Shown in pieces: positions 1-41,863 of a stretch of DNA of 41,863 nucleotides (its first letter is position 1; the number at the start of each line of letters is the position of its first letter). The stretch comes from Candidatus Aenigmarchaeum subterraneum SCGC AAA011-O16 (GTDB taxonomy: Archaea > Aenigmatarchaeota > Aenigmatarchaeia > Aenigmatarchaeales > Aenigmatarchaeaceae), in contig ASMQ01000005.1 in assembly GCA_000405245.1 (NCBI GenBank), forward strand, positions 1-41,863, given 5' to 3'. The notes beneath the pieces are model-generated. The model worked only from the letters and a program-made list of their open reading frames with translations. It ran no database searches and was not told the DNA's origin. The translations under genes and the position numbers were made by a program.

Positions 1-18
1 TGTTTAAAGAAAGAGGTT

Positions 19-758
19 TTAGTAGTTTAAATAAATTCTTAACTTTTTGCTCCACATGAGAGCGCCAGCTACTATCAGAACAATTCCTACAATGATCAAG
101 GGGAACATGTATTGTCCATACGGAGCAGAGGTTGTTTTGAACAAACCAAAAAAATACTTTGCGATGTTGTAAAAGTTCCTGTAATTAATCCAATTACCAC
201 TAAAATAACTCCTACTATTATTAAAGCCTTTTCACGCATCTGTGACAGAAAAGTATTTTTGTCATTCAACAAACTATCAGCATAGCTGTTCCAGCAGTCT
301 TCAGAATATTTGATGCCTGTACCTCCTCGCGAAGCGCAGAGCGGAGGTTGTCTGTCATCTGGCCCTATTTGAAAATCCGGATTCGCGGCATTCCAGCTCT
401 TTAGACCATCATTAATTGGTATTGTTATTGCATTCGGATTAGAAAAGGAACCTGCAGGAATATCAAAAATAAAAACATTGTAAACTCGTTTGCCAGAAGA
501 ATCCGTATGAATGTAATCTAGAGAAAATTTGTCAAAAAATATTCTGATTTTTTCGCTTGCCGGAGCATTCTGATCGATGGGAAGCAGTGATATTTGAGAT
601 CCGCCGGTCGTTCCTGGCGGCGTCTCCTCTTCTGTAGGAACCAAAGTTTCGCCAGCCTTTGTTATTCTTTGAAAAACCGGATTGATAACAACAACGTATA
701 CGGCAACCATTATCACAACCATAGCGATGCTGAATACAACATATTGAAAATCAACCAT
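19..758 (-). CDS. Single-pass Tad/pilus-operon protein, frameshifted (last gene of operon)
   Basis: Unrecognised protein with an N-terminal membrane anchor (residues about 4-25), an outside domain and a C-terminal hydrophobic pair. The uninterrupted frame ends at 96 with an odd hydrophilic tail. A -1 shift in the seven-T run (plus-strand A7 at 148-154) opens a frame that runs to the TAA at 19-21 and adds a loop, a second membrane helix (PLIIVGIVLIVAGAL) and a basic tail, giving about 246 aa. That reading forms a credible helical hairpin, so I take 19-758 as the intended gene. The start is the ATG at 758; an in-frame TTG at 773 is less likely. It shares a DGLKSWN-like segment with the 442-aa gene upstream (DAGLKEWN), suggesting common descent. 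It lies 31 bp after its upstream neighbour. Whether the shift is a base-calling error, a mutation or programmed slippage cannot be told here. Confidence 0.6.
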
Positions 759-789
759 AAGAACTAATTTCAATTTTTACAATATAAAG

Positions 790-2025
790 TTAAGTTGTTG
801 GGTCTGTATCAAAAACTGCTACAACAAAAGACAGATAGTTGAAATTTGAATTGTAATCAAGCCTGACAGCAACATTAATGTATAATTTGCCTTTGCAAAT
901 TTTGTCGGGGCCACAGTAGTATCTTATTTCTCTTTTTTTAAGGGTGGAGTCTCCGGACTTCAAGTCAGCATCGTAAACATCTCTCCATTTAACGTAGTTG
1001 AAATTCAATAGGTTATCTTGGGCAACATCCCAAGTTGGCTGGGAAAAAGTCCAGGGTTCAATAGACCCTAATTTGTTTTCATAAAATCCGAATTTGATAG
1101 CATCGACAATCTGATCAGCCGAATAGGTTTTGGATTTAAGGTTGATTGTATAGGTGTTAAAATAAAACAGATTAACTTTATCCAAAATTTTAGTCGCTTG
1201 CTTTGAAGCATCTCGAATATAGTAAGGAGCGATTCCATAATGCACAATTCCTAACGTTCTTATCGCATCAAAGACATCTAACGTAGAATCAGCCTCTTCC
1301 GAAGCTAAAAATGGTTTGTATGCAATTCGAAGGGTATATTTGCATTTTCCATTGTCCACAGCAGACTTTCCGATATAAAATTTCAATCGTCCAGGATAAA
1401 GACTTCCTGAATGCAAATATTGCGGAGAATAGTACGTGCTAGCTGAGCTGCTTGATGGACTGAAATCTTCTGAAATTGTTTGCTTTCCAGAGATTGTTTC
1501 TGCTTCTGTTTGCAGGTCAGTTCCGTCATAGTAGAGACTAAAAATATCTGATACGGATTTCAAATCAATGTTGCTTAATGCGTCAAAATTACAAACCTTC
1601 TGTCCGATTGTAGGGATTATTTGGTCTGTAAGCTCTTCAGAATTACAATAAATATAAGCACCTGTCTGACCCGGTAAAACAAAAGGCAAATAATTCGGAT
1701 AGTCGCCAAAAGATATTTTATCTATTAGGCATTCTTTTTCATTTTTAATAGAACTTATCAAGCAACTTTTTAATTTTCTGCAGAACCGGGTCTGGTCAGA
1801 AAAGTAATTTGAGTAATCCGACTGTGTCAATAGAGTAGTTGTATCCTGTATCCATGGTCTATAGTCATAGCTTCCAGGTTTCACTACAATATTTTCCGGC
1901 TGTCCTGGAGTTGGTGTTTGCTTTTGGATGCTCGAAAAATAAAATCCTATGACCAATGCAAGAACAAGAAATGCTGCAAATATGGCTACAAGAAGTGCAA
2001 ACCATGGGGGTAAAAGACCTTTCAT
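790..2025 (-). CDS. Large bitopic protein of the pilus-like operon (411 aa)
   Basis: Not a family I can name. An N-terminal membrane segment (residues about 8-31) follows the short leader MKG; the remaining 380 residues should lie outside the cell. The outside part carries conserved cysteines in the pattern CRKLKSC, then CLI, then a later YC and VC. The same pattern recurs in the 442-aa protein encoded just upstream, so the two are tandem paralogues. Its ATG at 2025 lies 2 bp after the upstream stop (TAATTATG), which implies translational coupling. By position in a TadA/TadC operon it could be a minor-pilin-like or tip/anchor component. There is no glutamate at the usual +5 pilin position, so prepilin processing is doubtful. 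Confidence 0.8.
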   Translation of the reverse strand: MKGLLPPWFALLVAIFAAFLVLALVIGFYFSSIQKQTPTPGQPENIVVKPGSYDYRPWIQDTTTLLTQSDYSNYFSDQTRFCRKLKSCLISSIKNEKECLIDKISFGDYPNYLPFVLPGQTGAYIYCNSEELTDQIIPTIGQKVCNFDALSNIDLKSVSDIFSLYYDGTDLQTEAETISGKQTISEDFSPSSSSASTYYSPQYLHSGSLYPGRLKFYIGKSAVDNGKCKYTLRIAYKPFLASEEADSTLDVFDAIRTLGIVHYGIAPYYIRDASKQATKILDKVNLFYFNTYTINLKSKTYSADQIVDAIKFGFYENKLGSIEPWTFSQPTWDVAQDNLLNFNYVKWRDVYDADLKSGDSTLKKREIRYYCGPDKICKGKLYINVAVRLDYNSNFNYLSFVVAVFDTDPTT

Positions 2026-2027
2026 AA

Positions 2028-3356
2028 TTATCCGCTACAAAGAGCAATATGAGGGTAGATTGTTATTTTTCCGTTTTCGCCTTTGGTGTCATATCCTTCA
2101 AGCAAGAACTCAAATCTTACTGTAAACTTCAACGCGTTGAAGTTATTAAAATTTCCAGAGTAATAAACAGTAGGTCTTGGGTTTAGTTGCAATGCCTGGT
2201 TATTAACTTGACAATCTGAAAATGAAATACCGCTGGAGGGTTGGTATGCATCCCATGGAGCATAACTGAAACTTATATTTGCAGCTTTGTTAAATTGTGG
2301 TGATGGAATGGTTACCTTTCCAGTAATAGGGATATCTACTATGGTCGGCGGATTATAAGGGAGATCAGCGATTAATTTACCATTGTCAAAATTTACTTTA
2401 TTCCATTCCTTTAGTCCTGCATCCATTGCCGCAACAACTTCATAAAGATTTGGCCTTTCGTCTGTAGGATTGAACGTTACAGTAAAAGTATCAGGAAAGT
2501 GGCTACTCAATTTTATATTTTTAGGAAAAGTATTTGGGTCTAAATATCCGCAACATTTTAACTCATCTTTTAAAGTGATAAAAACATCAAATATTTTGAA
2601 TGCTCTAGAGCCTTCTGAGCTTGCAAAAGCTCTTTGGACACAAACGAAAAGATTGTAGTTACACGTCCTATCGAAATCATCTCCGGCAGTTGCATTCTGA
2701 ACAATTATTCTAATCTTTCCTCGTTCTCTTTGGCCGGATTGGACGTAAGAGAAGCTAGGATAGAAATAAAAAGTCTCATACACATCCGAATTCGGCGCAT
2801 TTATGTTCATAACAAAATCTTTGTCAAGATTGCAATTGTGGACGTTGGGCTCATAAAAAAAGAATCTGTCTGTGTCAGGTGAATTTGAATTGCTCTCATC
2901 GCCTTCGCGTATTTGCACAAGCAAATTTTTGAATGTACAAATTTTTCTAGTTAGGTCACCAAAAGTTTCAGTCAAATCCTCAGGCGAACAAATCGGATTA
3001 AAATCACTGTCGGCCCTAGAGGTAAACGTTGCAATTGGCGGCTGTGTGATTTCGCAATTGGAGCTTGTAGTAATTCCTTTTTTTATGCAGTTCTTTAAAT
3101 TTTGACAATACGGTCCATCCTGCGAAAAAAAACTTTGAAAGTTAGCGTCTATTTGTGCTCCGGCTGATTTGTCAAGAACAAAAATATCCTTTCTTAAAAC
3201 ATAATTTGGAGGAGGGTTGAAAAGCCTAGGTATCTCACTTGTTGTATTTTCATAAGCAGACTTTGAATAGCTTGCGAGACCCAAAGAAATTGCAATAAAA
3301 ATAGCCATTGCAACAAAAATAATTAGTATCAAAGGCCCTATATCGGCTGCTTTCAT
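2028..3356 (-). CDS. Large bitopic protein of the pilus-like operon (442 aa)
   Basis: Starts with MKA and a long hydrophobic helix (residues about 6-29), followed by about 410 residues predicted outside. It contains CQNLKNC, then NC, IC and ICTF, matching the spacing in the 411-aa gene downstream. A DAGLKEWN segment is also found in related form in the last gene of the operon. Later cysteine pairs (NC, FVC, CCGY) suggest several disulfides, hence an extracytoplasmic location. It begins 38 bp after the stop of the 38-aa peptide gene. Function is unknown; a structural pilus, adhesin or assembly role is inferred only from gene order and topology. Confidence 0.8.
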   Translation of the reverse strand: MKAADIGPLILIIFVAMAIFIAISLGLASYSKSAYENTTSEIPRLFNPPPNYVLRKDIFVLDKSAGAQIDANFQSFFSQDGPYCQNLKNCIKKGITTSSNCEITQPPIATFTSRADSDFNPICSPEDLTETFGDLTRKICTFKNLLVQIREGDESNSNSPDTDRFFFYEPNVHNCNLDKDFVMNINAPNSDVYETFYFYPSFSYVQSGQRERGKIRIIVQNATAGDDFDRTCNYNLFVCVQRAFASSEGSRAFKIFDVFITLKDELKCCGYLDPNTFPKNIKLSSHFPDTFTVTFNPTDERPNLYEVVAAMDAGLKEWNKVNFDNGKLIADLPYNPPTIVDIPITGKVTIPSPQFNKAANISFSYAPWDAYQPSSGISFSDCQVNNQALQLNPRPTVYYSGNFNNFNALKFTVRFEFLLEGYDTKGENGKITIYPHIALCSG

Positions 3357-3394
3357 AATTTTTATTCTGTTTCTTTGATATAAATGTTATAGAA

Positions 3395-3511
3395 TTAGAA
3401 AGGATTGTAGTTCGCATAAGGCTTGAGATAGCCTAGCAAAAAGGCCGCAATCAAAAGCGCAACAACTATAATTACTATTGTTATCAAAATGCTTGCATCA
3501 AAACCTTTCAT
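3395..3511 (-). CDS. 38-aa hydrophobic peptide, possible mini-pilin
   Basis: A short frame of 38 codons whose ATG (3511-3509) overlaps the TGA stop of the TadC-like gene (3513-3511) as TGATG, so translation is probably coupled. The product is MKGFDAS, then about 20 hydrophobic residues (ILITIVIIVVALLIAAFLLG), then an aromatic tail with Tyr28, Tyr32, Tyr35 and Phe38. It fits the hydrophobic-helix-plus-short-tail plan of very short Flp-type pilins, but lacks the Glu5 of classical pilins. The N-terminal MKG recurs in the 411-aa protein of the operon. It could instead be a small stabilising subunit of the platform. Coding status rests on coupling, position and the membrane-helix composition. Confidence 0.6.
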   Translation of the reverse strand: MKGFDASILITIVIIVVALLIAAFLLGYLKPYANYNPF

Positions 3512-5586
3512 CAAACCGCCGGAGTCAATATTTGTGCCAGAGCGCTGCCGAAAACTGAATAGACAGCGTACCATGTAATGAAATATATTATGCTAGATAT
3601 GATTAGTATCTTTCCTATCAGGTCTCTCTCTCCTATCGAATCCTCTCCGTACTGGATCCTGTTCAAGAATATCGCCATGAGTATTGCAGTTTCGACCATG
3701 TAGAGACCGACAGTCAATTGGAATTGCGGGGGACTTATGGGCAAACCTCCTCCAAGCAATGATGGCATTATGAACGCGATTTGAGCTGCGGAATAGCCTC
3801 CACTAGCTCCGGCGATTCCGCCTAAAGTTCCTGTAAGATTCTTAATAATCTGCAAGATTATGACTGCCATTGTCACTGTCACTCCGGAGACAAGTGGAGC
3901 TAGAAACATCGAAAGGAATTTCATGCTAGAAATAGTTTCTCCGAGAATGTCGTCTATTTCCTCTTTTATGTCATGGACATTCTTCAGATATTGTGAAATG
4001 ACAATCATGCTGTCTGCTGCAGCTGCAACACTCTTCTTAGAGGATTCAATAATAGTCTGCATGATAGATTGGATAAGCTTGGAAGGATAGCGCCATATTG
4101 CGCCCACTTCTTTATCAAACAAAGCCTGCTCAAAGGTATAGCCGAATTTCTTCATGTTCAAGCTAACAATATCAAACATCTCCACTATCTTAAGATTCTT
4201 CAATTTTTCTCTTGCCCTGTCGACAGCTATCTCAATAGGAATGCCGCTTGACAGTGTGTTACCAAGCTGGAATAAGGCGACAGAGAATTCATCTTCTATT
4301 CTTTCAATGTCTTTTCGAATTTTCATTTTTTGGTAAGCGTCCAAAAGAGTGTAGACCGCAACACCGAAAGCTAAACCGAAGATGAGAAGAATGGAAGAGT
4401 TGACAGCTGTAAAGATATTCGAGCTATAGTATCCTAAGAAACCAACAGCTATCATTGGCACAGCGACAGCTAAGCCGACCGGCCATAGTGGTATGAATCT
4501 TTTTCCTAAAGCAAACTGTCCTAAGGGCGGAACGTCTTTCAATTGAGAAAGGTCAGGCTGGGAAAAAGTCGGGGGCTTTGTTTGTAGTATGTAGTCTGTA
4601 AAAAAATAGAGAAAGGCGGGCAGAAGTATGTTGTACCCTATGAAAATGAAGGAAGGTTTTATAACATCACCCATGAAAATCAAAACAACAGGGAAAAGAA
4701 CCAGTCCCATGACAGGCAGAAGGACGCCCATTGAATGAATGAGCATGACAGGCATTCTCAAATTGGATGCGTAGTGCTTTGTTCTTTCTTTCGTTCCAGA
4801 CAAAATTAGATTTACAGCTTCAGTATACATTGTGTCTCTCTTGCTTGCTTCGACAGCAGATGTCCTTAGCAAATGCAAAGATTCGGCAAACTCTCTGTTC
4901 TTGTCCTTCCATTTAAAAATATACGAGACTAGAGCTTCGTCGGCAGAAGAATAAACTCCAACTTCAATGTCCCACAAAAGTTTTCTTAAGTCCCATGCCA
5001 AAGGACCTGTCAAATGTTGCGAAGCAAATTTTATTGCTCCTTCCAGATTCGGAGAAGTCCTCATGTAGACCACCATGTAGAGAATGGCGAGAACAGTGTC
5101 CGCAGACATACGCATAGACATTATTCTTTGCTGGTTTGACGGATAATTGTAAAAATAATATGTGACTGCAGTTATGAAACCTATGCTGAAGAGTATGAAG
5201 CCTGTGCCTCCACCAATCACTATTCCTATTAACGCGAAGAAAATGACAATCGAAGTTACAATAACTGTCAAAGACAAAACTCCTCGTGGAGTGGCATGGA
5301 TGTAAGAAGCGACCAATTGAGACTGTATGCCGTCTCCCATTTTCTTCGTTGGTTCAACAGGCAAAATTTTTTCTGCAAAAGCACAAGCCTTTTCATAAAG
5401 AGTTGTCGGTTTTTGTTTTGTCTCTTTTAAAAATTCTTTGTATTCAGAACGATAAGGAATAAATCTCTCCGAAGGGATTTGCGTAACCTGAAGTTCAGTT
5501 AATTTCCTTACCTTTTCAAATTCTTTCTTTTTTGCAGCAGCTCTTATCTCCTCTTCTGTCTCTTTTTTCTTGTCGAAAAAACCCAT
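3511..5586 (-). CDS. tadC: TadC/GspF-type type IV pilus membrane platform protein, duplicated
   Basis: About 691 aa. A charged N-terminal segment (1-95) is followed by membrane helices near 105-145, a cytoplasmic T2SSF-type domain near 160-280, helices near 280-335 and 368-415, a second T2SSF-type domain near 430-560 and final helices near 560-590 and 610-690. Two F domains in one chain match archaeal pilus and archaellum platform proteins (FlaJ/TadC family). The family forms the inner-membrane core that couples the hexameric ATPase to pilin insertion. ATG at 5586 is preferred to the TTG at 5589 because GGATGATT sits upstream. It starts 9 bp after the ATPase stop and ends in the start codon of the 38-aa peptide gene. 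Confidence 0.85.
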   Translation of the reverse strand: MGFFDKKKETEEEIRAAAKKKEFEKVRKLTELQVTQIPSERFIPYRSEYKEFLKETKQKPTTLYEKACAFAEKILPVEPTKKMGDGIQSQLVASYIHATPRGVLSLTVIVTSIVIFFALIGIVIGGGTGFILFSIGFITAVTYYFYNYPSNQQRIMSMRMSADTVLAILYMVVYMRTSPNLEGAIKFASQHLTGPLAWDLRKLLWDIEVGVYSSADEALVSYIFKWKDKNREFAESLHLLRTSAVEASKRDTMYTEAVNLILSGTKERTKHYASNLRMPVMLIHSMGVLLPVMGLVLFPVVLIFMGDVIKPSFIFIGYNILLPAFLYFFTDYILQTKPPTFSQPDLSQLKDVPPLGQFALGKRFIPLWPVGLAVAVPMIAVGFLGYYSSNIFTAVNSSILLIFGLAFGVAVYTLLDAYQKMKIRKDIERIEDEFSVALFQLGNTLSSGIPIEIAVDRAREKLKNLKIVEMFDIVSLNMKKFGYTFEQALFDKEVGAIWRYPSKLIQSIMQTIIESSKKSVAAAADSMIVISQYLKNVHDIKEEIDDILGETISSMKFLSMFLAPLVSGVTVTMAVIILQIIKNLTGTLGGIAGASGGYSAAQIAFIMPSLLGGGLPISPPQFQLTVGLYMVETAILMAIFLNRIQYGEDSIGERDLIGKILIISSIIYFITWYAVYSVFGSALAQILTPAV

Positions 5587-5595
5587 CAAATCATC

Positions 5596-7830
5596 CTAAA
5601 ACTTCTTCGCATAGTCCTTGAACCATTCTAACCAATCATTAAAAACCCTTTCACTATCTACGAATCCTATCTCTGTTCTTATCCTATCGGATATCGAGTG
5701 GAACATTTGATTCATCTTCACAGTCGTTTCAGCTTCAAGCAACTGCTTCTTTCCTGTTTGTTTTGCAATATCAACAATAGTCTGCAGAATTTTTGCCCTC
5801 AATTGAATATTGTCCCATATTCTATCCCATCTTCCTGCCCACCCAGGAACTCTAAGTGCGACCTGATTAAGAATAAAAGATTCTCCGTTCAATAACGTGT
5901 CAGTCGGTTTCAGTCTGTCTTCTGCTGCAGAATATTCCATCAAATTCATGAATCCTCCTTCATCTTGCGGATCTGACTTCCATTGTTTTCTGACTTCTGT
6001 TACTTCAGTTATTCTTCTAAATGTGTGAAGGCCGTCAGAGGTCTTGAGTTTATTTGCAATAACAATCAAATCCGCGGCTTTGAAACTTGTTGGCGGAACA
6101 CCTAAATCGTTCACAATTCTATCAAAAACCCCGTACGCTGATTCTCCGTGAACTGTTCCTGCAACCACATTAGATACTGCTCCGATTCTCATAGCCTCGA
6201 AAAGAGCTCTAGCTTCAGTGCTTCTAACCTCACCCAAAACTAAGACAGAATCTCCTAGACGCAAAGCAGTTCTTATAGCATCATCAGCAGAAAGTTCAGT
6301 CTCTACCTTTGTTATAACTGAACGGGATTTCAGCCTCTCTATATTATAACCGAGATTACGTAAGGCCTCGACAGGAATTTCCAAAGTATCTTCAACAGTA
6401 AGAATTCTATAATAAGGAAGTATCTGTAGCATGAGAGAAGCAAGAAAAGAAGTTTTTCCTGCGCCCCTTGATCCAGCAATCAAAATTGTTCTTCCATGCG
6501 AAGCCAAAAACCAAAGCAGGCCTCCGAACATAGGATCGAAATATTTTTCATTCAAAAACAAAGGAAAAGTCCATGGCCTGAACCTAAACCTTCTTAATGC
6601 AAAAGCTAGGCCTTCCGGAGAGAGTCTAGGATTAATAGCAGCTACTCTTGCCACTCCTCCGGGAACAACTATTTCCGTATCCAAAACAGGATTCGCTTCA
6701 TCCAAGGGTCTTCCTGACAAAAGTTTGAATCTTGTCGCCCATCTGTCTCCATCTGTCTTTGTAGGGACAAGATTTGTTTCACATTCCTCAAACTCTTGGT
6801 GATTGATAAAAATAGGAACTGAACCTAAAGGAGAGTTTATAAAAACATCCTGAATATTTTCATCTGCTAACAAAAGCTCTATTATTCCTAAACCTGCTGT
6901 GTATCTTGTCAAAATCTCAGCAAGCTTGTCTATCTGAACTCCGTTAGCCGTCAAACCCATTTGTTCTGAAACATCCCTGAGAAGATCTTGAGACAAACCT
7001 AAGAAAAGCTCCCTCATCTTATCCTGTTCCTGTATCTCTAATTCTTTCGGTCTCCTTTCTTCAAGGATTCTTCTAGCTGCATCAAGCAGAATATACTCTT
7101 CCTCCTTAAGCTTGAACTCCGGAGGAGTAATGTGGTAAACAGGTCTGACCTTTCCGCTGACTTTGAAGATCTCTACATCAGAATCTCCAATCTTGTATCT
7201 TGCAACCGTTTCGCCCGGAGGAGGCTGTGACAAATATTTCGTATACATGAAGTTGGGTCTTATCGAGGGGTTGAAAAATCTTCTGTAAAGAGTCCTGTCG
7301 CCGATATGATAACCGACAAGGAAAGGTTTTGCTAAATCTATTAATCTGGTCTTCTCCAAAACCTCTTGAACAGGAAAAAGAGCATTCTCTATATAGTATA
7401 CATAGCAGTCAGCATCCTCGCCTCTTTCTGCAATCGTTTTCAAGTGGCGGATTTCTCTTGTCAAAGCAAGATAAGCACCTATAGGATCTTTTCTTAGTTG
7501 AACCATGACAAGATCCCTCAACCAATTATACCATTGCGGAACATACCTGTTGCACCTCCCAACCCCAATATTTTTGACAGAAACAATCTTTTTATCAACA
7601 AGTATCTCTCTTATAGCATCTGCTATTTCTACAAGCATTATTGTCTGGTCTTTATCGTATTCATATTCTCTAGTTTCAGCAAGAACGATTCCAATAACCC
7701 TTCTTTCCGCAAGAAGTTTGTCAACAACTGTCCCCATGACAACATCCGAGTCTTCTATGCTCGGAGAATAGATAGAACCAATAGTGTTAATTCTTAATAC
7801 GCCGTCTTTGACTTCATGTTCGAAAACCAT
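5596..7830 (-). CDS. tadA: TadA/VirB11/PilB-type secretion ATPase
   Basis: About 744 aa from ATG 7830, which follows an AGGTGA ribosome site; a TTG at 7866 is in frame but would be poorer. The C-terminal half carries Walker A GSRGAGKTS (about 453-461), an Asp-box VEDTLEIP (about 479-486), Walker B VLVLGEVR (about 529-536) and His-box AGTVHGES (about 557-564), all hallmarks of the type II/IV secretion ATPase family. The N-terminal roughly 300 residues are long and not recognised; they may dock on the platform or on cytosolic partners. It is first in the six-gene minus-strand operon and should hexamerise under the membrane to drive assembly of a pilus-like filament or another secreted fibre. 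Confidence 0.9.
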   Translation of the reverse strand: MVFEHEVKDGVLRINTIGSIYSPSIEDSDVVMGTVVDKLLAERRVIGIVLAETREYEYDKDQTIMLVEIADAIREILVDKKIVSVKNIGVGRCNRYVPQWYNWLRDLVMVQLRKDPIGAYLALTREIRHLKTIAERGEDADCYVYYIENALFPVQEVLEKTRLIDLAKPFLVGYHIGDRTLYRRFFNPSIRPNFMYTKYLSQPPPGETVARYKIGDSDVEIFKVSGKVRPVYHITPPEFKLKEEEYILLDAARRILEERRPKELEIQEQDKMRELFLGLSQDLLRDVSEQMGLTANGVQIDKLAEILTRYTAGLGIIELLLADENIQDVFINSPLGSVPIFINHQEFEECETNLVPTKTDGDRWATRFKLLSGRPLDEANPVLDTEIVVPGGVARVAAINPRLSPEGLAFALRRFRFRPWTFPLFLNEKYFDPMFGGLLWFLASHGRTILIAGSRGAGKTSFLASLMLQILPYYRILTVEDTLEIPVEALRNLGYNIERLKSRSVITKVETELSADDAIRTALRLGDSVLVLGEVRSTEARALFEAMRIGAVSNVVAGTVHGESAYGVFDRIVNDLGVPPTSFKAADLIVIANKLKTSDGLHTFRRITEVTEVRKQWKSDPQDEGGFMNLMEYSAAEDRLKPTDTLLNGESFILNQVALRVPGWAGRWDRIWDNIQLRAKILQTIVDIAKQTGKKQLLEAETTVKMNQMFHSISDRIRTEIGFVDSERVFNDWLEWFKDYAKKF

Positions 7831-7868
7831 TACTTCACCTGATTTATTTTTATATGTTGATATCAAGT

Positions 7869-7881
7869 ATTATATATAACT
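7869..7881. promoter_or_regulatory. Shared TATA region between the tadA-like operon and the coiled-coil gene pair
   Basis: The AT-rich element TATTATATATAAC reads as a good TATA box on both strands. It lies about 32 bp before the plus-strand ATG at 7907, which makes that message nearly leaderless, and about 45 bp before the minus-strand ATG at 7830, leaving room for the AGGTGA ribosome site. One element could therefore control both transcription units. Confidence 0.5.
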
Positions 7882-7906
7882 TAACAGATATAATATTTGT
7901 GATTTG

Positions 7907-8290
7907 ATGGTTGAAGAAAAAGACGTACCAACTATCCTAAACGAGCTTGTTAGGAGAGCCAACGAATCTACTCGTCGTTTAAGGGCTTTGGAGGAAAGGA
8001 CTCTTCTTATGGAGACGAGATTGAGCTCTATACAAGACTCTATCCTAAGAAATACAGAGGAAACTAGAAAGGGAATAAGCACTTTAATAGAAAAAATAAA
8101 AGATACTGATACCCAGATGCTCAGGATTGACAATGAAATCCTAAGAATTAACAAAAATGCTGACAAATTTGCGAAAAAAACAGAATTAAAGGAAGTGGAA
8201 AACACAATGTCATTTTTCAGTCCTCTTAAAACCGGTTTTGTGACAAAGGAAGAAGTTGAAAGAATGATAATTGAAAGGTCGAGGAGATAA
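7907..8290 (+). CDS. Small coiled-coil protein (127 aa)
   Basis: A charged, all-helical protein with heptad-like Leu/Ile spacing over most of residues 15-100, no membrane segment and no cysteine. Start ATG 7907 fits the TATA box at 7870-7880; a TTG at 7904 is in frame. It ends at 8290, one base before the next ATG at 8292, so the two plus-strand genes form an operon. Divergent to the pilus-like operon, it may be a cytosolic partner of the ATPase in the manner of the coiled-coil FlaC/FlaD subunits of archaella. That is an analogy from position and shape; I see no specific family motif. Confidence 0.7.
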   Translation: MVEEKDVPTILNELVRRANESTRRLRALEERTLLMETRLSSIQDSILRNTEETRKGISTLIEKIKDTDTQMLRIDNEILRINKNADKFAKKTELKEVENTMSFFSPLKTGFVTKEEVERMIIERSRR

Positions 8291-8291
8291 A

Positions 8292-9125
8292 ATGGTTTTT
8301 CCTTTTTCTAAAAAGAAGACTGAGCCTGAAAGAGTTTACATTCCTGCGGATGTTGTTCAAAGATACGCTTCTCAAGGAATGAGCGAGGCTGAAATCGCTT
8401 CTAGATTAGAAAGACAAGGCTTCGCTCCACCGCAAATATCTCAAGCTTTAAGAATTGCATTAAAACAAGAAGTAGCTCCTTCCCCTGAAATGATGGGACC
8501 TACTATTGAAAGGCATCCTCCAGAATTTCGTGCTCCGGAGAGAAGACAGGAAGAATTTAGAAGGCCGCCTGAGAGAGCTCCAGAAGAGTATGGTAATCAA
8601 CCAATAGAGACTCCGACAATGGAAATGGGCCCTGCTCCGCGGAGAGAATTTCCTCAAAGAGAGACTGCGCCGTCCTTAAGCGAGGAGAGGAGTTTTGCTC
8701 CTCCAGAAAGAATCACTATGCCTGGACAGGCAAGACCTAGAATATTTGAAGAAGCTCCTCAACAAATGCCACAACAAAGGGTTCCTGAAATTCCTGAAGC
8801 TGATGTCACGCTAGAAGAAATAATTGAAGGCATAATCGCGGAGAAATGGTACGAATTCGAAGATAGACTAGGCGGATTCGAGAAAAGAGATGTCCAATTG
8901 CAAAATGAAATCGAGGACTTGAGAAAGAAAATTGGCGACGTGGAAAAAATGCAAAAAGAAAGAGAAACTACTCTACTTTCTAAATTCGAATCTTTTGGAG
9001 ATTCTATGGAAGGAATCCAAGGAAGAATAGGTTCTATAGAAAAGGTTTTCAAAGAATTCTTACCAGAATTGACACAAAACATTAGAGTTATGTCTGACTT
9101 AATTGAGACTGCTAAGAAAAAATAA
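8292..9125 (+). CDS. UBA-like/proline-rich/coiled-coil protein, possible motor-associated subunit
   Basis: 277 aa in three parts. Residues about 1-65 contain a small helical segment (VVQRYASQGMSEAEIASRL) resembling a UBA/DUF-type three-helix fold. Residues about 66-165 are a Pro/Glu/Arg-rich linker. Residues about 170-277 form an acidic helix (VTLEEIIEGIIAEKWYEF) and a coiled coil. There is no membrane segment. ATG 8292 follows GAGGAG in the end of the upstream gene; a TTG at 8271 is a poorer start. The tandem arrangement with a second coiled-coil gene next to TadA/TadC suggests a cytosolic scaffold or regulator of the machine. The domain labels are by eye only. Confidence 0.7.
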   Translation: MVFPFSKKKTEPERVYIPADVVQRYASQGMSEAEIASRLERQGFAPPQISQALRIALKQEVAPSPEMMGPTIERHPPEFRAPERRQEEFRRPPERAPEEYGNQPIETPTMEMGPAPRREFPQRETAPSLSEERSFAPPERITMPGQARPRIFEEAPQQMPQQRVPEIPEADVTLEEIIEGIIAEKWYEFEDRLGGFEKRDVQLQNEIEDLRKKIGDVEKMQKERETTLLSKFESFGDSMEGIQGRIGSIEKVFKEFLPELTQNIRVMSDLIETAKKK

Positions 9126-9127
9126 GC

Positions 9128-9739
9128 TTAATCTCCTCTTTCCATTATCATCCAAATAACGGCTAAAGCAATAATTCCAATTATTAGCAATGCAAACGGC
9201 GATAAACCTAGAGAAGGGAGATTGACACTAAAACCGAGAAGGCCTAAGCCACCAGCTCCTACAAAAAGCAGCACCGCAAAAACTATTAAAATTATTGCAA
9301 ACAGCCTAGGGTGTGCTTCAAAAAGTTTACTTTCCACTATGCCACGACCTGTTACTTTGCCCGTTTCTTTGTCACGAGTTTCAACCATATGTCTAAACTT
9401 TAAACCAGTAACTTCTAAGAAAACTAATAATACCAGTATACCTAAAATCAAAAGCAACAAACCACTTGAAAGTCTAGCTAATACAGGCCCTAATAATCCA
9501 GACACAGGAGATAACAGAACCAAAAATGCAACCGCTATGGAAATTATAGTTTGGGACGCTCTTGATTTAGGCACCTGAATCTGAGATAAAATACCTTGGA
9601 CGATTGCAAATGTCAATAACCAAATTAAAATCTGTGTAAATCCTAAATTTTGCAAGAATTCAAAAGTCTGCTCGCTTTGAGCTAACACCGGAACTGCCAA
9701 TAAAAGAAATCCTAAAATCGCTGACATGATTTTTTTCAT
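9128..9739 (-). CDS. Membrane protein with signal peptide, paralogue A (203 aa)
   Basis: A Sec-type signal peptide (MKKIMSAILGFLLLAVPVLAQ) is followed by an outside segment and about four further membrane helices, with a basic cytoplasmic loop between helices carrying EAHPRLFA. The same order and the HPR-x-FA loop occur in the 190-aa protein encoded just upstream, so they are paralogues. The ATG has a GGTGAG ribosome site. It is the last gene of a five-gene operon (11825 to 9128) and converges with the coiled-coil pair with a 2-bp gap. No enzymatic motif is visible; function unknown. Confidence 0.75.
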   Translation of the reverse strand: MKKIMSAILGFLLLAVPVLAQSEQTFEFLQNLGFTQILIWLLTFAIVQGILSQIQVPKSRASQTIISIAVAFLVLLSPVSGLLGPVLARLSSGLLLLILGILVLLVFLEVTGLKFRHMVETRDKETGKVTGRGIVESKLFEAHPRLFAIILIVFAVLLFVGAGGLGLLGFSVNLPSLGLSPFALLIIGIIALAVIWMIMERGD

Positions 9740-9779
9740 TCACTCACCCTCATTAAATCGGAAAGTACAAATATAAACA

Positions 9780-10352
9780 TTACGGTTTCTTCTCCATTGA
9801 CTCCTTGAACATGACCCAGACTGCAACAACAATGATTGCAAGGAAGAATAATATAGCCATGACTGGTGTGCTTATGATAGGTATAGTTATAGGAATTATG
9901 CCTAGACCGCCAAGCCCTATGAATATCAAAACTGCCAGTATAATGATTATTGTGGCAAAAAATCTAGGATGTGCACCAAAGACGTGTTTCTCCCCCACTT
10001 TTGCTCCGCTTATCTCTAAAAATATAAGAAGGAACATTAGTCCGAAGGCTATCACAACTCCGACAACAACCAAATTGGTTAGAAAAGTAGCTGCCTGAGC
10101 TGCTGCTGCTCCGAATAAAACAAGGAAGGCAAGCACAATAGATATGACTCCTCTTGTAGGAATGGATTGCGGAATTCGGACATGTGAGAGGATCCCCCAT
10201 GTCACAGCTAAAGTCAAAAGGAAAAGAAGAATCAGAGTGAATCCATAACCCTGCAAAACCTGAATCATCTGCGTTATAGGATCAGTCTGTGCAAAGACTG
10301 GAACTGAAGTTAGCAAAATCCCTAGCAAAACTGCTAAAATCTTCTCTTTCAT
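9780..10352 (-). CDS. Membrane protein with signal peptide, paralogue B (190 aa)
   Basis: Signal peptide (MKEKILAVLLGILLTSVPVFAQ) followed by four membrane helices and a short cytoplasmic loop GAHPRFFA. Helix 1 region (ILLFLLTLAVTWGILSHV), helix 2 (SIVLAFLVLF) and helix 3 ending in FLEISG match the corresponding stretches of the 203-aa downstream protein (AFLVLLS, FLEVTG). It lies 40 bp upstream of that gene and 32 bp after the 118-aa gene. I read it as a duplicated subunit of a membrane complex that sits beside the pilus-like operon; no catalytic residues are seen. Confidence 0.75.
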   Translation of the reverse strand: MKEKILAVLLGILLTSVPVFAQTDPITQMIQVLQGYGFTLILLFLLTLAVTWGILSHVRIPQSIPTRGVISIVLAFLVLFGAAAAQAATFLTNLVVVGVVIAFGLMFLLIFLEISGAKVGEKHVFGAHPRFFATIIIILAVLIFIGLGGLGIIPITIPIISTPVMAILFFLAIIVVAVWVMFKESMEKKP

Positions 10353-10384
10353 TTTAATCCTATCCTATATTGGTTTGCATGTAT

Positions 10385-10741
10385 TTATTTTTGTCTTTTC
10401 TTTTGTGGGCCCCATCTCTGCATGAAATACTCATAGTGTATGCCATCTAGTCTTCTTCTAATCATCCATATTTCTCTGACCAAAAGAAGTCCTATTATGA
10501 GTATTGTCCATGGCAGTATCAATGTTGCAAAGAATTGTGCTTTAGCTAAAAAGTTCAATTCTCTCACTAAAGCAATGTTCGCTGCTCTCTGAGTCACGTC
10601 TACTGGTGTTTGCGTTGCTAGAACTATTAACGCAATAACTGCAAGTACAACTACTACTATGCTGAATAGAGTCAGCAACAAATCTCTCACAAAGGCTTCT
10701 GCTCTCTCTGCCCTTTCTCTTATGTTTTGCATTCTTCCCAT
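10385..10741 (-). CDS. Two-helix membrane protein (118 aa)
   Basis: An amphipathic basic/acidic N-terminus (RERAERAEAFVRD), membrane helix near residues 22-43, an outside loop, a second helix near 70-87 and a basic tail ending WGPQKKRQK. The start ATG 10741 is 3 bp after the stop of the 167-aa gene (TAAAAGATG), so the genes are co-transcribed. No known family recognised. Its topology (both ends inside, small outside loop) suits a small subunit bridging the polytopic paralogues on each side. Confidence 0.75.
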   Translation of the reverse strand: MGRMQNIRERAERAEAFVRDLLLTLFSIVVVVLAVIALIVLATQTPVDVTQRAANIALVRELNFLAKAQFFATLILPWTILIIGLLLVREIWMIRRRLDGIHYEYFMQRWGPQKKRQK

Positions 10742-10744
10742 CTT

Positions 10745-11248
10745 TTAACCTCCTTTTTGCTGTTGCGGATGCGTTTCGCCCTCAGCTCCAACCTTATAAG
10801 CTGCCCAAAATATTATCAAAATAAAAATGACTACTACAAGAAGGAAAAGATTTTGTGTGCTACCTATAAATGGAACTTGAGTAACAGTATTTGAAAAGAA
10901 ACTTATGCCCAAAGACAAAAGAATGAATAAAACAACTCCAGTGACCATCATTTTGTCTGCGGAACTTCCTGGTCCAACCTCTTTTCTTCTAAGACCGAAG
11001 ACCTCTAAAACAAAAGCTATCAAAAACAAAATAATAAAAAACCATGTTATAGTTGGCAATATAGCATTTAGAGTTGTGACAAAAGGGGAATACGTAGCCG
11101 CAAAAAAGGCTATGACTAAAGCAATTATTAGATTCGCTGCTTTATTTTTTATAGGACTCCCTAATTGCAGTGCTCCGAAAACTATCGCTAATGTAAAGAG
11201 AAAAGGGATTGCGAACGTTGATGAAAAACCAAAGATTATGTCTACCAT
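10745..11248 (-). CDS. Polytopic membrane protein, paralogue C without signal peptide (167 aa)
   Basis: About four membrane helices. The stretch LIIALVIAFF followed by a turn and a long helix ending FVLEVFGL is laid out like AFLVLF...FLEISG in the 190-aa protein and AFLVLLS...FLEVTG in the 203-aa protein. I therefore read it as a third, more divergent copy that has lost the cleaved signal peptide and the HPR loop. It ends in a soluble Gln/Gly tail. The start overlaps the region just after the upstream gene's TGA (TGATTTTATGG). Function unknown; part of the five-gene operon. Confidence 0.72.
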   Translation of the reverse strand: MVDIIFGFSSTFAIPFLFTLAIVFGALQLGSPIKNKAANLIIALVIAFFAATYSPFVTTLNAILPTITWFFIILFLIAFVLEVFGLRRKEVGPGSSADKMMVTGVVLFILLSLGISFFSNTVTQVPFIGSTQNLFLLVVVIFILIIFWAAYKVGAEGETHPQQQKGG

Positions 11249-11252
11249 AAAA

Positions 11253-11825
11253 TCATAAACTCTTTAATTTACTTTCTACCATAACTCTTTGAGCAGTAAA
11301 TTGTCCGATTTGTGCGTATAGGTATTGCTGTTGCGGAGAGTTCGGAGGCTGACCTGCTGCCAATCGTTTTAGTTCTGCAATCTGCTGGTCCAAAGCTTTC
11401 TTTTCATTATAAAGCTCTTCTCGTGCCTTTCCCTTTTCTCCTGCCTTCTCATATATCTTTGACCCTACCTGAAAAATTTCTGTCATTCTTGCCGGATGGA
11501 TTATTCTGCTTCCTATAAAAAATATTGCAGTTATTACGAGCAAAATCTGGAACCAGGTTATAAATATTGGAACTAAGAATTTTCCATACCAGCCTGCGAT
11601 TATTAAAAACAAATATCCTACAATCCCGAGCAGATTTCTAAAGCCCTTATGACCACCAGAAATCAATTGTGCAAAGCTGTATAAAAAAAGTAAAACTATG
11701 ACATGAGGGATTAGTATCAAATAAAGTATTTGATCTTGTAAAGTTGTGTATCTTGTAATAAGTGTCGGGTCAATTTTCAATATTTGTGTGAAAATTAAGT
11801 TAAACAAATCAATGCCGTCTGGCAT
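11253..11825 (-). CDS. Membrane protein with C-terminal coiled coil (190 aa), first gene of five-gene operon
   Basis: N-terminal short segment, three membrane helices near residues 30-105, then a cytoplasmic helical tail (about 110-190) rich in Lys/Glu/Gln that should form a coiled coil. Start ATG 11825 is chosen over the TTG at 11840 because a TATA-like TATTTATATTAG lies at about 11843-11856, predicting a leaderless message. A cytoplasmic coiled coil could contact the soluble coiled-coil proteins encoded at 7907-9125. No family recognised. Confidence 0.72.
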   Translation of the reverse strand: MPDGIDLFNLIFTQILKIDPTLITRYTTLQDQILYLILIPHVIVLLFLYSFAQLISGGHKGFRNLLGIVGYLFLIIAGWYGKFLVPIFITWFQILLVITAIFFIGSRIIHPARMTEIFQVGSKIYEKAGEKGKAREELYNEKKALDQQIAELKRLAAGQPPNSPQQQYLYAQIGQFTAQRVMVESKLKSL

Positions 11826-11885
11826 GGTTAAGATATACAAAATCTAATATAAATAGATTAATTAGTAAACTTGACTTAGAATTTA

Positions 11886-12341
11886 TTATTTGCTAGGCAA
11901 TTTAGTTTTCTCTGATGGCGTGGCCTGTCGTCTATAGACAGCGCCTTTTGCGCCTGAGCTTTCCAATGATCTGCGGTTTTGTTCAAATCTGTCAGCTAAA
12001 TGTTCGTCTTGGCTAACGTAAAAAGCTCGGACGCCACCACCGCTTAATCTTTCAAATTCTACAGGTTGCCCCAGCACATGCTTTCCTATTTTAAAAGCAG
12101 TTTCATCGCCATAACTAACTGCCAGTACAACTGTATACTTTTCCAAAAAAGATCTTGCTTTTGCTTCGTTACCCATTTCTGTTTTCGCTGAAACATCACT
12201 TCGAGGTGTTATGTATTGTGGTTTTGGTTGAGGTTTTTGCGCATATTCTAAAGGTAGTGTGGTCAGCGTAGCTGGAGGTCTTTCTTCTGTTTTAGCAGGT
12301 TCGCTGGGTTTTTTCGAAGGGCCCTTAGGATGTCCTAACAT
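11886..12341 (-). CDS. Hypothetical protein with basic proline-rich N-terminus (151 aa)
   Basis: Residues 1-55 are Lys/Pro-rich and likely disordered; residues about 60-140 look globular (YTVVLAVSYGDETAFKIG and a later GGGVRAFYVSQDE). No membrane segment, no cysteine and no catalytic motif that I recognise. The ATG has a GGTGAT ribosome site six bases upstream. It follows the 348-aa gene by 27 bp, so the two are probably co-transcribed. Function unknown. Confidence 0.7.
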   Translation of the reverse strand: MLGHPKGPSKKPSEPAKTEERPPATLTTLPLEYAQKPQPKPQYITPRSDVSAKTEMGNEAKARSFLEKYTVVLAVSYGDETAFKIGKHVLGQPVEFERLSGGGVRAFYVSQDEHLADRFEQNRRSLESSGAKGAVYRRQATPSEKTKLPSK

Positions 12342-12368
12342 TTAATCACCTTGCTATTCCTCTGCTCT

Positions 12369-13415
12369 TTAGGAATTGATACCATAGGTAAGCCTTGAAA
12401 GGATCTGCAGTTCCATTTTTTTTGTCAAAAACTGTGCCCAATATGATGTAGACATTAAATTTTCCCATGTTGGTCTTCCAAATGTTGTTTCCATAGATTC
12501 GAAACCATAAACTGTATCTATCGCCGTATCTTGATTTGCTAGTTCTTGGGTATAAGCAGCTTCTAAAAATACAGCCGTTTCATGTAATCTTCCAGTGTCA
12601 TCATTAACTTCTATTCCAGCATTTTGTAAAACTCTTGCTTCATTCTCTATCCCCATCCACGTATCTACTATGTTCTCATTATCAGTATTATTTGTTGTAT
12701 CTGCTGCACTCGACAATTCAATTGCCCTCTTCAGAGTATAAGGCATCAAAGCTCCAAAGCCTGATGTAAGTTTATCCCCACTCCAATATCTTTGCATTCT
12801 CCATATAGCGAGAACAGGATAAGGAACTGTAGGAGGAGGATTTGCTTGTAATTCTGTCACTCTATGATTGTAATGTCTTTCTCTTGTGTAGAAGTTTCTT
12901 ACAACTTCTCTTCTGGAATCCTTCATTAAAGATTCATCTATCTCTTTTGAAACTTTTAACCCAACTGCTTTCTTCAGAATTTCGGCTCTTGGGGAACTTT
13001 CGCCCTGTTCTCTCAACCCTCTAGCAATATTTACAACTTTTTGAGCATAAACATTACCAACCGCAAAGTTTCCAACTCTTCTTTCATAACCAGGACCATC
13101 TTGACCATTCAAGAAGGTAGCATGAGGATCTGTACTGTGATAAAATGTGTCCCATATGTCAAGAATATGTGAAGCTCTGAAATAACCTTCTTTAGCAGGA
13201 GACTCAAATTGCATAGTTCTTTGCAAAAAGTCTGGGTCAACGCTTGGGTTTTGCCATAAAACTCTTGCAGAGGTTCTGTAGGCTCCTAAAAGTCTCTCAT
13301 AATAAAACCTAACAACAGAAGCGCTTAATCTAGTACCATCTAAATATCCTTTGACTTCTGTTTTTAAAGCAGGAGTAATTGCAAATTCGTCCACTGGTTG
13401 TCCCCAAGGTGACAT
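12369..13415 (-). CDS. Hypothetical soluble protein (348 aa)
   Basis: A mostly helical, soluble protein rich in Arg, Tyr and Trp (for example VRFYYERLLGAYRTSARVLW) with no membrane helix, no cysteine cluster and no nucleotide-binding loop. I do not recognise a family. The start ATG 13415 is preceded by AGTGATAAA, a plausible ribosome site. It sits between two other unrecognised genes on the same strand (11886-12341 and 13467-14207), with short gaps. The many YERxx and ERHYNHRVTEL-type helices suggest an alpha-solenoid or all-alpha fold, but this is only an impression. Confidence 0.7.
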   Translation of the reverse strand: MSPWGQPVDEFAITPALKTEVKGYLDGTRLSASVVRFYYERLLGAYRTSARVLWQNPSVDPDFLQRTMQFESPAKEGYFRASHILDIWDTFYHSTDPHATFLNGQDGPGYERRVGNFAVGNVYAQKVVNIARGLREQGESSPRAEILKKAVGLKVSKEIDESLMKDSRREVVRNFYTRERHYNHRVTELQANPPPTVPYPVLAIWRMQRYWSGDKLTSGFGALMPYTLKRAIELSSAADTTNNTDNENIVDTWMGIENEARVLQNAGIEVNDDTGRLHETAVFLEAAYTQELANQDTAIDTVYGFESMETTFGRPTWENLMSTSYWAQFLTKKMELQILSRLTYGINS

Positions 13416-13466
13416 TTTATCACTGCTAAATAATTACAACGAAAAGAATTTAAAGATGTAGGTAGC

Positions 13467-14207
13467 CTAAATTCGGCCTCTTAGAGCATCATCGTAAAGC
13501 CAGTGATACATTACAGCGTCAACATCATTTCCTGCTGTAACTCCCGGAGATGAAGCTACATTAGAAAATCCTAGTCTCTCTAGCAAATCATAATAAGACT
13601 TTGAAGCAGGATTTGCTCTCATGTCACGCAGAGCTATGTAATCTGCAAATCTGTTGATTCTCAACATCTCTCTATTACTAGAGTAGCCTCCATCTTGAGG
13701 AACATTGCCTCGAGTACTATGACTGTTTGGTTGCGCTTGTTTTACTGCAATTTCAAAAAATGCATCTAAATGTTTCTCACCCAGACTTGGGAACATGCTT
13801 TTAGCCTCATTTATAATTGTAGCGGCTGTAATAGAGGGCATTTCATAACCATGTGCTAAACCTAATGCGAACACAACAAAAGGATTATAACCTAGAAGAC
13901 CCCCGAAAACATCAAAGTTTTTAGGAATACCATTAAAGTCCCATTTACTTGCAGCTATAACTCGACCGGTTTCAGGGTCCACTTCTAAAGTATCCCCACC
14001 AACATAATCCTGCTCGTCTTTTTCTTTTGTAAGAGGATTAATGTAAGATTCCCAAAGTCTTACAGCATTATAAGAGGTACCAGAAAGAGTTAATTTTCTT
14101 TCTTCTTCATCGGCAGTAGATCTACCATACAAAGCTGCAACTGCTTCTTTTGGCATTCCCCCATGTACATCAGGTAACAAAGCTATTCTTGCTAAAGGGT
14201 GCACCAT
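13467..14207 (-). CDS. Hypothetical soluble protein (246 aa)
   Basis: Unrecognised. N-terminus MVHPLARIALLPDVHGGMPK includes DVHGG, which recalls the metal-site DxHGG of calcineurin-like phosphoesterases, but none of the later GNHE or GH-x-H motifs of that fold follows, so I do not make the assignment. The rest is soluble, with a glycine-rich middle (FGGLLGYNPFVVFALGLAHG). The ATG lies about 20 bp downstream of an inverted repeat and about 60 bp after a TATA element at 14268-14278 (plus coordinates), so it appears to be the first gene of this hypothetical trio. Confidence 0.68.
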   Translation of the reverse strand: MVHPLARIALLPDVHGGMPKEAVAALYGRSTADEEERKLTLSGTSYNAVRLWESYINPLTKEKDEQDYVGGDTLEVDPETGRVIAASKWDFNGIPKNFDVFGGLLGYNPFVVFALGLAHGYEMPSITAATIINEAKSMFPSLGEKHLDAFFEIAVKQAQPNSHSTRGNVPQDGGYSSNREMLRINRFADYIALRDMRANPASKSYYDLLERLGFSNVASSPGVTAGNDVDAVMYHWLYDDALRGRI

Positions 14208-14226
14208 ATATAAACACCATAATTTA

Positions 14227-14240
14227 CCACTTTACAGTGG
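14227..14240. promoter_or_regulatory. Inverted repeat CCACT-N4-AGTGG, candidate operator
   Basis: CCACTTTACAGTGG is a perfect 5-bp inverted repeat with a 4-bp spacer. It lies about 30 bp downstream of the minus-strand TATA element at 14268-14278 and 20 bp before the ATG at 14207, thus around the expected transcription start. A related element, CCACTATATAGTAG, lies at 18014-18027 in front of another unrecognised gene. Confidence 0.4.
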
Positions 14241-14286
14241 CAATCTATTAATAATTAAGTAGAAAGCGATATATAAAGCTATCGTT

Positions 14287-14535
14287 TCAAACCTGCGAAA
14301 CCTCGAAAAGACCCAATTCTTTGCAAGTTTCAAAAACAGCAAAGGCATGAACCATGGCCTCGAAGCTCAAAACAAGGTTATTTTGTTGAAGAAAATAGCG
14401 GGAATCACTCATGTATGCTTTGACATTAGCTAACATCTCCTCCCCCTTAGAATCAAAAGTTTCTACCTTGTGAATTACGCTTTCGAGCTTAACAAGCCAT
14501 TTTTCTATATCATTAATTTGTATCTGGTCTTGCAT
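14287..14535 (-). CDS. DUF357-family protein (82 aa)
   Basis: Short helical protein whose second half (ANVKAYMSDSRYFLQQNN ... SFEAMVHAFAVFETCKELG) matches my memory of the archaeal DUF357 family: a YxxDAxxF helix followed by an AFxxxxYAxGxxDxxxxLG helix. Function is unknown in the family. The ATG at 14535 gives the expected length of about 80 residues; an upstream in-frame start at 14634 would overlap dph5 by 77 bp and adds no family-like sequence. It follows dph5 by 22 bp and is probably co-transcribed with it. Confidence 0.65.
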   Translation of the reverse strand: MQDQIQINDIEKWLVKLESVIHKVETFDSKGEEMLANVKAYMSDSRYFLQQNNLVLSFEAMVHAFAVFETCKELGLFEVSQV

Positions 14536-14557
14536 AACAATATTTTGAAATGTAAGT

Positions 14558-15247
14558 TTATAAATGCTCCAGAAACTCCTTTTCCTTGAAATGTAATTTT
14601 CCAGGAATGACCAAAACTGCCGGAGCACTTTCATGTCGCAAAAGGTTTATAGCCTTGTCGTAATGCATTTCAGATTTTGTTCCGATCTTTGCGATAATTA
14701 ACTTGTCGTCTTTTTTGATTAATTTCGCTTCCAAAAGAATCTCCAAAGCTTGTTTTGAATTCATTCCTATATCCAGAATAAGCATCGTGTGCAAACCTGC
14801 CTTTCTATTTGTTTTAATGGAGTCTTTTACAAACTCCAATTGCTTTGTCATAGGAATCGTGGCTGTTTTTCCAAATTTATACAATTGCAAGCCAGACTCG
14901 CCGATAGCGGAAAAGATGGAAATGTTATGAATTACTTTGACAGGAATTTTCTGCTTCCTAGCCTCCAGAACAATGTCTATATGCGTGGTTGCTCCGAGAG
15001 GGTCTCCGGGAACAAAAATTGCTATATCTTTGCTTTTTGCCATGCTTAGGATATTCTGCAGATTCTCTTCTAGGTCGCTCCGTTCCAATTTTTTGATTTT
15101 TTTACCGATAATCTCTTCTAAATTTTTAATAGAGCCTTGCCAGACAGATGTGTAAAGTTCAAAATAGCACTCGCATTTCTTAGCTACATCCAAAGCCTTC
15201 AAAGTAATGTCTTTTTCATCGAATCCCAAGCCGATTAGATAAAGCAT
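14558..15247 (-). CDS. dph5: Diphthine synthase
   Basis: 229 aa, the normal length. This SAM-dependent tetrapyrrole-methylase-fold enzyme trimethylates the modified histidine on elongation factor 2 in archaeal diphthamide synthesis. Visible features are the start MLYLIGLGFDEKDITLKAL, the FVPGDPLGATTH loop, HNISIFSAIGESGLQLYKFG and the later TMLILDIG strand, all typical of the family. A minus-strand TATA element (GATTTATAACC, about 15268-15278) lies 26 bp upstream of the ATG, implying a leaderless message. It is divergent from the Trm5-like gene and followed by the DUF357 gene. Confidence 0.93.
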   Translation of the reverse strand: MLYLIGLGFDEKDITLKALDVAKKCECYFELYTSVWQGSIKNLEEIIGKKIKKLERSDLEENLQNILSMAKSKDIAIFVPGDPLGATTHIDIVLEARKQKIPVKVIHNISIFSAIGESGLQLYKFGKTATIPMTKQLEFVKDSIKTNRKAGLHTMLILDIGMNSKQALEILLEAKLIKKDDKLIIAKIGTKSEMHYDKAINLLRHESAPAVLVIPGKLHFKEKEFLEHL

Positions 15248-15280
15248 AAAAGTAGTTTAGCACAAAGGTTATAAATCATT

Positions 15281-16009
15281 ATGAGGATCGCTTACGACAT
15301 AATCGGAAATAAAGAGAAGGCTGTCGCTGTTATCGGAGCGAACCAGAAAGCAAACAGGAAAATTGCAGAAGAGATAATGAGACGACAGAAAAACGTGAAG
15401 ACTGTTCTACAAAAGATGAGTGAGAGAAGAGGAAAATACAGACTGTACGCAAGGAAGATAATTCTCGGAGATAAGAATACAGAAGTTTTGCACAAAGAAT
15501 ATGGAATGGTTTTCAAATTAGATCCGCAAAAAGTCTATTTCTCTCCAAGAGAATCGACAGAAAGGCAGAGGATAGCTGAAATGGCAAAAAACGGAGAGAA
15601 AATCCTAATAATGTTCTCCGGAGTAGCACCTTTCGCAATCGCAATAGCAAAGAAAAAAGCAAGCTGCAAAATATACTGCGTTGACATTAACCCTTATGCA
15701 ATTAAATATGCAAGGGAAAACGTAAAACTGAACAGAGTAAATAATGTAGAAAACTTCTGTAAAGACGTAAGAAAATTTAAAGCAGAAAAGAGTTTTGACA
15801 GGATAATAATGCCCTATGTCAACTCTTTGAAATACATGAATGTTGCCCTGAAATTGGCAAGAAAAAGAGCTATAATTCATGCGTATGGACTATCGGACAT
15901 GAAAATAGATAAAAGAATTTTAAAGCACTGTAAGATGATTAAAAAGGAGAAGGTTTTGCCTTTTGCTCCAAAGGTTTTGAAAGTACGATTTGACTTGAAG
16001 GTTTTATAA
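15281..16009 (+). CDS. trm5: Trm5-family tRNA (guanine37-N1) methyltransferase lacking domain D1
   Basis: 242 aa. Residues 1-85 match the Trm5 D2 domain (YDIIG, then VKTVLQKMS, then a LYARKIILGDKNTEVLHKEYG-like stretch); residues about 85-242 form the Rossmann methyltransferase domain with VYFSPRESTERQRI, SAM loop MFSGVAPFAIA and DINPYAIKYAREN. The usual N-terminal D1 domain (about 60-70 residues, reads the tRNA outer corner in classical Trm5) is absent, and an in-frame TAA at 15272 prevents extension. The NPP/NLP position reads MPYVN. The likely job is N1-methylation of G37, needed for reading-frame fidelity. A reduced Trm5 paralogue with another role is the alternative. Confidence 0.75.
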   Translation: MRIAYDIIGNKEKAVAVIGANQKANRKIAEEIMRRQKNVKTVLQKMSERRGKYRLYARKIILGDKNTEVLHKEYGMVFKLDPQKVYFSPRESTERQRIAEMAKNGEKILIMFSGVAPFAIAIAKKKASCKIYCVDINPYAIKYARENVKLNRVNNVENFCKDVRKFKAEKSFDRIIMPYVNSLKYMNVALKLARKRAIIHAYGLSDMKIDKRILKHCKMIKKEKVLPFAPKVLKVRFDLKVL

Positions 16010-16010
16010 A

Positions 16011-16916
16011 TTAACCAAACGTATAAGCATAAATCTGGAAAGGCGTCTTAGCTAAAATCTTTAATTCATGCATCTCAAAATTCTTCCCGTTCACTAGATT
16101 GTACATGTCAGGATGGTCTACTACAACAAAACCTTTTCCTCCTTTGAATATGACATCTTCTCCAGCCTTCTCCTTTGGCACAGATTTGCCATCTAGCAAA
16201 ACTTCTGCCTCAACCTTTCCTTCAACAGGCTTCATGACAGCATTGACAGATTTTGCAGAATATTTTAATAAGACGTGACCCTCATTTTCCAATTTGAGAA
16301 ATTCAGATTTCCGAGACCAATTCCCCTCTATGTAAACAACCCCTTTAACATGCTCCCCTTTGTCACTATGAATTCCAAGGGGGTTCCTCAAAAATCCACA
16401 ATATGTTTCTCTTGTGGTTTCCGAATTGTAATCCATTTCATGCGGTTTCACAACCTTACTTTTCACAGAAAACCCAATTTCAGTCAAAAGTTCTATGATT
16501 TTATCCTCAATCTCATCATACCCTCCCTCTCCCACATGCTCCATCCTGATGAAACCTTTAGAGTCTACCAGAGTGGAGCGAGGCCAATATTGATTTCCAT
16601 AGAGGGTCCAAGTCGTATGATAATTGTCTAAAGCAACAGGATATTTTATTTCAAATTTTGCCACAGCCTTCTTGACATTCTCAAACTCCTTTTCAAATTC
16701 GAACTCCGGAGTGTGAATTCCTATTATGACTAGACCTTTTTTCGAATATGTATCGTGCATTTTTCTCAAATGCCGGAGCGTCCTTATGCAGTTTATGCAA
16801 GAGTAAGTCCAGAAATCCAAAAGAACAACTTTTCCTTTTAATTCTTCCAGTCTTAAAGGTTTGGAATTTATCCAAGCCTGCAATTCCTCTAATTCAGGGC
16901 CTTTTCTTTCAAACAT
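16011..16916 (-). CDS. DipZ-like thioredoxin-fold protein with C-terminal beta domain
   Basis: 301 aa. The N-terminal thioredoxin-like domain carries the redox motif CINC in SCINCIRTLRHLRKMH and the HTPEFEFE strand typical of the C-terminal part of DipZ-type proteins. Residues about 170-301 form the accompanying beta-rich domain ending in DMYNLVNGK and PFQIYAYTFG. There is no signal peptide or membrane segment, so this copy is probably cytoplasmic, unlike DipZ itself, which carries a CcdA-like membrane part. Likely role: thiol-disulfide exchange or peroxide defence. It starts 6 bp after the HELSH protein gene and may be co-transcribed with it. Confidence 0.8.
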   Translation of the reverse strand: MFERKGPELEELQAWINSKPLRLEELKGKVVLLDFWTYSCINCIRTLRHLRKMHDTYSKKGLVIIGIHTPEFEFEKEFENVKKAVAKFEIKYPVALDNYHTTWTLYGNQYWPRSTLVDSKGFIRMEHVGEGGYDEIEDKIIELLTEIGFSVKSKVVKPHEMDYNSETTRETYCGFLRNPLGIHSDKGEHVKGVVYIEGNWSRKSEFLKLENEGHVLLKYSAKSVNAVMKPVEGKVEAEVLLDGKSVPKEKAGEDVIFKGGKGFVVVDHPDMYNLVNGKNFEMHELKILAKTPFQIYAYTFG

Positions 16917-16922
16917 ACAATT

Positions 16923-17660
16923 TTATTGTATTTGATTACTTAAATTGAAGAATGTCAAAATTCCTTCTTTAAATTCTTCAACTTCTTTTTCTAGTGATAT
17001 TACTTTACCGCTCAAGTACATTTCTCTAGCTCTATTTCTTACAAATGCTCTTGCACCGTCAATACCCAAAAGATCTATCAAACCTTCGCAGGGTTTCATT
17101 CTCTCTAGAATTTCTTCACGAGTAGGACCAAGAAAATAACCTCCTTCCGGAGGGCCGTCTCCATAATTTTTTCCAACAGCATACCCGAGAGCTTCATTAA
17201 GAGCTTCTAATTCTTTAGCTACATCGTAAGGAACATCTTTTATATCTCTTCTAATTTTTTTCTTCAAACCTTCTGCTATAGGGTTTAATTTTTCTTTTAG
17301 TTCTGGATGTTCTGACAATAATTTAACCAATTTCGTATAGCCTCGTGCTTCTTTCGCATAACCATCAAAATATCGATGGGAAAGTTCATGAGCAACCACT
17401 CCTTTTTCTGGCGCAGGAGAATCAAAAGTTATAATGTCGATTTCTTTCGGATTTACATTACCAAGTCCTATTCTATATAGTAAGTCATCGGGACCGAAGA
17501 TAGCCCCAGCAACAAAAGCCACATGAGAATGGTATTTGCCACGAAAACTAGTAGAAGAAGCATGATACATTTCAGCATCTGTGCTGGTTGTGAGAGGCGC
17601 GTCGCTAGCTAATTGTCCTAAAGGAACTTCAATCGGTGTTAATGTACCCCACAGATTCAT
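16923..17660 (-). CDS. Putative metallopeptidase-like protein with HELSH motif (245 aa)
   Basis: Family not recognised, but residues 87-95 read GVVAHELSH, the HExxH zinc-binding/catalytic motif in its usual hydrophobic setting. A possible third ligand is the glutamate of ALNEALGYAVG about 70 residues later, as in gluzincins. The N-terminal part is beta-rich; the C-terminal half is helical. There is no signal peptide, so it would act in the cytoplasm. It lies 15 bp after the 110-aa gene and 6 bp before the thioredoxin-like gene. Activity is inferred from one motif only. Confidence 0.6.
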   Translation of the reverse strand: MNLWGTLTPIEVPLGQLASDAPLTTSTDAEMYHASSTSFRGKYHSHVAFVAGAIFGPDDLLYRIGLGNVNPKEIDIITFDSPAPEKGVVAHELSHRYFDGYAKEARGYTKLVKLLSEHPELKEKLNPIAEGLKKKIRRDIKDVPYDVAKELEALNEALGYAVGKNYGDGPPEGGYFLGPTREEILERMKPCEGLIDLLGIDGARAFVRNRAREMYLSGKVISLEKEVEEFKEGILTFFNLSNQIQ

Positions 17661-17675
17661 AAAATATCACTACAC

Positions 17676-18008
17676 TCAATCCTGAGGAAGTCCTACAACC
17701 CCCACTTCTGAACCGCCTTCGTATTCAAATATCTGACCAAAATAAACATTCCTTAAATGATCTACTGCCTGCAATAGCTGTCTTCCTTCCTCTGGTGTTG
17801 GATATGTTCCGTTAGCTCTTTTTATTTTAAAACTCTCGCGCGTAATGTCTACAGGATAAATTCTGCCTGCCACAAGATCAAAAGGTTCTAAATTTATCCC
17901 TAGATGATTGCTATCGAACATGACTCTGCCTTCCCCGCTAACTGCCAAGTCTCCCCATAAGCGTGCTTCCACGCCTTTCTCAGTTGTAAGATACATAACC
18001 CCAGCCAT
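17676..18008 (-). CDS. Hypothetical protein (110 aa)
   Basis: Small acidic soluble protein beginning MAGVMYLTTEKGVEARLWGD, apparently beta-rich in its first 60 residues, with no membrane segment or cysteine. No family recognised. The start lies 6 bp downstream of the palindromic element at 18014-18027, and the gene leads a probable three-gene unit with the HELSH protein and the DipZ-like thioredoxin. Confidence 0.6.
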   Translation of the reverse strand: MAGVMYLTTEKGVEARLWGDLAVSGEGRVMFDSNHLGINLEPFDLVAGRIYPVDITRESFKIKRANGTYPTPEEGRQLLQAVDHLRNVYFGQIFEYEGGSEVGVVGLPQD

Positions 18009-18013
18009 AATAC

Positions 18014-18027
18014 CACTATATAGTAGT
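18014..18027. promoter_or_regulatory. Palindromic element CCACT-N4-AGTAG, candidate operator
   Basis: CCACTATATAGTAG contains the perfect 10-bp palindrome ACTATATAGT (18015-18024), 6-19 bp upstream of the ATG at 18008. It resembles the inverted repeat at 14227-14240 (CCACT-N4-AGTGG). Either both bind one regulator or the resemblance is by chance. Confidence 0.3.
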
Positions 18028-18042
18028 TATAATTTTGGATAT

Positions 18043-18876
18043 TTAAAGGCCACGCTTCTGTAAGTCAAAAACCATATGCCAAACCCCTGGCGCATAGGAT
18101 TTGACTTTGACTTCTCGTAGTAATTTTAATTTTTGCTTTTTAAAAATATTGTAAAATTTAGCCTTACCTTTTTCTGCTACCGCTCTATGCATGTGCATGG
18201 TCGCTCCGGATTTGGCGATTTTCAAAGCATAAGGCAGAAATTTCTCGGTGTCATGCAAATAACCCATTACAATTCTGTCAGCTGTTTTCTCCAATAGATT
18301 GGAAAACTTCCTGCAGTCACCTTCTAGAATCTCTACCTTACTTTCAACGTTATTTAACCAAACATTCTTTCTTAAAACCTCAGAGGCATCTCTGTTAATT
18401 TCTATGGAGTAGACTCTTTCTACCTTTCTAGCAAGAAAGACTGAGAAATAACCAATGCCAGCAAACATGTCCACAACAGTTTCTCCGGCTTTAGCCAACT
18501 TGACAATCCTCTGTCTCTCCTCTTTATTGCCTTTAGACCACATCACTTTTGAGATGTCTATCAAAAATTGACGGCCATGCTCTTTCAAAAGGGTTTGGGC
18601 TTCAGGGTGGCATCTGCACCCTGCAATAACCTCTACTTTAGGTTTCCTGTAGATTCCGGAGATACCTTTTTCAAGAATGACAGTATGAGCATAAGGAATA
18701 AGATGGATAGTCTCCTCCCCTATAGTTTTCTTATATTTCCGGAGAGAAGGTTTCAGCCTCAGAACCAGGATTTTTCCAAGCAAGAAATATCCTCGTGGCA
18801 AGTCCTTTAAAACCTTCTCCGGAACCTTATTCTCTAACCTTGTTTTTAACTTCGAATAGAAACTCATAATAATCAT
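18043..18876 (-). CDS. taw2: Taw2-type tRNA wyosine aminocarboxypropyl transferase
   Basis: 277 aa, Trm5/Tyw2 superfamily. This family adds the 3-amino-3-carboxypropyl group of SAM to the tricyclic wyosine precursor at position 37 of tRNA-Phe. Visible: GCRCHPEAQTLLKEHG in the middle domain, the SKVMWSKGN/ER segment, SAM loop DMFAGIGYFS, acidic ribose ligand in YSIEINRDA and the MGYLHDTEKFL motif, which in Trm5 would be NPP/NLP. The HMHRA strand also fits Tyw2/Taw2. Start ATG 18876 is used; a second ATG at 18867 is possible. The TYW2-type assignment over Trm5 rests on the GYLH motif. Confidence 0.8.
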   Translation of the reverse strand: MIIMSFYSKLKTRLENKVPEKVLKDLPRGYFLLGKILVLRLKPSLRKYKKTIGEETIHLIPYAHTVILEKGISGIYRKPKVEVIAGCRCHPEAQTLLKEHGRQFLIDISKVMWSKGNKEERQRIVKLAKAGETVVDMFAGIGYFSVFLARKVERVYSIEINRDASEVLRKNVWLNNVESKVEILEGDCRKFSNLLEKTADRIVMGYLHDTEKFLPYALKIAKSGATMHMHRAVAEKGKAKFYNIFKKQKLKLLREVKVKSYAPGVWHMVFDLQKRGL

Positions 18877-18961
18877 TTAATTTTGTATACTTATCTCTAA
18901 TACGAAAAAGAAAAGAAAAAAGACAAAAAGGGTCAAAAAAGCCATAACATGCAATCGGATC

Positions 18962-19234
18962 TTATTTCCAAGAAGAGGTCAAAACAGATATTGCCCCTAC
19001 TAATGTTAAGATCAATCCAATCACACCGAATATCGCTGAACCGTAACTAAGGGTTGCTCCTAAGCCTGGCCAAAATTCGTTGCCAAAGGCTGCTGCTAGA
19101 AGATATGAAGCTCCTCCTGCAGCTATCCAAGCAAAGCCCTTGTCTGCTCTTGCTCTCACTTTCCCAATCTCTCCCAACGCTGGTGCTAATAGCAAGGCTA
19201 TTGCTAAGTACACCATGTTTAAGTCTATTGGCAT
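18962..19234 (-). CDS. Small membrane protein (90 aa)
   Basis: Three predicted membrane helices: LNMVYLAIALLLAPAL, a glycine/alanine-rich middle (GFAWIAAGGASYLLAAAFG) and IFGVIGLILTLVGAISVL. The first two are joined by a basic loop (KVRARADKG). The second ATG at 19234 is preferred because AGGTGA lies 8 bp upstream of it and only 2 bp from the ATG at 19240. A TATA-like GGTATTTAACC and an inverted repeat lie upstream. Function unknown. Confidence 0.65.
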   Translation of the reverse strand: MPIDLNMVYLAIALLLAPALGEIGKVRARADKGFAWIAAGGASYLLAAAFGNEFWPGLGATLSYGSAIFGVIGLILTLVGAISVLTSSWK

Positions 19235-19267
19235 TTTCATTCACCTAATAGTTCCATAGGAAGTCTA

Positions 19268-19298
19268 GGTTAAATACCCTCTGTTCGTTATTCAACGA
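19268..19298 (-). promoter_or_regulatory. TATA box with adjoining inverted repeat TCGTT-ATTC-AACGA
   Basis: The minus-strand TATA-like GGTATTTAACC (19268-19278) directs transcription of the 90-aa gene. Just upstream, TCGTTATTCAACGA (19285-19298) is a perfect 5-bp inverted repeat with a 4-bp spacer, placed where a repressor or activator could contact TBP/TFB. The AACGATTTT edge recurs near 35231-35239 beside the ArsR-type regulator gene. Confidence 0.4.
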
Positions 19299-19411
19299 TT
19301 TTCACTAAAGTATAGAAATGTTTAAATATGGGATAGGTTCGGCAGATGCCTTTGAAAAGAAAAAAGGTAGCGAGGGAAGGATTTGAACCTTCGGCCTTCG
19401 GGTTATGAGCC

Positions 19412-19428
19412 ATTCGCGGATTTCTCCT
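19412..19428 (-). other. tRNA-iMet intron 2 (position 29/30, anticodon stem)
   Basis: 17 nt (minus strand begins AGGAGAAATCC) splitting TCG from GG of the anticodon stem. Its removal is needed to form TCGGG/CCCGA. It includes a tiny GGA-GAAA-TCC hairpin. The boundaries are fixed because the flanking intron ends (A and T) cannot substitute for the exon bases. Confidence 0.7.
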
Positions 19429-19446
19429 CGACGAGCACTCCAGGCT

Positions 19447-19478
19447 TTTAGATCGACAATCCCACAGGATACGTCGAT
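19447..19478 (-). other. tRNA-iMet intron 1 (D loop)
   Basis: 32 nt between the D-stem GAGC and the D-loop AGCCTGG; the exact boundary may shift by one base because A occurs at both ends. On the minus strand it contains a 6-bp stem ATCGAC/GTCGAT enclosing a second short stem ATCC/GGAT, so it would fold as an independent hairpin before removal. Confidence 0.65.
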
Positions 19479-19515
19479 GCTCTACCTCGCTATAACTAGA
19501 AATAGCATTCTGAAT

Positions 19516-19527
19516 CTTATATAAAAC
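19516..19527 (-). promoter_or_regulatory. TATA box of the tRNA-iMet gene
   Basis: On the minus strand the TTTATATAAG element ends about 25-30 bp before the first base of the tRNA at 19491, the usual archaeal spacing. Confidence 0.5.
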
Positions 19528-19656
19528 TTATGCAAATCCAGCATAACGAAGATAATTCAAAGAATAATTGACAAGATACAGAAGGAAAAGCAAAATAGAA
19601 ATAAGAATCACTGCCAAAAGAATATCTTTAATTCGCGTCTTTAATGTCTTTTGCAT
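19528..19656 (-). CDS. 42-aa single-pass membrane peptide (putative)
   Basis: A short frame in the gap between the tRNA and rnhB. Basic N-terminus MQKTLKTRIKD, one hydrophobic helix (ILLAVILISILLFLLYLV), then a short tail NYSLNYLRYAGFA. The composition is what a real membrane peptide would show, and the ATTATTAAAT preceding the ATG could be a promoter element. The stop codon touches the TATA element of the tRNA gene. There is no clear ribosome site, so this may be a chance frame. Confidence 0.4.
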   Translation of the reverse strand: MQKTLKTRIKDILLAVILISILLFLLYLVNYSLNYLRYAGFA

Positions 19657-19697
19657 ATTTAATAATGGCTTCACATAAAAATATATGTTGAGGAATC

Positions 19698-20351
19698 ATG
19701 ACCACAATTCTAGGTATTGATGAAGCTGGAAGAGGAGCTGTAATAGGACCTCTAGTCGTTGGCGGAGTAATGATAGAAGAAAAGGATCAAGTAAAATTGA
19801 AAAGACTAGGAGTGAAAGACTCGAAATTACTCTCTCCGGAGAGAAGATCTTCTCTTTACGGCAAAATCAAGAAAATAGCTAAAGACTATGTCACAATAAA
19901 AATTCCTGCAGAAGATATTGACAGGCTCAGAAAACAAATAAATCTAAACAAAATAGAAGCCGAAAAAATGGCAGAAATAATTCGGCTGATGAAAGCTGAC
20001 AAAGCATATGTGGACGCTCCGCAGGTTTCAACAGAAAAATTCAAAATAATTTTATTGAATCTTGCCAAAAACCACACTGAAATAATTGCGGAGAATTATG
20101 CTGATAAAAAATATGTTGTAGTCGGGGCAGCATCTATTCTAGCAAAAGTTGAAAGGGATGAGGAAATAGAGAGAATTAAAAAGGAAACAGGGTTTGATTG
20201 CGGAGTAGGATATAGCCACGATCAAAGAGCGATTGAGTTTGTTAAAAAATTCATGAGGCACCCGGAGTTTTCAAAATATATAAGACATTCTTGGGTAACA
20301 ACTTCTGATTTGAAAGCAAAAAAGCAACAAAAAACTCTGGAAGAGTTTTAG
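19698..20351 (+). CDS. rnhB: Ribonuclease HII
   Basis: 217 aa, normal archaeal length. Cleaves RNA in RNA-DNA hybrids and at single ribonucleotides in DNA. Catalytic motif GIDEAGRGAVIGPLVVGG supplies Asp6/Glu7 at the N-terminus; VDAPQVS near residue 100 supplies a further Asp; AASILAKVERDEEI and the C-terminal IRHSWVT are conserved family blocks. The last seven residues, QKTLEEF, fit a PCNA-interacting (PIP) motif, as in other archaeal type 2 enzymes. The ATG has TTGAGG upstream. Confidence 0.95.
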   Translation: MTTILGIDEAGRGAVIGPLVVGGVMIEEKDQVKLKRLGVKDSKLLSPERRSSLYGKIKKIAKDYVTIKIPAEDIDRLRKQINLNKIEAEKMAEIIRLMKADKAYVDAPQVSTEKFKIILLNLAKNHTEIIAENYADKKYVVVGAASILAKVERDEEIERIKKETGFDCGVGYSHDQRAIEFVKKFMRHPEFSKYIRHSWVTTSDLKAKKQQKTLEEF

Positions 20352-20391
20352 CTGTGAAAGATATTTAAGTAAAGGTTCAAAATAAGGTTGT

Positions 20392-20637
20392 ATGCAAGCT
20401 GACAAGAAATCTTTGATTGTTTACATTGTTGCTGGAATTGCATTAGGGTATCTGAGCCCTTTAATCGGCGAGAAAACTTATGCGGTCGTGCTTGCTGTAG
20501 CAGTCTTTTATCTTTTAGGCTTCTTGATGCAAAAGGCATTGAATATAAACGAGAAATTCAACTGGTTCTTCAAGAACGGCGGATGGGAATATTTTTTCAT
20601 CTGGTTCATAGTCTGGATAATTTTTTATAATCTATGA
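20392..20637 (+). CDS. Small membrane protein (81 aa)
   Basis: Three hydrophobic helices (about residues 9-25, 30-46 and 66-80) with short polar loops and a Trp-rich C-terminus (FFKNGGWEYFFIWFIVWIIF). No family recognised. A TATA-like GATATTTAAG (about 20357-20366) lies 30 bp before the ATG, so the message is near-leaderless. Its TGA stop overlaps the first ATG of aspS (ATGA), so the two are probably expressed together; that pairing says little about function. Confidence 0.65.
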   Translation: MQADKKSLIVYIVAGIALGYLSPLIGEKTYAVVLAVAVFYLLGFLMQKALNINEKFNWFFKNGGWEYFFIWFIVWIIFYNL

Positions 20638-21980
20638 TTTTTATGACTTCAAAAGGAGACGTTTGGGAAAGAACACATTATTCTGCAGAGGTTACTCCGG
20701 AACAGGATGGAAAAGAAGTCGTCGTGATGGGTTGGGCTAGAGACATTAGGGACATAGGAAAGCTTACTTTTCTGAAACTTTGTGACAGAGAAGGCTCGGT
20801 ACAAATAACAGCTAAAGAAAAGGAAGTTTCTCCGGAGATTTTCAAGATACTAAAGGAAGTGACGAGAGAGTCTGTCATCGCTGTCAAAGGTAAAGTCAAG
20901 AAAAACAAAGAAGCACCTGGCGGAAAAGAGATAATACCTGAAAAAATCAAAATCATAAGTTCTGCTCACACTCCTCTTCCGTTGGAAGTGGAAAGCAAGA
21001 AGACTCCTGCATTATTAGACACGAGACTTGACCAAAGGGTTTTAGATCTCAGAAAGCCTGAAAATATAGCAATCTTCAGAGTTCAGGCAAAAATTGTAGA
21101 AGGCATGCAGTCTTTCCTAAATAAGGAAGGTTTTATACAGGTCTTCACACCTTCTCTTTTAGGTGGGGCGTCTGAAGGCGGAGCAGACTTGTTTGCAGTT
21201 CCATTTTTTGAGCAAGAAGCTTTCTTAAGGCAGGATCCGCAGCTACACAGAGAGCTTTTGATTTGCTCAGGTTTCGACAAAATTTATGATTTGGGACCGA
21301 GCTGGAGAGCTGAACGGTCTCATACTATCCACCATTTGACAGAGCACAGAACATGTGCTCCGGAGATATCTTTTATCAGAGATGAAGCAGATGTCATAAA
21401 ACTTGAAGAAAGATTTGTTATTGAAACTTTAAAGTTTGTGAAAGACCACTGTAAGCAACAGCTAGAACCTTTAGGAAAAATAATAGAAATTCCAAAATCA
21501 ATTCCGGAGCTTAGATTTCCTAAAATTTATGATATTTTGAAAGAACTAGGAGTGAAAATAAAAGAAGGAGAGGATTTGCACAGAGAACAGGAAGAAGCAT
21601 TGTGGAAATACGTCAAAGAAAAATACAAAACCGATTTTTACTTTGTGAACAGATTTCCCTTTGCAATTAAGCCTTTCTATGTGGCGAGAGTGGATGAAGA
21701 GCCTAAATGGGCTAGAAGTGTTGATTTAATTTATAAAGGGCTTGAGCTTTCCTCTGGGGGACAAAGAGAGCATCGATATGACAATTTAATAAAAAACATA
21801 AAGGAAAAAAGGCTGAGATTGGAAAATTTGAAATGGTTCACAGATTTTTTCAAATTCGGCACTCCGCCTATGGGCGGATTTTCCTTGGGAATAGAAAGAC
21901 TTACGATGAAACTTCTTGACATACCAAACATAAGGGAAGCTGTACTCTTTCCCAGAACCCCGGAACGGCTAATTCCTTAG
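20634..21980 (+). CDS. aspS: Aspartyl-tRNA synthetase (archaeal type)
   Basis: 448 aa. N-terminal OB-fold anticodon-binding domain (GWARDIRDIGKLTFLKLCDREGSVQI), then the class II catalytic core: motif 2 in GPSWRAERSHTIHHLTEHRT and motif 3 in GGFSLGIERLTMKLL followed by NIREAVLFPRTPERLIP. The motif 2 continuation reads RTCAPE where archaeal enzymes usually have an acidic residue before the E, a mild divergence. It could be non-discriminating (charging both tRNA-Asp and tRNA-Asn); the sequence alone does not settle this. ATG 20634 overlaps the upstream stop; ATG 20643 is an alternative. It overlaps the convergent flavoprotein gene by 4 bp. Confidence 0.93.
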   Translation: MIFMTSKGDVWERTHYSAEVTPEQDGKEVVVMGWARDIRDIGKLTFLKLCDREGSVQITAKEKEVSPEIFKILKEVTRESVIAVKGKVKKNKEAPGGKEIIPEKIKIISSAHTPLPLEVESKKTPALLDTRLDQRVLDLRKPENIAIFRVQAKIVEGMQSFLNKEGFIQVFTPSLLGGASEGGADLFAVPFFEQEAFLRQDPQLHRELLICSGFDKIYDLGPSWRAERSHTIHHLTEHRTCAPEISFIRDEADVIKLEERFVIETLKFVKDHCKQQLEPLGKIIEIPKSIPELRFPKIYDILKELGVKIKEGEDLHREQEEALWKYVKEKYKTDFYFVNRFPFAIKPFYVARVDEEPKWARSVDLIYKGLELSSGGQREHRYDNLIKNIKEKRLRLENLKWFTDFFKFGTPPMGGFSLGIERLTMKLLDIPNIREAVLFPRTPERLIP

Positions 21981-23026
21981 AAAGATGTCTTCAATGCCCT
22001 TTCTATGAAGAGTTTGCTAACGATTTTAAAGAAGATTCTGCTGTTGTACAAACCCAATTTCATGTAGACCTTGCTGAACCACGCGGCTACTCTCAACTCT
22101 GGATAAAAAACTTTTCTGCATCTGTCTTCATACTCCTTCAGATTGGCTTCCGAGAACTCCAAATGCTTTTTCGATATCTTAGATATTACATCTCCTGCAA
22201 TATCCCCGGCAACCATCGCATAGTTTATTCCTCCGCCTGTTAGCATATTGACGTGAGCTGCAGCATCTCCGATAAGAACGCAGCGATTGAAATAACTTTT
22301 CTTCGGATATTCAAAAGGAATATAAGCTCCTCTGAAACCTGCTATGTTTTGTTCTCCAATAAACTTTTTCCAAGCAGGCACAACTGCATCTATCTTTGCA
22401 GAACCTATTCCAATATTATTAAGATCCTTTTTAGGAAAATTCCATGCATAACCTTCCTTTATGACATCAATACCCATGTAGAATTTCAGGGTGTGGTCTT
22501 CCTCGGTCTTCGGAAAATCTTTATAGACGGCAAGCAGAAGATCTTTTATCGGCTGTGTGAACATTGATCTTACTTTTGACTTTGAACCATCAGCTCCGAT
22601 AATGCATTTGCAAAGAATATCCTGCGGTTTCACCAGAATTCCATCGCTCCTAACTTCAATAGAATGAACAGGAGATTTCATCCTTATTTCTCCGCCAAGC
22701 TTCAAAGCCTGCTCCGCAATTCCTCTTTCAAAATCTCTCTTGTTCATGCAGTAACCGACTTGGTCGCCTTCCACTCTTGCTGTCAATTCATTTCCATGAT
22801 AAATCTCGACAGCGGTTATTCCATTCTCCAGACCCGTTTTCGAACCTGCAAGATCAATCATGTTGTAGCCACCAGTCAAAAGAGGAAGACCTTCGCCACA
22901 AGCCTTCATGAAAAAGTCTCCATCAGCCTCAAGAAGAACAAAATCAGTTTTTTCCTCTGCCAGTTTCTTTGCTGCAGTTAAACCCGCACAGCCCCCGCCC
23001 ACAACAACAATATCCCTCTTCTCCAT
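21977..23026 (-). CDS. Geranylgeranyl-reductase-family flavoprotein (paralogue 1)
   Basis: About 349 aa from ATG 23026. FAD-binding loop VVVGGGCAGLTAAKKLA at the N-terminus, the substrate-side motif EGYAWNFPKKD (family PxxYxWxFP type) and the second FAD motif VLIGDAAAHVNMLTGGGINYAM. The family reduces double bonds in isoprenoid chains of archaeal lipids or quinones, or acts as related flavin oxidoreductases. ATG 23026 is chosen because a TATA box (TTTATAAATA, about 23050-23060) lies about 29 bp upstream; the longer reading from 23071 or 23092 would include the promoter. Clustered with lycopene cyclase subunits, so a role on a C40 substrate is possible. Confidence 0.8.
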   Translation of the reverse strand: MEKRDIVVVGGGCAGLTAAKKLAEEKTDFVLLEADGDFFMKACGEGLPLLTGGYNMIDLAGSKTGLENGITAVEIYHGNELTARVEGDQVGYCMNKRDFERGIAEQALKLGGEIRMKSPVHSIEVRSDGILVKPQDILCKCIIGADGSKSKVRSMFTQPIKDLLLAVYKDFPKTEEDHTLKFYMGIDVIKEGYAWNFPKKDLNNIGIGSAKIDAVVPAWKKFIGEQNIAGFRGAYIPFEYPKKSYFNRCVLIGDAAAHVNMLTGGGINYAMVAGDIAGDVISKISKKHLEFSEANLKEYEDRCRKVFYPELRVAAWFSKVYMKLGLYNSRIFFKIVSKLFIERALKTSF

Positions 23027-23049
23027 AACATCAAATAGTCTTTTGAATG

Positions 23050-23060
23050 CAATATTTATA
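23050..23060. promoter_or_regulatory. Symmetric bidirectional TATA box
   Basis: AATATTTATAAAG is close to its own complement. It lies about 30 bp from the minus-strand ATG at 23026 and about 30 bp from the plus-strand ATG at 23086. Both spacings predict leaderless messages from one TBP site. Confidence 0.55.
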
Positions 23061-23085
23061 AAGACTTTCATGGTTATTAGTTGTA

Positions 23086-23907
23086 ATGACAAAACTTTTG
23101 GAAAAAAAATACGTTCTAAGTGACATTAGACATTACATTTCGAATATTTCATTGACTTTCATTGCCTTAATATTCTATTATAAATTTGGATTCTATGGCT
23201 GGCACCATTTCATCTCTTTGGTTTTCATCCAATATGCGGCACTTGCACTTGATGATTGGATAGAGAAAAAAAGGCCTTTTCCTTATTATTGCTTGCTACT
23301 TCTTGGTGTAGGGTTTTACTTTTACCCGATTTTGACTGTCATAACCATGACTGGTCTGTGGCTCACAAACCTTCGTTATTTGCTTAAAAGAGAAGATTTT
23401 ATTTTGGAAAGGCTGGAAGGCTTTGGTAATCTTCCTTACGCTCTGATACTTCTCCAACCTATCGGACTGACCGATCTTAAAACATTGGTAAGCGTGAGCC
23501 TGTTTATACTTTTCGTTGACAGCTTCCACAAGATTGGACACAGGGACACAAAGTATCCTAATCTCATGTGGATAAGTGCTTTTGCTATAATGTTTTTAGA
23601 TATTATACTTTGGTGGGGCAATATAAATGCAAATTTATTTGATCTTAGCATTTTCTTAGTTTTGGCTGTCTTGTCTGTTGTTCCTTTCAGGCTTTTCCAA
23701 AATAAACCGACAGCATATGGCTGGGCGTATTATCAATACTGGCAAGCAATGGTCGCTTTTTTTGGCTTTTACAACGTAGCCTTTAGCTGGGTAGGAATAT
23801 ACGAAAAATTTACGGCATTTGGAGTATATGTCGCATTATTCTATATAATGTTTTACACAAAAAAATTTAATTATATTAAATCTGTTTATGAAAAGCATGT
23901 TCTATGA
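23086..23907 (+). CDS. Polytopic membrane protein in the carotenoid region (273 aa)
   Basis: Eight or so hydrophobic helices, aromatic-rich (YYKFGFYGWHHF). Two acidic/basic loops, DDWIEKKRP (about residue 55) and DSFHKIGHRD (about 145), recall the Asp-rich loops of UbiA prenyltransferases (NDxxD and DxxxD) but do not match them well. The gene lies between a geranylgeranyl-reductase-like gene and CrtYd/CrtYc, so an isoprenoid-handling role, for instance chain elongation or hydration of lycopene, is a fair guess. No family can be named with confidence. Confidence 0.65.
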   Translation: MTKLLEKKYVLSDIRHYISNISLTFIALIFYYKFGFYGWHHFISLVFIQYAALALDDWIEKKRPFPYYCLLLLGVGFYFYPILTVITMTGLWLTNLRYLLKREDFILERLEGFGNLPYALILLQPIGLTDLKTLVSVSLFILFVDSFHKIGHRDTKYPNLMWISAFAIMFLDIILWWGNINANLFDLSIFLVLAVLSVVPFRLFQNKPTAYGWAYYQYWQAMVAFFGFYNVAFSWVGIYEKFTAFGVYVALFYIMFYTKKFNYIKSVYEKHVL

Positions 23908-23908
23908 T

Positions 23909-24223
23909 TTACTTTTTCTTAAAGAAATCATAGAGTAGTGAGGTGAAGGTAGAGATGCCAAATGAGATTGTAGCTACAAAAATTATCTCTTCTATTGGCA
24001 CCCACAAAACGTAAATGCCTAAAATTTTATCTGTACCGTATGCCCAAGATTTGAAAAATATAGAGATTGCATCCCAAACCATAACAACAGGAAACACTAT
24101 TACAAAAGATTTTAGAATTTCTATTTTATATTTCTTCAATTGCTTAAAGAATAGAAACCATAACAGAAGTATAGCTAGCCAGCCAAATTTTGCCATTAAT
24201 GTTATGTATGTTAAATCTGCCAT
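23909..24223 (-). CDS. crtYd: Lycopene cyclase subunit, CrtYd-like
   Basis: 104 aa with three membrane helices. The motifs VWDAISIFFKSWAYGTDKILG and VPIEEIIFV match the family WD...G...PxEE signature of the carotenoid-cyclase domain. Homologues work as heterodimers (CrtYc plus CrtYd) that close the end rings of lycopene. Its ATG follows the TGA of the CrtYc-like gene by one base (TGAGATG), so they are translationally coupled. Paired with the next entry the order is cyclase c then d. Confidence 0.8.
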   Translation of the reverse strand: MADLTYITLMAKFGWLAILLLWFLFFKQLKKYKIEILKSFVIVFPVVMVWDAISIFFKSWAYGTDKILGIYVLWVPIEEIIFVATISFGISTFTSLLYDFFKKK

Positions 24224-24224
24224 C

Positions 24225-24524
24225 TCATCTTCCTCTAATGTTTATAAGCGTTACAATAGCTCCAAAAAGAATCCAAAAAATCATGAGAAGTATTTCTTCC
24301 ACAGGAACTGTAAAAAGATTTATGCCGGTTACATTGATGAAATACCAGACTCCTAAATTTATCGCCCAATAGTCCCAAATGAAAGGTATGAACACTACTG
24401 ATAATGCGTAAAGAAGTAGTCTATTATACATCCTAAGTTTATTCTGAAACTTAAAGTACAAAACAACAGTCGGCATTATTAAGAAAACAGTTAAAAGAAT
24501 AAGATATGTAAACTTTTCTAACAT
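24225..24524 (-). CDS. crtYc: Lycopene cyclase subunit, CrtYc-like
   Basis: 99 aa, three membrane helices. IWDYWAINLGVWYF and FTVPVEEILLM carry the WD...W and PxEE signature of the domain; the Glu-Glu pair is the likely catalytic acid site. It begins 10 bp after the GT2 gene stop, so GT2, crtYc and crtYd form one minus-strand operon. Phytoene synthase and desaturase genes are not in the window, so the substrate supply must come from elsewhere. The assignment rests on the motif and on the tandem arrangement. Confidence 0.8.
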   Translation of the reverse strand: MLEKFTYLILLTVFLIMPTVVLYFKFQNKLRMYNRLLLYALSVVFIPFIWDYWAINLGVWYFINVTGINLFTVPVEEILLMIFWILFGAIVTLINIRGR

Positions 24525-24534
24525 CCCGAATAAC

Positions 24535-25242
24535 CTATCTCACAGGTTTGTATTCAGATTCAGAAAAATCGTTTCGCATGGCATAATATTTTATGAAACC
24601 TATGAAGTATTTCAGCATTGCATTGCTGAACCCCCATTGTTGGACTCTACGCGGTGATGTTAAAACAAAAGTGTCTTTGAGGAACGCAATCTTTCCTAGC
24701 TTGTTTATTCTGCTTGAGAGATGAACATCCCCAAAAAATTTTATGCCTTCATCGTAACCTCCGACCTTCTCAAAGACTTCTTGCCTCCAGCCTCCGCATA
24801 TGCCAGGGATTGCAGCTTCGTTCAACTTTATCGTAGCATGCATGAATTTGTTATATGCCATATAGCCTAATTTTAATTTCAAATCATCGCTCAGAGGTAA
24901 TATCGGATATCCTGACCCGACATGCCCATTAGTAAGGGTTTTGACAGTCTGAGAAACAAGGTTTTTTGCCATCAGAGTATCAGCATCCAAAAATATTAAA
25001 ATGTCTCCTTTGGAAGCATCCGCTCCTTTGTTGCGAGCGGTGCAAGGATTCTTTGCTTTTATGTTTAGAACTTTGTCAGCATGCATTTTAGCCAATTTTG
25101 CTGTACTGTCGTTACTGTTGTCGTTTACAACGATAACTTCAAGTTTTTTATAGTCCTGATTCAAAACCGACTTCAACGTGTTTTCTATATACTTTTCTTC
25201 GTTATGCGCAGGAATAACCACGGATACCAATGGCCCTCTCAT
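24535..25242 (-). CDS. Family 2 glycosyltransferase
   Basis: 235 aa with a GT-A fold: VSVVIPAHNEEKYIENTLKS at the N-terminus, ILIFLDADTLMAKNLV with the DxD-type Asp-Ala-Asp, GICGGWRQEVF and the FGDVHLSSRI acceptor-side acid motif. No membrane segment is clear apart from a weakly hydrophobic C-terminus. Transfers an activated sugar to an unknown acceptor. Being first in an operon with lycopene cyclase subunits, it may glycosylate a carotenoid or a lipid. A TATA element (CAATATATATAAGC, about 25263-25276) lies 28 bp upstream of the ATG, giving a leaderless message. Confidence 0.8.
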   Translation of the reverse strand: MRGPLVSVVIPAHNEEKYIENTLKSVLNQDYKKLEVIVVNDNSNDSTAKLAKMHADKVLNIKAKNPCTARNKGADASKGDILIFLDADTLMAKNLVSQTVKTLTNGHVGSGYPILPLSDDLKLKLGYMAYNKFMHATIKLNEAAIPGICGGWRQEVFEKVGGYDEGIKFFGDVHLSSRINKLGKIAFLKDTFVLTSPRRVQQWGFSNAMLKYFIGFIKYYAMRNDFSESEYKPVR

Positions 25243-25262
25243 AAAACCTATTCTTGCAGAGC

Positions 25263-25276
25263 CAATATATATAAGC
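25263..25276 (-). promoter_or_regulatory. TATA box of the GT2-crtYc-crtYd operon
   Basis: On the minus strand the element reads GCTTATATATATTG. Its centre is about 28 bp before the ATG at 25242, the spacing expected for a leaderless archaeal promoter. Confidence 0.5.
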
Positions 25277-25314
25277 TTTTCTTCATGTCAAAAGGAAAAC
25301 CTTAAGAGGAATGA

Positions 25315-25329
25315 AAACGTTTAAAAATT
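25315..25329 (+). promoter_or_regulatory. TATA box and AAACGTTT palindrome upstream of the second reductase
   Basis: The TTTAAAAATT element (25320-25329) lies about 26 bp before ATG 25352. It overlaps the 8-bp palindrome AAACGTTT (25315-25322), which contains the same AACG/CGTT half-site seen at 19285-19298 and 35201-35217. Confidence 0.35.
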
Positions 25330-25351
25330 CATAAGGTGTACAATAGTGAGT

Positions 25352-26572
25352 ATGTCTACTGATTTTGATGCAATCGTCGTTGGTGGCGGACCTGCTGGCT
25401 CGATTGCAGCCATGTATCTCGCCAAAGCAGGAAAGAAAACCCTTCTTATTGATAAGACAGAATTTCCGAGAGATAAAATATGCGGGGATGCCCAAGGGAG
25501 AAAAGCTGCTGCCATAATGAAAGAATTGGGAATTTACAAGGAATATGAACAGCTTGAAGGGCAAAAAATCTATGGTGTAACCTTAAGCTCGCCTAATGGG
25601 ACTCAAGTTCATTTAGATGTTGAAAACAGGGAAAAGCCAGCTCCAGGCTACTGTCATAAAAGAATGATATTTGATAATTTTCTTTTCCAAAATGCAAAGA
25701 AAAAAGTCGCTGAGTTCAAAGTTCTGACTGTCACCGAACTGATACTTGAAGACGGAACTGTCAGAGGAATAGTAGGGATCGACAAAAAAGGCAAGAAAGA
25801 AGAGTACAGAGCAAAAATAGTCCTTGCTGCAGATGGAGCAACTAGCGTGGTAGCAAGCAAACTCGGCCTTAATACAAATCCTCCGGAGCACTTTATCGTG
25901 GCTTTGAGAGCTTACTACAAAAACGTGAAGGGACTGACAGACAGAATAGAGATACACATGATCAAAGAATTGATTCCAGGGTATTTCTGGATATTTCCTC
26001 TCCCAAACAATGAAGCAAACGTCGGCTTAGGAATGATAGTAGAGGACATGAATAAAAAGAAGGCCAATTTGAAAACTGCACTTTTGGATCAAATTAAAAA
26101 GAATCCACTCTTTACTAACAGATTTAAAGACGCAGAGCTTGTTGGAGACATAAGGGGATGGAACCTGCCTATTGCTAGCTATCACAGAAAATGCTATGGA
26201 AATGGATTTTTGCTTCTCGGAGACGCTGCCTCTCTCATCGATCCTTTGAGCGGAGAGGGTGTGGGAAATGCTATGGTCTCGGGTAAGGTTGCTACAGAAG
26301 TAGCAATAATAGCTATCGACAAGAATAATTCTAGTGAAAATGTTTTGAAAGAGTATGATAAAAGACTATGGGATTCTATTGGAGACGAAATTAAAACGAA
26401 CTACAGGCTCCAGGTCCTAGGAAAGAAATTTCCGCATATGATAGACAAACTTTTAATCAAAGCTACCAAAGACGAAAAGTTCAGACAAAGAGTAGAGAAA
26501 CTGCTTCCCTACACTGGCGGTAGAAAGGAAATAGGAACTGAAGATTTCTTGCATGAGTTGCAGAGCAGTTAA
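25352..26572 (+). CDS. Geranylgeranyl reductase family flavoprotein (paralogue 2)
   Basis: 406 aa. FAD loop IVVGGGPAGSIAAMYLAKAG at the N-terminus, then RDKICGDAQGRKA, the PGYFWIFPLP motif (family PxYxWxFP), and GDAASLIDPLSGEGVGNAM near residue 290. The family reduces geranylgeranyl chains of archaeal membrane lipids; this copy is closer to that textbook pattern than the paralogue at 21977-23026. ATG 25352 is used rather than the GTG at 25346 since it follows the TATA element by 26 bp. Next downstream is the endonuclease III gene, with its own promoter. Confidence 0.88.
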   Translation: MSTDFDAIVVGGGPAGSIAAMYLAKAGKKTLLIDKTEFPRDKICGDAQGRKAAAIMKELGIYKEYEQLEGQKIYGVTLSSPNGTQVHLDVENREKPAPGYCHKRMIFDNFLFQNAKKKVAEFKVLTVTELILEDGTVRGIVGIDKKGKKEEYRAKIVLAADGATSVVASKLGLNTNPPEHFIVALRAYYKNVKGLTDRIEIHMIKELIPGYFWIFPLPNNEANVGLGMIVEDMNKKKANLKTALLDQIKKNPLFTNRFKDAELVGDIRGWNLPIASYHRKCYGNGFLLLGDAASLIDPLSGEGVGNAMVSGKVATEVAIIAIDKNNSSENVLKEYDKRLWDSIGDEIKTNYRLQVLGKKFPHMIDKLLIKATKDEKFRQRVEKLLPYTGGRKEIGTEDFLHELQSS

Positions 26573-26602
26573 ATTTTATATTAGGTATTCTCAATTAATA
26601 TC

Positions 26603-27246
26603 ATGAAAGAGGAAGAAAGAACTCTGGAAATCATCAAAAAGTTAAAGAGAAATTACCCTCATGCAAAATATTATCTTAATTTCTCCAACCCAGTAGAACT
26701 TTTAGTTGCAGCAATTCTTTCTGCTCAGGTAAGAGATGAGGTTGTAAATAAAACCACAGAAAACTTATTCAAAAAATATAGAAAGGCTGAGGACTATGCC
26801 AAAGCAAATTTGAAAGAATTAACAAACGATATAAAATCTGTTACATTCGCTGCCAACAAAGCCAAACACATAAAAGAGGCCTGCAAGATTCTTGTTGAAA
26901 AATACAGCGGAAAGGTTCCAAAGACCATTGGGGAATTAACAGAACTGCCTGGAATCGGAAGAAAGACCGCGAATGTTATTTTAGCTAACGCGTTCGATAT
27001 CATAACAGGAATACCTGTAGATGTTCATGTTACCCGCGTTGCATATAGATTAGGGCTAACAAAACAAAAAATCCAGATAAGATTGAACAAGATTTATTAA
27101 AAGTTGTACCAAAGCAATACTGGAAAGAACTTCAATGGTTAATCAAAGCTCATGGAAGAGCAATATGTCGAGCACCAATTCCTTATTGCAGTAAATGTTT
27201 TTTAAATGATATTTGTCCAAAAGCCGGAGTAACAAAAAGGTTATAA
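26603..27246 (+). CDS. nth: Endonuclease III, frameshifted in an A6 run
   Basis: Helix-hairpin-helix DNA glycosylase/AP lyase of base-excision repair. Reading from ATG 26603 gives LPGIGRKTANVILANAF (catalytic Lys in the HhH) and PVDVHVTRVAYRLGL (catalytic Asp). The open frame then fails at 27100 because of a -1 shift in AAAAAA (27066-27071). In the shifted frame the protein continues to TAA 27244-27246 with NPDKIEQDLL and CRAPIPYCSKCFLNDIC, a perfect C-x6-C-x2-C-x5-C [4Fe-4S] site, giving a normal-length enzyme. A TATA element (TTTTATATTAGG, about 26575) predicts a leaderless start. The polX ATG follows its stop after one base. Confidence 0.88.
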
Positions 27247-27247
27247 T

Positions 27248-28960
27248 ATGAAAAACCAAGAAATCGCAAAAATCCTTTATCAAATTTCTCTTTATTTAGA
27301 AATGGAAGAAGAACAGTTCAAACCTAGAGCATATGAAAAGGCTGCAAGAGCTGTTGAGGCTTTGACAGAAGACATAGAAGACATGTACAAAAGAGGAGGA
27401 ATCAAAGCCTTAATGGAAATTCCTGGTGTCGGAGTAAGCATCGCGGAAAAGATTGAAGAATTGATAAGGACAGGGAAGTGCAAATATCTAGCGGATTTAA
27501 AAAAGAAAATACCTGTTGACATCGAGGGTTTGACTTCAATAGAAGGCGTTGGACCTAAAAAAGTCAAGGTTCTTTACAAAAAACTAAAAATAAAGACTGT
27601 TGAAGATATAGAAAAAGCTGCAAGAACAGGAAAATTAAGAAATCTAGAAGGTTTTGGGCAAAAAACCGAAGAGAATATTTTGAAAGGTATAGAATTTTTG
27701 AAAAAGCACAAGGGGAGATTTCTTTTAGGAGATGTTCTTCCGCTAGCAATAGAAATAGAAAAAAGATTATCCACTTTAAAGGAAATTGAAAAGGTCGTGG
27801 TTGCAGGATCGATAAGAAGAAGGAAAGAGACGGTCGGAGATGCTGATTTTCTTGTAATCTCAAAAAAGCCGGAGAAGATTATGGATTTTTTTGTCTCTAT
27901 GCCTGAAGTAGCAAGAGTACTTGGAAAGGGTCCAACAAAATCTTCTGTAACATTGAAAAACGGAATGAACTGTGATTTACGAGTACTTCCTCCTGAAAGC
28001 TTCGGAGCAGCCTTGCAATACTTCACTGGAAATGTTGATCATAATGTTGCTTTGAGAGGAATTGCAATCAAAAAAGGAATGAAGCTCTCCGAGTACGGGG
28101 TCTTCAAAGGAAGCAAGCAGGTTGCAGGAAAAACCGAGGAAGAAGTTTACAAAATTTTAGGTTTGAGATACGTAGAACCTGAATTAAGAGAAAATACAGG
28201 AGAGATTGAAATTGCTCGAAAAGGTACTTTGCCAAATCTAATCGGCTATAATGACTTGAAAGGTGATTGCCAAACACAAACAAAGTGGACAGACGGCATG
28301 AACTCCATAAGGGAGATGGCTGAAGAAGCACAAAAAATGGGTTTGCAGTACATAGTCATAACTGATCACACGAAAGCTTTGGCGATGACTGGTGGTTTGG
28401 ATGAAAAGAAACTTTTGAAACAGGGGAAAGAGATTGAAAAGTTAAATAAAACTCTGGAAGGCATCACTATCCTCAAAGGTGCGGAAGTAAATATAATGAA
28501 AGACGGCACTTTAGACATAAAGGATGAAGCGTTAAAGAAACTTGATGTTGTCGGAATTTCTGTCCATTCAAACTTCAACATGCCTAAGGAACAGATGACA
28601 AAAAGAATTATGAAGGCTATGGAAAACCCAAATGCGGATATTTTATTCCATCCGACAGGAAGGGTCATACAAAAAAGAGAGCCTTACGAAGTCGATATAG
28701 ATGCGGTAATTGACAAGGCAAAAGAAACAGGAACAATCTTAGAGATTGACGCCTATCCAGACAGACTTGACTTGAAGGATGAACACATTAAGAAAACTGT
28801 TAGAAAAGGGGTAAAACTTAGTATAGATTCTGATGCACATACGACTTTACATTTCAAGTTTTTAGAGTTTGGAATTGCTCAAGCAAGAAGAGGCTGGGCA
28901 GAGAAAAAGGATATTATAAATACTAGAAAGTTAGAGGAGTTCTTGAAAACTCTTAAGTGA
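27248..28960 (+). CDS. polX: Family X DNA polymerase with PHP domain (PolX)
   Basis: 570 aa. HhH motifs at about 55-70 and 95-110; polymerase palm with GSIRRRKETVGDADFLV (metal Asp198 and Asp200) and NCDLRVLP (Asp243). The C-terminal PHP domain from about 337 carries ITDHTK, ISVHSNFN, ILFHPTGR, EIDAYPDRLDL and SIDSDAH. Family members fill short gaps in base-excision repair, and the PHP part often has 3'-5' exonuclease activity. The first PHP motif reads GDCQTQTKWTDG: both positions that are His in generic PHP (HxH) are Gln here. It follows nth with a 1-bp gap and precedes smc by 4 bp. Confidence 0.92.
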   Translation: MKNQEIAKILYQISLYLEMEEEQFKPRAYEKAARAVEALTEDIEDMYKRGGIKALMEIPGVGVSIAEKIEELIRTGKCKYLADLKKKIPVDIEGLTSIEGVGPKKVKVLYKKLKIKTVEDIEKAARTGKLRNLEGFGQKTEENILKGIEFLKKHKGRFLLGDVLPLAIEIEKRLSTLKEIEKVVVAGSIRRRKETVGDADFLVISKKPEKIMDFFVSMPEVARVLGKGPTKSSVTLKNGMNCDLRVLPPESFGAALQYFTGNVDHNVALRGIAIKKGMKLSEYGVFKGSKQVAGKTEEEVYKILGLRYVEPELRENTGEIEIARKGTLPNLIGYNDLKGDCQTQTKWTDGMNSIREMAEEAQKMGLQYIVITDHTKALAMTGGLDEKKLLKQGKEIEKLNKTLEGITILKGAEVNIMKDGTLDIKDEALKKLDVVGISVHSNFNMPKEQMTKRIMKAMENPNADILFHPTGRVIQKREPYEVDIDAVIDKAKETGTILEIDAYPDRLDLKDEHIKKTVRKGVKLSIDSDAHTTLHFKFLEFGIAQARRGWAEKKDIINTRKLEEFLKTLK

Positions 28961-28964
28961 TTCA

Positions 28965-31451
28965 ATGGTCAGAATAGAAAAACTTGAAATGCAGGGATTC
29001 AAATCATTCGCCAAAAAAACCGTAGTTACATTTCCCAGCAATTTTAGTTGCATAACAGGTCCTAATGGTTCCGGAAAGTCAAACATACTAGACTCTCTAG
29101 TCTTTGTTCTGGGCAGAACATCTGCAAAAAGTCTTAGGGCAGACAAGATGTTGGAGTTAATATTTCACGGATCCAGAAGCAAACCCGAAGCGGAAGTTGC
29201 AAAAGTCAGTATGTTTTTAGATAATTCTGACAGAAAATTTTCAATCGAAGAAGATATCATCATAATCTCGAGAAGCGTCAATAGAAGGGGGATTTCTATT
29301 TACAAACTGAATGGGAAAACAGTGACAAGAGAAACTGTTCTTGAAGTTTTAAGGGCCGCACACATCAATCCTGATGGTCATAACATAATTCTGCAAGGCG
29401 ATGTGACAGAAATAATCGAGATGTCTCCGTACGAGAGGAAAGAAATAATAGATGAAATTTCAGGAATAAGAGAGTACGATGAAAAAAGAGAGAAGGCCCA
29501 AAGGGAGCTTTTGACTGTAGAAGAGAGGCTGAAAGAAGCTAATATCGTCATTAATGAAAGGACGGGAAATCTGCAGAAATTGGAAGTTGAATGGAAAGCC
29601 GCGCAAGAGTATAAAAAACTAACAGCGGAACTAGATAAATTGAGGGCTTCATTGGCAAAACAGAAACTAGACGAAGCCGAGTCCACAATGAAAAGGATTG
29701 ATGACAAAATTTCCGAAAAGGAAAAGGACCTTGTCAAATTTGATCATGAGCTAGCAAAGATAGAGAAAGAAAAAGAAGAGGTTGAAAAATCAAGGGAAAG
29801 CCTGTCCAAAAGGCTATTTGACAGAGCGAAAGATATTGAAAAAATAAGAGAGATTGAAAAAGTCCGGTCCGATGTCAGAATCAAGAAAGGGAAAATCGGA
29901 ACAGATAAAGCGGAAATCATAAGATTGGAAGACATGATTAAAAGGCTGGAATACCTGCAGCAAAGAGAAACCGAAGGGGGTTTCAGCAAGGCCGTGCAAG
30001 AAATATTGAAACTGGGAAGGACTGGAATTTACGGAGCAGTCTCCTCCCTTATCAGGACTTCTCCTGATAACCAGATAGCGATTGAAGTCGCTGCTGGTTC
30101 TCATTTTTATGATATTGTAGTCTCCGGAGAAGATGTAGCCGTAGATTGCGTAAATTATTTGAAGAAAAATAGAATAGGCAGAGCGACCTTCCTCCCCCTA
30201 GATAAAATAAGACCCAGAGATTTCAGAAATAAAAATATTCTCGATGAAAACGGCGTTGTCGGACTTGCTATTGATTTGATAAAATACGATAAAAAATATG
30301 AAAGAGCACTTTCATTTATTTTTGGAGACACGGTAGTCATTGACAAAATAGAGACTGCAAAAAGAATTGGAATAGGTGAAGCTAGATTCGTAACTTTAGA
30401 CGGAGACTTGATTGAAAGATCCGGAGCGATCATTGGAGGTTATTATCATAAGAAAGTCTCGATAGAAAGAGAGGAAATAAGAAAATATGAAGAACTGAAA
30501 TCGAAGCTCATGAATGAAATCGATTCTCTAGAAAAGGAAGTGGGGAGCCTTGATAAAAATTTAGGTAAATTAACTAGCGAGGAAGAGTTAGGCAGCAAGC
30601 AACTAATGAGACTGCAGCAAGAAATGGTTGAATTAGAACAGAAATCTGAGCATTCAAAGAAAAAGATGAAGGAGTTCTCAGAAAACAAAATAAATTTGCA
30701 GGAAGAAATAAACAAATTGAGAATAAACAAAGCCAAATGGGAGGCTGCTTTAGAGAATGTAAAAGCGGAATTCGAGCATACTAGAAGAATTGAGGCGACT
30801 TACAAACTTGCAGTTTCTACACTTGAAACAAAAATCCGGGAGACAGAATCAAAAATAAACACACTAGGACCGATAAACTTCAAGGCACTGGAAGAATACG
30901 ACCAGCAAAAAAAGCAGTATGAGGAGTTGAAAGAAAAGGTTGACACACTTACTGCAGAGAGGGACAAGGTTCTAACCATAATAGTTGATATTGAAAGTAT
31001 GCGGAAAGATACTTTTGAGAAAACACTCCAACAACTAAGAGAGCAGTTCAAGTTAGTCTTCAAGGATTTGACCAGCGGAGAAGCGGATTTGAGATTGGAA
31101 GGAGAAACCTTAGAGGAGTCTGGCTTAATCATCGAAGCGTCACCTGCAGGCAAAAAATTATTGAATATTGATGCAATGTCAGGTGGTGAAAAGACATTGG
31201 TCGCAATGGCTTTCCTGTTTGCAATACAAAGATTCAGACCTGCCCCATTCTACATTCTTGATGAAATCGATGCCGCTCTTGATAAACAAAACACAAAAAA
31301 GATTGTAGAATTAGTTAAAAACTATTCAAAACTGGCTCAGTTCATTATTATTTCTCACAATGACACGACTGTAGCTGCTTCGGATTGTGTTTACGGAGTT
31401 ACGATGGAAGAAGGGGAATCGAAGATGGTCGCAATTAAGATGCCGGAGTAA
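28965..31451 (+). CDS. smc: SMC chromosome segregation ATPase with short arms
   Basis: 828 aa, against roughly 1,150-1,200 for typical SMC. Walker A GPNGSGKSN (32-40); hinge at about 340-490 (GAVSSLIRT, ATFLPLDKIRP, GVVGLAIDLI, SGAIIGGYY); signature SGGEK (739-743) and Walker B FYILDEIDAALD (762-773). The arms are only about 170 and 185 residues, roughly half the usual length; all landmarks are present and in order, so it is a compact protein and not a truncated one. It forms the core of archaeal condensin with ScpA/ScpB, encoded at 33303-34511. It is in the nth-polX-smc-M23 operon-like run. Confidence 0.93.
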   Translation: MVRIEKLEMQGFKSFAKKTVVTFPSNFSCITGPNGSGKSNILDSLVFVLGRTSAKSLRADKMLELIFHGSRSKPEAEVAKVSMFLDNSDRKFSIEEDIIIISRSVNRRGISIYKLNGKTVTRETVLEVLRAAHINPDGHNIILQGDVTEIIEMSPYERKEIIDEISGIREYDEKREKAQRELLTVEERLKEANIVINERTGNLQKLEVEWKAAQEYKKLTAELDKLRASLAKQKLDEAESTMKRIDDKISEKEKDLVKFDHELAKIEKEKEEVEKSRESLSKRLFDRAKDIEKIREIEKVRSDVRIKKGKIGTDKAEIIRLEDMIKRLEYLQQRETEGGFSKAVQEILKLGRTGIYGAVSSLIRTSPDNQIAIEVAAGSHFYDIVVSGEDVAVDCVNYLKKNRIGRATFLPLDKIRPRDFRNKNILDENGVVGLAIDLIKYDKKYERALSFIFGDTVVIDKIETAKRIGIGEARFVTLDGDLIERSGAIIGGYYHKKVSIEREEIRKYEELKSKLMNEIDSLEKEVGSLDKNLGKLTSEEELGSKQLMRLQQEMVELEQKSEHSKKKMKEFSENKINLQEEINKLRINKAKWEAALENVKAEFEHTRRIEATYKLAVSTLETKIRETESKINTLGPINFKALEEYDQQKKQYEELKEKVDTLTAERDKVLTIIVDIESMRKDTFEKTLQQLREQFKLVFKDLTSGEADLRLEGETLEESGLIIEASPAGKKLLNIDAMSGGEKTLVAMAFLFAIQRFRPAPFYILDEIDAALDKQNTKKIVELVKNYSKLAQFIIISHNDTTVAASDCVYGVTMEEGESKMVAIKMPE

Positions 31452-31453
31452 TT

Positions 31454-31924
31454 ATGAAATGTAAAAACAACTATAAACTCCCCTTAAAAAGAAAGCATAT
31501 AACAATATGGGATAGGAAAAAATCTTCAGCACATCGTGGTTATTTAAAATATTCTCTCGATTTCTTTGCACCCGAAGGCACTGCAATTTATGCAGCACTA
31601 GGAGGTAAAGTTACATATGTTAAACAAAATTCTAATGTTGGTGGTAATCATAGAAGATACTGGTCCATGGGTAATAGGATTGTTATAAAACATAAAAATG
31701 GGGAACATACAGCCTATGAGCATATGAAATATAAAGGAATAAAAGTTAAAGTTGGACAAATAGTAAATGGTGGACAACTTATAGGTTATGTTGGTAGTAC
31801 AGGATACAGTAGTGAACCTCATTTACATTTTGAAGTTTTCAGAGAACCATTTTTAAATCGAAGAATAGAAGGTACGACTCTAGAAGTTTCATTTAAAGAA
31901 TTAAAAAATATAAAGAGAAAATAA
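31454..31924 (+). CDS. M23-family metallopeptidase-like protein (156 aa)
   Basis: LytM/M23 beta-lytic peptidase fold: an HRG...SLDFFAPEGT segment supplies the His and Asp metal ligands; YEHM and GQLIGYVGSTGYSSEPHLHFEV give the catalytic YxHx and HxH motifs, and KVGQIVNGGQLIGY is the family strand. There is no signal peptide or membrane anchor. Archaea lack murein, so the natural substrate is unclear; an effector against bacteria or a host, or an intracellular role, is possible. Codon choice is more AT/TTA-rich than in neighbours, hinting at transfer. It starts 3 bp after the smc stop and ends against the convergent cyclic 2,3-DPG synthetase gene. Confidence 0.82.
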   Translation: MKCKNNYKLPLKRKHITIWDRKKSSAHRGYLKYSLDFFAPEGTAIYAALGGKVTYVKQNSNVGGNHRRYWSMGNRIVIKHKNGEHTAYEHMKYKGIKVKVGQIVNGGQLIGYVGSTGYSSEPHLHFEVFREPFLNRRIEGTTLEVSFKELKNIKRK

Positions 31925-33250
31925 CTAAACTTTCTTAAAAAATCTTTTGATGACGTCTTCTAAATCCGGCTTACCAATCTCTTTTAATTCATACCTGACT
32001 TTAACAGCATCCTTATTCAATTTAAGAATTTTTGTCAAATCAACCGGTGTCCCAATTAAAACAGTATCGCAGTCGACCGCATTGATTGTCTGTTCTAATT
32101 CTTCGATCTGCTTTTTCGAATAGCCCATAGCAGGAAGAACAGCTCCGAGATGAGGGAATTCCGCGTAAACATCTTTAATAGAACCGACAGCGTGAGCTCG
32201 AGGATTTACCAAATGTGCTCCGAGACTTTCAGCTACAATAGTCGCCGCTCCGAAAGTTAATCCGCCGTGCGTTAGAGTAGGGCCGTCTTCCACGACCAAA
32301 ACTCTTTTTCCTCTGATAGCTTCCGGTCTGTCAATGGTTCTCGGCATCGCAGCTCTTATGATGATTGCTCCGGGATTAAGGATTTTGACATTGTGAAGAA
32401 CAGTATCTATGTCCTCGTGCTTAGCTGTGTCAATCTTATTAATAATTACAACGTTAGCCATCCTCACGTTGGCTTCCCCGGGATAATATTGAATCTCGTG
32501 TCCTGCTCTTCTAGCATCTGCGACCACAATGCTTAAATCCGGTTTAATAAAAGAAAAATCATTGTTACCACCGTCCCAAACCAAGACGTCAGCTTCCTTC
32601 TCAGCCTGCCTCAAAATTTTTTCATAGTCGACTCCGGCATAGACAATCGTTCCGTTCATGATATGTGGTTCGTACTCTTCCCTCTCCTCGATTGTGCATT
32701 TGTATTTGTCCAAGTCGCTCAAATTTGCAAACCTTTCGACTACTTCGTCCTTCAAATGGCCATAAGGCATAGGATGCCGAATGACGACAACCCTCTTTCC
32801 AAGAGATTTCAAAATGCTGATAACCCTTCTAGAAGTAGGAGATTTACCTGCTCCGGTTCTCACAGCACAAACAGAAATGAAAGGCTTCTTAGATTTCAGC
32901 ATGGTTGATGTCGGTCCTAGCAAAACAAAGTCTGCTCCGCATGCTAAAACGATCGAAGCTTTGTGCATGACGTCCAAATGATGCAAGTCAGAGTAAGCGA
33001 GAACAACTTCATTGACTTCAAATTTTTTTATTAACTCTGCTAGTCTTTCTTCAGGATAAATAGGGATTCCCTTCGGATACAACCTTCCCGCTAATTCTTT
33101 TGGATAAGTTCTTCCGGAGATTCCAGGGATCTGTGTCGCTGTAAAGGCGACGACTTCATAGTTTTTATTGTCTCTATAGACAACATTAAAATTGTGGAAA
33201 TCCCTTCCTGCAGCCCCCATTATAATAACTTTTTTCTTAATCCCAGACAC
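31925..33250 (-). CDS. cpgS: Cyclic 2,3-diphosphoglycerate synthetase (P-loop enzyme)
   Basis: 441 aa. N-terminal GAAGRDFHNFNVVYRDNK, an AVRTGAGKSPTSRR phosphate-binding loop near residue 135, VLVWDGGNNDFSFIKPD, VVADARRAGHEIQYYPGE, VIINKIDTA (NKxD-like) and VEDGPTLTHGGLTFGAA are typical. The family makes cyclic 2,3-diphosphoglycerate in methanogens and is often annotated just as a GTPase in other archaea and bacteria, where the product is not shown. It is convergent with the M23 gene and divergent from scpA. Confidence 0.85.
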   Translation of the reverse strand: MSGIKKKVIIMGAAGRDFHNFNVVYRDNKNYEVVAFTATQIPGISGRTYPKELAGRLYPKGIPIYPEERLAELIKKFEVNEVVLAYSDLHHLDVMHKASIVLACGADFVLLGPTSTMLKSKKPFISVCAVRTGAGKSPTSRRVISILKSLGKRVVVIRHPMPYGHLKDEVVERFANLSDLDKYKCTIEEREEYEPHIMNGTIVYAGVDYEKILRQAEKEADVLVWDGGNNDFSFIKPDLSIVVADARRAGHEIQYYPGEANVRMANVVIINKIDTAKHEDIDTVLHNVKILNPGAIIIRAAMPRTIDRPEAIRGKRVLVVEDGPTLTHGGLTFGAATIVAESLGAHLVNPRAHAVGSIKDVYAEFPHLGAVLPAMGYSKKQIEELEQTINAVDCDTVLIGTPVDLTKILKLNKDAVKVRYELKEIGKPDLEDVIKRFFKKV

Positions 33251-33302
33251 CTTTAAGAACCGTTACTATTAATTTTAGGTTATCCAATATATAAGTGATT
33301 GC

Positions 33303-33989
33303 ATGCTCAGCGACCAGCAACTGATAAACCTCATGATATCAGAGCCTTCTTGGGAAGATGTTATTGTAAAAATTATTGCGGAGGAGCTGATGGATCCGTG
33401 GAGCATAGATATTGTAAAACTTGCGGATGTTTTTGTTGATCATCTGAAAAAAATGGGAGATTTGGATTTGAGAATACCTGCCCGTTTCATCTTGATTGCA
33501 GCGATTCTTTTGAGAATGAAATCGGATGTTTTTGTTGAGAAGGAAGAAAAAGTTCTGATACCTGAATCAGAGAAGCCGATAGATGAAAACATTCTGCTTT
33601 TATCACAAGTCCCGCCTTTGCAACCTCCATTGAAAAGAATTCCTCTAGGAAACGTAACAATGCAAGAATTAGTTTCGGCATTAAGAAAGGCTTTTGAAGT
33701 TCAGGAGAGAAGGACAGAAAGAAAAGTGAGGGCAAGAAGATTTGTTGAAGAGGCTGTTCCTGTTGCTACAGAAGATATTACAGATAGGATAAATAAAATA
33801 CTTTCTGAAATAGAAGGCGCATTGGAAAATATTGACAACATAGAATTTTCAAGGCTAGTAAAAAGATGGAAAAGAGACGAGATTGTAAAGGCTCTGATTC
33901 CTCTGCTATATTTATCGCAGGAAGGAAAGATTGAGGTTAATCAGCCTGAGCTTTTCAAGGAAATATACGTAAAGAAAAAAGTGAAATAA
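33303..33989 (+). CDS. scpA: Condensin subunit ScpA
   Basis: 228 aa kleisin. It closes the SMC dimer by binding the SMC heads through its N-terminal helical part (LINLMISEPSWEDVIVKIIAEELMDPWSIDIVKLAD...FILIAAILLRMKSDVF) and its C-terminal winged helix (FSRLVKRWKRDEIVKALIPLLYLSQEGKIEVNQPELFKEI). Both regions match the family. The central part is a variable Pro/Lys linker. Start ATG 33303 keeps the LINLM..EPSW block that is usual at the start. The next gene begins at the base after its stop. Confidence 0.9.
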   Translation: MLSDQQLINLMISEPSWEDVIVKIIAEELMDPWSIDIVKLADVFVDHLKKMGDLDLRIPARFILIAAILLRMKSDVFVEKEEKVLIPESEKPIDENILLLSQVPPLQPPLKRIPLGNVTMQELVSALRKAFEVQERRTERKVRARRFVEEAVPVATEDITDRINKILSEIEGALENIDNIEFSRLVKRWKRDEIVKALIPLLYLSQEGKIEVNQPELFKEIYVKKKVK

Positions 33990-34511
33990 ATGGCTAGACA
34001 GATTGATACAGATAGATTGAAAGCACTGATTGAGGCGGCATTATTCATGACTAACGAGCCTATTTCATTAGAAGAGTTATCGAAAATGCTCAAACATGAA
34101 ACGAGTCTAATCAAAAACCTTATCGATGAAATGCGGAAAGAATTCGCAGAGAGAAATAGAGGAGTCCATATTCTAGAAACTTCGACAGGATATCAGATGA
34201 AAGTAAAGCCGGAGTACGCTCCGCTTGTCAGACATCTGACACCTTATCAAGATTTATCTAGAGGTTTACTGAGAGTTCTTGCTCTGGTAGCGTACAAACA
34301 GCCCATAACTCAATCTGAAATTGTAAAGGTCATAGGAAATAGAGGGTATGAATATGTTAAAAAATTGGAAGAAAGGGGTCTGATTAGAACCGAAAAGAGA
34401 TCAAGGACAAAAGCCTTGATTGCGACAAAAGGTTTTGCAGAATATTTTGGATTGGAATCTCCGGAAGATATTAAAAAATTCTTTGAAAAAATGACAGAAG
34501 AGAAAAAATAA
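33990..34511 (+). CDS. scpB: Condensin subunit ScpB
   Basis: 173 aa with two winged helices: LKALIEAALFMTNEPISLEELSKML...VHILETSTGYQMKVKPE, then RVLALVAYKQPITQSEIVKVIGNRGYEYVKKLEERGLI. The block order matches the family (ALI.A.LF...P.....L...). ScpB dimers stabilise ScpA on the SMC heads. ATG directly follows the scpA TAA, so both are co-translated. It ends before a hairpin used by the convergent neighbour. Confidence 0.9.
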   Translation: MARQIDTDRLKALIEAALFMTNEPISLEELSKMLKHETSLIKNLIDEMRKEFAERNRGVHILETSTGYQMKVKPEYAPLVRHLTPYQDLSRGLLRVLALVAYKQPITQSEIVKVIGNRGYEYVKKLEERGLIRTEKRSRTKALIATKGFAEYFGLESPEDIKKFFEKMTEEKK

Positions 34512-34543
34512 AAAAAAGGAGCTCAACCAAAAAGTGGAGCTCC
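34510..34543 (-). terminator. Hairpin plus T-run at the end of the secreted-protein gene
   Basis: On the minus strand GGAGCTC is followed by a 12-base loop, GAGCTCC and then a run of eight T. The 7-bp stem and T8 resemble a bacterial intrinsic terminator; archaeal RNA polymerase also responds to T-runs. The stem overlaps the last codons of the minus-strand gene. Confidence 0.55.
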
Positions 34544-35161
34544 AGATTCTGTTATTGAGACAGGTGGTTCGCATTGTTGTATTGGTTCCCTGTAAGGAGG
34601 TAAGTATATATATTTGCAGGGAGGTTGGTACGGCACTGGATAATTGAAAGGGTAAGGATTGAAACTAATCAGATAGTTTCTGAAAGTACCACTTACAAAT
34701 ATATTGCCACCGTTTTCAACGACTGTGAATAAAACTTCCTCTCCTTTATCAGTCGTTAGCTTTGCAAACCAAACATTGTCTTTCCTAGTTGTATCTACTA
34801 ATTTCATTTTATTAACCTCATCTCCAATCAATAGATACAAACGCTCATTCCCATTCGTGCCTATCCTCAATAGCAAAACATCTTGTGAGGACATCGAATA
34901 TCTATCGAATGCGACCCCTTCAAGAATATCGATACGAGGTCTTATAGGTGGGACAGGTATAACAACACCTGTTCCTTCGGGTGACGTTTGGGATGGAGCA
35001 ACACTTTGCTGAACGTCTTGAATTATTTTCTGGGCATTCTCCATCGGAGTTCCTGTGGTCTGATCAACCGTTCCTGGTTTTGCAAAAGCTCCGTTCTGTA
35101 TTACCAATATGCTTACCACTGCTATCCCTAACAGCGCTACTGCAACTTGGGCTTTTGTCAT
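34523..35161 (-). CDS. Secreted or lipid-anchored-like protein with signal peptide (212 aa)
   Basis: Start ATG 35161 follows AGGTGAT by 5 bp; a more distant ATG at 35188 is less likely. A signal peptide (TKAQVAVALLGIAVVSILVI followed by NGAFA, cleavage likely after AFA) leads into a Pro/Gln/Thr-rich stretch (about 28-70) and a compact domain of about 130 residues (GNERLYLLIGDEVNKMKLVD, GEEVLFTVVENGG). The C-terminus is Pro-rich with two cysteines. No family recognised. Divergent from the ArsR-type regulator and close to its candidate operator, so it may be a target of that regulator. Confidence 0.7.
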   Translation of the reverse strand: MTKAQVAVALLGIAVVSILVIQNGAFAKPGTVDQTTGTPMENAQKIIQDVQQSVAPSQTSPEGTGVVIPVPPIRPRIDILEGVAFDRYSMSSQDVLLLRIGTNGNERLYLLIGDEVNKMKLVDTTRKDNVWFAKLTTDKGEEVLFTVVENGGNIFVSGTFRNYLISFNPYPFNYPVPYQPPCKYIYLPPYREPIQQCEPPVSITESGAPLFG

Positions 35162-35194
35162 TTTATCACCTAAATAAAACTCGTTCAAAATAAG

Positions 35195-35241
35195 TCTTAT
35201 AACGTATGGAAAACGTTAGGTTTTCACCGAACGATTTTTCC
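35195..35241. promoter_or_regulatory. Promoter/operator region with AACG half-sites
   Basis: AACGT (35201-35205) and ACGTT (35213-35217) form an inverted repeat beside the minus-strand TATA (CTTATAAC, about 35195-35202); a further CGTT...AACG pair spans 35214-35233. A plus-strand TATA-like TTTATAAG (about 35234-35241) lies before the regulator gene. Both divergent genes could be controlled here, including by the ArsR-type protein itself. Confidence 0.4.
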
Positions 35242-35273
35242 AGTTTTATAAGCTATTAGACTGAACTCTAATT

Positions 35274-35870
35274 ATGGAAATAGACAGAAGGATGATTAAG
35301 GCTTTGGCAGCAGATGCCAGATTAGAAATTTTGAAAGCTTTAAAACAAAGAAGAAAGATGCCATCAGAATTATCTAGAGAACTAGATTTAGCTCCTTCTA
35401 CAATCATAGAGCATTTAAAAATTTTAGAAGAATCCGGATTGGTGGCAAGAAAAGAAACAGGAAGAAAGTGGATATACTATGAATTGACAACCAAAGGAGA
35501 CAGTCTGATAAAGCCGAGGTTGCCTGTTGAATTCGTATTGATACTTTCTTTGGGAGTGCTTCTTATATTTACAGGAGCTGTAAACCTAACCTATACAGAA
35601 TATCAAACCCTTGAAAATACTATTACCAAACAAGTAGAAAAAATTATTCGGGTGCCAGTATCTCAAGGACAGGGCATAGGAGCTACAATGACGCCAAATC
35701 CTGTCATGTATGAAAACAAAACTGTAATCGAGAACGTTACGACAAATGAAGTCACAACTACCCCAATAACAAAAATAAATTATACTTCACTAGCTTTTGT
35801 AATGATTGGTACAGTACTTTTAGTATTTGTTGCAATCAGTAGAAAATTTAAACAGCCTATTTTTTCCTAG
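35274..35870 (+). CDS. ArsR-type winged-helix regulator anchored in the membrane
   Basis: 198 aa. Residues 1-75 are an ArsR/Lrp-like winged helix (LAADARLEILKALKQRRKMP, then SELSRELDLAPSTIIEHLKILEESGLV, then RKWIYYELT). A first membrane helix (about 84-105) leads to an outside loop with several Asn-x-Ser/Thr sequons, and a second helix near 172-192 returns to a short basic tail. The DNA-binding part is therefore cytoplasmic and tethered, a plan known among archaeal regulators. The 3' end overlaps the convergent surface-protein gene by 14 bp. Possible targets are the divergent secreted protein and the surface protein. Confidence 0.78.
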   Translation: MEIDRRMIKALAADARLEILKALKQRRKMPSELSRELDLAPSTIIEHLKILEESGLVARKETGRKWIYYELTTKGDSLIKPRLPVEFVLILSLGVLLIFTGAVNLTYTEYQTLENTITKQVEKIIRVPVSQGQGIGATMTPNPVMYENKTVIENVTTNEVTTTPITKINYTSLAFVMIGTVLLVFVAISRKFKQPIFS

Positions 35871-37989
35871 CAAGTTTTCCAGGCTGGACTCTTTTCTTCA
35901 ATTCATGATAATAATAGAGGGCTGCAGCAACAATCATGATTGCTGCAATGATTGCAGCATTTATGTATGGAGCTAATTTCTCGATTGTTGTGGGAATTCC
36001 TAAAGGTATTAAACCTGTTGCTCTCTGCGATAGATCTATTGCATCTTTATACTGACAATTATTGTAGGCTTCTATGGCTTGTGTGAAAGGATCAAGTGCA
36101 CTACTCACGTTCAATCCCAAAGAGTAAGCCTCAACGATTGAACTGTTTGTGATTGATATTGTGTCCAAAGCCTGTCGCGAAGTCGGAGTAGATAGTATGC
36201 CTGCAATCATGTAAGGCGTTGAACTTATCCTGCCACACACGATTTTCGTTCTATCATTTCTAGAAATATTTTGAGATTCAATCCAGCTTTTATCGAACTT
36301 GAAAACCGTAAAAGCTGTTATCGATTCGTTTTTAACATCGCTATAATTCCCACAAAAGTAAGCTTTCGGAGCAGATAGTTCTATTTTGTATGCTAGCAAG
36401 ACATCCTGATCACATTTGACCTTGGCATAGATATTTGGATCAATCTTTTCAATGCTTTCAATTTTTCCTGTCTTGTCAGTGCTATTCGGATAAAGGTTTA
36501 TGAAAGCTTTCTTAGGTTCCAAAACAATTGAAATGCCGCCCTGAGGCAAGTTAATAGTTGTTCCGGGAGATGGTGTAGGATTTTGTTCTGAAGGGGATGT
36601 TGTAGGATCTGTTTCGTTTGTATTATTACCACCACTTCCTCCACCGCCACCACCGCCTCCGCCACCACCAACCTGTAAAGTATTAGATGATGAAGATGCG
36701 CTGTAATTTTGCGTAGAGCCTGTGTTACACTGATAGAGATAACTACCTGCTGCAGGCGTTGTTGTGTGAGGATTAGAAACTGTTTGTCCGTCTCTAGTCA
36801 AGGTCAAGGACGTCACTTCATTGTTCAATGAAGAGACTGAACATGTGACTGTAACAGACGTTCCTTCACTCACAGTAAAGCTAGGAGATACGGTCAATGA
36901 TATTGAAGGTATTCCTTTGCTCACAGTTGCGTAAAAGGTAGTCACAACATCAGTGTAGTTTGAAGAGCCATTGAATAGGACAGTATAGTTGTATGTGCCA
37001 GGAACCAAGAAGATATTTTCTTGAGTAAGATCACCTGATGTCGAAGACGAAACAATCCTCCCATCTCTGAAAAGAGAAATATTGTACTGGCTTTCTACAG
37101 TAGTGCTTTTACTACCAGTGGAATTTATTGCCTGAGGATACGTGTAAGTCTTATTTGAGTTTTGTGTAGAATTTAAAAATAAAGAAACGGATATCTGTCC
37201 CTTACCGATCCTTAATGTGAAATTTTTAAACGCTATAGAATAATTTAGATTTCCAGATGTGTTATAAGTATAGTTATAATCTCCTACCAGAAGCCTAATG
37301 ATTTCTGAAACTCCCCCGCTACCGATTACAGTCGAATTTCTCATCAATGTAAAACTAATTGTTTGGCCGGAAAAAGCTTGGGAATTGTTTGTACCTGATG
37401 CATTCACCACAGCAGGGTAGGTCAGTGTTGCTGCACCTTCAGTGCCATTGAAAGTTAGATTAATATTTTGTGAAGTCGATGTATTCTTGACAACCGTGAA
37501 TGTAACAGAGTTTGTGGAGTTGAAACCTCCTGTTGTGGAGTTTGATATCCATCTGTATTGATAGTCCCCGGTTCCAGGAAAATCTTCCTGAGTGAAATTT
37601 TTCCAGTATTCTCCGGTTCCATTGCTGGTTCCTGGAGAAGCAAGAGTATTCAAAGAACCTATAGGCCCAACAGCTTGAGTCCAGTCTCTAGTATAGTTTT
37701 GAAGTGTTCCTGTAAAATTTGCCTCTAGAATGACAAAACTAATGTTGCCGGTGATGTTCTGCCATCTGAGCTCAACCGAATAATCTTTTCCAGGGGCATA
37801 TTGAGAAGGGTCTGCGACAACTGCTATTCCAGTTTGAAAACGCGGTCGATTAGTGCCTCCGCTTGGCCCTTCTGTAAACGATATAATATCATAACCGACT
37901 ATAGAAGGTCTTAACTTCAAAAAGTCAAAAAAGAATATCAAAATTAGAAAAATGAATAAAAGTAACAAATATCTGTCTAGCCCTTTCAT
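35857..37989 (-). CDS. Large cell-surface protein with Ig-like repeats, poly-Gly hinge and C-terminal anchor (710 aa)
   Basis: N-terminal membrane helix after MKG (residues about 6-25), then a Thr/Ser/Asn-rich ectodomain with many N-x-S/T sequons and about three beta-sandwich-like repeats (endings such as GDYNYTYNTSGNLNYS, PGTYNYTVLFNGSSNYT and AGSYLYQCNTGSTQNYS). A run of more than ten Gly then a Pro/Thr/Ser linker leads to a second domain (about 495-650). A C-terminal membrane helix (AAIIAAIMIVAAALYYY) and a basic tail follow. I read it as an adhesin or S-layer-like surface protein. It lies on the strand opposite the ArsR-type gene, overlapping its end. Confidence 0.75.
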   Translation of the reverse strand: MKGLDRYLLLLFIFLILIFFFDFLKLRPSIVGYDIISFTEGPSGGTNRPRFQTGIAVVADPSQYAPGKDYSVELRWQNITGNISFVILEANFTGTLQNYTRDWTQAVGPIGSLNTLASPGTSNGTGEYWKNFTQEDFPGTGDYQYRWISNSTTGGFNSTNSVTFTVVKNTSTSQNINLTFNGTEGAATLTYPAVVNASGTNNSQAFSGQTISFTLMRNSTVIGSGGVSEIIRLLVGDYNYTYNTSGNLNYSIAFKNFTLRIGKGQISVSLFLNSTQNSNKTYTYPQAINSTGSKSTTVESQYNISLFRDGRIVSSSTSGDLTQENIFLVPGTYNYTVLFNGSSNYTDVVTTFYATVSKGIPSISLTVSPSFTVSEGTSVTVTCSVSSLNNEVTSLTLTRDGQTVSNPHTTTPAAGSYLYQCNTGSTQNYSASSSSNTLQVGGGGGGGGGGGSGGNNTNETDPTTSPSEQNPTPSPGTTINLPQGGISIVLEPKKAFINLYPNSTDKTGKIESIEKIDPNIYAKVKCDQDVLLAYKIELSAPKAYFCGNYSDVKNESITAFTVFKFDKSWIESQNISRNDRTKIVCGRISSTPYMIAGILSTPTSRQALDTISITNSSIVEAYSLGLNVSSALDPFTQAIEAYNNCQYKDAIDLSQRATGLIPLGIPTTIEKLAPYINAAIIAAIMIVAAALYYYHELKKRVQPGKLARKK

Positions 37990-38041
37990 TTTAACCGATT
38001 TATCTATGGTTTAACGAGAATTTAAATTTTGTTTATTTTTC

Positions 38042-39745
38042 TTATTTTGTAGTTACAGGGTCCGTTCCTTCTTCTTGTCCTTGAATCCTTCGATCTCTTT
38101 TTTCAAAACCCCCTGTACGAGACATCTTCCTAGTCCTAGGGTAGTATTCCAAATCTATATGCCAGCTTTCACCTTTTGTCCACACTGGAACTCCACAATA
38201 TAGTTTTCCCTGGTTGCATTGTGGTTTAATATCCGCAAGACTTCTAGCAATACATGGGGGTCCTAGATATCTTGCTATATCTGGATTAACTTCTGCTACT
38301 TGTGTCAGTTCTTCAAGCGCAACTCTATTAGCTTCTTCCTGAGCCCTTAAACAAGTTCGTTGTTCTTGTCTATGACGGAACCCTCTTAATTGTGTATTGT
38401 TTATGTAACGAAGTGCCTGACCATTCATAAATATACCAGAAACAAACTCCGGATTTTCTCCGTCTTCAACCAAACTAACAGCTATTTCGCAAACTTCTTT
38501 TCCTAAATCATCATAAATCTGTTTAGCTTCTGGGTGTCGTGCTATTAATTCAGGGTATAGGTTATCTGGTGTATCAGTTATTTGATGTTCTACAGGAGGT
38601 CTAGGTCCATAATCTTCTCTGTGCCTTTGTAATTGAGAATCACAGGTATGAGAAACTCTTCGCATAAATCCATAATTAACTAACTCCAATACTTTTGTTA
38701 ATGGATCGTGCAACTCTAAATCTAAAGGATGATTTAAGATAAGATTCTTACCTGGATTCATAACAAGATCTATAGCATCTGTATCAGAAAGATCCTGATT
38801 CATAATAATTCTTCTTACTTCATCTGCAATAAACTGTTCTGCGTTCGGAGTATAAGTGACAAGCTTGCTTCTTCTACCTCCTAAAGTTCCATCAAAATGT
38901 TCATTTGATTTTCGTATTTTTCCAAAATCGATTTTAGGTCTAGCCTTTGTATAAGCGGTTGTGCCTGCTTTCAAAGGTTTTCCACCATTCTCGTCTACTA
39001 GTGCGGATTCTACGTATGCTCTAAAACCAGGCACTTTTTCTTCTATAGCATCCATCGCTTTGCTAGCAACAAGACTCGCTTCCCAAGGCACAGAAGAAGT
39101 TTCTGCAGAATAGTAAAGCCTTAGAATAGTAGTTATATTTGTTGTATAATACATTCCAGCAAGTGCAGCCTTAGGATAAGTGTATCTCCCGATTTCCATT
39201 GCTTTCTTTCCAATCTGTTCTTCATCTTTATACGTTAAATCTTCTGGTCTATCTCTTCCAATATCTATTAAGAAATCCAGAAGCATGCTACTTATTTTTC
39301 TTCCTGTTTCGAATTGTTTTACAAAAAGAGTATCTACTGTTCTTCTATTTTCGGAACTCTCAAAGGGAAATCTCCTTGCTCTGTACTCCACTTCCCCTCC
39401 ACCACTTTTATCTGCCTGTTCTCTATATCTCTGACTTCCCTGACTAGTATTATAGTATTGATGTGTATGTGCAACATCATGGACCCACTGTCTAGAAACA
39501 TTACTAACGCCTAATGTCAAAACCCAATGTTGCCAAGTACTTAAGTGATTAGATTTAAGTGTATAGATTGGGGTGCCTGTGTAATATTTTTTTCTTATTG
39601 TGTCTAATTCTTCAGGTATAGGAGGAAAAGTCCCAGAAGCCGTTTTAGGATAGTAACAGGTTGCAGCAGCACCAGCTGTCAAAGCTATAGGATCATTATA
39701 AGTCACTCCAATAATTTCAATTTGAGGTTCGGGGTCAAGAAGCAT
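38042..39745 (-). CDS. thyX: Tandem ThyX-like (flavin-dependent thymidylate synthase family) protein, 567 aa
   Basis: Two ThyX-like halves. Half 1 (about 5-245) has TWQHWVLTLGVSNVSRQWVH...GSQRY: the GVSR block and the C-terminal part of the ThyX signature (SxRY) are kept, but RHR reads THQ. Half 2 (about 290-490) has VSHTCDSQLQRHRED: RHR is kept but the SxR end is lost; ALRYINNTQLRGFRHRQ...RAQEEANR recalls the ThyX R-x-L-x-x-F-x-x-LR...AQxEIR block. ThyX makes dTMP from dUMP using FAD, folate and NADPH. ATG 39745 has an AGGTG site. Thymidine kinase lies two genes upstream. Activity of such a two-half protein is not shown by the sequence. Confidence 0.6.
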   Translation of the reverse strand: MLLDPEPQIEIIGVTYNDPIALTAGAAATCYYPKTASGTFPPIPEELDTIRKKYYTGTPIYTLKSNHLSTWQHWVLTLGVSNVSRQWVHDVAHTHQYYNTSQGSQRYREQADKSGGGEVEYRARRFPFESSENRRTVDTLFVKQFETGRKISSMLLDFLIDIGRDRPEDLTYKDEEQIGKKAMEIGRYTYPKAALAGMYYTTNITTILRLYYSAETSSVPWEASLVASKAMDAIEEKVPGFRAYVESALVDENGGKPLKAGTTAYTKARPKIDFGKIRKSNEHFDGTLGGRRSKLVTYTPNAEQFIADEVRRIIMNQDLSDTDAIDLVMNPGKNLILNHPLDLELHDPLTKVLELVNYGFMRRVSHTCDSQLQRHREDYGPRPPVEHQITDTPDNLYPELIARHPEAKQIYDDLGKEVCEIAVSLVEDGENPEFVSGIFMNGQALRYINNTQLRGFRHRQEQRTCLRAQEEANRVALEELTQVAEVNPDIARYLGPPCIARSLADIKPQCNQGKLYCGVPVWTKGESWHIDLEYYPRTRKMSRTGGFEKRDRRIQGQEEGTDPVTTK

Positions 39746-39778
39746 ACTAACACCTAATAAGAATTAAATGTTTTGAAA

Positions 39779-39788
39779 GTATAAATTT
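39779..39788 (-). promoter_or_regulatory. TATA box of the ThyX-like gene
   Basis: A minus-strand AAATTTATAC element lies about 35-40 bp before the ATG at 39745, giving a short leader that keeps the AGGTG ribosome site. Confidence 0.4.
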
Positions 39789-39809
39789 TTGAAAATGTTA
39801 AGATTTATA

Positions 39810-40574
39810 TTACCGTTGAGGAGTGAATTGTGTATACAAATCCAAGCTTACTTGCCACTTGGATAATACTCTTGGAATTTCTCCGACTGTTTCAACCTCG
39901 TAATCAGGCCTCTGGTCAACAGCATAATATCTAACAGGATAAACCTGAGCACGCTTGACAAGAATAGTAACCATTTTAGATTTGTTTGCAGGTTCAATGT
40001 CGCTTCCAGGACTATCTCCTACCATCGCACTTTCTTCAGGTCTGACCCCGAATTTATGGAGAGCGTATCTGTATGGTACTACTGTTTCCTTTTTCTTTCC
40101 GGTGTTTTCAAAGGTTATCACATCATCGGATTTGAAATAAGGATCAATCCCCATCCCAATTAATCTTGGCCATACTTTATTTGCCGGAGAATCTGTTATA
40201 ATCCCTATTCGATATTCTTTTTGTTGCAGTTCATCTAGAGTGGGTATGATATCAGGAAAAGGTGCTACGTGCAACTCTTCTGTTTTTTGGTATGCAATTT
40301 TAGCTTTTGCTAACAGTTTTGGATCGACATAACCTAGATTTTCCTTTAACAAGTCCTCAAAGAGATTTTCATATCTATCCTCTCCTCCCTTTGGATCACA
40401 CTGATCATAAATTTCTATTATTCGCTTTTTCAATTCACGCTCACTTGAAAGTAGACCGTCGTCCAAAAGAACCTTTATTGCAGCATCCAAAGCAGCATAC
40501 TTCATTGTCCTCCAATCAAAAAATACCTGATCAACATCGAAGAAAACAGTCGTAACAGAAGACACATCTTTCAT
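39810..40574 (-). CDS. HAD-superfamily phosphohydrolase
   Basis: 254 aa. Motif I VFFDVDQVFFDW (nucleophile Asp in DVDQV), motif II IGIITDSPANK (Ser/Thr-like), motif III Lys in GKKKETVVPYRYALHKFG and motif IV EESAMVGDSPGSDIEPANKS. A helical cap lies between motifs I and II. This is the phosphoglycolate-phosphatase/5'-nucleotidase-like group; the substrate is not visible. Lying between thymidine kinase and the ThyX-like gene, a nucleotidase balancing dTMP is plausible but unproven. A GGTATATAAACC TATA element (about 40596-40607) is 28 bp upstream of the ATG, so the message is leaderless. Confidence 0.82.
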   Translation of the reverse strand: MKDVSSVTTVFFDVDQVFFDWRTMKYAALDAAIKVLLDDGLLSSERELKKRIIEIYDQCDPKGGEDRYENLFEDLLKENLGYVDPKLLAKAKIAYQKTEELHVAPFPDIIPTLDELQQKEYRIGIITDSPANKVWPRLIGMGIDPYFKSDDVITFENTGKKKETVVPYRYALHKFGVRPEESAMVGDSPGSDIEPANKSKMVTILVKRAQVYPVRYYAVDQRPDYEVETVGEIPRVLSKWQVSLDLYTQFTPQR

Positions 40575-40595
40575 GAGAGGTTAAAACAAGAAGTC

Positions 40596-40607
40596 GGTAT
40601 ATAAACC
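40596..40607 (-). promoter_or_regulatory. TATA box of the HAD gene
   Basis: GGTTTATATACC on the minus strand, centred about 28 bp before the ATG at 40574, so the HAD gene has its own promoter rather than depending on thymidine kinase transcription. Confidence 0.5.
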
Positions 40608-40636
40608 TTGTTGTGATAGAAATTGGTGATTCAACT

Positions 40637-41209
40637 TTATTTTGATATTTCAAAACAGTTCCTGCATCTAGCCTCGTACTTGTCTGCTCCGCCTATCAGA
40701 ACCATATGCTCTCCGTGTTTGACTGGCTCTTCGTCGACTATTTTCTGAGTTCTTGTAGCGAACAATCCACATTTAACACATACTGCCTGAAGCTTATCTA
40801 CAAAATCAGCTTTTGCCATCAATTCTGGCATGGGATGGAATGGCTCTCCCCATGAAGTTAAATCCAGACCTGTCGCGATAACTCTAATACTATTTTTGGC
40901 TAATTCCTCACAAACATCCACAATCTTTCTGGAAAACAGATTTACTTCATCAACAGCAACCACGTCCACGTCATTATGTTTTTTGACTATGTCTAATATT
41001 TCCTCAGGTTTCTCAGAATCTACAACCATGCATGGAAATTTAATACCGTCATTTGTAACAATGTGATCCGGAGAATACCTAGACTCTATTTTAGGTTTGA
41101 AAATGAGAAAGTTTTTCTTTTCAATTTTTGCACGTTTTATTCTTCTTATCAGCTCTTCGGTTTTTCCTGAGAACATGCAACCAGTTATAACCTCTATCTG
41201 GCCGTTCAT
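40637..41209 (-). CDS. tdk: Thymidine kinase
   Basis: 190 aa, type II thymidine kinase length. Walker A GCMFSGKTEELIRR, Walker B DVDVVAVDEVNLF, the lasso/substrate segment GLDLTSWGEPFHPMP and two CxxC zinc pairs (CVKCG and CRNC) fit the family. It phosphorylates thymidine to dTMP in salvage. It is the first minus-strand gene of the ThyX-HAD-tdk neighbourhood, and each of these genes seems to have a separate promoter. Confidence 0.94.
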   Translation of the reverse strand: MNGQIEVITGCMFSGKTEELIRRIKRAKIEKKNFLIFKPKIESRYSPDHIVTNDGIKFPCMVVDSEKPEEILDIVKKHNDVDVVAVDEVNLFSRKIVDVCEELAKNSIRVIATGLDLTSWGEPFHPMPELMAKADFVDKLQAVCVKCGLFATRTQKIVDEEPVKHGEHMVLIGGADKYEARCRNCFEISK

Positions 41210-41303
41210 GCTTCAAATTCCATCAAGACCAGCACTTAAAGCTTTCATGCATATGTTTATTCGTTTCAAATTAATTTTGAAGATTCAAAAGGACTTAAAA
41301 TAA

Positions 41304-41312
41304 GCTTATATC
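41304..41312 (+). promoter_or_regulatory. TATA box of the CARF-like gene
   Basis: GCTTATATC lies about 27 bp before ATG 41334, the usual spacing for a leaderless archaeal message. Confidence 0.45.
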
Positions 41313-41333
41313 TTTAATTCGGATAATCAAATT

Positions 41334-41863
41334 ATGAAAGTTCACGTTATTCTTTCAGGTTGGGATAAAGAAAGGAGCATCTGGGGTTGTATGCGTCTCG
41401 GAGCGGATAAGGTATACATTCTCTTGCCGGAGAAAGACGACACAAGAGTCATAGCCGTATGGGGAAACGAGAAAAGTTGGAATGCCGCAGAAGAATTAAA
41501 GAAGAAATATTCAAAATTTTTCAAAATTGAATTCATAACAGTAAGATTCGAGGATTATGTTGACAGTTTCAAGAAAATAATGAAGATAATCAGGGATGAA
41601 AAGGGAAATGAAATATATGTGAATATTTCTTCCGGCTCTCATGTTCTTGCAGCAGCAGCAATTTTTGCCGCTTCGCTTACAAAAAGCAAAGCATATTATG
41701 TAATCGCGGAGAAGTATGATGATGTTTTCAAGAAAGATGACAAATTCATATCGTATGGCGGGAAAGAAGTAATAGACATTCCTCTTCTACCAATTTCTTA
41801 TCTTTCTGATGTAGAAATAGAAATGCTTAAAATAATAGAGAAAGAAAATAGAATTGCTGTATC
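41334..41863 (+). CDS. CARF-like regulatory protein (HFX_2341/DUF6293 type), cut by the window edge
   Basis: The frame opens at ATG 41334 and stays open to the last base, giving at least 176 residues. KVHVILSGWDKERSIWGCMR is the first strand and helix of a CARF/Rossmann-like fold; NISSGSHVLAAAAIFAASLT near residues 100-119 is the glycine/serine nucleotide-binding strand-helix, followed by KAYYV. DVEIEMLKIIEKENRIAV at the edge may begin a winged helix. Proteins of this type couple CARF to a wHTH and are known in archaea without CRISPR. Ligand and targets are unknown. No CRISPR or cas gene is in the window. Confidence 0.65.
   Translation, partial: MKVHVILSGWDKERSIWGCMRLGADKVYILLPEKDDTRVIAVWGNEKSWNAAEELKKKYSKFFKIEFITVRFEDYVDSFKKIMKIIRDEKGNEIYVNISSGSHVLAAAAIFAASLTKSKAYYVIAEKYDDVFKKDDKFISYGGKEVIDIPLLPISYLSDVEIEMLKIIEKENRIAV

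Follow-up and report, generated by a model that had tools for sequence, protein, structure and literature searches.

Organization of the locus

The window, the whole 41,863-nucleotide stretch of DNA that was analyzed, corresponds to contig C5. The genome it comes from comprises 15 contigs that total 428,886 bases, with an estimated completeness of 42%. Near its left end lies a minus-strand operon that encodes an assembly ATPase, a membrane platform, a 38-aa membrane peptide and large bitopic proteins. Multi-TM genes (9128-11840) and a pair of coiled-coil genes (7904-9125) adjoin the ATPase gene and belong to the same conserved block.

1-244, no strand: chimeric contig end, a copy of C7:19263-19504; outside the operon
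239-758, minus: bitopic protein C, N-terminal part; true C-terminus on C15, bases below about 239 chimeric
790-2025, minus: bitopic pilin-like protein B, 411 aa, leader MKG; paralogue of A, family F15
2028-3356, minus: bitopic pilin-like protein A, 442 aa, leader MKA; Cys-containing paralogous family F15
3395-3511, minus: 38-aa single-TM peptide, start MKG; TGATG overlap, peptide also in related loci
3511-5586, minus: two-domain membrane platform (TadC/FlaJ type); two T2SSF stretches, halves match split platforms
5596-7830, minus: assembly ATPase, VirB11/FlaI/TadA (T2SSE) superfamily; T2SSE, 2oap, Walker A/B and His box
7904-8290, plus: cc1, small coiled-coil protein; opposite strand in 25/31 ATPase loci
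8271-9125, plus: cc2, coiled-coil protein; opposite strand in 23/31 ATPase loci
9128-9739, minus: M1, multi-TM, paralogous family F4; 81 members in 25 loci
9780-10352, minus: M2, multi-TM, family F4
10385-10741, minus: M3, small 2-TM protein; few relatives have it
10745-11248, minus: M4, multi-TM, family F4
11253-11840, minus: M5, multi-TM, about 195 aa, family F7; 17 loci

Three further observations were made in the window. Proteins of 348 and 246 aa (12369-14207) have no Pfam match and no relatives in the neighboring loci examined. A 567-aa protein (38042-39745) has two ThyX (Thy1) stretches and is probably a duplicated or fused ThyX-like protein. A 710-aa surface protein (35857-37989) combines weak Ig-like matches with a Gly-rich linker and a TM segment at the C-terminus, and is a possible S-layer or adhesin protein.

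The operon continues beyond a chimeric contig end

Window positions 1-244 are 99% identical to C7:19263-19504 of the same genome, and positions 239-400 are 100% identical to C15:5101-5262. The first ~240 bases of the window are a chimeric contig end. Because of this, the second TM segment of ORF 96-773, ORF 19-144 and the start coordinate 19 are artifacts, and ORF 19-144 was rejected as an additional micro-peptide. An earlier sequence-only reading of this DNA had described three large single-pass proteins. Those at 2028-3356 and 790-2025 stand, and the third (96-773) is wrong at its C-terminal end, which comes from the chimera.

The third bitopic protein has its real C-terminus on C15 (5,431 bases). 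Beyond it C15 encodes peptides of 40, 54, 79 and 70 aa in turn, a 727-aa protein (MKGLTFLQ) and then a large protein that runs on into C7, the end of which overlaps its later part. C7 continues on one strand with proteins of 96 (Cys-rich), 105, 100, 1015, 128, 157, 180, 349, 119, 130 and 121 aa, a run interrupted by a single 332-aa gene on the opposite strand. The run ends at a 96-aa protein that we take, by the look of its sequence alone, to be of an Alba-like family. Thus the operon runs through C15 into C7 for about 16 further genes, and the window holds only its beginning, about 10 of about 30 genes. The minus-strand operon first described as having six genes is indeed tight; its six-gene limit is an artifact of the contig.

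The other end of C15 (1-236) has a short 99.6% match to C7 (about 20.35-20.59 kb). The chimeric matches at the ends of C5 and C15 make amplification or assembly chimerism likely in this genome.

Assembly ATPase

The ATPase is a 744-aa protein with an ATG start and an extra N-terminal region of about 240 aa. It matches Pfam T2SSE (E=9.9e-17; 61.1 bits, cut-off 24.9) and possesses a Walker A motif (GSRGAGKT), a Walker B motif (LVLGEVR) and a His box, which bears out its first assignment as a TadA/VirB11-type ATPase. The solved structure nearest to it is 2oap, which is an archaeal secretion ATPase (E=1.3e-31, residues 241-641). The top NCBIfam match is the archaellum motor FlaI (E=3e-38), at 131.8 bits against a curated cut-off of 550. 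The curated NCBIfam cut-offs were likewise missed for TadA (117 bits vs 373), VirB11 (57.9 bits vs 249.95) and the bindosome ATPase BasE. Three other secretion ATPases of the same genome outscore it on FlaI (294-418 bits). By that test the operon ATPase belongs to neither an archaellum nor a Tad system.

Membrane platform

Both halves of the platform are contained in one 691-aa gene. As a single sequence it matches Pfam T2SSF in two stretches at 24.6 bits, just below the cut-off of 25.2, and it has no match in PDB. Its family was compared by hhalign with the separate platform proteins of three other pilus loci of the genome. The N-terminal half matched the first split platform protein with 97.7% probability, and the C-terminal half matched the first or second with 95.6-95.9% probability. 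These results uphold a duplicated TadC-type platform. The suggestion that the duplication is unusual was rejected, because archaeal platforms usually have two T2SSF domains, and it is the split platform that marks Tad and Epd systems (PMC6668835).

The three reference loci (L101, L102 and L104, on contigs C4, C2 and C9) have their platforms split in two genes and encode recognizable pilins. The C9 locus also has a KaiC-like ATPase, with a PRK13764-type PIN/KH ATPase just upstream. A stand-alone FlaI-like secretion ATPase with no adjoining platform or pilins is found on contig C12 (L103:8783-10456).

Micro-peptides and large bitopic proteins

Downstream of the platform lie genes for peptides of 38-79 aa with one TM segment and for single-pass proteins that range from about 100 to about 1000 aa. 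The first of them is the 38-aa hydrophobic peptide (3395-3511), present as first described and with a single TM segment, whose start shares one base with the platform stop codon (TGATG). The peptide is a candidate headless micro-pilin. In related loci the gene next to the platform is a single-TM peptide of 36-61 aa in about 18/24 comparable cases, as expected from the order of ATPase, platform and tiny TM peptide that had been predicted for a neighborhood survey.

In the window, the large bitopic proteins are members of family F15, which is present in 2-4 copies per locus in six of the sampled loci and has invariant Cys in its alignments (A2/A4). Protein A was modeled with a 33-residue helix at the N-terminus and a head that is partly beta-rich; confidence was low (mean pLDDT 64), and the model gave no significant match to PDB folds. 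This predicted architecture is compatible with a pilin and is not proof of one. The subunit families have no convincing model in Pfam or NCBIfam, and no subunit matched a pilin family in either collection; the NCBIfam scan covered the proteins of the window's locus.

Leader peptides and prepilin peptidase

Two arguments had been raised against a pilus, that the operon has no prepilin peptidase and that its subunits lack Glu5. Both proved misleading. The genome does encode an A24 prepilin peptidase, outside the operon, at C3:43528-43866 (E=3.1e-12; Pfam, 43.5 bits), and one was found in 49/59 relatives and in 28/30 good relatives. An acidic +5 residue is present in only some archaeal pilins (PMC4371748); in most of them a Glu5 is not to be expected.

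For processing, archaeal prepilins need a charged -2 residue followed by glycine, alanine or serine at -1 (PMC4371748), and many of the operon subunits have such a pair. For the related loci, [KR]G was counted within the first eight residues of all N-terminal-TM proteins downstream of the platform, with random stretches of the same genomes as background. 122/272 downstream proteins (45%) possess the motif, compared with 1/42 (2%) in the random regions (odds ratio 33, P=8e-9), a background of only 42 proteins. The sole background protein with the motif, MRGVSALVAVMLLLIISVG, is itself pilin-like in look. Because the count used a simple purpose-built gene caller and a hydropathy rule, the start sites are approximate. 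A stricter FlaFind-like rule, which approximates the published motif, separated the two sets more weakly and in the same direction (34% vs 12%, P=0.004). The leader claim therefore holds firmly for the set as a whole but not for every member. [KR]G is missing from over half of the downstream TM proteins and occurs in 30% of the tiny ones.

In the downstream set the leader is usually three or four residues long, hydrophobicity is strong from residue +7 on, and an acidic +5 residue is not conserved (13%). Six orthologues of the Cys-rich protein of about 95 aa were aligned. All six have M1 and K2, and position 3 is occupied by G or A throughout, in contrast to the variable TM helix. The classical pilins of the same genome begin with the same short MKG leader, and one of them (MKGISPLVASVLLIA) matches Pfam Pilin_N. 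MKGISPLVASVLLIAITM, a pilin from the three other pilus-type loci of the genome, scores above the Pilin_N cut-off.

Conservation in Aenigmatarchaeota

Conservation was surveyed within Aenigmatarchaeota. The platform gene is present in 57/59 nearest relatives, which a whole-genome search put in a single family, order and class, and in 139/145 genomes across the phylum (E<=1e-50). The latter include all 39 good genomes, which are at least 90% complete with at most 5% contamination. Gene order was examined in forty further stretches of 9-20 kb. The arrangement recurs in dozens of genomes with platforms of about 30-59% identity and is therefore not due to chance. The repeated block consists of M5-M4-(M3)-M2-M1, cc2 and cc1 on the opposite strand, the ATPase, the platform, and a run of N-terminal-TM proteins. 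Among the 31 loci with a strong ATPase match, the platform lies within four genes after the ATPase in 29, and at least two M genes lie upstream on the same strand in 19. M-like genes are in the opposite orientation in some other loci. Gene order is thus broadly conserved in the phylum.

In two of the related loci the platform gene is directly preceded by a very large gene, of 1934 aa in L056 and 2870 aa in L065. The one in L056 stands between the ATPase and the platform.

Multi-TM proteins

The paralogous M proteins upstream of the ATPase have about five TM segments. Their main family counts 81 members across 25 loci, commonly with three to five in a locus. Only scattered Pfam hits were obtained, each to one or two of 56 members, and a family profile found nothing convincing among PDB sequences. 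A structure model (mean pLDDT 81, pTM 0.47) had no significant match to PDB folds. Homology of the M proteins to the platform was considered and rejected (hhalign, 0.3%), and no counterpart was identified in known pilus loci.

Discussion

All type IV filaments need four components: pilin-like subunits, a peptidase, an ATPase and a platform (PMC10191384). Because all four are encoded in this genome, a type IV filament machine is favored. In our reading, the operon encodes the core and the initial portion of a pilus-like archaeal type IV filament machine, the subtype being one that is conserved in Aenigmatarchaeota as a phylum; we give this reading a probability of about 0.75.

A hexameric VirB11/FlaI-type ATPase, assigned by homology like the platform, would drive the two-domain TadC/FlaJ platform. 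The subunits would be membrane proteins that begin with a very short leader of class-III type (M-K-G or M-x-K-G), which the PibD/FlaK-type peptidase encoded elsewhere in the genome is expected to cut. Their N-terminal helices may then serve to draw them out of the membrane into a filament. The single-helix peptides of 38-79 aa could be headless pilins that form or space the filament core, and the Cys-containing proteins of 400-1000 aa could be surface-exposed adhesive or specificity subunits. The M proteins and the coiled-coil pair would be accessory membrane and cytoplasmic parts. A more far-reaching version is a tentative possibility. Headless one-helix pilins and giant Cys-containing pilins, assembled together on a base that includes the paralogous proteins of about five TM segments, might constitute a new, phylum-wide class of type IV filament machine, a symbiont attachment or transfer organelle with no counterpart among characterized pili.

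The sequence-only reading had proposed a distinct filament or secretion machine. The system is distinct in that its gene order is conserved and its families are unmatched; the arguments that it is not a pilus were wrong or weak. A secretion or conduit machine would work by short pseudopilus-like strokes of the small helices, driven by the ATPase and platform, with the four or five M proteins as a channel and the bitopic proteins as a fixed extracellular scaffold. Such a machine would account for several features. The M paralogues adjoin the ATPase in most loci and are unexplained by a pilus, tiny headless helices fit poorly in a conventional decorated pilus, and many subunits are very large and single-pass. 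However, no cargo, channel fold or outer gate was recognized in profile, Pfam or fold comparisons, and the [KR]G leaders together with the peptidase indicate ordinary pilin-like assembly. We regard a conduit as rather unlikely and keep it in view mainly because of the M proteins.

It is less probable still that the downstream proteins are an unprocessed single-pass surface complex beside a pilus motor, with [KR]G as a mere positive-inside N-terminus. In favor of this reading, about half of the subunits are without the motif. Yet [KR]G is almost missing from other N-terminal-TM proteins of the same genomes, and lysine followed by G or A is kept in orthologues while neighboring residues drift. 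A degenerate archaellum, as the "FlaI, FlaJ" annotation in published Aenigmarchaeota genomes suggests, has next to no likelihood, because despite FlaI being the best NCBIfam match and a FlaG/FlaI/FlaJ subset occurring in most Aenigmarchaeota MAGs (Li et al. 2021, PMC8407114), the FlaI score lies far under its cut-off and below those of the other ATPases of the genome.

The likeness to the archaellum is confined to the FlaI-type ATPase and FlaJ-type platform. FlaH, FlaF/FlaG and archaellins had no match in Pfam or NCBIfam among the locus proteins of the window, in agreement with the first impression that no archaellum set is present. Although the platform is in all 39 good genomes of the phylum, the 2021 study reported type IV pili only in Aenigmarchaeota of hot habitats (PMC8407114). 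The likely cause is that the subunits have no matches and that the motor is taken for part of an archaellum.

The type IV filament reading was compared with other described systems. Like the operon, Tad (T4c/Flp) and EppA-dependent archaeal pili combine very small pilins with very different minor subunits and have an ATPase-platform operon. Unlike the operon, with its single platform gene, Tad and Epd systems have the platform split into two genes (PMC6668835), and the TadA cut-off was missed by the operon ATPase. Makarova, Koonin and Albers (2016, PMC4858521) describe ten organization models of archaeal type IV pili and, in the text, record nanoarchaeal ATPases with no recognizable cognate pilins. 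As described there, archaeal type IV pili share with the operon the ATPase, platform, A24 peptidase, class-III-type leaders, Cys-rich or large minor subunits, and accessory membrane or coiled-coil proteins. Examples in that text are the Thermoproteales systems, which have membrane proteins and large subunits rich in Cys, and subclade 4F, which includes a coiled-coil protein. The operon differs in that it alone encodes about 20 pilin-like subunits, several of them headless helices of 38-79 aa, and in its paralogous M proteins, and the text of that paper gives no DPANN-type model of this kind. The operon is best read as a type IV filament subtype that is lacking from the named lists and has a very large, partly headless set of pilin-like subunits together with a multi-TM module that a pilus does not explain.

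The idea is not wholly new, since Makarova, Wolf and Koonin (2019, PMC6393860, Fig. 2A) pointed to DPANN islands that combine a FlaI-type ATPase, TadC and dark-matter proteins. By its text description such an island resembles the operon. The unrecognizable signal-peptide proteins of these islands were predicted to be diverse pilins. The account is one sentence and a figure; its text contains neither a survey of gene order nor leader statistics, and does not treat a peptidase link, micro-peptides or an M module. The system is thus partly anticipated. The present analysis adds the full operon of this genome, its phylum-wide presence, the enrichment of leaders, the micro-peptides, and the module of M and coiled-coil proteins.

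Type IV pili are described as driving episymbiosis in Saccharibacteria (PMC12206443). From such roles in episymbionts and the phylum-wide presence of the platform, attachment to partner or host cells appears to be the most likely use of the machine.

The helix-only subunits pose a structural question, whether a type IV filament with headless pilins is possible. Cultivated DPANN archaea depend on contact with host cells. To our knowledge, the parts that make this contact are mostly unidentified, and the machine proposed here offers defined candidates for host attachment.
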